Of a stretch of 64,000 bases of DNA, positions 1 through 64,000 are shown in pieces. How positions within the stretch are numbered: the first letter of the stretch is position 1; each line of letters begins with the position of its first letter. The stretch lies in the NCBI GenBank assembly GCA_963402885.1, contig OY727093.1:18646161-18710160 (forward strand), in the 5' to 3' direction. The translations under genes were made by a program, and so were the position numbers. Under the pieces are notes generated by a model that did no database searches, was not told the origin of the DNA, and was given only the letters and a program-made list of their open reading frames with translations. This DNA is from Antedon bifida. Lineage: Eukaryota; Echinodermata; Crinoidea; Comatulida; Antedonidae.

Positions 1-34
1 GTTATGTTGTGTTTCCATGTATCAAATCGACAAT

Positions 35-38
35 AAAA
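35..38 (-). terminator. Pol III oligo-T terminator of copy 1
   Basis: Twelve bases after the discriminator base the minus strand reads TTTT, a minimal Pol III terminator. Across the array this site has three functional forms: TTTT (plus-strand aataaaac), TTTTT (caaaaacc) and TTTTTTT (caaaaaaac). It has two weak forms with no run of four T (aataacac, and the taaacct type). Confidence 0.85.
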
Positions 39-50
39 CTATAACATGTT

Positions 51-122
51 TGCGTCGGCCGGGAATCGAACCCGGGACAATTGCTTGGAAGGCAACTATG
101 TTAACCACTACACCACCGACGC
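51..122 (-). tRNA. tRNA-Gly(UCC), consensus copy (copy 1)
   Basis: Reading the minus strand, a full cloverleaf forms. The 7-bp acceptor stem is GCGTCGG with CCGACGC, followed by discriminator A. There is a D arm with GTGGTT loop residues, an anticodon stem GTTGC/GCAAT with loop CTTCCAA, and a T stem CCGGG/CCCGG with loop TTCGATT. The anticodon TCC lies at 87-89 and reads GGA and possibly GGG. C35 and C36, the main glycine identity bases, are present. CCA is not encoded, as expected for a nuclear gene. The sequence closely follows the general metazoan tRNA-Gly(UCC). Most of the other 113 copies match it or differ by one or two bases. Confidence 0.96.
62..115 (-). promoter_or_regulatory. Internal Pol III promoter (A box and B box) of copy 1
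   Basis: The A box TGGTGTAGTGG lies at 105-115 and the B box GGTTCGATTCC at 62-72, both on the minus strand and both matching the Pol III type 2 consensus (TRGYNNARNNG and GGTTCGANTCC). These bind TFIIIC. No TATA-like box is evident in the ~43 bp upstream of the tRNA 5' end. The same two boxes recur in most units, making the array a very dense run of potential TFIIIC sites. Confidence 0.9.
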
Positions 123-1008
123 ACGGATTACAATGGAGTTATGTTGTGTTTCCATGTATCAAATCGACAATAAAACTATAACATGTTTGCGTCGGCCGGG
201 AATCGAACCCGGGACAATTGCTTGGAAGGCAACTATGTTAACCACTACACCACCGACGCACGCATTACAATGGAGTTATGTTGTGTTTCCATGGATCAAA
301 TCGACAATAAAACTATAACATGTTTGCGTCGGCCGGGAATCGAACCAGGGACAATTGCTTGGAAGGCAACTATGTTAACCACTACACCACCGATGCACGG
401 ATTACAATGGAGTTATGTTGTGTTTCTACAGATCAAATCGACAATAAAACTATAACATGTTTGCGTCGGCCGGGAATCGAACCCGGGACAATTGCTTGGA
501 AGGCAACTATGTTAACCACTACACCACCGACGCACGCATTACAATGGAGTTATGTTGTGTTTCCATGTATCAAATCGACAATAAAACTATAACATGTTTG
601 CGTCGGCCGGGAATCGAACCCGGGACAATTGCTTGGAAGGCAACTATGTTAACCACTACACCACCGACGCACGCTTTACAATGGAGGTATGTTGTGTTTC
701 TACGGATCAAATCGACAATAAAACTTTGAAATGCTTGCGTCGGCCGGGAATCGAACCAGGGACAATTGCTTGGAAGGAAACTATGTTAACCACTACACCA
801 CCGATGCACGGATTACAATGGAGTTATGTTGTGTTTCTACAGATCAAATCGACAATAAAACTATAACATGTTTGCGTCGGCCGGGAATCGAACCCGGGAC
901 AATTGCTTGGAAGGCAACTATGTTAACCACTACACCACCGACGCACGCATTACAATGGAGTTATGTTGTGTTTCCATGGATCAAATCGACAAAAAACTTT
1001 GAAATGCT

Positions 1009-1080
1009 TCCGTCGGCCGGGAATCGAACCCGGGACAATTGCTTGGAAGGCAACTATGTTAACCACTACACCACCGACGC
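1009..1080 (-). tRNA. tRNA-Gly(UCC) variant with broken first acceptor pair (copy 8)
   Basis: The 3' strand of the acceptor ends CCGACGG instead of CCGACGC, so base pair 1-72 becomes G-G. The same change occurs in the copies starting at 2106 and 6763. The latter two are paralogous through the large block duplication. The rest of the cloverleaf and the TCC anticodon are intact, so it may still be expressed but could be processed or charged poorly. Confidence 0.8.
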
Positions 1081-2377
1081 ACGCTTTACAATGGAGGTAT
1101 GTTGTGTTTCTACGGATCAAATCGACAATAAAACTTTGAAATGCTTGCGTCGGCCGGGAATCGAACCCGGGACAATTGTTTGGAAGGCAACTACGGTAAC
1201 CACTACACCACCGACGCACGCATTACAATGGAGTTATGTTGTGTTTCCATGGATCAAATCGACAATAAAACTATAACATGTTTGCGTCGGCCGGGAATCG
1301 AACCAGGGACAATTGCTTGGAAGGCAACTATGTTAACCACTACACCACCGACGCACGGATTACAATGGAGTTATGTTGTGTTTCTACGGATCAAATCGAC
1401 AATAAAACTTTGAAATGCTTGCGTCGGCCGGGAATCGAACCCGGGACAATTGCTTGGAAGGCAACTATGTTAACCACTACACCACCGACGCACGGATTAC
1501 AATGGAGTTATGTTGTGTTTCTACGGATCAAATCGACAATAAAACTTTTAAATGCTTGCGTCGGCCGGGAATCGAACCCGGGACACTTGCTTGGAAGGCA
1601 ACTATGTTAACCACTACACCACCGACGCACGTATTACAATGGAATTATGTTGTGTTTCCATGGATCAAATCGACAATAAAACTATAACATGTTTGCGTCG
1701 GCCGGGAATCGAATCCGGGACAATTGCTTGGAAGGCAACTATGTTAACCACTACACCATCGACGCACGGATTACAATGGAGTTATGCTGTGTTTCCATGG
1801 ATCAAATCGACTAATAAACCTTTGAAATGTTTGTGTCGGCCGGGAATCGAACCCGGGATAATTGCTTGGAAGGCAACTATGTTAACCACTACACCACCGA
1901 CGCACGCATTACAACCGAGTTATGTTGTGTTTCTAAGGATCAAATCGACAAAAAAACTTTGAAATGCTTGCGTCGGCCGGGAATCGAACCCGGGACAATT
2001 GCTTGGAAGGCAACTATGTTAACCACTACACCACCGACGCACGCTTTACAATGGAGTTATGTTGTGTTTCCATGGATCAAATCGACAAAAAAACTTTGAA
2101 ATGCTTCCGTCGGCCGGGAATCGAACCCGGGACAATTGCTTGGAAGGCAACTATGTTAACCACTACACCACCGACGCACGCATTACAATGGAGTTATGTT
2201 GTGTTTCCATGGATCAAATCGACAATAAAACTATAACATGTTTGCGTCGGCCGGGAATCGAACCCGGGACAATTGCTTGGAAGGCAACTATGTTAACCCC
2301 TACACCATCGACGCACGGATTACAATGGAGTTATTGTGTTTCTACGGATCAAATCGACAATAAAACTTTAAAATGCT

Positions 2378-2449
2378 TGCGTCGGCCAGGAATCGAACCC
2401 GGGACAATTGCTTAGAAGGCAACTATGTTAACCACTACACCACCGACGC
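2378..2449 (-). tRNA. tRNA-Gly body with UCU (Arg-type) anticodon (copy 18)
   Basis: The anticodon loop reads CTTCTAA, so position 36 changes from C to T and the anticodon becomes TCT (2414-2416), which would pair with AGA arginine codons. The T stem also carries a G-U wobble. Acceptor, D arm and promoter boxes are otherwise those of the glycine family. This is a direct sequence observation. Whether the RNA is made or charged is unknown. Loss of C36 should weaken recognition by glycyl-tRNA synthetase. Confidence 0.85.
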
Positions 2450-2513
2450 ACGGATTACAATGGAGTTATGTTGTGTTTCCATGGATCAAATCGACAAAAA
2501 CCTTTGAAATGTT

Positions 2514-2585
2514 TGCTTCGGCCGAGAATCGAACCCGGGACAATTGCTTGGAAGGCAACTATGTTAACCACTACACCACCGACGC
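2514..2585 (-). tRNA. tRNA-Gly(UCC) variant, acceptor mismatch (copy 19)
   Basis: The 3' acceptor strand reads CCGAAGC, giving a G-A mismatch at the third pair, and the T stem has one G-U wobble. The copy at 7171-7242 has the same changes. The anticodon TCC is intact and the terminator is TTTTT. Confidence 0.75.
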
Positions 2586-4020
2586 ACGCATTACAACCGA
2601 GTTATGTTGTGTTTCTACGGATCAAATCGACAAAAAAACTTTGAAATGCTTGCGTCGGCCGGGAATCGAACCCGGGACAATTGCTTGGAAGGCAACTATG
2701 TTAACCACTACACCACCGATGCACGGATTACAATGGAGTTATGTTGTGTTTCTACGGATGAAATCGACAATAAAACTTTTAAATGCTTGCGTCGGCCGGG
2801 AATCGAACCCGGGACAATTGCTTGGAAGGCAACTATGTTAACCACTACACCACCGACGCACGCATTACAACCGAGTTATGTTGTGTTTCTACGGATCAAA
2901 TCGACAAAAAAACTTTGAAATGCTTGCGTCGGCCGGGAATCGAACCCGGGATAATTGCTTGGAAGGCAACTATGTTAACCACTACACCACCGACGCACGC
3001 ATTACAACCGAGTTATGTTGTGTTTCTACGGATCAAAACGACAAAAAAACTTTGAAATGCTTGCGTCGGCCGGGAATCGAACCCGGGACAATTGCTTGGA
3101 AGGCAACTATGTTAACCACTACACCACCGACGCACGGATTACAATGGAGTTATGTTGTGTTTCTACGGATCAAATCGACAATAAAACTTTTAAATGCTTG
3201 CGTCGGCCGGGAATCGAACCCGGGACAATTGCTTGGAAGGCAACTATGTTAACCACTACACCACCGACGCACGTATTACAATGGAATTATGTTGTGTTTC
3301 CATGGATCAAATCGACAAAAAAACTTTGAAATGCTTGCGTCGGCCGGGAATCGAACCCGGGACAATTGCTTGGAAGGCAACTATGTTAACCACTACACCA
3401 CCGACGCACGGATTACAATGGAGTTATGTTGTGTTTCCATGGATCAAAACGACAAAAAAACTTTGAAATGCTTGCGTCGGCCGGGAATCGAACCCGGGAC
3501 AATTGCTTGGAAGGCAACTATGTTAACCACTACACCACCGACGCACGGATTACATTGGAGTTATGTTGTGTTTCTACGGATCAAATCGACAATAAAACTT
3601 TTAAATGCTTGCGTCGGCCGGGAATCGAACCCGGGACAATTGCTTGGAAGGCAACTATGTTAACCACTACACCACCGACGCACGTATTACAATGGAATTA
3701 TGTTGTGTTTCCATGGATCAAATCGACAAAAAAACTTTGAAATGCTTGCGTCGGCCGGGAATCGAACCCGGGACAATTGCTTGGAAGGCAACTATGTTAA
3801 CCACTACACCACCGACGCACGCTTTACAATGGAGTTATGTTGTGTTTCCATGGATCAAATCGACAAAAAAACTTTGAAATGCTTGCGTCGGCCGGGAATC
3901 GAACCCGGGACAATTGCTTGGAAGGCAACTATGTTAACCAGTACACCACCGACGCACGGATTACAATGGAGTTATGTTGTGTTTCTACGGATCAAATCGA
4001 CAATAACACTTTGAAATGCT

Positions 4021-4092
4021 TGCGTCGGCCGGGAATCGAATCTGGGACAATTGCTTGGAAGGCAACTATGCTAACCACTACACCACCGACGC
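4021..4092 (-). tRNA. Degenerate tRNA-Gly(UCC), altered B box and no T4 terminator (copy 30)
   Basis: The B box begins GATTCGA instead of GGTTCGA and the T stem is mismatched. The trailer reads AAAGTGTTATTG with no TTTT run. The copy at 8815-8886 is its duplicate. This copy is probably poorly transcribed or would read through. Confidence 0.7.
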
Positions 4093-4431
4093 ACGTATTA
4101 CAATGGAATTATGTTGTGTTTCCATGGATCAAATCGACAATAAAACTATAACATGTTTGCGTCGGCCGGGAACCGAACCCGGGACAATTGCTTGGAAGGC
4201 AACTATGTTAACCACTACACCACCGACGCACGGATTACAATGGAGTTATGTTGTGTTTCTGCGGATCAAATCGACAATAAAACTTTGAAATGCTTGCGTC
4301 GGCCGGGAATCGAACCCGGGACAATTGCTTGGAAGGCAACTATGTTAACCACTACACCACCGACGCACGCATTACAACCGAGTTATGTTGTGTTTCTACG
4401 GATCAAATCGACAAAAAAACTTTGAAATGCT

Positions 4432-4504
4432 TGCGTCGGTCGGGAATCGAACACGGGACAATTGCTTGGAAGGCAACTATGTTAAACCACTACACCACCG
4501 ACGC
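4432..4504 (-). tRNA. tRNA-Gly(UCC) variant, one-base D-loop insertion, altered B box (copy 33)
   Basis: The gene is 73 bp because of an extra T in the D loop (GGTTTAAC). The B box starts TGTTCGA. Copies at 9365-9437 and 12107-12179 carry the same pair of changes and mark the three-fold repeat of this segment. D loops vary in length in real tRNAs, so the insertion alone need not inactivate it. Confidence 0.7.
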
Positions 4505-6217
4505 ACGGATTACAATGGAGTTATGTTGTGTTTCTACGGATCAAATCGACAATAACACTTTGAAATGCTTGCGTCGGCCGGGAATCGAACCTGGGACAAT
4601 TGCTTGGAAGGCAACTATGCTAACCACTACACCACCGACGCACGGATTACAATGGAGTTATGTTGGGTTTTTCTACGGATCAAATTGACAATAAAACTTT
4701 TAAATGCCTGCGTCGGCCGGGAATCGAACCCGGGACAATTGCTTGGAAGGCAACTATGTTAACCACTACACCACAGACGCACGCTTTACAATGGAGTTAT
4801 GTTGTGTTTCCATGGATCAAATCGACAAAAAAACTTTGAAATGCTTGCGTCGGCCGGGAATCGAACCCGGGACAATTGCTTGGAAGGCAACTATGTTAAC
4901 CACTACACCACCGACGCACGGATTACAATGGAGTTATGTTGTGTTTCTACGGATCAAATCGACAATAACACTTTGAAATGCTTGCGTCGGCCGGGAATCG
5001 AACCTGGGACAATTGCTTGGAAGGCAACTATGCTAACCACTACACCACCGACGCACGGATTACAATGGAGTTATGTTGGGTTTTTCTACGGATCAAATCG
5101 ACAATAAAACTTTTAAATGCTTGCGTCGGCCGGGAATCGAACCCGGGACAATTGCTTGGAAGGCAACTATGTTAACCACTACACCACCGACGCACGTATT
5201 ACAATGGAATTATGTTGTGTTTCCATGGATCAAATCGACAATAAAACTATAACATGTTTGCGTCGGCCGGGAATCGAACCCGGGACAATTGCTTGGAAGG
5301 CAACTATGTTAACCACTACACCATCGACGCACGGATTACAATGGAGTTATGCTGTGTTTCCATGGATCAAATCGACTAATAAACCTTTGAAATGTTTGTG
5401 TCGGCCGGGAATCGAACCCGGGACAATTGCTTGGAAGGCAACTATGTTAACCACTACACCACCGACGCACGCATTACAACCGAGTTATGTTGTGTTTCTA
5501 CGGATCAAATCGACAATAAAACTATAACATTTTTGCGTCGGCCGGGAATCGAACCCGGGACAATTGCTTGGAAGGCAACTATGTTAACCACTACACCACC
5601 GACGCACGGATTACAATGTAGTTATGTTGTGTTTCTACGGATCAAATCGACAATAAAACTTTGAAATGCTTGCGTCGGCCGGGAATCGAACCCGGGACAA
5701 TTGCTTGGAAGGCAACTATGTTAACCACTACACCACCGACGCACGCATTACAATGGAGTTATGTTGTGTTTCCATGGATCAAATCGACAATAAAACTATA
5801 ACATTTTTGCGTCGGCCGGGAATCGAACCAGGGACAATTGCTTGGAAGGCAACTATGTTAACCACTACACCACCGACGCACGGATTACAATGGAGTTATG
5901 TTGTGTTTCTACGGATCAAATCGACAATAAAACTTTGAAATGCTTGCGTCGGGCGGTAATCGAACCCGGGACAATTGCTTGGAAGGCAACTATGTTAACC
6001 ACTACACCACCGACGCACGGATTACAATGGAGTTATGTTGTGTTTCTACGGATCAAATCGACAATAAAACTTTGAAATGCTTGCGTCGGCCGGGAATCGA
6101 ACACGGGACAATTGTTTGGAAGGCAACTATGTTAACCCCTACACCATCGACGCACGGATTACAATGGAGTTATGTTGTGTTTCTACGGATCAAATCGACA
6201 AAAACCTTTGAAATGTT

Positions 6218-6285
6218 TGCGTCGGCCGAGAATCGAACCCGGGACAATTGCTTGGAAGGCAACTATGTTAACCACTACACGACGC
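6218..6285 (-). pseudogene. tRNA-Gly pseudogene, 4-bp deletion in acceptor/A box (copy 46)
   Basis: Four bases are missing at the junction of the 5' acceptor strand and the A box, so the 5' strand reads GCGTCGTGTAG. The acceptor stem can no longer close fully. The duplicate copy at 11151-11218 has the same deletion. Both also share an altered T stem. Confidence 0.85.
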
Positions 6286-7034
6286 ACGCATTACAATTGA
6301 GTTATGTTGTGTTTCTACGGATCAAATCGACAATAAAACTTTGAAATGCTTGCGTCGGCCGGGAATCGAACCCGGGACAATTGCTTGGAAGGCAACTATG
6401 TTAACCACTACACCATCGACGCACGGATTACAATGGAGTTATGCTGTGTTTCCATGGATCAAATCGACTAATAAACCTTTGAAATGTTTGCGTCGGCCGG
6501 GAATCGAACCCGGGACAATTGCTTGGAAGGCAACTATGTTAACCACTACACCACCGACGCACGCATTACAATGGAGTTATGTTGTGTTTCTACGGATCAA
6601 ATCGACAATAAAACTTTGAAATGCTTGCGTCGGCCGAGAATCGAAGCCGGGACAATTGCTTGGAAGGCAACTATGTTAACCACTACACCACCGACGCACG
6701 CTTTACAATGGAGTTATGTTGTGTTTCCATGGATCAAATCGACAAAAAAACTTTGAAATGCTTCCGTCGGCCGGGAATCGAACCCGGGACAATTGCTTGG
6801 AAGGCAACTATGTTAACCACTACACCACCGACGCACGCATTACAATGGAGTTATGTTGTGTTTCCATGGATCAAATCGACAATAAAACTATAACATGTTT
6901 GCGTCGGCCGGGAATCGAACCCGGGACAATTGCTTGGAAGGCAACTATGTTAACCCCTACACCATCGACGCACGGATTACAATGGAGTTATTGTGTTTCT
7001 ACGGATCAAATCGACAATAAAACTTTAAAATGCT

Positions 7035-7106
7035 TGCGTCGGCCAGGAATCGAACCCGGGACAATTGCTTAGAAGGCAACTATGTTAACCACTACACCAC
7101 CGACGC
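7035..7106 (-). tRNA. tRNA-Gly body with UCU (Arg-type) anticodon (copy 52)
   Basis: This is the duplicate of the copy at 2378-2449 within the second large block, offset by 4657 bp. It has the same TCT anticodon (7071-7073) and the same T-stem wobble. The variant therefore arose before the block duplication and was copied with it. Confidence 0.85.
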
Positions 7107-10100
7107 ACGGATTACAATGGAGTTATGTTGTGTTTCCATGGATCAAATCGACAAAAACCTTTGAAATGTTTGCTTCGGCCGAGAATCGAACCCGGGACAA
7201 TTGCTTGGAAGGCAACTATGTTAACCACTACACCACCGACGCACGCATTACAACCGAGTTATGTTGTGTTTCTACGGATCAAATCGACAAAAAAACTTTG
7301 AAATGCTTGCGTCGGCCGGGAATCGAACCCGGGACAATTGCTTGGAAGGCAACTATGTTAACCACTACACCACCGATGCACGGATTACAATGGAGTTATG
7401 TTGTGTTTCTACGGATCAAATCGACAATAAAACTTTTAAATGCTTGCGTCGGCCGGGAATCGAACCCGGGACAATTGCTTGGAAGGCAACTATGTTAACC
7501 ACTACACCACCGACGCACGCATTACAACCGAGTTATGTTGTGTTTCTACGGATCAAATCGACAAAAAAACTTTGAAATGCTTGCGTCGGCCGGGAATCGA
7601 ACCCGGGATAATTGCTTGGAAGGCAACTATGTTAACCACTACACCACCGACGCACGCATTACAACCGAGTTATGTTGTGTTTCTACGGATCAAAACGACA
7701 AAAAAACTTTGAAATGCTTGCGTCGGCCGGGAATCGAACCCGGGACAATTGCTTGGAAGGCAACTATGTTAACCACTACACCACCGACGCACGGATTACA
7801 ATGGAGTTATGTTGTGTTTCTACGGATCAAATCGACAATAAAACTTTTAAATGCTTGCGTCGGCCGGGAATCGAACCCGGGACAATTGCTTGGAAGGCAA
7901 CTATGTTAACCACTACACCACCGGCGCACGTATTACAATGGAATTATGTTGTGTTTCCATGGATCAAATCGACAAAAAAACTTTGAAATGCTTGCGTCGG
8001 CCGGGAATCGAACCCGGGACAATTGCTTGGAAGGCAACTATGTTAACCACTACACCACCGACGCACGGATTACAATGGAGTTATGTTGTGTTTCCATGGA
8101 TCAAATCGACAATAAAACTATAACATGTTTGTGTCGGCCGGGAATCGAACCCGGGATAATTGCTTGGAAGGCAACTATGTTAACCACTACACCACCGACG
8201 CACGCATTACAACCGAGTTATGTTGTGTTTCTACGGATCAAAACGACAAAAAAACTTTGAAATGCTTGCGTCGGCCGGGAATCGAACCCGGGACAATTGC
8301 TTGGAAGGCAACTATGTTAACCACTACACCACCGACGCACGGATTACATTGGAGTTATGTTGTGTTTCTACGGATCAAATCGACAATAAAACTTTTAAAT
8401 GCTTGCGTCGGCCGGGAATCGAACCCGGGACAATTGCTTGGAAGGCAACTATGTTAACCACTACACCACCGACGCACGTATTACAATGGAATTATGTTGT
8501 GTTTCCATGGATCAAATCGACAAAAAAACTTTGAAATGCTTGCGTCGGCCGGGAATCGAACCCGGGACAATTGCTTGGAAGGCAACTATGTTAACCACTA
8601 CACCACCGACGCACGCTTTACAATGGAGTTATGTTGTGTTTCCATGGATCAAATCGACAAAAAAACTTTGAAATGCTTGCGTCGGCCGGGAATCGAACCC
8701 GGGACAATTGCTTGGAAGGCAACTATGTTAACCACTACACCACCGACGCACGGATTACAATGGAGTTATGTTGTGTTTCTACGGATCAAATCGACAATAA
8801 CACTTTGAAATGCTTGCGTCGGCCGGGAATCGAATCTGGGACAATTGCTTGGAAGGCAACTATGCTAACCACTACACCACCGACGCACGGATTACAATGG
8901 AGTTATGTTGGGTTTTTCTACGGATCAAATCGACAATAAAACTTTTAAATGCTTGCGTCGGCCGGGAATCGAACCCGGGACAATTGCTTGGAAGGCAACT
9001 ATGTTAACCACTACACCACCGACGCACGTATTACAATGGAATTATGTTGTGTTTCCATGGATCAAATCGACAATAAAACTATAACATGTTTGCGTCGGCC
9101 GGGAATCGAACCCGGGACAATTGCTTGGAAGGCAACTATGTTAACCACTACACCACCGACGCACGGATTACAATGGAGTTATGTTGTGTTTCTACGGATC
9201 AAATCGACAATAAAACTTTGAAATGCTTGCGTCGGCCGGGAATCGAACCCGGGACAATTGCTTGGAAGGCAACTATGTTAACCACTACACCACCGACGCA
9301 CGCATTACAACCGAGTTATGTTGTGTTTCTACGGATCAAATCGACAAAAAAACTTTGAAATGCTTGCGTCGGTCGGGAATCGAACACGGGACAATTGCTT
9401 GGAAGGCAACTATGTTAAACCACTACACCACCGACGCACGGATTACAATGGAGTTATGTTGTGTTTCTACGGATCAAATCGACAATAACACTTTGAAATG
9501 CTTGCGTCGGCCGGGAATCGAACCTGGGACAATTGCTTGGAAGGCAACTATGCTAACCACTACACCACCGACGCACGGATTACAATGGAGTTATGTTGGG
9601 TTTTTCTACGGATCAAATTGACAATAAAACTTTTAAATGCCTGCGTCGGCCGGGAATCGAACCCGGGACAATTGCTTGGAAGGCAACTATGTTAACCACT
9701 ACACCACCGACGCACGCTTTACAATGGAGTTATGTTGTGTTTCCATGGATCAAATCGACAAAAAAACTTTGAAATGCTTGCGTCGGCCGGGAATCGAACC
9801 CGGGACAATTGCTTGGAAGGCAACTATGTTAACCACTACACCACCGACGCACGGATTACAATGGAGTTATGTTGTGTTTCTACGGATCAAATCGACAATA
9901 ACACTTTGAAATGCTTGCGTCGGCCGGGAATCGAACCTGGGACAATTGCTTGGAAGGCAACTATGCTAACCACTACACCACCGACGCACGGATTACAATG
10001 GAGTTATGTTGGGTTTTTCTACGGATCAAATCGACAATAAAACTTTTAAATGCTTGCGTCGGCCGGGAATCGAACCCGGGACAATTGCTTGGAAGGCAAC

Positions 10101-11150
10101 TATGTTAACCACTACACCACCGACGCACGTATTACAATGGAATTATGTTGTGTTTCCATGGATCAAATCGACAATAAAACTATAACATGTTTGCGTCGGC
10201 CGGGAATCGAACCCGGGACAATTGCTTGGAAGGCAACTATGTTAACCACTACACCATCGACGCACGGATTACAATGGAGTTATGCTGTGTTTCCATGGAT
10301 CAAATCGACTAATAAACCTTTGAAATGTTTGTGTCGGCCGGGAATCGAACCCGGGACAATTGCTTGGAAGGCAACTATGTTAACCACTACACCACCGACG
10401 CACGCATTACAACCGAGTTATGTTGTGTTTCTACGGATCAAATCGACAATAAAACTATAACATTTTTGCGTCGGCCGGGAATCGAACCCGGGACAATTGC
10501 TTGGAAGGCAACTATGTTAACCACTACACCACCGACGCACGGATTACAATGTAGTTATGTTGTGTTTCTACGGATCAAATCGACAATAAAACTTTGAAAT
10601 GCTTGCGTCGGCCGGGAATCGAACCCGGGACAATTGCTTGGAAGGCAACTATGTTAACCACTACACCACCGACGCACGCATTACAATGGAGTTATGTTGT
10701 GTTTCCATGGATCAAATCGACAATAAAACTATAACATTTTTGCGTCGGCCGGGAATCGAACCAGGGACAATTGCTTGGAAGGCAACTATGTTAACCACTA
10801 CACCACCGACGCACGGATTACAATGGAGTTATGTTGTGTTTCTACGGATCAAATCGACAATAAAACTTTGAAATGCTTGCGTCGGCCGGTAATCGAACCC
10901 GGGACAATTGCTTGGAAGGCAACTATGTTAACCACTACACCACCGACGCACGGATTACAATGGAGTTATGTTGTGTTTCTACGGATCAAATCGACAATAA
11001 AACTTTGAAATGCTTGCGTCGGCCGGGAATCGAACACGGGACAATTGCTTGGAAGGCAACTATGTTAACCCCTACACCATCGACGCACGGATTACAATGG
11101 AGTTATGTTGTGTTTCTACGGATCAAATCGACAAAAACCTTTGAAATGTT

Positions 11151-11218
11151 TGCGTCGGCCGAGAATCGAACCCGGGACAATTGCTTGGAAGGCAACTATG
11201 TTAACCACTACACGACGC
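11151..11218 (-). pseudogene. tRNA-Gly pseudogene, 4-bp deletion (copy 82)
   Basis: This is the block-duplicated partner of the pseudogene at 6218-6285, offset by 4933 bp, with the same deletion. It is useful as a marker of the block duplication. Confidence 0.85.
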
Positions 11219-11558
11219 ACGCATTACAATTGAGTTATGTTGTGTTTCTACGGATCAAATCGACAATAAAACTTTGAAATGCTTGCGTCGGCCGGGAATC
11301 GAACCCGGGACAATTGCTTGGAAGGCAACTATGTTAACCACTACACCATCGACGCACGGATTACAATGGAGTTATGCTGTGTTTCCATGGATCAAATCGA
11401 CTAATAAACCTTTGAAATGTTTGCGTCGGCCGGGAATCGAACCCGGGACAATTGCTTGGAAGGCAACTATGTTAACCACTACACCACCGACGCACGCATT
11501 ACAATGGAGTTATGTTGTGTTTCTACGGATCAAATCGACAATAAAACTTTGAAATGCT

Positions 11559-11630
11559 TGCGTCGGCCGAGAATCGAAGCCGGGACAATTGCTTGGAAGG
11601 CAACTATGTTAACCACTACACCACCGACGC
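11559..11630 (-). tRNA. Degenerate tRNA-Gly(UCC), altered B box (copy 85)
   Basis: The B box reads GCTTCGATTC instead of GGTTCGATTC, so the T loop loses its conserved T54. Copies at 6626, 11696 and 11970 share it. Three of these four lie within 500 bp of each other, which shows local spread of a degenerate unit. Confidence 0.7.
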
Positions 11631-12101
11631 ACGCATTACAATGGAGTTATGTTGTGTTTCTACTGATCAAATCGACAATAAAACTTTGAAATGCTTGCGT
11701 CGGCCGAGAATCGAAGCCGGGACAATTGCTTGGAAGGCAACTATGTTAACCACTACACCACCGACGCACGCATTACAACCGAGTTATGTTGTGTTTCTAC
11801 GGATCAAATCGACAAAAAAACTTTGAAATGGTTGCGTCGACCGGGAATCGAACACGGGGCAATTGCTTGGAAGGCAACTATGTTAACCACTACACCACCG
11901 ACGCACGCATTACAATGGAGTTATGTTGTGTTTCTACGGATCAAATCGACAATAAAACTTTGAAATGCTTGCGTCGGCCGAGAATCGAAGCCGGGACAAT
12001 TGCTTGGAAGGCAACTATGTTAACCACTACACCACCGACGCACGCATTACAACCGAGTTATGTTGTGTTTCTACGGATCAAATCGATAAAAAAACTTTGA
12101 A

Positions 12102-13202
12102 ATGCTTGCGTCGGTCGGGAATCGAACACGGGACAATTGCTTGGAAGGCAACTATGTTAAACCACTACACCACCGACGCACGGATTACAATGGAGTTATG
12201 TTGTGTTTCTACGGATCAAATCGACAATAACACTTTGAAATGCTTGCGTCGGCCGGGAATCGAACCTGGGATAATTGCTTGGAAGGCAACTATGCTAACC
12301 ACTACACCACCGACGCACGGATTACAATGGAGTTATGTTGGGTTTTTCTACGGATCAAATTGACAATAAAACTTTTAAATGCTTGCGTCGGCCGGGAATC
12401 GAACCCGGGACAATTGCTTGGAAGGCAACTATGTTAACCACTACACCACCGACGCACGCTTTACAATGGAGTTATGTTGTGTTTCCATGGATCAAATCGA
12501 CAAAAAAACTTTGAAATGCTTGCGTCGGCCGGGAATCGAACCCGGGACAATTGCTTGGAAGCAACTATGTTAACCACTACACCACCGACGCACGGATTAC
12601 AATGGAGTTATGTTGTGTTTCTACGGATCAAATCGACAATAACACTTTGAAATGCTTGCGTCGGCCGGGAATCGAACCTGGGACAATTGCTTGGAAGGCA
12701 ACTATGCTAACCACTACACCACCGACGCACGGATTACAATGGAGTTATGTTGGGTTTTTCTACGGATCAAATCGACAATAAAACTTTTAAATGCTTGCGT
12801 CGGCCGGGAATCGAACCCGGGACAATTGCTTGGAAGGCAACTATGTTAACCACTACACCACCGACGCACGTATTACAATGGAATTATGTTGTGTTTCCAT
12901 GGATCAAATCGACAATAAAACTATAACATGTTTGCGTCGGCCGGGAATCGAACCCGGAACAATTGCTTGGAAGGCAACTATGTTAACCACTACACCATCG
13001 ACGCACGGATTACAATGGAGTTATGCTGTGTTTCCATGGATCAAATCGACTAATAAACCTTTGAAATGTTTGTGTCGGCCAGGAATCGAACCCGGGACAA
13101 TTGCTTGGAAGGCAACTATGTTAACCACTACACCACCGACGCACGCATTACAACCGAGTTATGTTGTGTTTCTACGGATCAAATCGACAAAAAAACTTTG
13201 AA
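12102..13202 (-). repeat. Third copy of an eight-unit segment of the tRNA array
   Basis: Units 12102 to about 13202 match 9360-10461 (offset 2742, then 2741) and 4427-5528. They include the D-loop insertion copy, the units with a GGGTTTTTC spacer and the terminator-poor copies. Confidence 0.8.
12521..12591 (-). pseudogene. tRNA-Gly pseudogene, anticodon-arm deletion (copy 92)
   Basis: One base is lost at the anticodon stem-loop junction (TTGCTTCC instead of TTGCCTTCC), leaving a six-base loop. The equivalent copies at 4846 and 9779 are intact, so the loss is specific to the third copy of this segment and is recent. Confidence 0.75.
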
Positions 13203-13614
13203 ATGCTTGCGTCGGCCGGGAATCGAACCCGGGACAATTGCTTGGAAGGCAACTATGTTAACCACTACACCACCGACGCACGGATTACAATGTAGTTATG
13301 TTGTGTTTCTACGGATCAAATCGACAATAAACCTTTGAAATGTTTGCGTCGGCCGGGAATCGAACCCGGGACAATTGCTTGGAAGGCAACTATGTTAACC
13401 ACTACACCACCGACGCACGGATTACAATGGAGTTATGTTGTGTTTCCATGGATCAAATTGACAAAAAAACTTTGAAATGCTTGCGTCGGCCGGGAATCGA
13501 ACCAGGGACAATTGCTTGGAAGGCAACTATGTTAACCACTACACCACCGAAGCACGGATTACAATGGAGTTATGCTGTGTTTCCATGGATCAAATCGACT
13601 AATAAACCTTTGAA

Positions 13615-14984
13615 ATGTTTGCGTCGGCCGGGAATCGAACCCGGGACAATTGCTTGGAAGGCAACTATGTTAACCACTACACCACCGACGCACGCATTAC
13701 AACCGAGTTATGTTGTGTTTCTACGGATCAAATCGACAAAAAAACTTTGAAATGCTTGCGTCGGCCGGGAATCGAACCCGGGACAATTGCTCGGAAGGCA
13801 ACTATGTTAACCACTACACCACCGACGCACGGATTACAATGGAGTTATGTTGTGTTTCTACTGATCAAATCGACAATAAAATTTTGAAATGCTTGCGTCG
13901 GCCGGGAATCGAACCCGGGACAATTGCTTGGAAGGCAACTATGTTAACCACTACACCACCGACGCACGCATTACAATGGAGTTATGTTGTGTTTCCATGG
14001 ATCAAATCGACAATAAAACTATAACATGTTTGCGTCGGCCGGGAATCGAACCCGGGACAATTGCTTGGAAGGCAACTATGTTAACCACTACACCACCGAC
14101 GCACGGATTACAATGGAGTTATGTTGTGTTTCTACGGATCAAATCGACAATAAAACTTTTAAATGCTTGCGTCGGCCGGGAATCGAACCCGGGACAATTG
14201 CTTGGAAGGCAACTATGTTAACCACTACACCACCGACGCACGTATTACAATGGAGTTATGTTGTGTTTCTACGGATCAAATCGACAATAAAACTTTTAAA
14301 TGCTTGCGTCGGCCGGGAATCGAACCCGGGACAATTGCTTGGAAGGCAACTATGTTAACCACTACACCACCGACGCACGCATTACAACCGAGTTATGTTG
14401 TGTTTCTACGGATCAAATCGACAAAAAAACTTTGAAATGCTTGCGTCGGCCGGGAATCGAACCCGGGACAATTGCTTGGAAGGCAACTATGTTAACCACT
14501 ACACCACCGACGCACGGATTACAATGGAGTTATGTTGTGTTTCTACTGATCAAATCGACAATAAAATTTTGAAATGCTTGCGTCGGCCGGGAATCGAACC
14601 CGGGACAATTGCTTGGAAGGCAACTATGTTAACCACTACACCACCGACGCACGCATTACAATGGAGTTATGTTGTGTTTCCATGGATCAAATCGACAATA
14701 AAACTATAACATGTTTGCGTCGGCCGGGAATCGAACCCGGGACAATTGCTTGGAAGGCAACTATGTTAACCACTACACCACCGACGCACGGATTACAATG
14801 GAGTTATGTTGTGTTTCTACGGATCAAATCGACAATAAAACTTTTAAATGCTTGCGTCGGCCGGGAATCGAACCCGGGACAATTGCTTGGAAGGCAACTA
14901 TGTTAACCACTACACCACCGACGCACGTATTACAATGGAGTTATGTTGTGTTTCTACGGATCAAATCGACAATAAAACTTTTAA
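13615..14984 (-). repeat. Recent five-unit (685-bp) tandem duplication in the tRNA array
   Basis: 13615-14299 and 14300-14984 are near identical at an exact offset of 685 bp (five units). The shared markers are an ACTGATCAA spacer and an AAAATTTTG trailer. The copy at 13757 has one change next to the anticodon (A37 to G) that its partner lacks, so the duplication is young. Confidence 0.82.
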
Positions 14985-15539
14985 ATGCTTGCGTCGGCCG
15001 GGAATCGAACCCGGGACAATTGCTTGGAAGGCAACTATGTTAACCACTACACCACCGACGCACGCATTACAACCGAGTTATGTTGTGTTTCTACGGATCA
15101 AATCGACAAAAAAACTTTGAAATGCTTGCGTCGGCCGGGAATCGAACCCGGGACAATTGCTTGGAAGGCAACTATGTTAACCACTACACCACCGACGCAC
15201 GGATTACAATGGAGTTATGTTGTGTTTCCATGGATCAAATCGAATAATAAACCTTTGAAATGTTTGCGTCGGCCGGGAATCGAACCCGGGACCATTGCTT
15301 GGAAGGCAACTATGTTAACCACTACACCACCGACGGACGCATTACAATGGAGTTATGTTGTGTTTCCATGGATCAAATCGACTAATAAACCTTTGAAATG
15401 TTTGCGTCTGCCGGGAATCGAACCCGGGACAATTGCTTGGAAGGCAGCTATGTTAACCACTACACCACCGACGCACGTATTACAATGGAGTTATGTTGTG
15501 TTTCTACGGATCAAATCGACAATAAAACTATAACATGTT

Positions 15540-15611
15540 TGCGTCGGCCGGGAATCGAACCCGGGACAATTGCTTGGAAGGCAACTATGTTAACCACTAC
15601 ACCACCGACGC
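15540..15611 (-). tRNA. tRNA-Gly(UCC), outermost copy at the right array border (copy 114)
   Basis: Cloverleaf, TCC anticodon, A and B boxes and TTTT trailer are all consensus. The spacer on its 5' side runs to about 15668 and then stops abruptly in unrelated AT-rich sequence. The outermost unit is therefore intact rather than decayed, unlike the usual edge of old satellite arrays. Confidence 0.92.
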
Positions 15612-15718
15612 ACGGATTACAATGGAGTTATGTTGTGTTTCTATGGATCAATTCGACAATAAAACTATTAAAATTGACTAATTATTTTAATATTTAATTA
15701 TTTTTTAAAACAACTCAC

Positions 15719-15883
15719 CTTTTTCACGAGGATTGTAAGCCCTTGGTATTTGAATGGCTTTGAGAAATCAATGTGTTTTACTCGTTCCTTATTAATAGTT
15801 AATGGTGCCACTATAATATCAGCTTTGCCGTCTAACATTTCTCCTATCATACCGTTCCATCGTCTCTCTGTCGAGTTAGGTAC
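15719..15883 (-). CDS. grin1: NMDA receptor GluN1-like subunit, coding exon 8 (S1 end of ligand-binding domain)
   Basis: 165 bp, 55 codons, phase 0 at both ends, with AG acceptor and GTGAGT donor. It covers residues ~476-530 of the predicted protein. It contains [27 protein letters not shown] and [16 protein letters not shown], a near match to vertebrate GluN1. The proline, threonine and arginine that bind the glycine carboxylate and amino groups in GluN1 (APLTIN..R) are present. This is the last GluN1 exon in the window. The following exon (linker to M1) should lie left of base 1, which puts the tRNA array in the intervening intron. Confidence 0.93.
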
Positions 15884-16243
15884 CTTTCAGTAAAAAGATA
15901 TGTAATGATATATATTAGGCCTCTAGTTCAACTTCCGAGCAATTAAGCCTATAATGACGAATAAGTTAAACACGAATGTTTTTAACTAAATATGTATGTA
16001 GGCCTACATGGATTGTACACGCATTTGAGAAAGTTATAGACCACTAATGATAAAAACAAATAGGTTATTTATAATTAAGGTAGAGTGATTAGAAGAAGTC
16101 GGCCAAGGTGTCTTGAACCACGGTATTGACCACAATGCAGTCCACTGGAGTATTATTACGATAATGTTTTGAGAGGAATGTCAAATGGTAAGTAAACTTT
16201 ATCTGTATGTTATCTATATGAATAGAACATAAATTGAAATTAC

Positions 16244-16362
16244 CCTCACTAAGTCACCATATTGTCCATCGGCTACAACATGGAGGTCAAAGGTGAAATT
16301 CAAAAAGTTTGAAAGATTTGCGAGTAGGTCGATACAAAATCCTTTACAGCACAATAAGTCAC
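16244..16362 (-). CDS. grin1: GluN1-like subunit, coding exon 7
   Basis: 119 bp with GTTTTAG acceptor and GTAATT donor, entered with one base carried over and leaving in phase 0. Residues ~436-475 include CCKGFCIDLLANL and HVVADGQYGDLVR, matching CCYGFCIDLLIKLA and HLVADGKFGTQ of GluN1. The glycine-site phenylalanine of GKFG is replaced by tyrosine, a conservative change. It was found by translating the gap between exons 6 and 8 and confirmed by phase continuity. Confidence 0.92.
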
Positions 16363-16858
16363 CTAAAACAAAAATAAACACACAATGTAAAATATTCTAA
16401 CAACATTCATATGCTTTAACAGCCAGTCTGATCATCATGGACCAATCCCATGTTTACCAGCGGCCAGCTACACCACCACCGAAACTAATTCAAGGAAACA
16501 ACTAACAAACGATAGAGGGCACTCCGAGTTTCTAAGATAATGTTCTTAAGAATACCCGTATACCGCTATAGCAAACTTTAACGTGAAATTAAAGTTACAT
16601 TTCCTATATTTAGTCATCAGTCTGATAACATTTTGTACCACACCGTTTTATAGAAACTATAGATCGATAATTACTGGAATGCATGATCAATATAATGTTT
16701 TTCCCGCACCTGGCGTTTAATATCAAAACAATCAAACAATGTTTGTAAAATGAACAGCACCGATAATATGTATTACCTATTAATAAATTCACAAATGAAA
16801 GCATGCACAACGGGAGGTTACAATTTGTATAAGGCTCTTTAAATGGAATCTTTACCGA

Positions 16859-17010
16859 AAGCTTGGTTCATTTCCACTGTAGGCCTACAGACGAAACACA
16901 AGGACGTCGACGCAATGCAAGTGAGTTGACAAGTGTAATAATCCATCGCTTGAGATTGGTCAAATCCGTTACGTCCTTGCGCTGCGTTCTAGTAATGGGA
17001 ACCCAAGCTT
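16859..17010. mobile_element. MITE-like element, GGTTCCCAC family, copy 1
   Basis: About 152 bp bounded by imperfect inverted ends (AAGCTTGGTTC at the left, GGGAACCCAAGCTT at the right). It contains internal inverted motifs built on ACGTCCTTGCG and TTGGTCAA. Related copies lie at 47301-47456 and 63023-63187 in this window. There is no coding capacity. Confidence 0.6.
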
Positions 17011-17068
17011 AACTTATATCCATTATCAATCACAACATTGTGTTACCTTTATAAAGGATTAAACTAAC

Positions 17069-17171
17069 CTGTTTTGCCGTCAGAGCATGTGAAACCACCT
17101 TGATCATCACATCCATTCACTGGGTGTGGCTTATCAGTGTATACAAAAGGCACACTTTTTACTGTTACCAC
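17069..17171 (-). CDS. grin1: GluN1-like subunit, coding exon 6 (start of S1, cysteine loop)
   Basis: 103 bp with TTGTAG acceptor and GTTAGT donor, entering in phase 0 and leaving one base over. It encodes VVTVKSVPFVYTDKP followed by a cysteine-bearing loop, matching the KIVTIHQEPFVYVKP start of GluN1 S1. The two loop cysteines are kept, but the segment up to the CC pair is about 17 residues shorter than in rat GluN1. Confidence 0.9.
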
Positions 17172-18583
17172 CTACAATGAATAATAATACCATTTTACAC
17201 TGCTAGCAGGAAAATGCGGAAATGATCCGGAGTTGTGTCATCAAATAAAATAAATATAAACAATTACATTGAATTGTGTACGTTCACTCCCAATCATATA
17301 GGATAACAGGTATTAGGCCTATACTGTGAAGAAATGCCTTTGAAATGCCTAATTTAAATGTATGAATTTATTTCCTCTACTTTTTATTACAAAATGTTCT
17401 ATTCTAATTGAAAGCAGTAGTAGGCCTACTCTTATGAAAGTGGGAAATTATAATCATCTAAGGAGCTAACAGCTTGAACATAACACAGCCTACGATGTAA
17501 GCCTGCAGCCTAGTAGGAGGCACTAAAAGTAATTAATTTACCAAATTCAACCAACAAATAAACCAATCACAATAAGGAAATTGTATCTACATGATACAGG
17601 CCATGAGACAGACTGCAAGGGTTTCAATAGTAATTAAAACATATTAGTTATTATAGTAATTCAATTTCTCTGATACATTTGTCTCAAGTATCAGCATATC
17701 CGTATGTCTACATAAATCTCATTTCGATCCCATCTCAGTGTTGAATATGGATTAGGTTTTGACAAATGTTCTTGCGTAGTATTTACATAAACCCTATACG
17801 GTGAGGTTTAAATGGGAGATGGTTTTGGTATTTTTTTCTGGATAAGTGACTAAACCTGACTGGGGCATGGTTTATTTAGGTAGGCCTACAGGGGTGGACT
17901 GGTTCCAAAATGTTGTGATCAGGTAGATGTTTCTGATAATGCAATTTGTCGTTTCTTGGTTAGTGAAATCATTTGGTGTATTTTATTTTTAATTCTAATT
18001 TAAATGTCAAACATGGAATTAAAAATGCCATCAAACTCGAAAACATTAAATAAGTCATGGAAAAATCAAGGCAGAAAGTACTTTTACGTGAATATGAAGA
18101 TAATACTAGAGAATAGGCAATCTATCAAAATTATGACGTATTTAAAATGTTTAGGCCTATGCGAACAATGTTATTTTAACTAGACCTATTCTTAGTGTGT
18201 TTATATATTTAGGCAAATTGCCAATAATAACGATGAATTAATTTATTCTTAAAGGTAGAAATTCTGTTTCAATAGAACAAACATAGTACTGTACATGACT
18301 ACAACCTATACAAAGTCTTAATAAAATAAAAAAATATTTGGGATACATGTTATGCTACATGGCCAATTAGTCTCACGCAATTTAATGAAATGAATGTATT
18401 GTAATGAAGATAAATATGCCATTTTGCAGTTTACGATGCCGAACAAAAATAATTATTTCATAAAAAGACAAAATAAAGGGCTAAATTTAAACAAAAACTG
18501 ACAGACAATTATTATTATGTTTTAGAAAGCGAAAACATATGTATAGCATTATTAGAAAATGTATCCTTATTAATAATAGGTCG
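17172..18583. other. GluN1 intron sequence left of the LTR element
   Basis: AT-rich non-coding sequence with several TAGGCCTA words. No exon, ORF or repeat I can name. Confidence 0.6.
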
Positions 18584-18588
18584 TATGC

Positions 18589-19906
18589 TGTCACAAGTGA
18601 CATAAAGTTGTGTATATATTTTGCAAGTCATTCTTACTTTTCCTTTTGTTTTCACTATTTGAACCTTTCTTTTGTTTTAGGAAGCTATTGTGTGAAGCCA
18701 GTGGAGCAGAGTTTTTGTGTTGCAGAGAAGGATTGTGTGGTGTTTGCTGATTGGAGGAGAGGTATAAGAGTTAAGTTAGTGTGTGAGTTGCTGATTGGTG
18801 GAGAAGGATAAGGTGGTGATATGTGGATAATTGAGGGAATTTTGAGGTAGATGGAAATTGAGAGGAGACAGAGAAGGAGGGCTATGTTATGTTAAGCCAG
18901 AAAGGGATAGGTGAATATTGATATGAGAAACTAAGACGTACAGGAGAAGAAGTAATTGAATTATGGTGATATAGAGCTGAAGCAGAAAGGAAATAAAGAG
19001 ATATACATGAAGTTAATAAATTGTGAGTTGGAGATAATTATGGTGATATAGAGCTGAAGCAGAAAGGAAATAAAGTGATATACATGAAGTTAATAAATTG
19101 TGAGTTGGAAGTAATACTATAAGGCTGTACTTAAATGTAGAACTGTTAATTGTTGAGATTACTGAGGATTAATTAAAATTGTGAATGTAAATTGACGGAA
19201 GAAATAACTGTTGGAAACAGCAGAAGTTGTTGCATGTAAAGAATTGTTGGGAAATATTGAAGAGTAACTGGATTGATACTGATATTATTTTACGTGGAAA
19301 AGGAGAAAGAAATAATTGGTCGGGGAGCGGATTGCAGTGCAGAACGACATCAAGAAACATTTTAACTTTATATTTGATTTATTTATATGTCAGAAAATAG
19401 GAAGAATTATAATTGATAAGACAAGCAGAACGGGAGCAGAGGCGTGGGAGTTGTTTAGTTGCAGAATCGTTGTAACTTTTATCTTTCTAATTTGTTTTTG
19501 TGTCAGCGTAGGAGAGAAGGCAAGAAGGAACGATATTGTGGACATTTATTATTGTCTAATTATTCATCTTGTGATATTATTGTATTTGAAAGGGGGGTTT
19601 CGGGGATTTATTTAAAAATAAGAAGATTGTTGATATTTTGTTTGGAAGGATTGGGAAATTTGGGGAATTGCATAAAGTTTGTGGGGAATAGGTATACGGT
19701 ATCATTGTTTGAGAATTGGTTGGGTTTTTTTTTGTGGGTTTTTTTTTTGGGGTTTGAATTATAAAAGAAAGAATTGGTTGTCAAAGATTACTATTAAATT
19801 TTACTTTTTACATTTATATGTGTACAGTTGTGGCTATTTACCGTTGTTCATCGTTGGTTACCGGCAATTACATGTCCGAAAGAGCCGTAATTGCGGCTGT
19901 GTGACA
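18589..19906 (+). repeat. 5' LTR
   Basis: 1318 bp beginning TGTCAC and ending GTGACA, a perfect 6-bp inverted end. It contains a tandem duplication of about 75 bp near 18958-19110 (shared by the 3' LTR). Confidence 0.93.
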
Positions 19907-19910
19907 TTTA

Positions 19911-19927
19911 TGGGGGCTCGTCCGGGA
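19911..19927 (+). other. Primer-binding site, tRNA-Pro type
   Basis: TGGGGGCTCGTCCGGGA, four bases after the LTR end, matches the tRNA-Pro primer site known from murine leukaemia-type retroviruses over 17 positions. The neighbouring tRNA-Gly array is therefore not the primer source. Confidence 0.85.
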
Positions 19928-20072
19928 AACTTTGTAACCTAGCGTGAACATTGGTAGATGAAACAATTGTACGTGATTCTTGGATTGTCTATTTGCCATA
20001 TTATTGGCATACTGTATACTTATATTGGATACTTATATATATATATATATATTTTTTTGTTTTTCTTAAGAA

Positions 20073-23000
20073 ATGGATCTCACTAAAATTGTTGACGCAG
20101 GAAAAGTGTTGGGGTTAGATGGAGTGGAATTAAGAGAGTTTGTGGAAAAGAGAGAGGAAGCTGCCAGAGAGAGAGAAGAGAGAGCACTAGAGAGAGAAGA
20201 GAGAAACAGGGAGAGAGAAGAAATGGAGCGAAACAGAGACAGGGAAGAGAGAGCACTAGAGAAGGAAGAGAGAGAGAGAAGAGAGGCACTAGAGAAGGAA
20301 GAGAGAGAGAGAAGAGAGGTACTAGAGAGGGACGAAGCAGAGAGAAAAAGAGCGAGTGAAGAAAAAGAGAGAGAAAACGAACAGGCCTATCTTATAGAAA
20401 TGCGAAGGTTAGAAATCCAATTAGAACAAGAAAAGAATCGGGCACGGCCGGGTGGTAGAGTATTGCCCAATCCTGAGTCACGGGTTAAGGCCAGTAAACC
20501 TAAATTACCCCCTTTCCATGATCGAACAGATGACCTAGATGCCTATCTGAAAAGGTTTGAACGGTATGCGACTAGTCAGGAGTGGAAAGAAATTGAGTGG
20601 CCGGTTAACTTAAGTGCCCTACTAACTGGGAAGGCTCTCGAGGTTTATTCCAGGTTGTCGTCAGCTGAAGCTAACGATTACAAACTGTTGAAATTGGCTC
20701 TTCTAAAACGGTTTCAGTTAACCGCCGATGGATTTCGACATAAGTTACGAACAGCTAAGCCCGAATACGGAGAAAGCGGCCCGCAATTTGCTGCGAGGAT
20801 AAGCAATTATCTTGATAGGTGGATTGACCTAGCAGAGGGGGAAAAAACCTTTCAGGGGTTAAAAGATTTATTGCTGCGAGAGCAGTTTACCGATGGGTGT
20901 GGGAAGGACCTAGCTCTGTTCCTAAGGGAACGTCAACCGAAAACGATACAAGCGATGGCTGAAATTGCGGAGCAATATTTGGAAGCTCGTGGGGGATTAT
21001 TTGGTAAACCAATAGAGTTTAAACAAAAAGAGCCAAATTCTCCTCAACTCTCCTCTAATAATGTTCCTAGTACATCCTCATCACAAAGCCCTTCTAGTTT
21101 CCGTAGTCCAACTTGTTTTATATGTCATCGTGTAGGTCACCTAGCTAGAAATTGCAGAGCCTCAACTATGCATAAGCCAAACTCTCCTCCAAAATGTTAC
21201 CGATGCTTAAAAACAGGACATATTGCCAGAAATTGTAGACAGGACGCCAACAGTTGCGCTGGGTTGTCTACTTCACCACAAAAAGAGTCTGATTGCCAGA
21301 AATGTACAAAACAACACGAATGTAAAGCCAAAGAAGAAATTCCCGATGTGGGTGCCAGTATGGTTACGAAAATGTCAGAGTCTTTAAATCAATGTTGTAT
21401 CAATAATGATGGTGATAAGGTCACTCTTCAATGTGGGCACTGTCTTCCAATTATGACAGCGGCTCTAAATAATTCAATTAGTAAAATGCCCGTTTATACA
21501 GGTTGTGTTGGGTCACGCTGCGTCTCTGTTCTTCGTGACAGTGGCTGTAGTGGGGTGGTTGTGAAGAAAGATCTTGTATCAGCCGAACAACTTACTGGTA
21601 AGGAGAAAACCTGTGTGCTGATTGATGGCACGGTCCGCAACTTACCGGTTGCATTAATACATGTTAATACTCCATTTTTTTCAGGAAAGACGTATGCACT
21701 ATGTATGAATAACCCTATTTATGACTTGATATTAGGTAATATTGCAGGAGTACGAGCACCAGGAAATCCGGATCCCACATGGACAGAGCGAAATCTTCAA
21801 GGATGTTCTGTTGTTACCCGGTCTCAAGCTAACACTATGGATAAACCATTCAGAACACTTAAAACTACAGAAATACACAAGCAAATCATCACAGCGGGAA
21901 TTATGAAAACCGCCCAGCAACAAGATATCAGCCTTGCAAAATTCAAGGATCTTGCAGAGAAACAAACTACAACTGTGAGTAACAAACAAGCCGAGGCTAG
22001 GTTTATTTATCATAAAGACCTATTATATAGGCAATTTTCCTCTCCTAATATTGAACACGGGGATAAGTTTACCCAACTAGTAGTGCCAGCTGACTATCGA
22101 CGCCAGGTAATGCGCCAAGCCCATGAAACCTTATTAGGAGGACACCAAGGGGTAAAAAAGACGACAGATAAAGTGTTGACCACATTTTGGTGGCCTGGGG
22201 TAACTGCAGATATTACTCGATATTGTCGATCCTGTGACATTTGTCAGAGAACTGTACAAAAAGGTAGAGTTACGAAAGTGCCTCTAGGAAGCATGCCTTT
22301 GATCGAGGTGCCGTTTGAACGGATTGCCGTTGATATAGTTGGTCCCATTTTCCCCATGTCTAAAGGTCGTAATCGTTATATACTCACAATAATAGATTTT
22401 GCTACTCGTTATCCAGAGGCAGTGCCTCTACCAAATATTGAAGCTGAACGGGTTGCTGAGGCCTTGGTTGGTGTTTTCTCTAGACTTGGTATCCCGAAAG
22501 AAATGCTTACCGATAGGGGATCACAATTTACATCTGAAGTCATGAGGCAAGTTAGTAAGTTGTTGTCTATACGTCAGGTAATGACATCTCCATATCACCC
22601 AGCTTGTAATGGTTTGGTCGAACGGTTCAATGGAACACTCAAACAAATGCTGAAACGTATGTGTGCAGAAAGGCCTACTGATTGGGATCGTTACATTGAC
22701 CCACTACTTTTTGCGGTTAGGGAATCTTCACAGGAAAGTTTAGGGTTTTCTCCTTTTGAACTGTTATATGGCCGTACCGTACGAGGACCCATGTCCATCC
22801 TAAGGGAATTGTGGACCGAAGAAATCGAAACACCAGAAACAAAAACCACCTACCAGTACGTTATGGATTTACGGGAACGACTACATGAAACCTGTCAGAT
22901 GGCTCAGAAGAATCTACAAAAATCTAAGGTCAGGTACAAACAATATTATGACAAAAAGAGTAAGTCCCGGGAATTTGAGGTTGGGGATAAGGTACTACTT

Positions 23001-24719
23001 TTATTACCCACAGACAAAAACAAACTATTGCTTCAATGGAAAGGTCCTTTTAAGGTTGTAAAGAAATTTGGGTATCTAGACTACCAAATTGACCTTAACG
23101 GGAAATTCAAAATATTTCACGCCAATCTCTTGAAAAAGTATTATGAGCGAACCGCAGACATTAGTGCTGCCTTAGGGGTATCCGAGCCTTCTGGTATCCT
23201 TGAATTAGCTAGCACAGCTGTTATTGAATGCGAACCTAATGAAACATTTACAAATAACCAAAATTATCATCTATCTAATGAGAATCTTTTACAGCTCCAC
23301 CCTCTACTAGCAAAAGAAACAACAGCCGACATCCACATCAACGAAAGCCTGGATGATACACTAAAGCATGAGGTGCACCGACTTATCGGAAACTACAAAG
23401 ATGTACTGACGGATTTACCGGGTAAGACTACACTTGGGCAGCATGAAATCAAGCTGGAAACTGATGGTACAATCCGTTCCAAGCCCTATCCACTTCCACA
23501 TGCGTTGCGAGGTACCATTAAGGATGAGGTAAATATGATGTTAAATGTGGGTGTAGTGGAGCCTTCAGGGGCACCGTTTGCCTCTCCAATAGTATTGGTA
23601 AAGAAACCGGATGGGTCAAATCGATTCTGCGTGGACTTTCGAAAACTTAATCAGGTTACAGTTTTTGACGCCGAACCGATTCCGGACCAAGAGGAACTGT
23701 TCACAAAGTTGGCCCATGATCATTATTTTACTAAGATAGATTTAAGTAAAGGGTATTGGCAAGTTCCCATGGATGAAGCGTCAAAACCTTTAACAGCCTT
23801 TCTAACACCAGATGGTTTGTTTCAATTTAATGTCATGCCGTTCGGCTTAGTCAATGCACCGGCTACTTTCAGTCGTATCATGAGAAAATTACTCAAAGGA
23901 ATGGATAATACACTTAATTATATTGATGACATTCTAATTCACACAGCTTCTTGGGATCAACATATGAAATGTTTGTCTGAATTGTTTGGACGTCTCCGCA
24001 GGGCCAATCTAACTGCTCGACCAAGCAAATGTTTCATTGGTTATGAAACAATCGAGTTTCTTGGCCATGTGGTAGGGAAAGGACATGTTCAACCTCGAGT
24101 GGAGAAGATACAAAGCATCTTGTCAGCCAAACAACCAGAAACAAAGAAACAACTCCGGTCATTCCTTGGGATGACCAACTACTATAGAAAGTTCATTCCG
24201 AATTACTCTGTGATTGCTTGTCCATTAACCGACAAAACGAAGAATCGGGAACCTAACCGAATATGTTGGGAGAAGGCCCAGGAAAGTGCGTTTGTTAAAC
24301 TTAAGGAAAAATTAAACAGTACTCCAATTTTATGCCTTCCTAATTTAAACAAAGATTTTATTTTGAGAACAGATGCGTCCGAATATGGAGTGGGAGCGGT
24401 TCTAATGCAGCAGTATGGTGACGTGAAGTTTCCCGTGGCGTACGCTAGCAAGAAACTGCTTCCTCGAGAAAAAGCATATTCAGTGATGGAAAAAGAATGC
24501 TTAGCCATTGTATGGAGTGTACGAAAATTTGAGTCTTATTTATATGGACGAAACTTCACGTTGGAAACTGATCACCAGCCGCTTGTGTTTATGCACAGAG
24601 CGAAATTGTCCAATGGGCGAATTATGAGATGGGCCCTGGCTCTACAACCGTACAAGTTCCGAATAGAGGCGATTAAAGGCAGTGAAAATGTAGGAGCTGA
24701 TTATTTAAGTCGAGTGTAA
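20073..24719 (+). CDS. Gag-Pol polyprotein of the Gmr1-type element (single frame, 1548 aa)
   Basis: Domain order is as follows. A charged Glu/Arg-rich coiled coil lies near residues 15-125. A Ty3/gypsy-type Gag follows (~135-310), then two CCHC zinc knuckles (~350-395). A retropepsin-like segment is built around a D-S-G motif (~485-570). The integrase has an H2C2 zinc domain, a DDE core and a GPF-type C-terminal module (~680-1020). Reverse transcriptase (~1130-1330) and RNase H (~1430-1545) come last. Ty3/gypsy elements normally place integrase last. The reversed order is the hallmark of the Gmr1 group reported from deuterostomes. The AG-rich start makes long shadow frames on the other strand that are not genes. 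Confidence 0.93.
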   Translation: MDLTKIVDAGKVLGLDGVELREFVEKREEAAREREERALEREERNREREEMERNRDREERALEKEERERREALEKEERERREVLERDEAERKRASEEKERENEQAYLIEMRRLEIQLEQEKNRARPGGRVLPNPESRVKASKPKLPPFHDRTDDLDAYLKRFERYATSQEWKEIEWPVNLSALLTGKALEVYSRLSSAEANDYKLLKLALLKRFQLTADGFRHKLRTAKPEYGESGPQFAARISNYLDRWIDLAEGEKTFQGLKDLLLREQFTDGCGKDLALFLRERQPKTIQAMAEIAEQYLEARGGLFGKPIEFKQKEPNSPQLSSNNVPSTSSSQSPSSFRSPTCFICHRVGHLARNCRASTMHKPNSPPKCYRCLKTGHIARNCRQDANSCAGLSTSPQKESDCQKCTKQHECKAKEEIPDVGASMVTKMSESLNQCCINNDGDKVTLQCGHCLPIMTAALNNSISKMPVYTGCVGSRCVSVLRDSGCSGVVVKKDLVSAEQLTGKEKTCVLIDGTVRNLPVALIHVNTPFFSGKTYALCMNNPIYDLILGNIAGVRAPGNPDPTWTERNLQGCSVVTRSQANTMDKPFRTLKTTEIHKQIITAGIMKTAQQQDISLAKFKDLAEKQTTTVSNKQAEARFIYHKDLLYRQFSSPNIEHGDKFTQLVVPADYRRQVMRQAHETLLGGHQGVKKTTDKVLTTFWWPGVTADITRYCRSCDICQRTVQKGRVTKVPLGSMPLIEVPFERIAVDIVGPIFPMSKGRNRYILTIIDFATRYPEAVPLPNIEAERVAEALVGVFSRLGIPKEMLTDRGSQFTSEVMRQVSKLLSIRQVMTSPYHPACNGLVERFNGTLKQMLKRMCAERPTDWDRYIDPLLFAVRESSQESLGFSPFELLYGRTVRGPMSILRELWTEEIETPETKTTYQYVMDLRERLHETCQMAQKNLQKSKVRYKQYYDKKSKSREFEVGDKVLLLLPTDKNKLLLQWKGPFKVVKKFGYLDYQIDLNGKFKIFHANLLKKYYERTADISAALGVSEPSGILELASTAVIECEPNETFTNNQNYHLSNENLLQLHPLLAKETTADIHINESLDDTLKHEVHRLIGNYKDVLTDLPGKTTLGQHEIKLETDGTIRSKPYPLPHALRGTIKDEVNMMLNVGVVEPSGAPFASPIVLVKKPDGSNRFCVDFRKLNQVTVFDAEPIPDQEELFTKLAHDHYFTKIDLSKGYWQVPMDEASKPLTAFLTPDGLFQFNVMPFGLVNAPATFSRIMRKLLKGMDNTLNYIDDILIHTASWDQHMKCLSELFGRLRRANLTARPSKCFIGYETIEFLGHVVGKGHVQPRVEKIQSILSAKQPETKKQLRSFLGMTNYYRKFIPNYSVIACPLTDKTKNREPNRICWEKAQESAFVKLKEKLNSTPILCLPNLNKDFILRTDASEYGVGAVLMQQYGDVKFPVAYASKKLLPREKAYSVMEKECLAIVWSVRKFESYLYGRNFTLETDHQPLVFMHRAKLSNGRIMRWALALQPYKFRIEAIKGSENVGADYLSRV

Positions 24720-24766
24720 ATAGGACCCGTCACGGTATGGAGAAAATGTTGATACATTATTCTTTT

Positions 24767-24779
24767 AGAGGGGAGTAAA
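24767..24779 (+). other. Polypurine tract
   Basis: AGAGGGGAGTAAA lies directly before the TGTCAC start of the 3' LTR, as expected for the plus-strand primer. Confidence 0.85.
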
Positions 24780-26097
24780 TGTCACAAGTGACATAAAGTT
24801 GTGTATATATTTTGCAAGTCATTCTTACTTTTCCTTTTGTTTTCACTATTTGAACCTTTCTTTTGTTTTAGGAAGCTATTGTGTGAAGCCAGTGGAGCAG
24901 AGTTTTTGTGTTGCAGAGAAGGATTGTGTGGTGTTTGCTGATTGGAGGAGAGGTATAAGAGTTAAGTTAGTGTGTGAGTTGCTGATTGGTGGAGAAGGAT
25001 AAGGTGGTGATATGTGGATAATTGAGGGAATTTTGAGGTAGATGGAAATTGAGAGGAGACAGAGAAGGAGGGCTATGTTATGTTAAGCCAGAAAGGGATA
25101 GGTGAATATTGATATGAGAAACTAAGACGTACAGGAGAAGAAGTAATTGAATTATGGTGATATAGAGCTGAAGCAGAAAGGAAATAAAGAGATATACATG
25201 AAGTTAATAAATTGTGAGTTGGAGATAATTATGGTGATATAGAGCTGAAGCAGAAAGGAAATAAAGTGATATACATGAAGTTAATAAATTGTGAGTTGGA
25301 AGTAATACTATAAGGCTGTACTTAAATGTAGAACTGTTAATTGTTGAGATTACTGAGGATTAATTAAAATTGTGAATGTAAATTGACGGAAGAAATAACT
25401 GTTGGAAACAGCAGAAGTTGTTGCATGTAAAGAATTGTTGGGAAATATTGAAGAGTAACTGGATTGATACTGATATTATTTTACGTGGAAAAGGAGAAAG
25501 AAATAATTGGTCGGGGAGCGGATTGCAGTGCAGAACGACATCAAGAAACATTTTAACTTTATATTTGATTTATTTATATGTCAGAAAATAGGAAGAATTA
25601 TAATTGATAAGACAAGCAGAACGGGAGCAGAGGCGTGGGAGTTGTTTAGTTGCAGAATCGTTGTAACTTTTATCTTTCTAATTTGTTTTTGTGTCAGCGT
25701 AGGAGAGAAGGCAAGAAGGAACGATATTGTGGACATTTATTATTGTCTAATTATTCATCTTGTGATATTATTGTATTTGAAAGGGGGGTTTCGGGGATTT
25801 ATTTAAAAATAAGAAGATTGTTGATATTTTGTTTGGAAGGATTGGGAAATTTGGGGAATTGCATAAAGTTTGTGGGGAATAGGTATACGGTATCATTGTT
25901 TGAGAATTGGTTGGGTTTTTTTTTGTGGGTTTTTTTTTTGGGGTTTGAATTATAAAAGAAAGAATTGGTTGTCAAAGATTACTATTAAATTTTACTTTTT
26001 ACATTTATATGTGTACAGTTGTGGCTATTTACCGTTGTTCATCGTTGGTTACCGGCAATTACATGTCCGAAAGAGCCGTAATTGCGGCTGTGTGACA
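24780..26097 (+). repeat. 3' LTR
   Basis: 1318 bp, same ends and same length as the 5' LTR at an exact offset of 6191 bp. I found no difference between the two on reading. Confidence 0.93.
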
Positions 26098-26102
26098 TAT
26101 GC

Positions 26103-26962
26103 ATTTACATATTCAATGTTTAGGAACTAAATTGCTGTTTTTACTCATTTTTAGTACTTTAATTCCCATGATGTATTATGATCATGTTTTACAGTGTTTA
26201 TTGGTTTATTTTGGGAAAATGAATAAAGAAAGAACGAAAGAAATAAATATGTATTTAGAATGATTTAACAGTAATCATCAGAATCTAAGCACACTAATAC
26301 ATAATTGCATTGCAAAAGAAATTTATTATGAGTCTTTCAATAAACAAATTGTCTTGTGTGTACGTAATCCCTAGGGTATGCTTAGTGAGCTATACGATAG
26401 TTAACCAAGTGTCGTTAACCAAATTACATTATATTCCGATAACTTAATGTGGCACTTGTGGATGGAATTACGTCACGTTGTCAATATAAATCGATATAGT
26501 GACGTAATTCACAACGTCATAATAAATATTTCATGATATGGATAAAAGTTTAAACAGAAGGCGTTACAATAATATATATATATTTAATTTATAACATAAT
26601 TTAAAAATAATCTATTTTAATAGTAGTTTTAATCAAAGTTTAGAACGAATCAAATACTGTAAATATGATTTTTTAACCTTGATTGATAACATAATATCTA
26701 GTGATTTTAAGAATCTATTTTTGATTTTAAGTATTGTTAAATCATGTTAAATCATATTTAAAGCATTATTTAAAACTATTGTGAGGTCATGGACTCGTAG
26801 TGTGAATTCTTTTTTTATTAACGATGTTGATAGTATATGAAAACTTGTATTGCCTTAAAAATATCTTATTCGTTGTATTTTAAATGTGAGTACTGTACAT
26901 TATGCTTCTCCCTCAGAAGGTTTTTGATATAAATAAATACACAAATTTAATTTTTACTTTAC
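26103..26962. other. GluN1 intron sequence right of the LTR element
   Basis: AT-rich and non-coding. It contains a perfect 12-bp inverted repeat GAATTACGTCAC / GTGACGTAATTC (26465-26476 and 26499-26510, 22-bp loop), each arm carrying a CRE-like TGACGTAA word. It may be a MITE remnant. Confidence 0.6.
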
Positions 26963-27197
26963 CTGCAAATGCGTCGAAAGGCGATACCCTTCAGGTTTGT
27001 TAGGTTTTCCACCAGGCCATATCACCTTAGAATTCATAATAACTTTTGATGTTCTAGTCCACTTGCCAACAGTTTTGAAAACTCCATTTTGTAGGTTGAC
27101 AATTTCATAGTGGTTTGAAATCCTATTACCTTCTTGACTGAATGATATTTCCCCGGTTGCAGCGTGTGGTTCCGATAATTTTGTACCTTTTAACACC
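26963..27197 (-). CDS. grin1: GluN1-like subunit, coding exon 5 (end of amino-terminal domain)
   Basis: 235 bp with TTTTTCAG acceptor and GTAAAG donor. Residues ~323-401 include ATGEISFSQEGNR, YEIVNLQNG and KVIWPGGKPNKPEGYRLST, matching GluN1 IMNLQNRKLVQVG and KIIWPGGETEKPRGYQMST. The intron that follows (17172-26962, 9.8 kb) holds the antisense LTR element at 18589-26097. Confidence 0.94.
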
Positions 27198-27779
27198 CTG
27201 AAAAAGTATTAATGTATACAGTATTCATTTATAAACGATTTGTCAAAACCAAAGTATAGCGTATGTCACAAAACCCATTGTAAAGTTACTTAACCTATTT
27301 CACTGTTAATTTACAAGTATAATATACTACTATATGGAATGGGAAACGAGGAAAATAAATTAGGTGTTGTATTCACCAAGCAAATAACAAGCATGCAATA
27401 ATGCCAAGTATACGTTTTAAAATCTACAAACAGGGACATACAAACACAAATAATCCCTTTCGAGACACCGGTTGTTCGACTTTGAATATTATTTATGCAT
27501 AAAATAATTTATCAATATATTTATCGCAATAGACAATTATGTACCGGTATGTTAGTAAGGTAATTATGATCGATGTGCGTCATTTCACGTTCGCATATCA
27601 AAATTGCATAATTATTGAAAGTAATCTAGCTTTTGCATCAAATTACAGGTTGTTACCAGTAATTATTGATGTCTTGACTATGGTTTGTTTGACTATGGTG
27701 ATTTGTTGTATCGTTATTTAGATATAGTATTTTTTAGGTTTTATTACAAAATACATTTTAAATTATCATTTGGCTCTAA

Positions 27780-27972
27780 CGGCTTCACGTCCCAGGCAAT
27801 GATTGTAAAGTATCTTTCCTAGGGATACAAGCAATATGTTACAGACAGGTGGTCTCGAACACTGCCTTTCAAATGGTAGTCCGATATCCCTTATCATTAC
27901 GACATATTTCTCTCAGCAAGGTCTATAGCACCTTGCCAGATGGTCTTCCATCCAAGCTCTAAACGCTGCTTT
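27780..27972 (-). mobile_element. SINE fragment with chimeric 5S rRNA-like and tRNA-like head
   Basis: On the minus strand, 27972-27911 reads AAGCAG, then GCTTGGATGGAAGACC, then GGTGCTATAG. This follows the 3' half of 5S rRNA (TACTTGGATGGGAGACC and GGTGCTGTAG). Next, 27905-27840 looks tRNA-like with a B-box word GTTCGAGACC. A body segment TTGCTTGTATCCCTAGGAAA follows, also present in the SINE at 42385. Head chimeras of this kind are known in AmnSINE1 of the DeuSINE group. It lies in a GluN1 intron, on the same strand as the gene. Confidence 0.6.
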
Positions 27973-27974
27973 TG

Positions 27975-28012
27975 ATACTTGGTGATAAACCATATAAAAT
28001 ATCACCAAGTAT
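27975..28012. repeat. Perfect 12-bp inverted repeat
   Basis: ATACTTGGTGAT at 27975-27986 and ATCACCAAGTAT at 28001-28012, with a 14-bp loop, directly beside the 5S-like SINE head. Confidence 0.75.
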
Positions 28013-28337
28013 AAAAAAGATAGACTTCATATTAGTGCACTATTTCCAAAAAATGAGTACCAGATTGTCTGTATAGGCTCATGACATAATTTATATTTTG
28101 GCAAATATTGTGATACAGGGCATGTGCGTCACATCATTGAATATATTATACAATTTTTATTTTATTTTTTTGACTATGGTATAGCATTCACATATGACGG
28201 ATATTTTACCTAGGGAGCAAAATATCTCGATGATCAATGATCAATCAATGATCAGTTACATTTGAATTAAATTAAAAATAATAATGATAAATAATGGAAG
28301 TGGGTATATTACTATTTCATAAAACATATCATGTTAC

Positions 28338-28628
28338 CCGTAATACAGCATGCCATTTATCCAAGGCGGGTCTCCACAAGTGGATGGTGGGCGTGTAATG
28401 TTATCATTCTGAACCAGATCATGAAGTCCTTTCACCAGAATCTTAATTACGTCATGAATATGAGCCGTGTGGTTATTGCCATACGGTAGACGCATAGCCA
28501 ACGTTCCTTCAGGTATCGAGTGCAATGCTCGGTCGCCAATACTTTGTTCGTCGCTAATCCAGGTGTAGCCAGCAGCGGTCAGGCCTAGTTCCTTAGCGGC
28601 TAAATATATTGCAACTTCATCTTCTTCA
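28338..28628 (-). CDS. grin1: GluN1-like subunit, coding exon 4 (amino-terminal domain)
   Basis: 291 bp with TATTGCAG acceptor and GTAACA donor. It enters needing one base and leaves two over. Residues ~226-323 include EEDEVAIYLAAKELGLTAAG, YTWISDEQSIGDRALHSIPE and HIHDVIKILVKGLHDLVQ, matching the [21 protein letters not shown] and [20 protein letters not shown] region of GluN1. An ATG codon further upstream in this frame lies before the acceptor and is intronic. Confidence 0.94.
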
Positions 28629-29024
28629 CTGCAATACAAATCACACACTGTCTTTTTTGATCGAAAGTTTGCCATTAGCATTCATTTACTTCTACTTATC
28701 AAATCAACATCGATTGAAATTACGTATAATACGTTGAATCTTAAGCTATGATTGCCATCAATGTATTTCATTACTTTTGCCAGCAACATTTTTTTTTAAT
28801 TTATTATCCTTTGTTCACATTCTATACCGACAATATACCTCTAAGCTACAGTTTAATATTCCGTTACTTACATCAACCATCTAAAGGGACTTATTTTCAG
28901 TTGATGAATTAGACTGTAGGCCTATGCCTAAACCTAAAGAATTCTATTTCATAATTGGTGATTTAAACGTTTGTAAAAATTCATCGACATCGGTGTGGGC
29001 TTGTGGTGATTGTGTAAAACTTAC

Positions 29025-29125
29025 CATGCATGAAGAAGAATAACCGTAGATTGCGCTTTTCGGACTTCCATAAGAACACCCGTCATGTTAGTCTGTCCTT
29101 TATTATATGAAACTGCCCTTTCAAT
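29025..29125 (-). CDS. grin1: GluN1-like subunit, coding exon 3 (amino-terminal domain)
   Basis: 101 bp with GTTTGTAG acceptor and GTAAGT donor, entering in phase 0 and leaving two bases. It encodes IERAVSYNKGQTNMTGVLME followed by VRKAQSTVILLHA, equivalent to the KNVTALLMEARELEARVIILSA segment of GluN1. It was too short to show as an open frame and was found by filling the gap between exons 2 and 4. Confidence 0.88.
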
Positions 29126-29477
29126 CTACAAACAATATATCAACTGATGAATTTACGGTATTAAAGAAAATAGATCACAAAGAGGGACATCGTAAAAAGA
29201 ACTTAAATACAATCCTTTTGTGTATTTTAACCTGCGTATTGTCACTCCATAAAACTCAATAAATAATTCATTTTATTACATAGTGTTATGTGCTTAACTC
29301 ATCTTTGCCAATAAATATGTTTTTGGAATGGTTTGTTTTGATTCCAATTAAACAAGCAAAGTTGAAATTGATAAATTATGCTGTTCTTTGATATGAAAAA
29401 TGTATGTTTAATTTACTTTATTCTCATATTTAAAATCCAAAAATGAAATATATAGTGAAGACATAAATGTGACAAAC

Positions 29478-29666
29478 CCTTATTCCCATTCTAGAGCTGC
29501 TGTCGTTGACAAGTCTCATGAATGCATTTAGCATCGATCTTCCTGCATCATCTCTAGATGTAACTGTTACTACACTTGACCATCGATAATGTCCAATCAA
29601 GTCGATCCACACTTGTGCCTGGTCAGTATAAGGAGGTACATTCCGCATATAGGTATTGTGGATATT
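29478..29666 (-). CDS. grin1: GluN1-like subunit, coding exon 2 (amino-terminal domain)
   Basis: 189 bp, 63 codons, phase 0 both ends, with acceptor CTTTTAG and a weak donor GTTTGT. Residues ~130-192 include MRNVPPYTDQAQVWIDLIGH and WSSVVTVTSRDDAGR, matching [21 protein letters not shown] and WNHIILLVSDDHEGR of GluN1. A truncated near-copy of its 3' end lies in the upstream intron at about 29930-29983. Confidence 0.93.
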
Positions 29667-29929
29667 CTAAAAGGTAACCCACATTATATTATTCAATTTT
29701 GAACCGCACCTTCTTTTAGATAAAACTATTTGATGGCACTGAGAAAGCCAGTGGAGTTTTTTCTGAAGACTTTTCAGATAAAATATTGAATATGTTAAAG
29801 TTAATATGATTCTTTCTAAACATTTCCATTTAAAAGAACAGTCATTATTGGCTAAGTGTATAATTTTGTTACCCTATGAATCTTAGAGGTTTATTGATAT
29901 GCTATCTGTATAATTTAGAAATAACTATA

Positions 29930-29983
29930 TTGAATGTGACAAACTCTTATTCCCATTCTAGAGCTGCTATCGTTACTACACTT
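29930..29983. repeat. Truncated near-copy of GluN1 exon 2 end
   Basis: Plus-strand words TGTGACAAACTCTTATTCCC and ATTCTAGAGCTGCTATCG repeat the exon 2 donor region (29470-29513). They are followed by GTTACTACACTT, which in exon 2 lies about 50 bp further on (29566-29577). It is therefore a duplicate with an internal deletion, directly beside the minisatellite. Confidence 0.7.
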
Positions 29984-30355
29984 TTTATAGTTCTAGAAAT
30001 AAGCTATGTTTTCTGGAGAGTCTTTAGAAATACAGTAACTCTATTGGGTTCTAGAAATATGTTATCTGGAGAGTCTTTAGAAATAACTCTATTGGTGCTA
30101 GATTATATGTTATCTGGAGAGCCTTTAGAAATAACTCTATTGGTGCTAGATTATATGTTATCTGGAGAGTCTTTAGAAATTACTCTATTGGTGCTAGATT
30201 ATATGTTATCTGGAGAGTCTTTATAGAAATAACTCTATTGGTTCTAGAAATATGTTATCCGGGGAGTCTTTAAAGAAATTTATTGTTTCTAAAAATATAT
30301 TATCTGGAGAGTGTTTAGACTATTGGTTCAATTTTGAGAGGTTAGAAACATGTTA
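29984..30355 (+). repeat. Minisatellite, ~48-bp unit, in GluN1 intron 1
   Basis: About seven degenerate copies built on TATGTTATCTGGAGAGTCTT and AGAAATAACTCTATTGGT. The central units are exactly 48 bp, which leaves an artificial open frame with a 16-residue period across 29876-30226. No gene is implied. Confidence 0.88.
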
Positions 30356-31150
30356 TTCGGCCTTAGGCCTATAAAAGGTCATATTATGAATAATATTTTT
30401 ATATTAAAATGACCTTGGTAAAATACTGTAATGGGGGTTTTCAACAAAATGATTTTAATGGATAAGATATTATTAATTTACTTCAATACATTGGACAAAT
30501 TACTAAAGCAACCATTTCACATTGGATTTGGATGTTGCTTTATCGAAGTTCTACAGTATGTATGCTAGGCTATGTGTTTTGAAATAACACGTTAGCGCAG
30601 ATAATATTATAAAATCCATATTTTTTCTTGCGATGAATATATTTAATATGTGTTTCATATATTTACATACTGTCACAAGTCGCAAGTCCTTGGTACAAAA
30701 AAATAGTGAAATCCATACAAAAATATTGTAGGCCTATGTTGTACAGTATTTATTTGGCTACCAAAATCGAAAATGAAATGCGTTATCCATGCGCCATATC
30801 TATATGCAATATTGCCTACAGGGCAAACAAAGCCCTAGAGATTGAATGTATCTCTCTATCGATGAATATATTCAACATATTTTATAACTGTCATCTAAGC
30901 CGTCATATAGCAATCTTATGTGGATAATTACTTTCATACACCCTGGTAAAGAGAATGCACACAACACATAGAAAGTGTATTAAGTTTTCCTAGCGTTGAC
31001 ATTGCGCACCAGAGTAGATGAAAATAATATCGCGAACTAACACCAGCACGTCTCATACACATTCAGTAAGTGATGACTAATAACCTATTACATTATAGCA
31101 CTCGTTACTAAATACTTTACCCGATTATAGCACTAGTAACTATACTTTAC

Positions 31151-31539
31151 CCGATCATCAAATAGATTAGAGCGGGTTACTATATCCACAACAGGTATCT
31201 CTAACGAACCGATGATGTTTGATATGCTCATGGCACTCAGACGGTTGGGCCTGGACAAACACATAATAAGTGCGGCCACTTTCTTAGGTACAATCCTTTG
31301 ACAAAGTTCCATAGTTGCATTTAAAGGATTGTCAGTAAAGATGCTAGAAACACCGGTTAGAGTTACTCCTCTAGGAAGAGCGTGGTTCTTGTTTTGGTTG
31401 ATATTACGAATTGCTTTGTGGAAATCATCGCGGTCCTTCTTAGATTCAAACGCACCACCGATGACAAAGGGTGTCTGTGAAGTTACTATCGGCATAATGA
31501 AAAAGACTAGAACAATTTGTACTTTAATCCAACACATTC
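31151..31539 (-). CDS. grin1: GluN1-like subunit, coding exon 1 (signal peptide and amino-terminal domain)
   Basis: The coding part runs from ATG at 31537 down to 31151 (129 codons, phase 0 at the donor GTAAAG). The frame also has an ATG at 31558. A good polypyrimidine-AG acceptor (ATTCTTACAG) ends at 31540 between the two, so I take the inner ATG and expect an upstream non-coding exon. Residues 1-21 (MCWIKVQIVLVFFIMPIVTSQ) form a signal peptide. The mature start TPFVIGG matches the NIGAV start of GluN1. The segment IIGSLEIPVVDIVTRSNL matches YRIPVLGLTTRMS. The eight exons together give about 530 residues, the expected position in GluN1 for the final LTILVKK. Confidence 0.88.
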
Positions 31540-31558
31540 CTGTAAGAATAAAATACAA

Positions 31559-32027
31559 TTTAGTCTGTGTTACTAATGTTACATTCTCTAGGCCTATATA
31601 TTACAGTATGTCGATATTGGACTAATACGGTTTTACGGTTCAAACTATAAAATGTATTTTTGTTTTACATACACAACACTGATTTACATGCTGAAATGTA
31701 TTTTAGGAGAGAAAACGTTAATTTCTGTTGTTTATCATTTTTTTCGGTTAGTGGATCCTTTAAAAATGCACGTTTTTTAATGTTATATTGAGTTAGTTGC
31801 CAGGTTACACAGCTGACATTAATGAGATTGTATTTCTAAGAGAACAACGCATGCGCTGGGCTCTGATGTTTTTCTTAATTTCTACTATTTTATTGTATTT
31901 GTAAAATTATCAGGCTATTTTTTCCTCAATATATGCCTGTATTCACTTAATCCAACAATAATGCCTCTCAATTCTGGTAACCAGTCTTAATTGGTTTATT
32001 CGGCCATTCAACTTCATATTTTCTTCA
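31559..32027. other. Probable 5' intron or upstream region of the GluN1-like gene
   Basis: AT-rich, non-coding. The expected non-coding first exon and promoter were not located. Confidence 0.4.
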
Positions 32028-32255
32028 CTTATAATAATAATAATAACTGGTACTTGATATAGCGCATTATGCTGAAAGCCTCAATGCGCTTTACAAAGAC
32101 AGAAAATTTAGAAAAATTACAAATTAAAAAGGTGGGTTTTGAGGAGAGATTTGAAGACACTGGTGAAAGTAGCCTGACGGATTTCAATAGGCAACGCATT
32201 CCATAGAGAAACGGATGCCGAAGAAAATGAACGATTTCCATAAAACTTAATTTAG
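32028..32255 (-). mobile_element. 5'-truncated LINE 3' end (CR1/L2-like)
   Basis: The minus strand encodes SLWNALPIEIRQATFTSVFK then SLLKTHLFNL and a stop, the familiar C-terminus of CR1/L2-type LINE ORF2. It continues with a 3' untranslated part containing AAGCGCATTGAGGC and ATGCGCTATATC. It ends in a TTA microsatellite tail. Only the extreme 3' end is present. Confidence 0.75.
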
Positions 32256-33779
32256 TATCCATTTATGTATGTTCTTTCTGGTTTTTTTTACTGTAAAATA
32301 AATCAATATCGTATACCATTTTCTTATAATAGATCTCAGAAAAAAGATTTATTGCCGTTTTTGTAAACATATATATTCCAAAAATAGAAAGTACAAATTA
32401 AATAGAAATATGTTCTTATTGGTTGGGCTGATGTAAGCAACACGGTAACCTATAATTGGTCAGATAAAATGTTATTGCTGACGATCAGAAAACGTGTCTG
32501 TGCATTTCGTGTTTGTACATACTGTTAGACTATAATAGGTTCGCATACATCGTTACAAGATGACTTATTTAATTCATGGCATTCAAGTTATACATTTTCA
32601 ATATTTCTTTTCAAAAAATATAACGCAACGAATGCAAACGCAAAGCTACGCCAATTAATTGGCTTCTTGATGAATTAAATAAAAGTAAAGAGACGTATAC
32701 CTACGGAAAATACATACATTAAAATGATATATAAATTTGAAACGGTACAGATATACATTGTTCATTAGGTGGCTGATTGGTTGATTGGTTGGTTTGATAA
32801 GTGAAGAAAACATGGAAATATTGTAACAGCACTGAGCATAAAAAGCAGCAGCTAATGCATTATGTTTTAACTAACGTCGAGACTGTTGTCATGGGAGAAA
32901 ATCAGCAACAAATTAATTTGTTAGTAAAGAATATTAAACAGTATTCTACCAATACCAATTCCAATCACCTCATTTTCAATTTCATTACAATGTATTGAAG
33001 AACTATATGTGCATAGATACATAATATTAAGTCAATTGATTATTAATATTATAGGAAGCATTGTCATGTATGGTACCATTTATTTTCAATAACGTCCGTG
33101 AGCTGGACCAGCGAGAATGTTAGTGGAGAATGGCTTGGCAAAAATGAGGCGAAAGGAAAAATAATTAATTACAAAGTCACCATAATAGGCTGATATTATT
33201 ATAAGTATAAGTATAATAGTTGCATTATAATGTAATTGTATGTATGCAGCATTTTTTTAATTAGCTGTAGCCTACACCTGGTATCTACACTAATTAGCAT
33301 ATTGTGTTTCATATTTAATATATTGTATAGATAATATCCAATCTTGGTTGCAATTCAAAGCAGTACTGGCTACTAAGGTATTAAGTACTGTTATTTTATC
33401 AAATATTGACATAATTTCGCACATATGGGTATTGAATGTAATGCACATAGCCTGTCGCTAGTCTACACGCTTCAATTCACAGTTTTAAAATTATTTAATT
33501 CTAAAAATTATTTTAGAATTACTGTCGTTAGACAGTACCATTATGCTATTTTATGTTATTTCCTTTTCTTTACTGGTTGCAAAATGATAATTCACTCAAC
33601 AGTATTTTTTTTTTTCAATCTTTCTTTTATACATTGGAATACAAAAAAGCAGACATTACATCACACAGAGTAAAAATAGAAAAATTATACATAATCAATT
33701 CTCCTATATAAACACCTTCTTATGGAAATACAGTTGTGCACGTCAAGTCAGAATATAGAGTGATATAAATCTATGTTAC

Positions 33780-34290
33780 AGAAGATTATCCCAGGCACTC
33801 CACTCTTCCCATTCTTCGGCTCTATTATTAATTAAACATCTAAACTTTTTAATTGTAAAGTAATATTTTACAAAGCTTATGAGGCCGGTGTGTGAGAGGA
33901 GGCCCGAAAACTTACTCCTATATATAAAACTTTAGTTTTGACAAAAGTAAATTAATCCTATTAGATGGTTTATTACTAAAAAGCAGTTCACTTTCCGATA
34001 CATTATTATATGCAAATATCAAGATTTTGAGAACACCATTGACAAAAAAAATTGCTTATCCATCTACTGATATTACATTTACAGAATAAATGATAAACTG
34101 TTTCTCTTCTAATGTTACAAAAGGAGCAGTTATCTTCGTCGATGTGCTTAATAATCTTAAGGTAAACTTTAGTTGTGAGGATATTGTTGTTAAGTCTATA
34201 TTGGAACCATCGTAATTTTATGTTGTCGGTCACATTAAAAGTTGCAACATTAATTCCTTTCCATTCATGTTCCGAGAATTCAACATTTAC
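33780..34290 (-). mobile_element. LINE ORF2 C-terminal fragment (zf-RVT region)
   Basis: The frame at 34233-34006 reads LRWFQYRLNNNILTTKVYLK and then a CSFC..ETVYHLFCKC zinc-like motif typical of the end of LINE reverse transcriptases. Downstream sequence continues the LINE tail in other frames (FSGLLSHTGL, LINNRAEEWEEWSAWD) with at least two frame changes. It is 5' truncated and inactive. Confidence 0.75.
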
Positions 34291-34299
34291 ACTCTACAG

Positions 34300-37200
34300 T
34301 ATTAGGCCTACGTGTATTAATGCAGTATATTTTATTAGTCCCTCTTTTTATGAAAGATTTACTATGATGTCGGTCACATAGTATACAAATAACGACAATC
34401 AGCTAAATGCATGTGTACACTGGTAGGCCTATCCCGTGCCCACAATGAACCCTGAATAACAAATGGACTTTATTGTGGAAAAATAATTAATATTTAGATA
34501 ATTTAACCAAAACAGAGTCACCAGACGAAAAACTACACTTAAGTTTACAACAATGTCTTATTACAATCCAGATCCGAAGAAGTGCCTTGATTGTCGCGGT
34601 GTTTCTCGAGGTTCCCGACGCGCATTGCTCTATAGTCAACGCGCAGTTGGAAAATTCAGTTTAACTGCAAATCTTGACTATGTTTCAAACTCTATATTAT
34701 TAGTACTGTATCGTAAATAAAAGAATGATAAATGAATGAGCCATTTCTATATATTTCAAATTCTAAAGTAATAATATCTCTAAAAGAATGATGAATGAAT
34801 TAAAAAGATTATATAATCCATAGCTGACTCGGCATGCCTAATCTGTTGAACTCAACGAAGATTTTAAGTGTCACTTATCGACGAAGAGGACTTAAATCAA
34901 ATAACTCTGATTACCATAAAAACCCAATCTCATATAATTACTAATCATCTGTAACACGAGCTGCACGATTATAATTATGTTGTCAATACCTATAATTTCT
35001 TATCCGAATGATTTGATTAATTCAATTACAGTACCTTATTCTCATTATTATTACAACTATGGTGACGCTGTTTATTGGTTCCTTTGCCTAAAATCTCCAT
35101 GGAAATCTCAATAAAAAAACGAATTCATGAATAACCATGACAATAGCATAAAAAACGAAACAAAATTACATGAATACTGTAGTACAGCTGTTTGTTAGAA
35201 TATAACCATGACAATAGCATAGAAAACGAAACAAAATTACATGAATATTATAGTTTCTATACAGCAATATACCGCATTGTGTAAAATAATATTTCAATGG
35301 CGGTTGTCATTATTGTATTATTTGGCAATAATGTATAATTCATATTAGTAATTATTATTATTTATTTATTTTCATATAACAGGAAAATTCGTAACGTGTA
35401 TAAAGCCGGTTTGAAACATTTATATTCAGACTTTAAAATCGTTTTGTGTTCGCCTTTTGGTAAGCCCAGTCCCATCGAAAGGGTCTAACATGTGTATTAT
35501 TTTATTGTTTGTGTTGTTCGCGAAATCCGGCTTCAATTGAACTGAATGAAGGGCATAGTGACATAGAACTATGATGTACAGCCGGGGTTTGCAGGGAATT
35601 ATCCAGCATTACAAATGTGAGGTTAGGAGTAGGCCTATTCAATTCAGTAAAACTTTATTATCCCAAACTCCGGGATTCATTTGGTTGTGGTACAAAGATT
35701 CATAAAACGTTTTAAAAGCACAGCATCATCTTCTTATTTTTATGGTATGCGAGACATTCTATTTAGAAAAACAGAAAATGAAATAGAGAAATAATGGCAG
35801 AAAAATGTTGCCTTTCTCCCTCTGCTGCATGCAGGGTATTGATATATGTCTACTACGAGAACTGATGCACGATCTGGTGGTGAGGTGTTGAGAATATCAA
35901 ATACACTAGAGCCCAGGTTGCCCAGTTGCGGATTACCACAGTTGTAGTCCAGAAGGGGCGTATATGCCATGCCGAACAACTTTCGAACACTCAAATATGA
36001 CTGGGGCAATATCATAATTGAACAATGCATTAAACCTACCTTTGTTTTTATATTGATGGCTATGTCGTATAACGATATTATAATCAGATAATCCAAAGTG
36101 GCAAGTTAAGCATCAAGAGAAGACAAATTTCCCATTAACATTTCCTTACAACTTTGCCTCAGTAGGCCTATACTGATTGGAACAGGAAGATGGTTGGCCT
36201 ACTAAATGTGTATATACCAATATCAAAATAAATATTTATCAATCTGCAATTTTTCGCTATTCAGATATTGCCAATGTCTGAAATATCCTTTCGAAGGTTA
36301 TTCGTACTTTAAAAAAACATTTGAGTGCGCTAACTGCTGTCGTCGTCCGTGGCATATGACAGAAACATCAACACTGAGCAGACGATTTGACAAGCAGGCG
36401 GTAAAACGACCCTTGAGTACGTCATGGTATTATAACCAATGAGTCTCACCTCGCTTGTAGTAGCAATCGAACAATCAAATTGGAAAAGTAATTAGTTGGC
36501 ATATTTTGTTGAATGTGAATTGTTGACTATTGTTTGTATTGTCATCATCATTATTGTGCCAATACTAATATAATATTAATATATTATTAATTTATGCAGA
36601 TTGACAATGTTTAGACAAGGTATAAATAGTTAATGAAATCAAACGCAGTTTATGATTTTAGTATTACTCAGTCTTCAGATATGTTTTCTATTCCGTCAAT
36701 CTAAGCAGATTGCGTATAGGCCTATCTTATTTTCAGGATTTAAGAAACAATAATAATATAATATATTTTATATCATACAAAAAGATAGTTTTGTGCAATT
36801 CTTATGTTTTGGCTATTTTTAATTTAAAACAATGTCCTGCTTCTTTTTAGTCTGCCACGACCAAAACATTTCATTTATAATATATTATATTGAATTTGTT
36901 TTGAATCAGTAAACATTTCATCAATATTTTTTATAAAATTGAAAAAAAAAATGGAGCAGAATTTACAACCGCCAAGAGATACAAACTGTGCGCGTGAAAT
37001 AAGCGCTTAATCGTAGGTGAAAATATCGATTTCATCAGCATAATAATCATCATCATTCACATCATAGAAAGATGTATGGGCGATGTTGCAAGAAATTATT
37101 AAAAAAATGTTAGCAATATCATAATGGGTAAATTCTGTACTCTATTTTGTTCCTTTTATGATAGATCTAATGATAATCGAACCACCTTCACCAATATCGT

Positions 37201-37358
37201 TATTAATAACATATTTGGTGTATGCTGCATTAGACTACTCTAACTCTAAACTAATTCATTTATCCATGATTTAATATCTTGTTTTACTTGACTCAATGTT
37301 GGGATAAAAGGAAAAAACAAAAGCACAGTGTTTAATCAAATAACATGGTGATGTTTGT
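34300..37358. other. Non-coding AT-rich stretch
   Basis: No convincing gene. A 71-bp-period partial duplication (35131 and 35202, ATAACCATGACAATAGCAT) is visible. A minus-strand 118-codon frame at 35740-36096 has an AATAAA word 3' of it near 35656, but no family match that I recognise. Confidence 0.5.
36255..36442 (+). CDS. Candidate terminal exon of an unrecognised gene (weak)
   Basis: After an acceptor-like CTATTCAG a plus-strand frame reads YCQCLKYPFEGYSY, then FKKTFECANCCRRPWHMTE, then a basic tail KRPLSTSWYYNQ and a stop. The cysteine-rich, basic composition looks more coding than the surrounding AT-rich DNA. I know no family for it and see no neighbouring exons. It could be a chance frame. 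Confidence 0.2.
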
Positions 37359-37489
37359 AAAGCTCTGTCTTCACTATCCAACTAGTTTACAAAAAAGTGT
37401 GATGTGCTCAAATATGGTAATGATATCGTGTCCATGGGCACATCACATTTTTTATAACATAAATTGTTGATAGTGTAGACAGAGCTTTA
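37358..37489. mobile_element. Small MITE with TA target duplication
   Basis: Inverted ends AAGCTCTGTCT (37360) and AGACAGAGCTT (to 37487) continue with CACTATC/GATAGTG and GTGATGTGC/GCACATCAC pairings. TA flanks both ends, as in Tc1/mariner-type MITEs. About 128 bp, no coding capacity. Confidence 0.65.
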
Positions 37490-38398
37490 GAACCACAACA
37501 TTAATTGACAGACACAGAAAGGAACCTTTATCATTTTTATGTTAAATTAAAGTTATTTTACAATAACACTAATGATGAAATAATTGTACATTATTCCTGT
37601 TTTATTTATGCAGTATTTTGTCAGTATTGTTATTACTTTATGATAATAATAATAAAGGCATCATCACACATCACACACCATCACACTTGTTTTTTTTATC
37701 CCCTTTTCTCATTTCAACGTTAACGCAAGGTTCATCACTAGCGTAGGAAAACAACGAGGCACAAACTTTTTTTTTACGTATTATATTCAAATTAATACTT
37801 CCATTTTAGTAATGTTGGTAAGCATCTCTTCTCTATAGTGCATATCAAAGCAATGACTTTAAGCCTAGGATAAAATAGAGAGATGTTTTATTAACCCAAA
37901 AATGGAGGCGGGCTACCAATTCCTCAACTTATCAAAAGACTAAGATATTAATGACTTAAACTTAAACAAAATTATGCCAAGGTATTTTTATAGTGTTTTA
38001 AAGTTTAAATGTTTGGCACCATTTTTGTCCTTTGTTGTTTTTTATCCCAGCTCATTAAATTATGCTACAGTTTAAAATTGTGCGTACGTATACCAAATTT
38101 AATATTCTTTATAAAAAAAATAATTAATATTATGAATTGCGTGATTTAGCAATATTGACAAAAAAAGTTAACCTAAACAAAATATATTCTCGTCATTTAT
38201 GTAAAAGTTTATCCTATTGTTTACCATTGTGCTCACGTATATACAAAATTTGATTCTTGTAAAAATAATGAATAATTAATATTATGAATTAATTATGAAT
38301 AACTTGATACAGTTTGTGAGTGCCTCTACACATCTTGGTTATCGTTATAATTTTAGGTGATTGACTTCCCATGCGTACACAGTTGTATGGTTATTAAA

Positions 38399-38710
38399 GT
38401 TTCGCTGCTTTTAGGGCCCTTTTACACTAGGGCGATAACGATCATCGACGATAAATAAGATAAATATACATTTTTCTTGCATAAAACAAAAGAAATTAGA
38501 ACAGTTTTCGTTCTAGAACTATAGGATAATAATTTATGCTGTATTTGATAAAGATAATATTTTTAAAAATCCAATCATATGACGTCATGATCAATAAAAA
38601 CAATAAAATCGTTGTATTGTCACGATATTACTGCTCTTAACTAATCATGACGTCATTTGATTGGACGTGTGGAAATATTATTGTTTTTTATCCTATACCA
38701 TTCCCAAATG
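38399..38710. repeat. Interrupted inverted repeat with two TGACGTCA words
   Basis: 38570-38591 and 38644-38665 are inverted copies of a 22-bp segment (TCCAATCA..ATGACGTCATGAT), each containing a perfect CRE palindrome. The block may be a degraded MITE. Non-coding sequence surrounds it. Confidence 0.5.
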
Positions 38711-39370
38711 GGAAAATGAAATTGGTATTGAAGATACTAATTTGTTTGATATTTGGTCATGAAAAGTAAAAAATTAGAAAAATAAAAAAATATTCACAAA
38801 TTACATGGAATATTTTTTTTAAGTGTGTTATGTGAATAATACCAGGGTATGAAAACATGTTTTTCAAAATTTAAGTTAGGTTATGTAGTTTTAATTAGGC
38901 CTCTGGATTGTATAACAATGCATCTTATCTTAAACCTTAAACTGTAATTTAAGGCAAAAAAATACGGTAGTCAAATTGTCTGTTGTTAGACAATGGGGTT
39001 TTGGTTAAATATAACTGTTTAGGCCTATTTCGTTTTTTTATAAAAACACTGCAAAATTCAAAGTCTGATTTTATAAATCTTTTTCAATTTCGATTGCAAA
39101 GAAAGTTTATTTATCAAGAGGCGTATAAAATGTTTTAAATGGATACGGTCACGGGACTTTTGAGGGTTTGTTGCCAGTTGTTGACGTGTTGACGGCTGGC
39201 AATTTGTATAGAGCGCGGCGCTATACACAGTACTCCTTTTGTCATCAAAACTCAAAATGACATGACACCAAAGAACTTATAAGTTCTTTGCATGACACCC
39301 GTCAGGAACAGTCTGTGCGTGCGACGTGGGCTGCTTGGATATAATGATGTACATAAAACAAAATGAATGG

Positions 39371-39735
39371 TAGCCTAGGCCTACATAAAATTTTAAAGGT
39401 AAACCTAATGGGGAAGCGTATTATATATGAATAAGCCTGGCTGTACTTTACTAGGCTAGAAGCTAGCCTTAGTAGGTAGGCTAGACTACTAGGCCAAGCC
39501 TAGTAGTAGTAGCTAGTAGGGCCTAGTTAGGCCCTACTACTAGAGTACGCCTAGGCCCTAGGCAGCAGCAGCTAGGAGGCTAGCCTACTACTACTAGGCC
39601 TAGGCTAGTTAGGGCTAGGCCTAGCTTGCCTAAGTCCTAGGCTAGGCCTAACAGGCTAGTGTAGTAGGCTAGTACGTAGACTAGGCCTAGGGTAGGCCTA
39701 GTAACTAGTAGGCTTAGGCGTAGTTTAAATTGGAT
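39371..39735. repeat. TAGGCC/CTAGGC-rich low-complexity block
   Basis: A dense irregular run of AGGCCTAG, CTAGGCC and TAGTAG words covers about 360 bp. It is a local expansion of the TAGGCCTA word that is scattered through the whole window. Confidence 0.85.
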
Positions 39736-39806
39736 CAAATTAGGGATCTGTAATTGTAAGGCTAAGCCTGATAGATATTAATAATGGTCGTGGCTACTAA
39801 TAAAAA

Positions 39807-40199
39807 ATACGGTACTGTATCCATACTTCTAAAAACTAAAAAGGTACGGTAATTATAGAGGACGCTTCCGTTTGCTAAAGGTATGGTAAAATTGCATTCC
39901 TAAAACTTGTACCTTAAAATATAGCCTAAAACTCATTCCTAAATATAAAACTCGTTCCTACTAAATATTAAAACTTGTTCCTAAATATTAAAAACCTAAC
40001 CCTCTAAATAATCTCTCTTAAATTAAAAAAAAAAACCCAAAAAACGTCAAGTAGAGAATCAAACCTCCAACCAAGCCCACTAAGCCACACAGCTGGCTTG
40101 CTGGAAACCATTGCCATAACCTATTAATATCTATCGTACATAGCACCCTCTATAATTACCGTACCTTTAGTTTTTAGAAGTATGGCTTTGGTACCGTAT
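39807..40199. mobile_element. MITE-like element with ~50-bp inverted ends
   Basis: The left end runs ATACGGTAC, CCATACTTCTAAAAACTAAA, GGTACGGTAATTATAGAGG. The right end is its near-perfect inverse, finishing GTACCGTAT at 40199. The 393-bp element holds a short internal repeat of AAAACTTGTTCCTAAAT. A target duplication is not clear. Confidence 0.7.
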
Positions 40200-40258
40200 C
40201 TTTAGCCATTACAATTAATAATAGAGGCCTCTTTCTCATACATATTGTTGGGTGTCGG

Positions 40259-41237
40259 ATGAAATCGGTCGCGCTTCAAATCAGTCGCGATAAAATCAAC
40301 ATCTGGAGCGCCACTAGATGCGCTTTTTATCTGCCGCGTTTTATTTTGCTCACGCTAATTTGTATGGGGCGAACTAGGCCTAGATAAGATACACGTCGCC
40401 GTTGCTAGGTGTTTTTAATGAAAACGCTCATTATGTTTAGTTAATTTTGAATATAGAAATTCTAATATAATGATACTACTGTATTGACATTTTTTAAACC
40501 TTGATCGTTATTATTTTTTAAGAACAGTAAATATAAATGTTATCTACTATTTTATTATAATTTGTATTTTCATTTTATCTTACTTACAGGTTTCAATGAA
40601 TTGTGTTCTTTTAGAAAATCGTTTTAAAAATGTTTTTTGTTTTATTGTGCAAGTTTTTAAAAGATTGGCATGCCACTGTTTTAAAGTTTTGAAAATGTTA
40701 ATTTAAATAGTTAAACAAGTAGACGCGCCTATTGCGTATTTTTTAATCAGTGCAGTTAATTACGAAACTCGTTCAATGCAATAAAGGAAGATGATGCATG
40801 GTGATATTCGCATTCCGCCACTCTGATATGAGCATGGTTTTAGGATGATAATAAAATATGTATAATATGCCGTTCAATCAATCTACCGGGCCTACAGTAG
40901 GCCTATATGAATGATATACAATGATGTGAGAATAATAATGGATGGATAATAAAGGTGGACATGATTCTCAAAGAGGTAATCTGCAATATCGGCGTAGGCC
41001 TATGTATGTGAGACACATTAATTATTATTATTAATGAAGAAATAAAAGATATTCAAATTATAAACTATGGTATCTACGTTAGTTATATATCGTTTCACAA
41101 AAACATGTGCAGGAGGCCTATAATAGACTATTTGATTTTTTATCAAAAATGATTGGCGTGCCATACAAAATGCCGGAGGTTGATTTTATTGCGACCAAAA
41201 TTAGACACGACCGATTTCAAACACAACCGATTTCATC
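40259..41237. mobile_element. Possible ~1-kb element with diverged inverted ends
   Basis: 40259-40303 (ATGAAATCGGTCGCG.., GCGATAAAATCAAC) and 41179-41237 (GTTGATTTTATTGCGACC.., ACCGATTTCATC) are imperfect inverted copies about 1 kb apart. The interior is non-coding. Confidence 0.45.
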
Positions 41238-42384
41238 GTAAACCTCTCGTGGTAGGCTACTAAATGCAGGCCTAGTTACTGCAGCTCAGATGAATCAGAC
41301 GAGAAGCAGATAATTCCAGTCATTAACAGTGCAGATCCTGGGGGACGAAGGGGTCATATCCACTCCACCTATTTTTTAGTCCCCCTCACTTTTTGATGGA
41401 AAACGGCAGAATTTGTGGCACTACTGATGTTTTGCACCATACCGTTATATCTTCAATTTCTCACCTAATTGTCTTTTTTCGCACACGACGAAATGTTCGC
41501 CATCTTATTTAACAATTAATTGCCAGAATGTATGTTTCATTTTCCCCCAAAAAATGTACAAACCATACAGGGCAATGTTATAAAATCTGTTTCGACAAAA
41601 TATTTTTTTTCTAGTTTTGGAAGGCAAGAACTGTTTCCAGCTAGCGTAATAGAGGTTAAATTAATATTTTATTCCTTGTTCCATCCGTTACACTCCATCA
41701 ATTCAAATCTTACAATAGTTATTCTTTTCATGTTGCGCTGTGAGACTCCAGTAAGAGCGCATTATTATTTTATTAGGAATTTTGATATGTTTTATTATAG
41801 CCTATCAAAGAATATCTCAGTCACTATAGGCCTATATCAATCAATGCCTTCAATAATTCACTAACAAAAAAAATCATTTTCTATAACTTTTTAATAACAA
41901 TGTTTGCCACAGCTATGATTAGATGATATTAGATGTAAAAAATCAAATTCCCAAAAGTTTATGTCGCAAAAGTTCCTGGTTTTACAGTACCTTTACCTTT
42001 TTTGTTAGCCAGTGGCCATATTCAACATTCACAGTCACACTTAGGCTAAGAGAAATACTTTACAATTAAAGGGAAATACTATATAAATATTTATTTACTT
42101 TTAAGGTAAAGGGAAATACTTTTTATGGGTAATATCTAACTTAAGTGTGATTGGTGAATACAGCCAGAGGTCCAAGACCTACCGTAGCCCTAACTGTTTA
42201 TCAGACAACCAGGTCCATAACAAAATATCAAACTGAACTTGGACCTACCTTGGATCGTACTGATGTTCACACAAACATAAACAATTTTATAATTCACATT
42301 CCATTCTGAACCAACCATGCTGCACTCACATGTTTAGTCAGTACAGAATGTTATACTCATTTATTGGTAGTATTTAGATTTGTT
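41238..42384. other. Non-coding region upstream of the NXPE gene
   Basis: AT-rich. The 114-codon frame at 41520-41864 has no recognisable features and low-complexity composition. I do not call it a gene. Confidence 0.5.
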
Positions 42385-42618
42385 TGCGCTGTGTGTTGCA
42401 CATTGGACTCTACTGATCGTGAGATCATCGGTTCGAAACGCTCATCGCATTGCTTGTATCCTTTAGGATAAGACACTTTACTTAAGCCTGTACGTTTGCC
42501 TGCCTCTCTCCCCAGATGTACAAATGGGAACCTGGTAAGGTCAATACACATCTTTGTGCTGATTACTAGCTGCATTATTGGAGTATGTTTCCAATCCAAG
42601 ATATTATTATTATTAATA
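42385..42618 (+). mobile_element. tRNA-derived SINE with ATT-repeat tail
   Basis: The head reads TGCGCTGTGTGTTGCACATT, then GGACTCTACTGATCGTGAG, then a B box GGTTCGAAACG. The body contains ATTGCTTGTATCC and GGATAAGACACTTTAC, close to the conserved core (CCTTGGGCAAGACACTT) of V-type SINEs. It ends in ATTATTATTATTAATAA. It lies ~80 bp upstream of the NXPE start codon and could contribute to its 5' region. Confidence 0.7.
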
Positions 42619-42694
42619 ACTTAAATGATTTTAAGTTTTCAGTAAAGCCATGAGCAAATAAACTGTGGGATGTTGATAGTGGCACACCAGCACA

Positions 42695-42901
42695 ATGAGT
42701 AGGCATACAACCACAAGAAAAAGGCAAACCACTGCAATGCCACTAAGACATCAGTTTTGCTATCACTGTACACTGTGTATGGAGTTCTCATTCTACATTC
42801 TGGTTGTCTTGTCTGTGTGTAGTACCATCTATCTATATTTTTTCTTTAATGGTCCAACAGTTTTGTACCAACAACAGAGGACAAACATCGATTCTGTTCA
42901 G
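42695..42901 (+). CDS. NXPE-family protein, exon 1 (cytoplasmic tail and membrane anchor)
   Basis: 69 codons, phase 0 at the donor GTAATT. A basic N-terminus (MSRHTTTRKRQ) is followed by a single hydrophobic segment at residues ~30-51, giving a type II membrane anchor as in NXPE proteins. A second ATG lies at residue 15 and could be the real start. An acceptor-like TTTTCAG at about 42643 hints at a non-coding upstream exon. Confidence 0.82.
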
Positions 42902-42925
42902 GTAATTGAAAACATGTTTTTATAA

Positions 42926-43215
42926 GCTCTTTTCACACAAACATTCAAAATATGTAAAATTGGCATCTTCTCATACAGTAAAGCTTGCAAATAATTTACT
43001 GGATAATCTCAACTTTGACCTTTATTTTAAACATGCATTATAAATAGAGTAGAACTCTTTCACACTGATCAGGCTTAAAACCAAAATGGTAATAAATACC
43101 ACAACAGGTTATGTCTGACCAGAAGCTGGCATTTTAAGTGTTTTACCATTTTGTTCATACAGAAGCTGCTGAATTTAAGTGATATAATTACATCTCTGTG
43201 TGAAAGAGACTTTAA
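42926..43215. repeat. Possible MITE in NXPE intron 1
   Basis: AGCTCTTTTCACAC at the left and GTGTGAAAGAGACTTT at the right form a short imperfect inverted pair about 290 bp apart. A related CTCTTTCACAC word lies in the middle. Non-coding. Confidence 0.4.
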
Positions 43216-43366
43216 AATTATGAATGTTATTTAAAGTATGTAATTAAGTAAATTAAATTGTAAAAGTAAGGCTCTGAGGCTTAAAATAAAGAAATTATAA
43301 TGTGTAAACCTTATTTTCTACAGTAGTATCCAAATGTTGTGTATGAATTTTAATCTTTTCTTATAG

Positions 43367-43942
43367 GTATTACCTATGACCTTTGAGGTAGATAGGGTCA
43401 ACATACTACCAGATGAGGTCACTGATGATTACACGCAACTGTATTGCCCACCGAGTTTTCGACCACGACAAACACTCAACACAATCCCCAACAGACATAA
43501 TCATGACGGGACTTTAGAAAATGCAACAAGTCATCTGACATCCACTGTTACTATTTCCAACCTGAATTCTGAAAGGACGTACAATTTATGCGATGAAATC
43601 ATTATTAAAATTGAAGCTCGGAACTTGTATGGTCAGCGTAAAAAGTATGGTGGAGATTACTTTCGTGCAAATATGTATTCATTTTCAAACGCTGCAGCTG
43701 TAAGTCAAAATGGTGATATAGTTGATAATCAGGATGGTACATATACTGCATATTTTACAGCATGGTGGCCTGGTTCGGTAATAGTTCAGGTTGTTTTGGT
43801 TCATTCAAGTGAGGTGGTACAAATTATTAAAGATGTACGTGAACGACATCCACAACGGTTTGTTTATTTTGGAATGTTTGCTTCATCTGACTTTGAAATC
43901 CATGAAGTAACACGTTGCCATGTACGCATTGAAGCTGAGAAG
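43367..43942 (+). CDS. NXPE-family protein, exon 2 (filamin-like Ig domain)
   Basis: 192 codons, phase 0 at both ends, with acceptor CTTATAG and donor GTTAGT. Residues ~70-261 carry STVTISNLN, an RNLYGQRKKYGGDYFRA segment, then DNQDGTYTAYFTAWWPGSV. These are the sequence signature of the filamin-type Ig domain in NXPE and neurexophilin proteins. The open frame begins at 43376, but splicing adds three codons. Confidence 0.9.
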
Positions 43943-44414
43943 GTTAGTTAGTTCATTCATTTAATCAAAATGTATATAAAAAATGTATCTATATATTTGT
44001 TGAAATTGAGAGTTATTGTACCCTAAATGTTGTCAGAGTTTAGTATGCACACAATGGTGACATTGTAAGATGCGGTCAAACAGAAAGCAGGCAATCGTTT
44101 GCGGTCAACCAGAAAGCATACAATTTGTGAACCTCATGTCTATTATGTTAAGATGAGATATGTAAAGGGTGTGATGTGTGCTGATTAGTCAGACTATATA
44201 ATGACATATTCTCTTGACTACACAACTGTACCTAATACCAATATTCAGACATCAATTGAACAAACAATTGATTTTTAAAATTTAAAATATTTAGGAGCTT
44301 CCAAAATTTTCCTACAATAATTTGCATTTGATGCTGAAAGATTTATGGTATGTTTTTAAATTGTTTTATTACAAATTGAATTGATTAAAATCATAAATCA
44401 GTTGTTATTTTTAG

Positions 44415-44584
44415 GTGTGCAATTTCACTGATATTAAAACTGGTTCACCATGGTTCTGTGTAGCACCATCAAATCCAGTGTTGACATGCTCTGACTGGAA
44501 AATGCACACAACTAATAGTACTATGGCTAAGCAGCTAGCAGACAGTCTAGTCACAAAACATCAAGCTAAACTATTTAGATTACA
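44415..44584 (+). CDS. NXPE-family protein, exon 3
   Basis: 170 bp with TTTTTAG acceptor and GTAAGT donor, entering in phase 0 and leaving two bases. It encodes GSPWFCVAPSNPVLTCSDWK, matching the STWFCGSPADPDLTCSDWTM type of segment conserved in NXPE proteins. It was found by translating between exons 2 and 5. Confidence 0.88.
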
Positions 44585-44928
44585 GTAAGTTTATTTTTCA
44601 ACATTATTTGATTAGCTCCTTTACAGTAGTTACAATTATATATCAAATATCTACTTGCAACAATTGTACTGTAACTTTGAAACAGTCTTAATATAGTTGT
44701 GTCATTATTCACTGTGCACATGTGGGGATATTGAGACATGTTTCCTCACTCCCCACCTCAACACACTTTATTGGTTAGGTGAAGGTTACGAATAGCGACA
44801 CATGATTACACAGGTTAACAAAAGTGTACAGTACCTTATAAGAAAACAAGGTTTGAAATTATTAAATCAATCATACTTAACTACCACTATGATATTTCTC
44901 GAAATTATTCATGTTTTAAATTTTTCAG

Positions 44929-44984
44929 ATACAAATTTCCCATACAAGGCTTGGATTATTTTGCATACATTAAAAGTCCTACAG
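44929..44984 (+). CDS. NXPE-family protein, exon 4 (micro-exon)
   Basis: 56 bp with TTTTTCAG acceptor and GTAATG donor. It supplies one base to finish the exon 3 codon, then 18 codons (YKFPIQGLDYFAYIKSPT), then one base for exon 5. Without it the exon 3 to exon 5 junction would enter a stop codon, so phase strongly supports it. Confidence 0.8.
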
Positions 44985-45470
44985 GTAATGTATGTTCTTT
45001 TGCATTATGATATTTCAAAATCTCATTGGAGTTAGGGGTCTACCGCTATGTATCTGCTCTTTTACAAGAAAGTTATACAAGTTAAATTTGGCTAAAATAA
45101 AAATAACTGACTTCATACTGTCTTTTGTTGTTGTTGGCTTATCTAAATAGAGCCATGAGATTTAAGTTAAGTAAATTGTATAGTTTCCAGCTTAAAATAG
45201 TGTCAGTGCTTATATGGCATGCAATATGTAAATTCTTTTATTGATAGTTTAAAATTTCAGCTAAAGCTCCATTCCCACTGGATTTAATTGATTTGGTAAA
45301 ATTCTTAAATTGGAAAGGAAGATTTTGGGTTCTCCTCAGTTACAGAAAGACTTCCAACCATTGAAAAGCTTAAAATGATAATAAAAAAATCATATGCTTT
45401 TCCAAATTGAGTTTCAAAATAAACCATCATTATGTCAGTAAGTTCAGTTTTTGGAAACTTTATTTTTCAG

Positions 45471-46258
45471 ATGAAAACAAACTTATCGCAAAGAATTATC
45501 TGCCAAAATGTATGCGTGGGCTTCCACTTGTGAAACCATCTGGGTATTACTACAATGACGTATGGTATTCAAATGTCTGTCGCTCCCATCAGTACACAAT
45601 CAAGGAGGCTGAATCCTGTCTACGAAACAAAGAAATTCTGTTTTACGGAGACTCAACTATACGTCAGTGGTTTGAGTTTCTTTCCTCAAAACTAAGCAAC
45701 ACCATAGAAACCACTGATGCGCTTTATTATATGAAGGTTGGTCCGAGAAAAGCGTACGACTCTTCGCGCAATATATTACTCTATTATATTCATCATGCGT
45801 ATCCAATAAGAAATAGTTGGATGTACGTAAGTGAAATACTTCATGTAGCAAATGCCATTGATGAGCTTCCGTCATCTCCAAACACAGTTATTTGTTTGTC
45901 GTTGTGGGCTCATTTTACGGCAACAAGTGTTCAATACTATAGACAACGTTTATTGGCACTGCGAGCAGCAATAGATCGTTATCACAAACGTAGTCCAGAT
46001 AGTTTAGTGGTGATAAAAAGTGCAAATACACGAGAACATCCAAATTTATCTATGAGTCTGTACACAAGTGATTGGTTAGCCGAAGATCTTGACCAAGAAA
46101 TGCGAGAAATATTCTCTGGATGTTCAAAAGTTGTTATCCTGGATGTATGGGATATGACAGCGAGTCATGAGTCTAAAGACAGAGTTCACCCACCTGAAAT
46201 TATTGTTGCTAATGAAATAAATATGTTGTTGTCATATATATGTCCACAATATGGATAG
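45471..46258 (+). CDS. NXPE-family protein, exon 5 (PC-esterase domain, stop)
   Basis: 788 bp from TTTTTCAG acceptor to TAG. Residues ~337-598 contain PKCMRGLPLVKPSGYYYNDV, the esterase motif YGDSTIRQWFE (GDS at ~396-398) and a late DRVHPPE with the partner histidine about 23 residues from the end. These are the catalytic features of the PC-esterase/GDSL-like domain of NXPE proteins. The whole protein is 598 aa, slightly longer than typical NXPE members (about 550), and looks complete. It is probably a Golgi or secretory membrane protein. Confidence 0.92.
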
Positions 46259-46714
46259 CAAGTAGCTCTAAAGCATTTTACTAATTTACATTATGGTGTT
46301 ATTATATTTCAGTAGTAAAAAATTAGGCATTTACTCAGGTAACCACTTCTACAGGTTTATAAATATGTTTATTTATTACCTACCTTCGAAGAACTGATAT
46401 TAAGTCCTCTGTTAATTCAAATAAAATACATAGTGTAAATACAGCAATTCCTACTTTGCTAGATCTTTCCAGTCTTGGAAATGAGAGTTGGACACCACTG
46501 ACTCTTCAAAAACATTCCTTCGCCGTCTTCCTTTCAACCATCCTTTACCCGACTTTACAAACACTTTTTACGTCCCTGAATATTCCATGTTGGGTACATA
46601 ACTGTCTTCATAAAATCCACTGTTAAAAGCTGTCTTTTGTGATAGTTTGATTTTACTTGCTCTATACTGTTTTGTTAATCTTCAATTTGACTTGTTTTAT
46701 ATGATAATAATTGT

Positions 46715-46720
46715 AATAAA
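46715..46720 (+). promoter_or_regulatory. Candidate poly(A) signal of the NXPE gene
   Basis: AATAAA followed by a GT-rich run (GTTGTATCGTATTGTATCTG). An earlier AATAAA lies at 46420-46425. Either would give a 3' UTR of a few hundred bases. Confidence 0.5.
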
Positions 46721-47300
46721 GTTGTATCGTATTGTATCTGTAATCATAAAAGTGTAAAGTTTTTATTAAAGATATATTGCCCCTATATGCCATTTTATTG
46801 TTATTCAAAATGTCTGACAGTTTTTGGTTAAATTTAACCATTTGTTTTTATTACTTGCATTTGTACTTGCACTAGACTGCCATCTCTGAGTATATAAATG
46901 TTAATGCTTTTATTAAAAATATACCATTTTAATGTTGCTATTTAAACAATGGATTTTTGTTTTTTTTTCTAAAGAGAGGTGAATATTGTATTCAAATTCT
47001 TTTTGGTGTTTAATACTATACATCTTTAATATGTATACTGTATATATATTATAAATATTGTATTTTAATTATATTATATTTCAATTATATTGTCATATAG
47101 TCATAGCTGCCAAATAATATTCATTCTGCACAAATGTATGCTAGACCACTTGTTAAAATGAGAATGTTTTGTTAAGATCGCATTATTTGGAAAGTTAGGC
47201 GATATTGTTGGTACAAGATTAGTACAAAATGTTTACTCCACTTGCCATATTAGTGTACAAGGTTATTAAGTCGTCCACTTCATGATAGGCTGACTAGTGT

Positions 47301-47456
47301 AAGCTTGCTTTCCACTGGGACCTGACATAAGTGAAGTGAGTTGACCAATGACAAGAGACATACGAATAATACATCTTAATGTATCACTGGTCGAATTACT
47401 TGCGTTTGGCTTACGTCCTTGCGTTACATCCTTATTCCTAGTGTGAACCCAACTTT
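47301..47456. mobile_element. MITE-like element, GGTTCCCAC family, copy 2
   Basis: Left end AAGCTTGCTTTCCACTGGGA and right end CTAGTGTGAACCCAACTT are diverged inverses. Internal GTTGACCAATGA and TTACGTCCTTGCG words align with the copies at 16859 and 63023. Confidence 0.55.
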
Positions 47457-49360
47457 ACTAAGTGGTACGATGCAAGTGTCGTAACTTGTTCACTTTGGAG
47501 TACATTGTTGTAATTGTCACGAATTATTGAAATTAACACTAAACTAACTATTAGGATATCAATTATTAAAAATATATTGTCCCCAAAAATAGAAACAAAC
47601 TTTGAATTCAAGAAATGTTACTGGTCCAATTTCAAATGGAAATTCATTTTGCTTGGCATAATTCAGAAAATAAAACAATACTAGGCCATTTTTGTAGTTT
47701 TAACAAAGTTTATTCACTTTTACCCAAAAAAAAAATTCAAAGTTTTTGTAATGTTTTCTTTTTGCTAAGTGGTGGTCTCTTTCGTAACTTAAAGATATAT
47801 TGTCGCTTTGACTAATTCAAAAAAAATGTAAAAAAAAATATTTCGAAAAAAAGTCATTTTGAAGTATCATAATAGTTATTAACTTTCACCAAAGATTAGT
47901 CGGAAAAAAAAATCATTTAACTGAAATACAGACGTTTTTTTGTTCAAAAAATAACTTTGACTTCCAGTCAAAGTTTTCGATCAAAACATATCTCATAATG
48001 CAACGCGCTTGTTTGGCTACTCTGTATGCATAATCATAAAACTTCCTCGCGATCTGTGTTAAAACACCTTCTCAACCGTGACGAGTTGTAAACAATCCTA
48101 ATTAGCATCATGCATAATGCATACTCGTGGTTTTAAATCTTTGTTTACTTTCGCTCGCTACGATTTTCCAGACGAAATGTAATCAAATTAATTTACCTGT
48201 TAATTACGTAAACTTGTTGTTTTTGGCTCGAATTTTCGACTTAAAGTTGATAACTTTAATATTACTTTAATATGGCCAATTTAAATTTAGAATATTTTGA
48301 CCTTCATTTTTTGTGTTTCAAGGGACAATACATCGTTAAGATATTCCAATCTTGCACTGCATAGCACCAGTTATGGTTTGCAAGTTGTATTTACAACAGT
48401 GTCAATAATACTTCATTAAAATTCGGGAAAATCATATGAAAATAAGGAGACTCTTATCTACTTCCTCCTTACACAAGTTTTCTAACAGCAATTAATTAAA
48501 CGATTACGATTCATACAAAAAAGACAAATAAATAAATGTATTAAACAGTTCAATTTAAACCGAAATCCTACCTCTAGATAGGTGCTAGTGGTTGAATTTT
48601 TAAAAACCATTTTATCAGATAAATTGTTTGTCAAAGTGAAACAATAAATCGGCCTATTCAACAACAAATATTTTAATTATTATTTTGGTCTAATTATTAT
48701 TGTACATTTTCTACCGATCCTTTATGTATGTATTATTGTACAATCATTGTTATTCTGTTTTTTAATTTAACAATTTTTATTTTAATGTTTGTAAATTTGT
48801 TCGAGCCTAAGATCAATACAGGTTTACTGATTACAGAGTGGTTGGTTGCCATTTACCTCGGGGGAGAAAAATGTTTTCCATTATTTTATCCATGTAATAT
48901 GTCAATATGATAATCACTACAATAGTGGTTACTAGAACAGTAATTTATTTTTTTACTGAAATGTTCTTAGAGGAGTTGTGGTTTAAAACAAATCTCATCT
49001 TCATGTTTTACTTATAAACCGGACCTTATTGTCTTGTTTATGTAAGTCCACCAATCGACGTTTCGCGTTTTGTCTGAATATATAAATCGTCTGAACGTAT
49101 AAAACGCCATATGTGCCGAAATATTTTTCTTTTTACTAATAATAAGTCAAAACTCGGTCTAGAACCTGGAATAAGTCTGGGTGAACTATGGAGCATGGTT
49201 GAATACAGAAATGGTACGTTAGTAGTGTAGGAGAATCCTGTGAGCAAGATTAGACCATGGAGGAAAACATTTATTTATTTGTCCTCCGTGATTAGGCCTT
49301 GTTTTGGTTGGAAGTTTATATTATGCGTTATTATGAAAAATACATATACTGTTTATTATT

Positions 49361-49388
49361 AGGTTATATGCATTAATGCATATAACCT
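49361..49388. repeat. Perfect 28-bp palindrome
   Basis: AGGTTATATGCATT followed by AATGCATATAACCT, with no loop. Its right half recurs as a direct repeat at 50821-50834. Confidence 0.85.
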
Positions 49389-49408
49389 CTTGATTCTGTC
49401 AGGATCTT

Positions 49409-49432
49409 TATTTATTTATTTATTTATTTATT
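49409..49432. repeat. TTTA microsatellite
   Basis: About six TTTA units. Confidence 0.85.
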
Positions 49433-50835
49433 CTTTCCTTAGCACTATTTTGTCCGTGAATTATCTAGGCATCAGTTTCATCTAGCTAAGTCAATTTTTC
49501 AGAGTATATTCCTTATGGCCAGGAATCGATGTGGTTATGTTTTCACGGTGCGCAATCAATCATTACGCGGTCTACGCGCGATTTAACGAAATCACGTTTG
49601 TAACTAATCATCTTCACAAGCATGAATCACAATTAAACAAAATTTGGTACTCATAAATGTCAGATCATATTTCATCATATGGCAATACAATTACGTGCGT
49701 AGCGCATATAACGCTTGCGTACGCGCACTTAAAATGTTCAAAATTGTCAAAATTTATTTTCGATGAAATTAGAGTACGTTTCAGGCAATTTTAGGCGTTT
49801 AAAAAATTGCCATGAGTGCGCAGATTTTTGCACGCGCACTGCGCGTTAAACGTTAATGCGCACTCTTTTTGCCCGATTTCTGTTTTACAGTCTTTCTTTA
49901 ATAATATCATCATATTTGATTCACTTTTCAACTCGAAATTGCGTTATACGAGCACGTCAAAAGTGACAGGCTACGCACGTATTAGTTAACAAAATGGTGA
50001 AAATATGCTAAATTTTAAAATTAATATATATCGTCAGAATGCTGGGGAACACCTATTTTTTATTTCATTTTCTTGAAGTGTATGTATCATATGTATGATT
50101 TATTATCAAATTAAGAGAACAAAAGTTGATTAAGTCTTCATTAATTGCATATTAAATTAAAAAATAATAATTTCGACAATCAAACAAATTATGACATTTT
50201 CTTAGGCCGAAATAACAAACTTAACATTAACTTTCTTTCTTAAGAAGTTCATATATTAAAGTTAAAAGTATATAGTTTGACAGTGCATCATTTTTTTACA
50301 TTTTTAGAGATGTCATCATATTAAAAAATTATAATTCATTGCGGTATGTAATAATCTATTTGCACCAATGTGGTTAACCTGCATAGTAAATACACGGAGG
50401 AATTTTTCTACAACTTTTAGTCAGTTGTGTATGGCTCGATGGTCTGTGTTCGTGTCTATGGCATTCAAGGTACCGAGATCGAGTCTCACCTTGGGAAACG
50501 AAATAAGATTTTTTTTTATTATCCGTATTGTTTGTTGAAATTTATTTCTTAGTGTATAGATTATACACATGATTTATAATGAAATCTAGATAAAAATTAA
50601 CTTATGTCTTTATTATTATGTAACAACAAATGTGGTTTATGACATTATACGCATATGGATCTTTGATCGGATTGTGATACCGGCTATGGTGTTTCATTTC
50701 ATTTTTCATTTCTTCGCGTTAGCAAGGTCCTACAGTATCATATATTATAAATAATTAAAGATTCTGAGAAAATCAATCAATCAATATATCTTTTGAAAAT
50801 CAATTATCTTTATTTAAATCAATGCATATAACCTA

Positions 50836-50858
50836 TAATTCGTCATAGTGACGAATTA
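50836..50858. repeat. Short inverted repeat
   Basis: TAATTCGTCA, a 3-bp loop, then TGACGAATTA. It follows directly after the repeated AATGCATATAACCT word at 50821-50834. Confidence 0.7.
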
Positions 50859-50954
50859 AATCTAGTTGTATTTTTAATTGTGTTTAAATCTTGCAAATTT
50901 GTTGCAGCAACGACCGCGCACCCTGTTTATATTACTGGGTAATACATCGAATGT

Positions 50955-50999
50955 TCATACATACATACATACATACATACATACATACATACATACATA
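50955..50999. repeat. CATA microsatellite
   Basis: About eleven CATA units. The open frame through it is an artefact. Confidence 0.92.
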
Positions 51000-52049
51000 A
51001 AAAAAACATGGCACCCTCAAATGTGCAAACATGGCACCCTCAATTGTGCAAATCTGTAGCAAGGTATAATCTACTAATGTGTAAACATCACGCCTTAAAT
51101 GGAAAGACGATCAGCTTTGACATTAAATGTGCAACAGAAATTCTACAAATGTGCAATTCATTTTTTCAACCGAAATCGAAAAACATGATAATAACTTAAT
51201 TCTAAACATTCACGCGTTTTCTAACAAATTACATATTTAATTGTAGTAATACAGGCTGAAATAATCTGTTTTGAAAAACAAAATCACAATCATGATTCAC
51301 AACAATTCACAAAACATTTTATATTATTTTATTTAAAATATATTTCTGTTTTGCGCAAATTGAATATTAAAATTGCGCAGAACATTTCGAAAAGCCCATG
51401 TTATTTTCAGTAGGCATATTTGATCAAATCAAAGCTCATATAAATCCGTAAACATTTATAAACAATGCAGGAAGGAAAGAATAAAATGTTATTAAATGAA
51501 ATCTTTGCGCTATTTTAAATCGTGCATAACATTTACATTCGCCTAAGGATTATACCATATTCATCCATACTGTAACTACTTTATTATTTTCCTATTAATT
51601 CATCAATTTATGTTGTTAAAGAAAATTTGTAGAATTTAATTTGCACATTTAACCGGAAAACTAATCACGATAGTACCATCTTGTTGGGACAGCAATCAAC
51701 ATCTTTTTTTTGTAATTTACGTATTCGGTCCTCTACAGATATGACCAATATATCGGATTTACTGACTGATATAATCTTTCAATGGCGATGCTCCAACAAT
51801 TTCACATATCATTTTGTTTGAATATACAAATATATTTGAAAAAAAATAATTTAATGAATGTAATCTGTTTTCTTTTCGCATGTTAGTGGTTTAGAGAGAA
51901 TTCACTTTTGTGTCGGGCTATCAGCCCATTATTATTTATTTTTATTTATTTTATTACTTCTTTTACCACTTGAGGTCCTATTATCAGTAAAGCAGTCATA
52001 ATCTCTATTTGTGATAGTATGCCCCAAATAAACAACATCTCTTACATTT

Positions 52050-52830
52050 TCAATATCCTCTCCATTTATTTAAGGAGATTTTGTCTGCTATATGTTGTTC
52101 ACCAAACACACCTGAGTTTTCGTTTCAGTAGACACTTTTTGAGAATAACGCAAGATCATCTGCATAAAAGATCCATTTAATTTTTTCCAATCCATTCTGC
52201 TTAGCTTTTTTCTCTGTTCTCTGGAATATTATAATGTAATTCAATACCCTAGCTATCAATCAGGAAATTCCTTATCAATTTCGAATGCAATTTTAAAATT
52301 AAAAAGGTAAGGTGATTCCTGGTCGCCTTGTCTGCATCCGACTTTAAAATTTGAAAAAAGATTTCATCCCACTGATGCATGCTGTTGTTCCACCGTCCAT
52401 AGATTTTATAAGTGAAGCTATGTTTACTGAGGTATGTGATTATGCAACATAGGTAGCAATAATTGAACCTTTCTGCTTCCAGATAACAGCTCTGGTTATA
52501 AATATAGCACCAGCAGTTGATCTATTGCTGCGGAATCCAAACTGGCTCTCACTGACAAGACTGTAATTTGCCTCTTTTAATCTCCATGTGACGTTATAAC
52601 CTCTTCTAGTTGTTTTCTAGATGGTGGATCCTCATTGATTGTATACAGACTGAACATCATTGAACAACTGTGGACAACTGTGAGGGACTTCTGGCTCACT
52701 AGGGATACTGAATGATTCAAATGGGCCTGCATAATGAGACTCAAAGTGTACTTTAAGCTTTTCCTTCTGGATCGTATGGTCACTGTTTTTCTTGAAGACT
52801 TTGTAGTTCTTGGCAATTGCAAATTCCCTT
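52050..52830 (-). mobile_element. LINE reverse transcriptase fragment
   Basis: On the minus strand, pieces of an RT appear in order. EDPPSRKQLEEVITSHG comes first. SESQFGFRSNRSTAGAIFIT, the conserved QFGFR block, follows. Then comes WIFYADDLALFSK with the catalytic YADD box. Stops and frame changes separate them and there is no complete ORF. It is an old 5'- and 3'-truncated non-LTR copy lying just before the BEL/Pao element. Confidence 0.78.
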
Positions 52831-53054
52831 AAATAGTTTTCATTGTAGAATTTCGACTCCCATTATATTTAGATTTGTCATCATTCTTCGCTCCTTCTAA
52901 GAATAAAACTACAGTACTCGTTATTTGAAAACGATTTTCAAAAGTATTAAGGGTGAAGTGAAAGAAAAAAATTGTTTGTGGAGTGAGTTAAAAAATGACT
53001 GAATTGAAATCTGGAAAAGATTCACTGGTTTAAATAAAACGATTACAGTTTAGG

Positions 53055-56000
53055 TTTGGTCGCGGAGTTAGATTTGGGCTATATGGATGAACTCAATGCT
53101 ACCACTAACCTTCAAATAATTATCAAGAAGCTTCCATACAAGATGCGTGAAAAATGGCGCACCAAAACTGATGCTATCCAGCAGAACCGTCGAGTTGTTT
53201 TTCGAGATTTAGTCGAATTTGTGTCTACACAGGCTAGGATACTGGACAACCCAACATTTGGTAGGATAAAGGATGAGAAGGTAATGGGAAAGACCCCATC
53301 AAAATATACGAAGAAGGATACTATGAGCGGTGCATTCGCAAGCGTGGAAGAAACATCTTACAAGGACATAAAGAATGTATGCCCGTATTGCAAACTGTCA
53401 GGGTGTTGGTTAGGAAAATGTTCACCGTTTGCAAAACTAAACAGAGAAGATAAACTTAACTTCTTGGCAAAGGAAATAAGATGTTATGGTTGCTTAGGAA
53501 AGGGACACGTATCAAAGAAGTGCAATAGACGAAGTACATGTAAAAAATGCAACCAGAAACATCCCACAATTCTTCACAGAGATGATACACCGCCCAAGGA
53601 ACAAATTAGTGGTGCTCCAGCAGGTCAGCTTAACGCTACACAGACAAGTAATGGTAATACTGTGCAGTCAGCAAGTCAGCTCACTGCTACGTCGAAAGAA
53701 TTTGTACCAGCTAGTAGCGACCTGGCATCAGCTTGCGTTGATGACGATGCAGATTGCGCGCTGGCCGTCGTACCAGTTTTGGTAAAGCTTAATGGGCGCC
53801 AAGTAACAACTTATGCATTTCTAGACCCAGGCAGTAACATCTCTTTTATTTCAGATAAGTTAATGCAACAATTAGGTGTAGGCGGAACCAAAGGTTCAAT
53901 TTCATTCAAAACGATGGGCGTGCCACATACGGCCCCCGCGAAGTTAGTGAAGAATATAAGAATACAGGCTTTGGCTGGGAAAGAAAATGATGTGACGATT
54001 CCTTTGGCCTTCTCGAAAGAAAACTTACCTAATGAGCGGAATTTAATACCCACGCAAGAAGAAATAGATAAGTGGCCCCATCTGAGTGGAGTGAAAATCA
54101 ACTATATTGAGGCCGATGTTGGGCTGCTGATTAGTATGAAGGTTCCAGGAGCTTACACACCCCTCGAGATCAAGACTGGGCCTGAAGACGCACCTCATGC
54201 AACAAGAAGCAAGCTTGGGTGGATTGTGTGGGGATTGATAAAGGGAAAGAGAGCCAGTCAACATGCTTCTTACAGAACTCAACTTGTGGCCTATAATAAC
54301 TCTACACATGAGGAAACAAGGTTAGAGAAGCTATATCAAGGATCCTTAGAAATGGACTTTCCAGAAAAGGGACTTAATCAGGAACAGCAACTTTCCATTG
54401 AAGATAAGGAATTTATATCTAAAGTTGAGAAAGGCAGCACTATGGTTGATGGTCATTATTGTGTCGCCTTGCCGTTTAAGGAAGGTCAAGTAAAACTACC
54501 AAACAACTGGTATTTGGCAGAGAAAAGGTTGAAATCTTTGCAGAAACGACTAACGAACGATGACAAATACAAGCAAGAATATTGCTCATACATGGAAGGT
54601 TTGGTTGAGAAAGGATTTGCTGAAAAGGTGCCAGTAGGTGAAGTGACAAAGAATAGACAGTGTTGGTACGTGCCGCATCATGGTGTTTATCACCCTCAGA
54701 AGCAAAAACTGCGGGTAGTTTTCGACTGTGCGGCCAAAGCAGAAGGTGTGTCGCTAAACGACTGTCTTCTCCCTGGACCAAATCTTACTAACAGTTTGCT
54801 GGGAGTGCTATTGCGATTTCGGCAAGGTAAAATAGCGCTCGTAGCTGATATTGAGGCCATGTTCTCGCAAGTGATAGTTCCGGTGAAGGATAGGGATTTC
54901 TTAAGATATATTTGGCATCCGGATAGTACTCCAGAAGTCTATAGAATGAAGGTACACACCTTTGGCGCAACATGTAGCCCATCTTGTGCCAACTTTGCGT
55001 TAAAGAAAACTGCTGATGATAACAAGGACGATTTCCCTAAGGACGTAATTGAAACTGTAAAAAATAATTTTTATGTGGATGATCTCCTTAAGAGCCTCGA
55101 CAATCCAGAGATGGCTATCGAGATGGTTGAACATTTGAGAAGACTTTGTCGACGAGGTGGGTTCAATCTAACAAAGTGGTCAAGTAGCAACAAAGGCGTT
55201 ATACAATCCGTGCCTGAGGATCAACGTTCAACAGAATTAAAGGGACTTAATTTGAACCAGGAACTGATACCTACTGAGCGAACGCTAGGCATAAATTGTG
55301 ACTTGGAGAATGACGTGTTTCAACTGAGTACACCCAGTGTGACAAGGCAACAAAACATATGGACTAGAAGACACTTATTGTCAGTAATGAGTTCAGTATT
55401 TGACCCGATGGGGTTGATGTCACCAGTGGTACTGCCAGCAAAGGACATTTTTCAGCGATCACTTAGTTTGAAGGACAGCGGTTGGGATGACCCATTCTCA
55501 AAGGAATTACAAGGGGAGTGCACAAAGTGGTGGAGTGAGCTACAACTTATCAAGGACGTTGTGATTCCTAGATGGTTAGGAACATATGCACATTGCAAAT
55601 GTCAACTACACGTATTTGCTGATGCATCCAGTAAGGGATATGGTGTGGTACTTTACGTGAGATTGGATGACGGATCCAATAGATGTACCTTGCTATACAG
55701 TCGATCCAGAGTTTCGCCGAAGAAAAAACAAACTATTCCGAGGTTAGAATTGACCGCTGCGACAGTTGGTGTAAAAAGTGCAGCAGTTATAAGACAATAA
55801 ATGGACGTCGAATTTGACAAGGTCTTTTTCTGGACAGACAGTATGATAGTTTGGAATTACATTCATAATAGAAATACGAGATTCAGTGTGTTCGTGGCCA
55901 ACAGGCTACGCGTGATTCACGAGGGCTCGGAACTTAATCAATGGCGTCATGTTAGGAGTAAAACCAATCCAGCTGACCTTGCATCTCGAGGAATAAATCT

Positions 56001-58060
56001 AAAAAATGAGGATGAGGTTGCTATGTGGCTACGAGGGCCGGCGTTCCTCACAAGAGATCCGTCGGAATGGCCACAGCTATTTCAAGGTAGTCCATTGAAA
56101 ATTGATGATCCTGACGTAAAGGAAGTCTTTACGGTAGTAGAACAAAACCATTGGATGAATGATCTGATTAAGCGGTGCTCTTCCTATCACAAACTAAAGA
56201 AGGCAGTCGTATGGTGGACTAAATTTATAGGTTACTTGTCTCACAAATCCGTAACACCAATGATAACAGCAACTGAAATGGAACAGGCCGAGATAGACTT
56301 GATCAGATATTTACAGGAAGAGTTTTTCAACGAAGAGATTGATGCGTTGAAGGGCCAAAGGGATGTGAAGAAAACTAGTTGCCTTGCAAAATTAAACCCG
56401 ACCTTGGATAAATGTGTGCTGAAGGTTGGAGGGAGATTGAAGAATTCGGAGTTGGACGAATATTCCAAGCATCCAATTGTATTGCCGAAGCATCGTCTTT
56501 CAGAGGTGATAATTAACGAGGTTCACAAGCGCACAGGTCATTGTGGCAGGAATCAGTTAATCAACGAGGTGAGAAAGAAATTTTGGATTGTCACGCTTCC
56601 ATCGGTTGCGAAAGCATGTGTTACGAGATGTGTCACTTGCAGAAGATACCAAAGAAAACCTTAAGAACAGCAGATGGCCGACCTTCCATCTAGCAGAGTA
56701 TCCACAGGGAGTAGACCATTTGCTCATACAGGCATCGACTATTTTGGCCCGTTTGAGATAAAACGAGGACGCTCAGTATTGAAGCGATATGGTGTATTGT
56801 TTACGTGTTTTACAACCAGAGCCGTACACTTAGAGGTAGCCCAATCTTTGACTACAGATTCATGCATAAATGCATTGAGAAGGTTTCTGGCTAGACGCGG
56901 TCATGGCGTCAAGACCATTACTTCAGATAACGGAACAAATTTGGTAGGGGCAAGGACCGAATTGCGACAGGCCCTTAACAGTTTTGAACATGACAAGGTT
57001 CAGGAGAAGATGTTAGCAAATAGTATTGATTGGAAGTTTAACCCTCCAGCGGCATCACATTATGGAGGCATATGGGAACGTTTAATAAGATCATCAAGGA
57101 AGGTATTATATGGTGTATTGAAGGAACAACCGTTAAAGCTTGACGATGAAGGGCTTTTCACTCTGTTTTGTGAAGCAGAGAATATTCTGAATAGTCGCCC
57201 ACTTACTATCAATCAGGACACACCGGATGATTTGGAACCATTAACCCCCAATCATTTGTTAATTGGAGCTAACGTAGCACGCTATGCACCAGGAGTATTT
57301 GTCAAAAAGGACATAGTTAAAAGTTGGAGGCAAATACAATACCTTACGGATTTGTTTTGGAGGCGTTGGAAAAACGAATATCTAACCACACTACAAGAAC
57401 GTCAGCGATGGCACCGGTTAAGGAAAAACATAAGTGTCGGAGATGTTGTAATACTGAAGGATAATTGTCCTAGAGGGCATTGGCCTATGGCTAAAGTGGA
57501 GTCAGTCTTCATTGGAGATAACGGTGTTGTCAGAGCATGCAAGGTGAAAACCCAAACGTCAACTTTAGTTAGACCTATTACTAAGGTTGTGCTACTGCTT
57601 GAAGCAGATGGAGAGGTGTAAATTGTAGAAATTGCTTAGAAGATAATCCAATTATATTGCCTTAATTATTGTTTTGTTTAAGATATGGATTATATGTTAC
57701 TAAACTTTATCAGGTTATTATAGAATTTATAATTGATCAAGATCGAAAATTGTATGTTTGTTTAATGTTTAAGGTGTTTGCTAATGCTCACTTTGAGTTT
57801 GCATTAGAAGGGCCGGTGTAAGGTCCTATATGTATATTTATATAGAGGGCGCATTTCATTTCAACATTGTTTTCGTTCATGTGCAAGTTTTTTAGATGAT
57901 CCCTGTTTTTGGGAATAAGACATGTGCGCGCCTAAGGTTGTTGTAGGATGAGACATAAAATGGTCGCAAGGATGAGACCATCTGTCATAGGCGTCTGATA
58001 ATATGCTATTATAAAATTGTTACGCGGAGAAAGACCATAGATTTTGAAATGTAACGACCT
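53055..58060 (+). mobile_element. Broken BEL/Pao LTR retrotransposon
   Basis: Internal region with the C-terminal part of Gag and CCHC-type zinc knuckles (to ~53600). It continues with an aspartic protease (~53750-54250), reverse transcriptase with YVDD (~54650-55200), RNase H (~55550-56000), integrase zinc domain (~56450-56660) and integrase core (~56690-57200). A DUF5641-like C-terminal module ends near 57620. This order is that of BEL/Pao. The 3' LTR begins at about 57817. No 5' LTR is recognised and the Gag start is absent. It is a fossil with a truncated front and about two breaks in the Pol reading frame. The good state of the rest suggests moderate age. Confidence 0.88.
57817..58060 (+). 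repeat. BEL/Pao 3' LTR (approximate right limit)
   Basis: It starts TGTAAGGTCC after a purine-rich stretch (AGAAGGGCCGG). It is followed near 58063 by TGGTCGCGGAGTTAGATT, a primer-site-like word also present at 53057. The LTR is thus followed by a second piece of internal sequence, implying two elements once shared this LTR or recombined here. Confidence 0.6.
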
Positions 58061-58173
58061 CTGGTCGCGGAGTTAGATTCAGGTAGACAACAACAAGACT
58101 GCACACAATATACTGCTTATTCCTTATTTTTATTTCCTCCCACAAGCTACATGCATCACATGTTTGACAGCTT

Positions 58174-58263
58174 TTAGGCGCGCACATGTCTTATTCCCAA
58201 AAACAGGGATCATCTAAAAAACTTGCACATGAACGAAAACAATGTTGAAATGAAATGCGCCCT
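58174..58263 (-). repeat. Inverted BEL/Pao LTR fragment (left part, split by insertion)
   Basis: It is an inverted copy of 57846-57934, near identical. It resumes after the foldback element at 62271-62288, matching 57828-57845 in reverse. The uninterrupted copy at 57828-57934 thus serves as the empty target site. Confidence 0.85.
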
Positions 58264-58530
58264 TGTTGAACCCACAAATGTAAAAACGCCCACAAATGTG
58301 AAAACAACCACAAATGTGAAAACGCATCACCCACAAATGTAAAAACAACCACAAATGTGAAAACGCATCACCCACAAATGTGAAAACAACCACAAATGTG
58401 AAAACGCATCAACCACAAATGTAATAAACAGCGCCCACAAATGTGAAAACGATCATCGCCCACAAATGTGATAACGCTCACAAATGAAAAAAAAAATGAG
58501 CATTTTTCGCCCACAAATGTAAAAAAAAAA
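58264..58530 (+). repeat. Left outer subterminal repeats of the foldback element
   Basis: About twelve CACAAATG-containing units spaced 18-30 bp, with linkers alternating between AACC, ACGCATCACC and CGCC. The right arm carries a comparable number in inverse orientation. Confidence 0.88.
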
Positions 58531-58726
58531 AAAAATCAGATCAAATTTAATGCTAGACTCAAACAATTTTGATCGAGGTACTACATTATATCATGATTGT
58601 ATTGAGTTGTTTGTTCACGATACGTCTGTTAGGGTCGTGGTTAACGCGTTGGATTATTATAATTTGCTGCTCATGCGCGCGATATTTGCACGTTAACTCG
58701 TTTGTTTAATGAACGTAATAGTTCAA

Positions 58727-59270
58727 GACGATGTTTGTTATTTGCTGCGCGCGTGTACGATACTTCAAGGTCAAGGCCATGTTATATCATTGTTGCTTCT
58801 ACTGTGTGGTTGTTGGCTTACTATTATGTACGTATAGTTATAAGTCGATGTTCGATGTTTTTTTGCGCGTGAACACGATACTAAAAGGTCAAGGTTAAAT
58901 TGCTACTTGTATGTAGTGTGTGGTTATTAACTCGTTGGCTTACTGTTATGTACGTATAGTTCCAAGTCGATGCTTGATTCGATGTTTTTGTGCGCGTACA
59001 CGATTACACAAGGTCAAGTTCATAATATACTATTGCTACTTGTGGTTGTTAATTCGTTGGCTTATTGTTATGTTCGTATAGTTCCAAGTCGATGTTCGAG
59101 TCGATGTTTTTTGTGCGCGTGCACGATACTACAAAGGTCATGACTTGTATACCATTGCTACTTGTGGTGTGTGGTTGTTAACTCGTTGGCTTACTGATAT
59201 GTACGTATAGTTTCAAGTCGAAGTTCGATGTTTTGCGCGCGTGTACGATACTACAAGGTCAAGGTTATAC
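58727..59270 (+). repeat. ~120-bp tandem repeat inside the foldback element
   Basis: Five degenerate units contain GTACGTATAGTT, CAAGTCGATGTTCGATG, GCGCGTGTACGATAC and AAGGTCAAGG. The right arm holds only one to two units, so the repeat expanded on one side after the arms formed. Confidence 0.8.
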
Positions 59271-59274
59271 AGTG

Positions 59275-60774
59275 TCGGTGGATGATGTATAACGAAAGTT
59301 CTGGGAAATTAGACATTTTGTTGTTAGACAATAATGTTGTAGTTTGTGTTTTTTTTATTATATTGTGTGCAGTATTAAATTTAAAAGAAGAAGAAGCTGT
59401 AAAACCCACAAATTATATAATTTATAATGCATAGGTTCTATATATTAGGTTCTAATAATAACAAAATATCCTTTCAATATTATTGTAATGACATACCCTA
59501 GCTAGTATGTGTAGCCTAGGCTATACTATGTATTGAAGATGCATACGCGCTTTCTATTGTCTATAATCTGATGTCTGTACACACACAGTAGGGATTCCCC
59601 AGCAAGATGTCTAAGGCAAGACATCCCGACATTCCCACCCCTTGATGTTTTATGCTTGAAACAGAAATTGACACCATTATCAATTCAATGCTTTTGTGTG
59701 TTTAATTAATTTATATCAGAACTACCTTTTAATTACACATAAACATAACGATTTAAATACATTATTAAACAAAATTAAAGATATACTGTATGTGGTGTGT
59801 ATATATAAATAACAAGGCACATAATAAATTCCAATTTATTTTAATGTATTTAGGTGACTAATTGGGTCGAGCTCTGGTCTTGCTTGGTCTTCCTTTCGTT
59901 CACTTTTACCTTTGTTATAAAAAATACATAGACAAACTAAGGTATTTATATCAATTGTGTATGTATTTTTTTGGTTTAACATAAAGTAATAATTTTTCAG
60001 TTGGACTTTCAATGATGCTTCGGATATTCCTACCTGTTAAAAAATGGCATAGTGGTTGGTTGGTGTTATGTAAAACAACACGTGATTAAGCGATTTTTTT
60101 GGAGAGAAAAGTCTTCGTGTTTTAAAAGTGGCACTGTTATAAATACCAGCAAATATGACTTCTAATGCTCATACAATTAGTGTTATAGGCATCTCCAATC
60201 AAGTGTAAGCCTACTATTAGTAGATAACATTATTTAATCGCATTTCAACTCCTCCTTAAATATTTTGTTAGGTAATTCCTGAAGCCAGTTTGTTCCTCAT
60301 TAACAATACCGTTATACCTTGTACGTTGACTTATTTACTTATAATTATATTATACATAATTCTATTTCTTTAAATTGTCGAATATACGTTTGGTTCCCAC
60401 ATCCTTTGAGAGTAGGCCTAAATCAGTTAAATTTTAATGCATTCAATAGGTAATTTTATTCTCCGTATATCTTTATAATTATCCGCTAAAAATAGATATA
60501 CAAATTAAACAATAAGCATCAGATTAAACCACGAATGTAAATAGTTGTATAGTATTAGGAAGTTTTGTCCATTAGTATAATTGTTATAGATTTCATAGTA
60601 TGTTTTATAGAATACATGTTCGTGACAAGTTTGATACTATCGTGTATTATGTTTGGTTGGATACTGGTGTTACGGTATTATTCTATGTTACAATTTGTTT
60701 ATCGCTCTAAAATAAAGAAATATTCTTTTATTAGTTGTTCTTGCTCTTGCTCTTGTATTATTATCTTCTACAAC
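59275..60774. other. Single-copy core of the foldback element
   Basis: AT-rich, no long frame, no recognisable transposase. Short simple repeats (GAAGAAGAAG, CTTGCTCTTGCTCTTG) occur near its two ends. Confidence 0.6.
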
Positions 60775-61290
60775 GAATTAATAACCACACATTACATCTA
60801 CAAGTAGCAATTTAACCTTGACCTTGTTGTATCGTGTGCGCGCGCAAAAAAACATCGAACATCGACTTATAACTATACGTACATAATAGTAAGCCAACAA
60901 CCACACAGTAGAAGCAACAATGATATAACATGGCCTTGACCTTGAAGTATCGTACACGCGCGCAACAAATAACAAATATCGTCTTAAACTATTACGTTCA
61001 TTAAACAAACGAGTTAACGTGCAAATATCGCGCGCACGAGCAGCAAATGATAATAATCCAACGCGTTAACCACGACCCTAACAGACGTATCGTGAACAAA
61101 CAACTCAATACAATCATGATATAATGTAGTACCTCGATCAAAATTGTCTGAATCTAGCATTAAATTTGATCTGATTTTTTTTACATTTGTGGGCGAAAAA
61201 GTCTCTCTTTTTTTTTACATTTGTGGGCGTTATCACATTTGTGGGCGATGATCGTTTTCACATTTGTGGGCGCTGTTTTCACATTTGTGG

Positions 61291-62108
61291 CAGAGCCATA
61301 TATATAAAGAGTTACGACATTGGATTTTAGTCACGTGATATGCAGATCAATTTGTGTCAAACTTGTCTTCGTTAATGCATGTAAAGTATAGGAGCAAGAA
61401 AATACTTTAAACTTTTTCTTATATTTAAAAAAATGTAATTGCACATTTTACGGTGAAATATCGATGTGCACAGCGTACAGAAGTACTTGCGGCAAAGAAT
61501 ATTGCGCGCGCGTGCGCTAGTACATTATAAAGTTCGATTGATTGATTTTGGAACGAAACATCCCATAACTACGTCCTATTAATAACAATTATGTAATATT
61601 TTCAATCCATAATGCATGCTTTGATGACTAAATAAAATAATAAAGTGTCGTGGATATATTTGTTAATATATTGAATAGGGTATGAACAATATTAAAATAA
61701 TAAAGGCAAATTATTACAAATAAAATGATGAACGAGTCTCTGAAAGTTTGTGTCAAAAACACACAGAGAGCCATATACTGTATAAAAAGAGGGGTGAATT
61801 TGTGTGTTTTTTGTATTGGTTCATGCTTTGATGTATCCGGACTTGCATGTAGGCCCTAGCATTTATTCTTTTGTTATTATAGACACAATATATATATGTT
61901 ACCAAATTAATACCATTAAAAAAATTAATTACTGAAATAAAAACGGAATATAAGCGTTATTTCATAGACAAAAAAAATCTAAAACTAACGCATGAACTAC
62001 AGGAAAACGCTATACAAAATAGACGCGCGCGCCCTCAGCGTGCGAATTCTTTGACACAAAAATGGCTTCTAATTTTCAATGTCGTAACTCTTTATATATA
62101 TGGCTCTG
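61291..62108. mobile_element. hAT-type MITE nested in the foldback element
   Basis: 818 bp with perfect 32-bp inverted ends (61291-61322 and 62077-62108) starting CAGAGCCATATATATAAAGA. It is flanked by the 8-bp duplication ATTTGTGG (61283-61290 and 62109-62116). A CAGNG start and 8-bp duplication are hAT features. No transposase frame. It interrupts one of the CACAAATGTG subterminal repeats, so it is younger than the foldback element. Confidence 0.88.
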
Positions 62109-62288
62109 ATTTGTGGTTGATGCGTTTTCACATTTGTGGTTGTTTTCACATTTGTGGGTGATGTGTTTTCACATTTGTGGTTGTTTTCACATTTGTGGGT
62201 GATGCATTTTCACATTTGTGGTTGTTTTCACATTTGTGAGAGTTTTCACATTTGTGGGTTCAACAGCCCTCTATATAAATATACATAT

Positions 62289-62907
62289 GTACATTAGCTT
62301 TCAATCCATCTGCAACTACTATACTCAATACTTATAACACAAGAGATGATGATGACCAGATATGGTGAATTAAATGAGACAAAATCAATATAAATACATA
62401 ATACCATAAAACCACGAAAAGAAGCCCTTGGGCTGTTTCTTTTTAGTACTCTTGGGTGGGCTTTTTTTCAAGATGGTCTTCTTTTAGAGTTTACTTTTTC
62501 TAACTAAAAATATGCAGATGGGGGCTGTACATTTTGTGAATTGCTACTAGTACTACTGTACATTAATATGATTTTTGAGACATTACTTGCCAATATTTTA
62601 CACATTTTGTGATCTTTTCAAGACGTGCTTTTCGAAGTTTTACGATAGGCATATTTATATAAAATCGCCGTGCTATCGGTGCTATATTATTATTATCATA
62701 CTCTTTTTTGTTCTTTAGTTTTGCGCGTACGTTCGCGTGCGTAAAATCGAATACCCGCAATTCACGCACTGTAAAACTTTATTTTTGAATTAAGTCAAAA
62801 AGCATGCAAAAGGATACCCGCTATACAATCTTTGGTAAAAGAAAAAAGTGGTAGCTAAGATCTATATCGCTGATGTGTAGTGGTAGTATACTATACACAA
62901 CATCAAG
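62289..62907. other. Non-coding sequence between the nested stack and the right-hand gene
   Basis: AT-rich. A minus-strand 68-codon frame (62563-62769) has no recognisable features and I do not call it. Confidence 0.5.
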
Positions 62908-64000
62908 ATGACGGGTAAGCCTATTATTAAATTGTTTTTGTTTCGATTTAGAATGCCTAAATATTAAGCCCGACCGTAGCTAGTACTTAGCCTAGGCATG
63001 CCTAGGCATAGCCTTTGAGTATAAAGATTGGTTCCCACTAGAGATGCAACGCAGTGACGTAACGCAACGTACCAGTGATTTAACCAATCACAAGCGATGG
63101 ATTATTCAAACAGTCGCTCGTAATTGGTCAACCCGCTTGCGTTGCGTCTACGTCCTTGCGTTCCGTCTCTAGTGGGAACCAAGTTTTAGGCTTCTTCTTC
63201 AGGATGCACAAGACACCGTAAAAAAGTCCAAATCCATACCTTCCCAGATCTTACCGTAATCTTTATTAATACTTTCTCACTTAGGGATGGAACAAGACAC
63301 ATCCTACAAAGCAATGGTGGGAGCACTAGCTCGTTTGCTTGCAAGGTATACCTTTATTAATCCATGTTTATACCAACACCACACACACTTTTAAAAAATG
63401 GATTTTAGCCATGGGTGTCCTTACAAAAGATGTAAAATTAACCTTTCACTGTCATTTCAATGTTAAGGAACAAATTCGTTGTGACACATACTTTTAAAAT
63501 GTGTTCATTAAAATAATATAAATTTATATATATATAAACATCTTTCTTTTCTTTATCAATTATTATTGTTTACAATCGTGAAGATTTAATTTTTTAAATG
63601 GGTTTTGCTTTTTTACAGAATGGACAAAGAAGATGGATTGCCAGACAATAAAGATCCATATCCAATGAAAAAAGATCATACCAGTTCTTCAAATAACCAA
63701 TTTTTACATTCCTCTTCACATCCAGAACCATCGCATAGACCAAGTTATCAATCAACGTGTAACACTGTAGAGAAACATTGCATTAGTTTTTCAGGGAACG
63801 ATAAGCCTAACCATACGGACAGGGACCAAGCAAAACTGAATACATCATCCGAGACTATTAACCATAATCATCAAACTTCAAATAAACTCCGACAAAGTCT
63901 CAATCAAAGTGCTCAACCCTGGAGTGCAGACCTTCAACAGACAAGAGTACTTTCGTCAGATAACAGCCCTTTGACTAGTTCAATACCTGATGATCATGAC
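62908..64000 (+). CDS. 5' part of an unrecognised multi-exon gene, open to the right
   Basis: Three exons fit splice rules. The first is a leader exon ending at 62914 (ATGACGG before GTAAGC). The second is 63285-63345, with ATG at 63287 after a CACTTAG acceptor and with donor GTATAC. The third is 63619-64000 after TTTTTTACAG, open to the window end. Starting at 63287 the protein reads MEQDTSYKAMVGALARLLAR and continues MDKEDGLPDNKD, then a hydrophilic Ser/His/Asn-rich region of about 110 residues with no stop. Starting instead from the ATG in the leader exon meets an early stop, so I prefer 63287. The short helix-like start followed by disorder is not a family I recognise. Confidence 0.6.
63023..63187. 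mobile_element. MITE-like element, GGTTCCCAC family, copy 3 (best preserved)
   Basis: Left end TTGGTTCCCACTAGAGA and right end TCTCTAGTGGGAACCAA are inverse over 17 bp. Inside, CGCAGTGACGTAACGCAACG and a CTTGCGTTGCGTCTACGTCC segment also pair. It lies in the first intron of the right-hand gene. Confidence 0.75.
63285..63345 (+). CDS. Right-hand gene, first coding exon
   Basis: 61 bp, with ATG at its third base. It leaves two bases (AG) that join A of the next exon to make arginine. Confidence 0.55.
63619..64000 (+). CDS. Right-hand gene, second coding exon (partial)
   Basis: 382 bp and 127 full codons remain open in one frame, which is unlikely by chance in this AT-rich setting. The strong acceptor and phase match to 63345 support it. 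It is cut by the window edge. Confidence 0.65.

Follow-up and report, generated by a model that had tools for sequence, protein, structure and literature searches.

In the accessible text of one survey, homogeneous tDNA clusters are described as genes for the same amino acid lying within 1 kb of each other and for the most part parallel; Nematostella and teleosts are reported to have clusters with fifty members or more, and adjacent pairs in Nematostella and zebrafish are mostly heterogeneous (PMC2888827). Entamoeba carries its tRNA genes in long tandem arrays, for which the available part of the report gives no clear pseudogene copies, and has dispersed genes too; the units hold up to 5 tRNA genes, some also 5S, and are interspersed with STRs in E. 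histolytica and E. dispar (PMC2652664). Among plants, the excerpts available describe the Pro (27) and SYY clusters of Arabidopsis, an Ile cluster (28) of maize and a tRNA-Cys cluster, and a survey of 50 plants with up to 26 identical genes in a run and up to 110 in clusters of non-identical pairs (PMC12652284, PMC10701932, PMC12308677). Clusters in the Drosophila simulans complex are described, in the portion available, as expanding and contracting (PMC7919458). Two further papers, on counts of tRNA genes in the sea urchin, applied to codon bias (PMC3704236) and on monocot tRNA counts (PMC9526063), have in their available parts no bearing on arrays. No tRNA array of a crinoid or any other echinoderm appeared in the titles and abstract openings of the papers listed for tRNA arrays and related terms, a scope that excludes most subscription papers.

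The window, a stretch of 64,000 nucleotides from Antedon bifida, whose genome is also marked as a crinoid's by its mitochondrial COX1, opens with one tandem array of period 137 (114.3 copies, 93% matches with TRF), in which ARAGORN and the Rfam model RF00005 each detected 114 tRNA genes, every one on the minus strand. Such periodicity cannot be chance. The features concerned are:

1..15674, minus strand: in-window part of the tRNA-Gly(UCC) array (TRF, ARAGORN, Rfam; 114 genes, 137-bp unit)
50..123, minus strand: first complete tRNA-Gly(UCC) gene in the window, with the exact modal body (ARAGORN)
15539..15612, minus strand: final tRNA-Gly(UCC) copy of the array; a GluN1 exon lies 106 bp away (ARAGORN)

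The initial annotation had described a 137-bp tRNA-Gly array of at least 114 genes in a single orientation, which agrees with these counts. Its lower bound was well chosen, since the window edge cuts the array within a unit: the complete array in the assembly (C1:18,632,850-18,661,772) measures 28.9 kb and contains 211 tRNA genes on one strand, with 0 N inside. In the window, 82 of 113 start-to-start distances equal 137 bp and all 113 lie at 133-140 bp; in the whole array, 209 of 210 lie at 133-142 bp and the remaining one is 213 bp. Each 137-bp unit consists of one tRNA gene and a plain spacer of 64-65 bp without STR. The covariance model, an Infernal-type check that had been proposed with the annotation, matched 114 of 114 window copies (44.0 to 69.6 bits; gathering score 29) and 97 of 97 upstream copies, so that all 211 exceeded the threshold (44-70.9 bits).

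Neighbouring genes less than 1 kb apart, parallel and for the same amino acid are what is found here, as in the homogeneous clusters surveyed; compared with the mostly heterogeneous pairs of Nematostella and zebrafish in the accessible text, however, the crinoid has 211 copies of one isoacceptor in a 137-bp unit, and several arrays (PMC2888827). The Entamoeba type of unit, with up to 5 tRNA or 5S genes and STRs between, is not found in the crinoid array, which belongs to an animal, has one tRNA per unit and a plain spacer, and lies inside a contig and a gene. As far as the excerpts go, plant clusters resemble it in being tandem genes for the same isoacceptor, with copy numbers that are labile and some clusters silenced, but the unit of the tRNA-Cys cluster is 0.4 kb (PMC12652284, PMC10701932, PMC12308677). 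With the D. simulans complex the crinoid shares clusters of identical isoacceptor genes and, in otherwise intact genes, anticodon shifts towards a different amino acid; the ~300 tRNA genes given there for a whole genome are less than one and a half times the content of this single array (PMC7919458, available part). The human tDNA VNTR at 1q23.3 is likewise a tandem tDNA array of labile copy number, but its 9-43 CTCF-bound units are 7.3 kb long and less than 6% tRNA in the text available, compared with about half of the crinoid unit (PMC4041453); a multi-kilobase unit of that type is absent here. Tandem clusters of a single isoacceptor are known elsewhere; the scale of the array, the spread of such arrays through the genome and the intron-filling position look new.

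That position is within the gene for GluN1 (NMDA receptor subunit 1), where the array occupies 99% of one 29.1-kb intron in sense orientation. Unique GluN1 exons flank it on both sides in collinear order, and the following were located in the window:

15719..15883, minus strand: GluN1 exon directly upstream of the array in the sense of the gene, followed by a GTGAGT donor (splice site judged by eye)
16247..16369, minus strand: probable GluN1 ligand-binding-domain exon (open frame, outside the PDB query; matched by eye to a motif of this domain)
17067..17168, minus strand: probable GluN1 exon (by eye only)
31148..31522, minus strand: GluN1 amino-terminal-domain exon (best PDB match NMDA 1, E 6.4e-06, for the frame 31133-31600, in which Pfam gave no family at E 0.001)

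Tandem arrays are error-prone in assembly, and the array might have been over-expanded or misplaced. Against such an artefact, which we consider highly improbable, stand the 119 distinct units among the 211, the lack of N, the collinear unique exons at both ends and the similar arrays elsewhere in the assembly.

The initial annotation regarded the A and B boxes as intact and the terminators as mostly so, which holds for the majority of copies and fails for the rest. Scored by strict match to the A-box and B-box consensus, the former was present in 205 of 211 copies and the latter in 178; a run of at least four T within 40 nt behind the gene was found in 185. Most of these terminators are weak (4 T ~12 nt behind the gene), unlike those of dispersed Gly(UCC) genes. 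The claim of a single isoacceptor agrees with the anticodons read by ARAGORN over the whole array (197 UCC, 6 UCU, 4 UUC, 3 CCC, 1 unresolved); in the window, 111 copies were typed as Gly(UCC), 2 as Arg(UCU) and 1 as having an anticodon deletion. Thirteen copies have an altered anticodon, 10 of them one for a different amino acid.

The nearly invariant A box and the sense orientation throughout one whole intron could also be expected of an architectural element, in which dense TFIIIC sites serve as an insulator, as a loading site for condensin or cohesin, or as a block that pauses Pol II in GluN1. Few tDNAs are probably enough for a barrier, which counts against this idea, as do the B box, intact in only 178 copies, the conservation of A and B boxes in any tRNA gene and the fact that nothing here sets GluN1 apart from other gene contexts. 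A human tDNA tandem repeat has been implicated as a boundary, according to the part of that report available (PMC4041453). On balance, an architectural role appears very unlikely. The high-output tRNA factory and the TFIIIC barrier suggested by the initial annotation are putative roles of what is a real tandem array of one isoacceptor with conserved internal promoters.

Judging from the alignment of units, long blocks have duplicated recently: duplications of 33, 19 and 10 units carry only 5, 5 and 2 differences, respectively. Within the window (unit numbers converted to coordinates via the ARAGORN gene positions), the relevant features are:

2105..3408, minus strand: 10-unit block that recurs at 6762-8065, a distance of 34 units, with 2 differences in the 10 units
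4157..6698, minus strand: 19-unit block that recurs at 9090-11631, a distance of 36 units or 4933 bp, with 5 differences in the 19 units
2377..2450, minus strand: copy with a UCU anticodon, called tRNA-Arg (ARAGORN)
7034-7107, minus strand: second copy with a UCU anticodon (ARAGORN)

The two UCU copies are 4657 bp apart, which is the offset of the 10-unit duplication. Tandem arrangement, homogenisation and higher-order blocks are thus all found, as in satellite DNA. The array might accordingly be a passive satellite, generated by slippage and unequal exchange in an intron that tolerates length, its tRNAs mostly silent hitch-hikers and their seeming conservation the result of recent homogenising amplification. 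The 137-bp unit length is in keeping with this, and so is the damage: only 75 of 211 copies have the exact modal tRNA body, at least one stem pair is broken in 106, and 31 of 64 distinct tRNA mutations strike pairs, compared with 29.3 ± 3.3 expected at random, so that the mutations are random with respect to stem pairing. Silenced tDNA clusters do exist in Arabidopsis (PMC12308677, available part).

In contrast, mismatch to the consensus was 1.6% in the tRNA and 6.7% in the spacer of this array, and in each of the 8 arrays compared (Gly(UCC) and 7 others, the Phe sample L034 being left out) the tRNA varied less than its spacer. There are also 0 dead units. Of the 64 alleles in the tRNA, 6 fall at positions 8-21 (uncorrected binomial p 0.04). 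The spacer had 16 raw high-frequency alleles and the tRNA 3 (Fisher p 0.005); this shortage in the tRNA was not significant after linked alleles were merged (p 0.07-0.32), and p did not fall below 0.05 in any of the 7 further array samples (0.06-1.0, again leaving out Phe L034). Because the signal fades on merging and is not significant in the other samples, no reliance is placed on this test, the outcome of which is what a passive satellite would give. Among the array copies, transitions were seen at 12 of 20 CpG sites and 28 of 43 other C/G sites, although the flanks of the array are CpG-poor; this lack of CpG excess gives no sign of germline methylation decay. A methylated, silenced array was therefore rejected for the germline, a comparison of limited power as the copies are homogenised, and the crinoid array differs in this respect from the SYY cluster, which the available text describes as highly methylated (PMC12652284, PMC10701932, PMC12308677). 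Taken together, a passive satellite is a possible explanation, although we doubt it. The initial suggestion of runaway satellite amplification fits the broken pairs, the random mutations and the recent duplications; the canonical body, the scores above threshold in every copy and the tRNA/spacer contrast speak for real genes. As to a lack of gene function, the stem-pair and allele tests give indications in both directions.

The modal array body is identical to 6 dispersed Gly(UCC) genes elsewhere in the genome, the flanks of which are unrelated and have T runs close after the gene. All 200 genome matches of a spacer motif fell within this array, and a tRNA-derived SINE or other dispersed repeat was rejected because the motif is confined to this place. 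When the array spacer was compared with other sampled genome stretches, including the flanks of the dispersed genes, no source copy was found, only 10-19-base matches with E 0.47 or worse. A telomeric role is not favored because the Gly(UCC) array sits within a gene, and the sampled arrays lie inside contigs, the nearest 1.2 Mb from a contig end; the intron position speaks against a centromeric role of this array.

The initial annotation treated the Gly(UCC) array as a one-off, but the same genome has short-unit arrays for one amino acid each for Cys, Lys-UUU, Lys-CUU, Leu, Thr, Asn, Phe and Gly-GCC, that is, at least 9 tRNA types including Gly(UCC), besides dispersed genes; a genome of the Entamoeba type would have nearly all of its tRNA genes in arrays. 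This incomplete list, a lower bound, stems from two-B-box pattern searches, among the matches listed; genome-wide, RF00005 was scored for 63 of 30430 first-look candidates. Since the pattern lists include repeats other than tRNA arrays, for example at C1:3.00 Mb and the GGTTCGAACCCAATC... places, pair counts are not array counts. The period-182-212 pattern picks up a dispersed tRNA-like repeat. Arrays of different tRNA types carry different spacers, and such independent arrays make pure accident, as a passive satellite would have it, less attractive. A high demand for glycine tRNA, suggested earlier, is not the first choice because other tRNAs form similar arrays. Nor was there clear support from collagen: in GXY stretches (23, in the loci of 12 of 148 PF01391 matches), GGA and GGT were each used in 251 of 600 cases, and a small control drawn from GluN1 and NXPE frames had GGA at 14 of 44 (Fisher p 0.21).

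The explanation that we put forward, with confidence about evenly balanced, is that a real Pol III gene is being multiplied and kept uniform by unequal exchange, the single copies being nearly neutral and the array as a whole weakly constrained. The starting point would be a normal Pol III gene for tRNA-Gly(UCC), together with its 64-65-bp spacer, which entered the GluN1 intron or arose there; unequal exchange and conversion would then have added head-to-tail copies until ~211 of them filled the intron. Of the intact copies, a considerable fraction would be transcribed by Pol III from their A and B boxes and join the Gly-tRNA pool; selection on the pool would be weak, single copies would drift in anticodon and stems, and homogenisation would keep the consensus canonical. 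The same process may operate at other tRNA loci of this genome. A real gene is indicated because the modal body equals the six dispersed genes, no copy falls below the Rfam threshold and the tRNA varies less than the spacer; the frequent A box and T runs and the few alleles at positions 8-21 add to this. The block duplications, the array-only spacer motif and the CpG transitions, which are not raised, also count in favor of amplification of a real gene. Against it count the broken pairs with their random mutations, the weak terminators, the altered anticodons, the non-significant allele test and the fact that six dispersed genes might suffice. More far-reaching, and unlikely in our estimation, is that the genome keeps much of its tRNA set as short-unit arrays for one amino acid each, resembling Entamoeba but independently reached in an animal, that every array evolves as a single gene with a copy number that tunes an isoacceptor, and that, with at least one array forming a whole intron of a neuronal receptor gene, transcription of GluN1 by Pol II is coupled to that of the glycine tRNA by Pol III.

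It has long been asked whether tRNA genes in very large copy number serve any purpose. In this one genome, several arrays exist side by side with spacers that differ, variants limited to single copies can act as natural barcodes, and the dispersed genes of identical sequence can serve as controls; tRNA sequencing together with Pol III ChIP in one animal could thus tell expressed gene pools from selfish satellite. The position in the GluN1 intron, in turn, is a natural test of interference between Pol II and Pol III.

TRF placed a single 137-bp tandem array in the window (114.3 copies, positions 1-15674), in which ARAGORN and Rfam each found 114 tRNA genes, all 114 on the minus strand; this bears out the initial annotation, which had claimed a tRNA-Gly(UCC) array of at least 114 genes with a 137-bp period. 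The anticodon was Gly(UCC) in 111 of the 114; two were called Arg(UCU), with one anticodon change each, and one had an anticodon deletion. The window's first base cuts through the array, and the full array was mapped by adding 100 kb upstream on the same contig (C1; assembly of 315.6 Mb in 27 contigs), on which the window occupies 18646161-18710160. Over its whole length, ARAGORN counted 197 Gly-UCC, 6 Arg-UCU, 4 Glu-UUC, 3 Gly-CCC and 1 unresolved gene (n = 211), in agreement with the Rfam count (114 in the window and 97 upstream). The array interval contains zero N. Put end to end, the exons on its two sides encode GluN1, the first subunit of the NMDA receptor (NMDA receptor subunit 1), and match solved GluN1 chains at E 7e-133.

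Array and GluN1 exons
C1:18632850-18661772, one strand: whole tRNA-Gly array, 211 tRNAs (ARAGORN)
C1:18632496-18632729: GluN1 exon starting DVPTNTL, bounding the array on one side
Window 15719-15883: GluN1 exon ending GLTILVKK, bounding the array on the other side
Window 31148-31522: GluN1 amino-terminal exon

With splice sites set by eye, the intron measures ~29,149 bp, 99% of which (28,923 bp) is array, and GluN1 and the tRNA genes share a strand. Within the GluN1 gene, on the opposite strand, also lies an LTR retrotransposon (window 18589-26098); its LTRs (1319 bp each) are identical and ATGC repeats flank the element, which indicates a young insertion.

An array spacer motif (up to three mismatches) matched 200 times genome-wide, all 200 in the array; thus, the array unit is present at a single locus. 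The commonest gene sequence of the array (72 nt) was exact in 75 of the 211 copies, and six full-length genes identical to it lie outside, on contigs C7, C9 and C15, with flanks unlike the array spacer and T runs close behind the gene. A gene-derived exact 35-mer had 117 genome matches, 111 of them inside the array. At C9:13.406-13.413 Mb (fetched stretches L020 and L021), near a dispersed Gly(UCC) gene, four genes were called tRNA-Asp(AUC), an unusual anticodon call, three of them spaced 364 bp.

The 211 units comprise 119 distinct sequences. Units 52-84 have a second copy 34 units further (5 differences across 33 units), as do units 113-122 (34 units further, 2 differences) and 128-146 (36 units further, 5 differences). 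Judged by this similarity, the repeated blocks are recent block duplications, of the kind produced by unequal exchange. Exact copies of the commonest gene sequence made up 4 of 35 units at the array's left end, the lowest share, and 17 of 36 at its right end, the highest.

A strict A box was present in 205 of the 211 copies, a strict B box in 178 and a run of at least four T within 40 nt in 185, and 83 copies jointly had the B box, the T run, the UCC anticodon and unbroken pairs. At least one stem pair was broken in 106 copies; 13 had an altered anticodon, of which 3 remain Gly (CCC) and 10 read another amino acid.

Consensus mismatch was 1.6% in the tRNA and 6.7% in the spacer, and the tRNA was the less variable in all seven other array samples compared (4 to 40 units each; the Phe sample, L034, was left out of this comparison and of the allele test). 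Rare alleles were near-equal per site (45 in 72 tRNA sites, 42 in 65 spacer sites). Common alleles were fewer in the tRNA (3 versus 16 in the spacer; p 0.005, unmerged alleles), a shortage that was non-significant after linked alleles were merged (p 0.07-0.32); in the other seven array samples, the same test gave p 0.06 to 1.0. Pair-breaking tRNA mutations were as frequent as expected at random (31 of 64 observed, 29.3 ± 3.3 expected), and tRNA positions 8-21, which contain the A box, held 6 of the 64 mutations, below their share (p 0.04, uncorrected). We read these patterns as suggesting that individual copies are near neutral and the whole array weakly constrained. CpG transitions were not raised (12 of 20 CpG sites versus 28 of 43 other C/G sites), and on our reading of the sequence the array bears no apparent sign of germline methylation.

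Other tRNA arrays were typed by ARAGORN on samples fetched from the same assembly.

Sister arrays (ARAGORN, except the last line)
Lys-UUU: 43 genes in 9 kb, 173-bp period
Cys: 16 genes, with 2 more called Tyr, 137 bp
Leu: 8 AAG and 7 UAG, two samples (L028, L029; C7:23.12-23.32 Mb), 174-194 bp
Thr: 7 AGU and 4 UGU (L030; C8:1.23 Mb), ~152 bp
Asn: 10 genes, two loci, ~150 bp
Gly-GCC: 6 genes, with 1 more called Ser, 138 bp
Phe: 5 genes, ~169 bp
Lys-CUU: 6 genes, ~150 bp
Candidate Lys-CUU-like places, by sequence pattern only: C7:28.41, C12:3.49 and C16:12.75 Mb

The Leu samples mix AAG with UAG and the Thr sample AGU with UGU, whereas altered anticodons in the Gly(UCC) array are few and mostly change the amino acid. 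Genome-wide, a two-B-box pattern with a period of 151-181 bp gave 723 pairs (reversed control, 3), with 95 of the 100 matches listed in the Leu region of C7. At 121-151 bp, two B-box types, both of which miss most of the Gly(UCC) array, gave 187 (control 1) and 54 (control 0). At 182-212 bp there were 396 pairs (control 2), partly a dispersed repeat. Places of such pairs are those among the 100 matches listed per pattern, and some are other repeats. A Gly-GCC motif (up to one mismatch) had 175 genome matches; among the 100 listed, 86 lie at C12:18.555-18.579 Mb and 4 in the Gly(UCC) array. A tRNA-like repeat (GGTTCGAACCCCAGC...), its B box nearly palindromic, is dispersed genome-wide (for example, C1:245493), occurs in pairs ~205 bp apart among the matches listed for 182-212 bp, and is possibly a SINE.

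Elsewhere in the window are three adjoining open frames with a BEL/Pao-type retroelement look by eye (53038-57621, plus strand), two NXPE-family open frames (43367-46258; Pfam PF06312, PF24536) and, by TRF, a CCCACAAATGTGAAAAC-type minisatellite at 58270-58486 and 61228-62260, in opposite orientations ~3 kb apart. In the mitochondrial genome, ND1 has AAA codons at conserved Asn positions and tRNA-Lys has the anticodon CUU, which we take to be the echinoderm-type code. The five best matches of COX1 (table 9 translation) were all crinoid, at 91-93% identity (120 best of 7999 scored), the crinoids being Tropiometra, Metacrinus, Comanthus and Comatulinae.

As far as the portions of the literature compared here extend, same-amino-acid tDNA clusters are found across eukaryotes (PMC2888827). 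Entamoeba has tRNA arrays with mixed units (PMC2652664), plant clusters hold 27 Pro or 28 Ile genes and up to 110 tRNA genes (PMC12652284), and the Arabidopsis SYY cluster is active in root tips and silenced in most tissues (PMC12308677). Drosophila clusters show expansion, contraction and anticodon shifts (PMC7919458), and the human 1q23.3 repeat has a 7.3-kb unit (PMC4041453). These portions describe no system joining a 137-bp unit, more than 200 copies of one isoacceptor, a fully filled intron and many sister arrays. Same-amino-acid tDNA clustering is known; relative to the literature compared, the combination of unit size, copy number, intron filling and sister arrays in A. bifida appears to be new.
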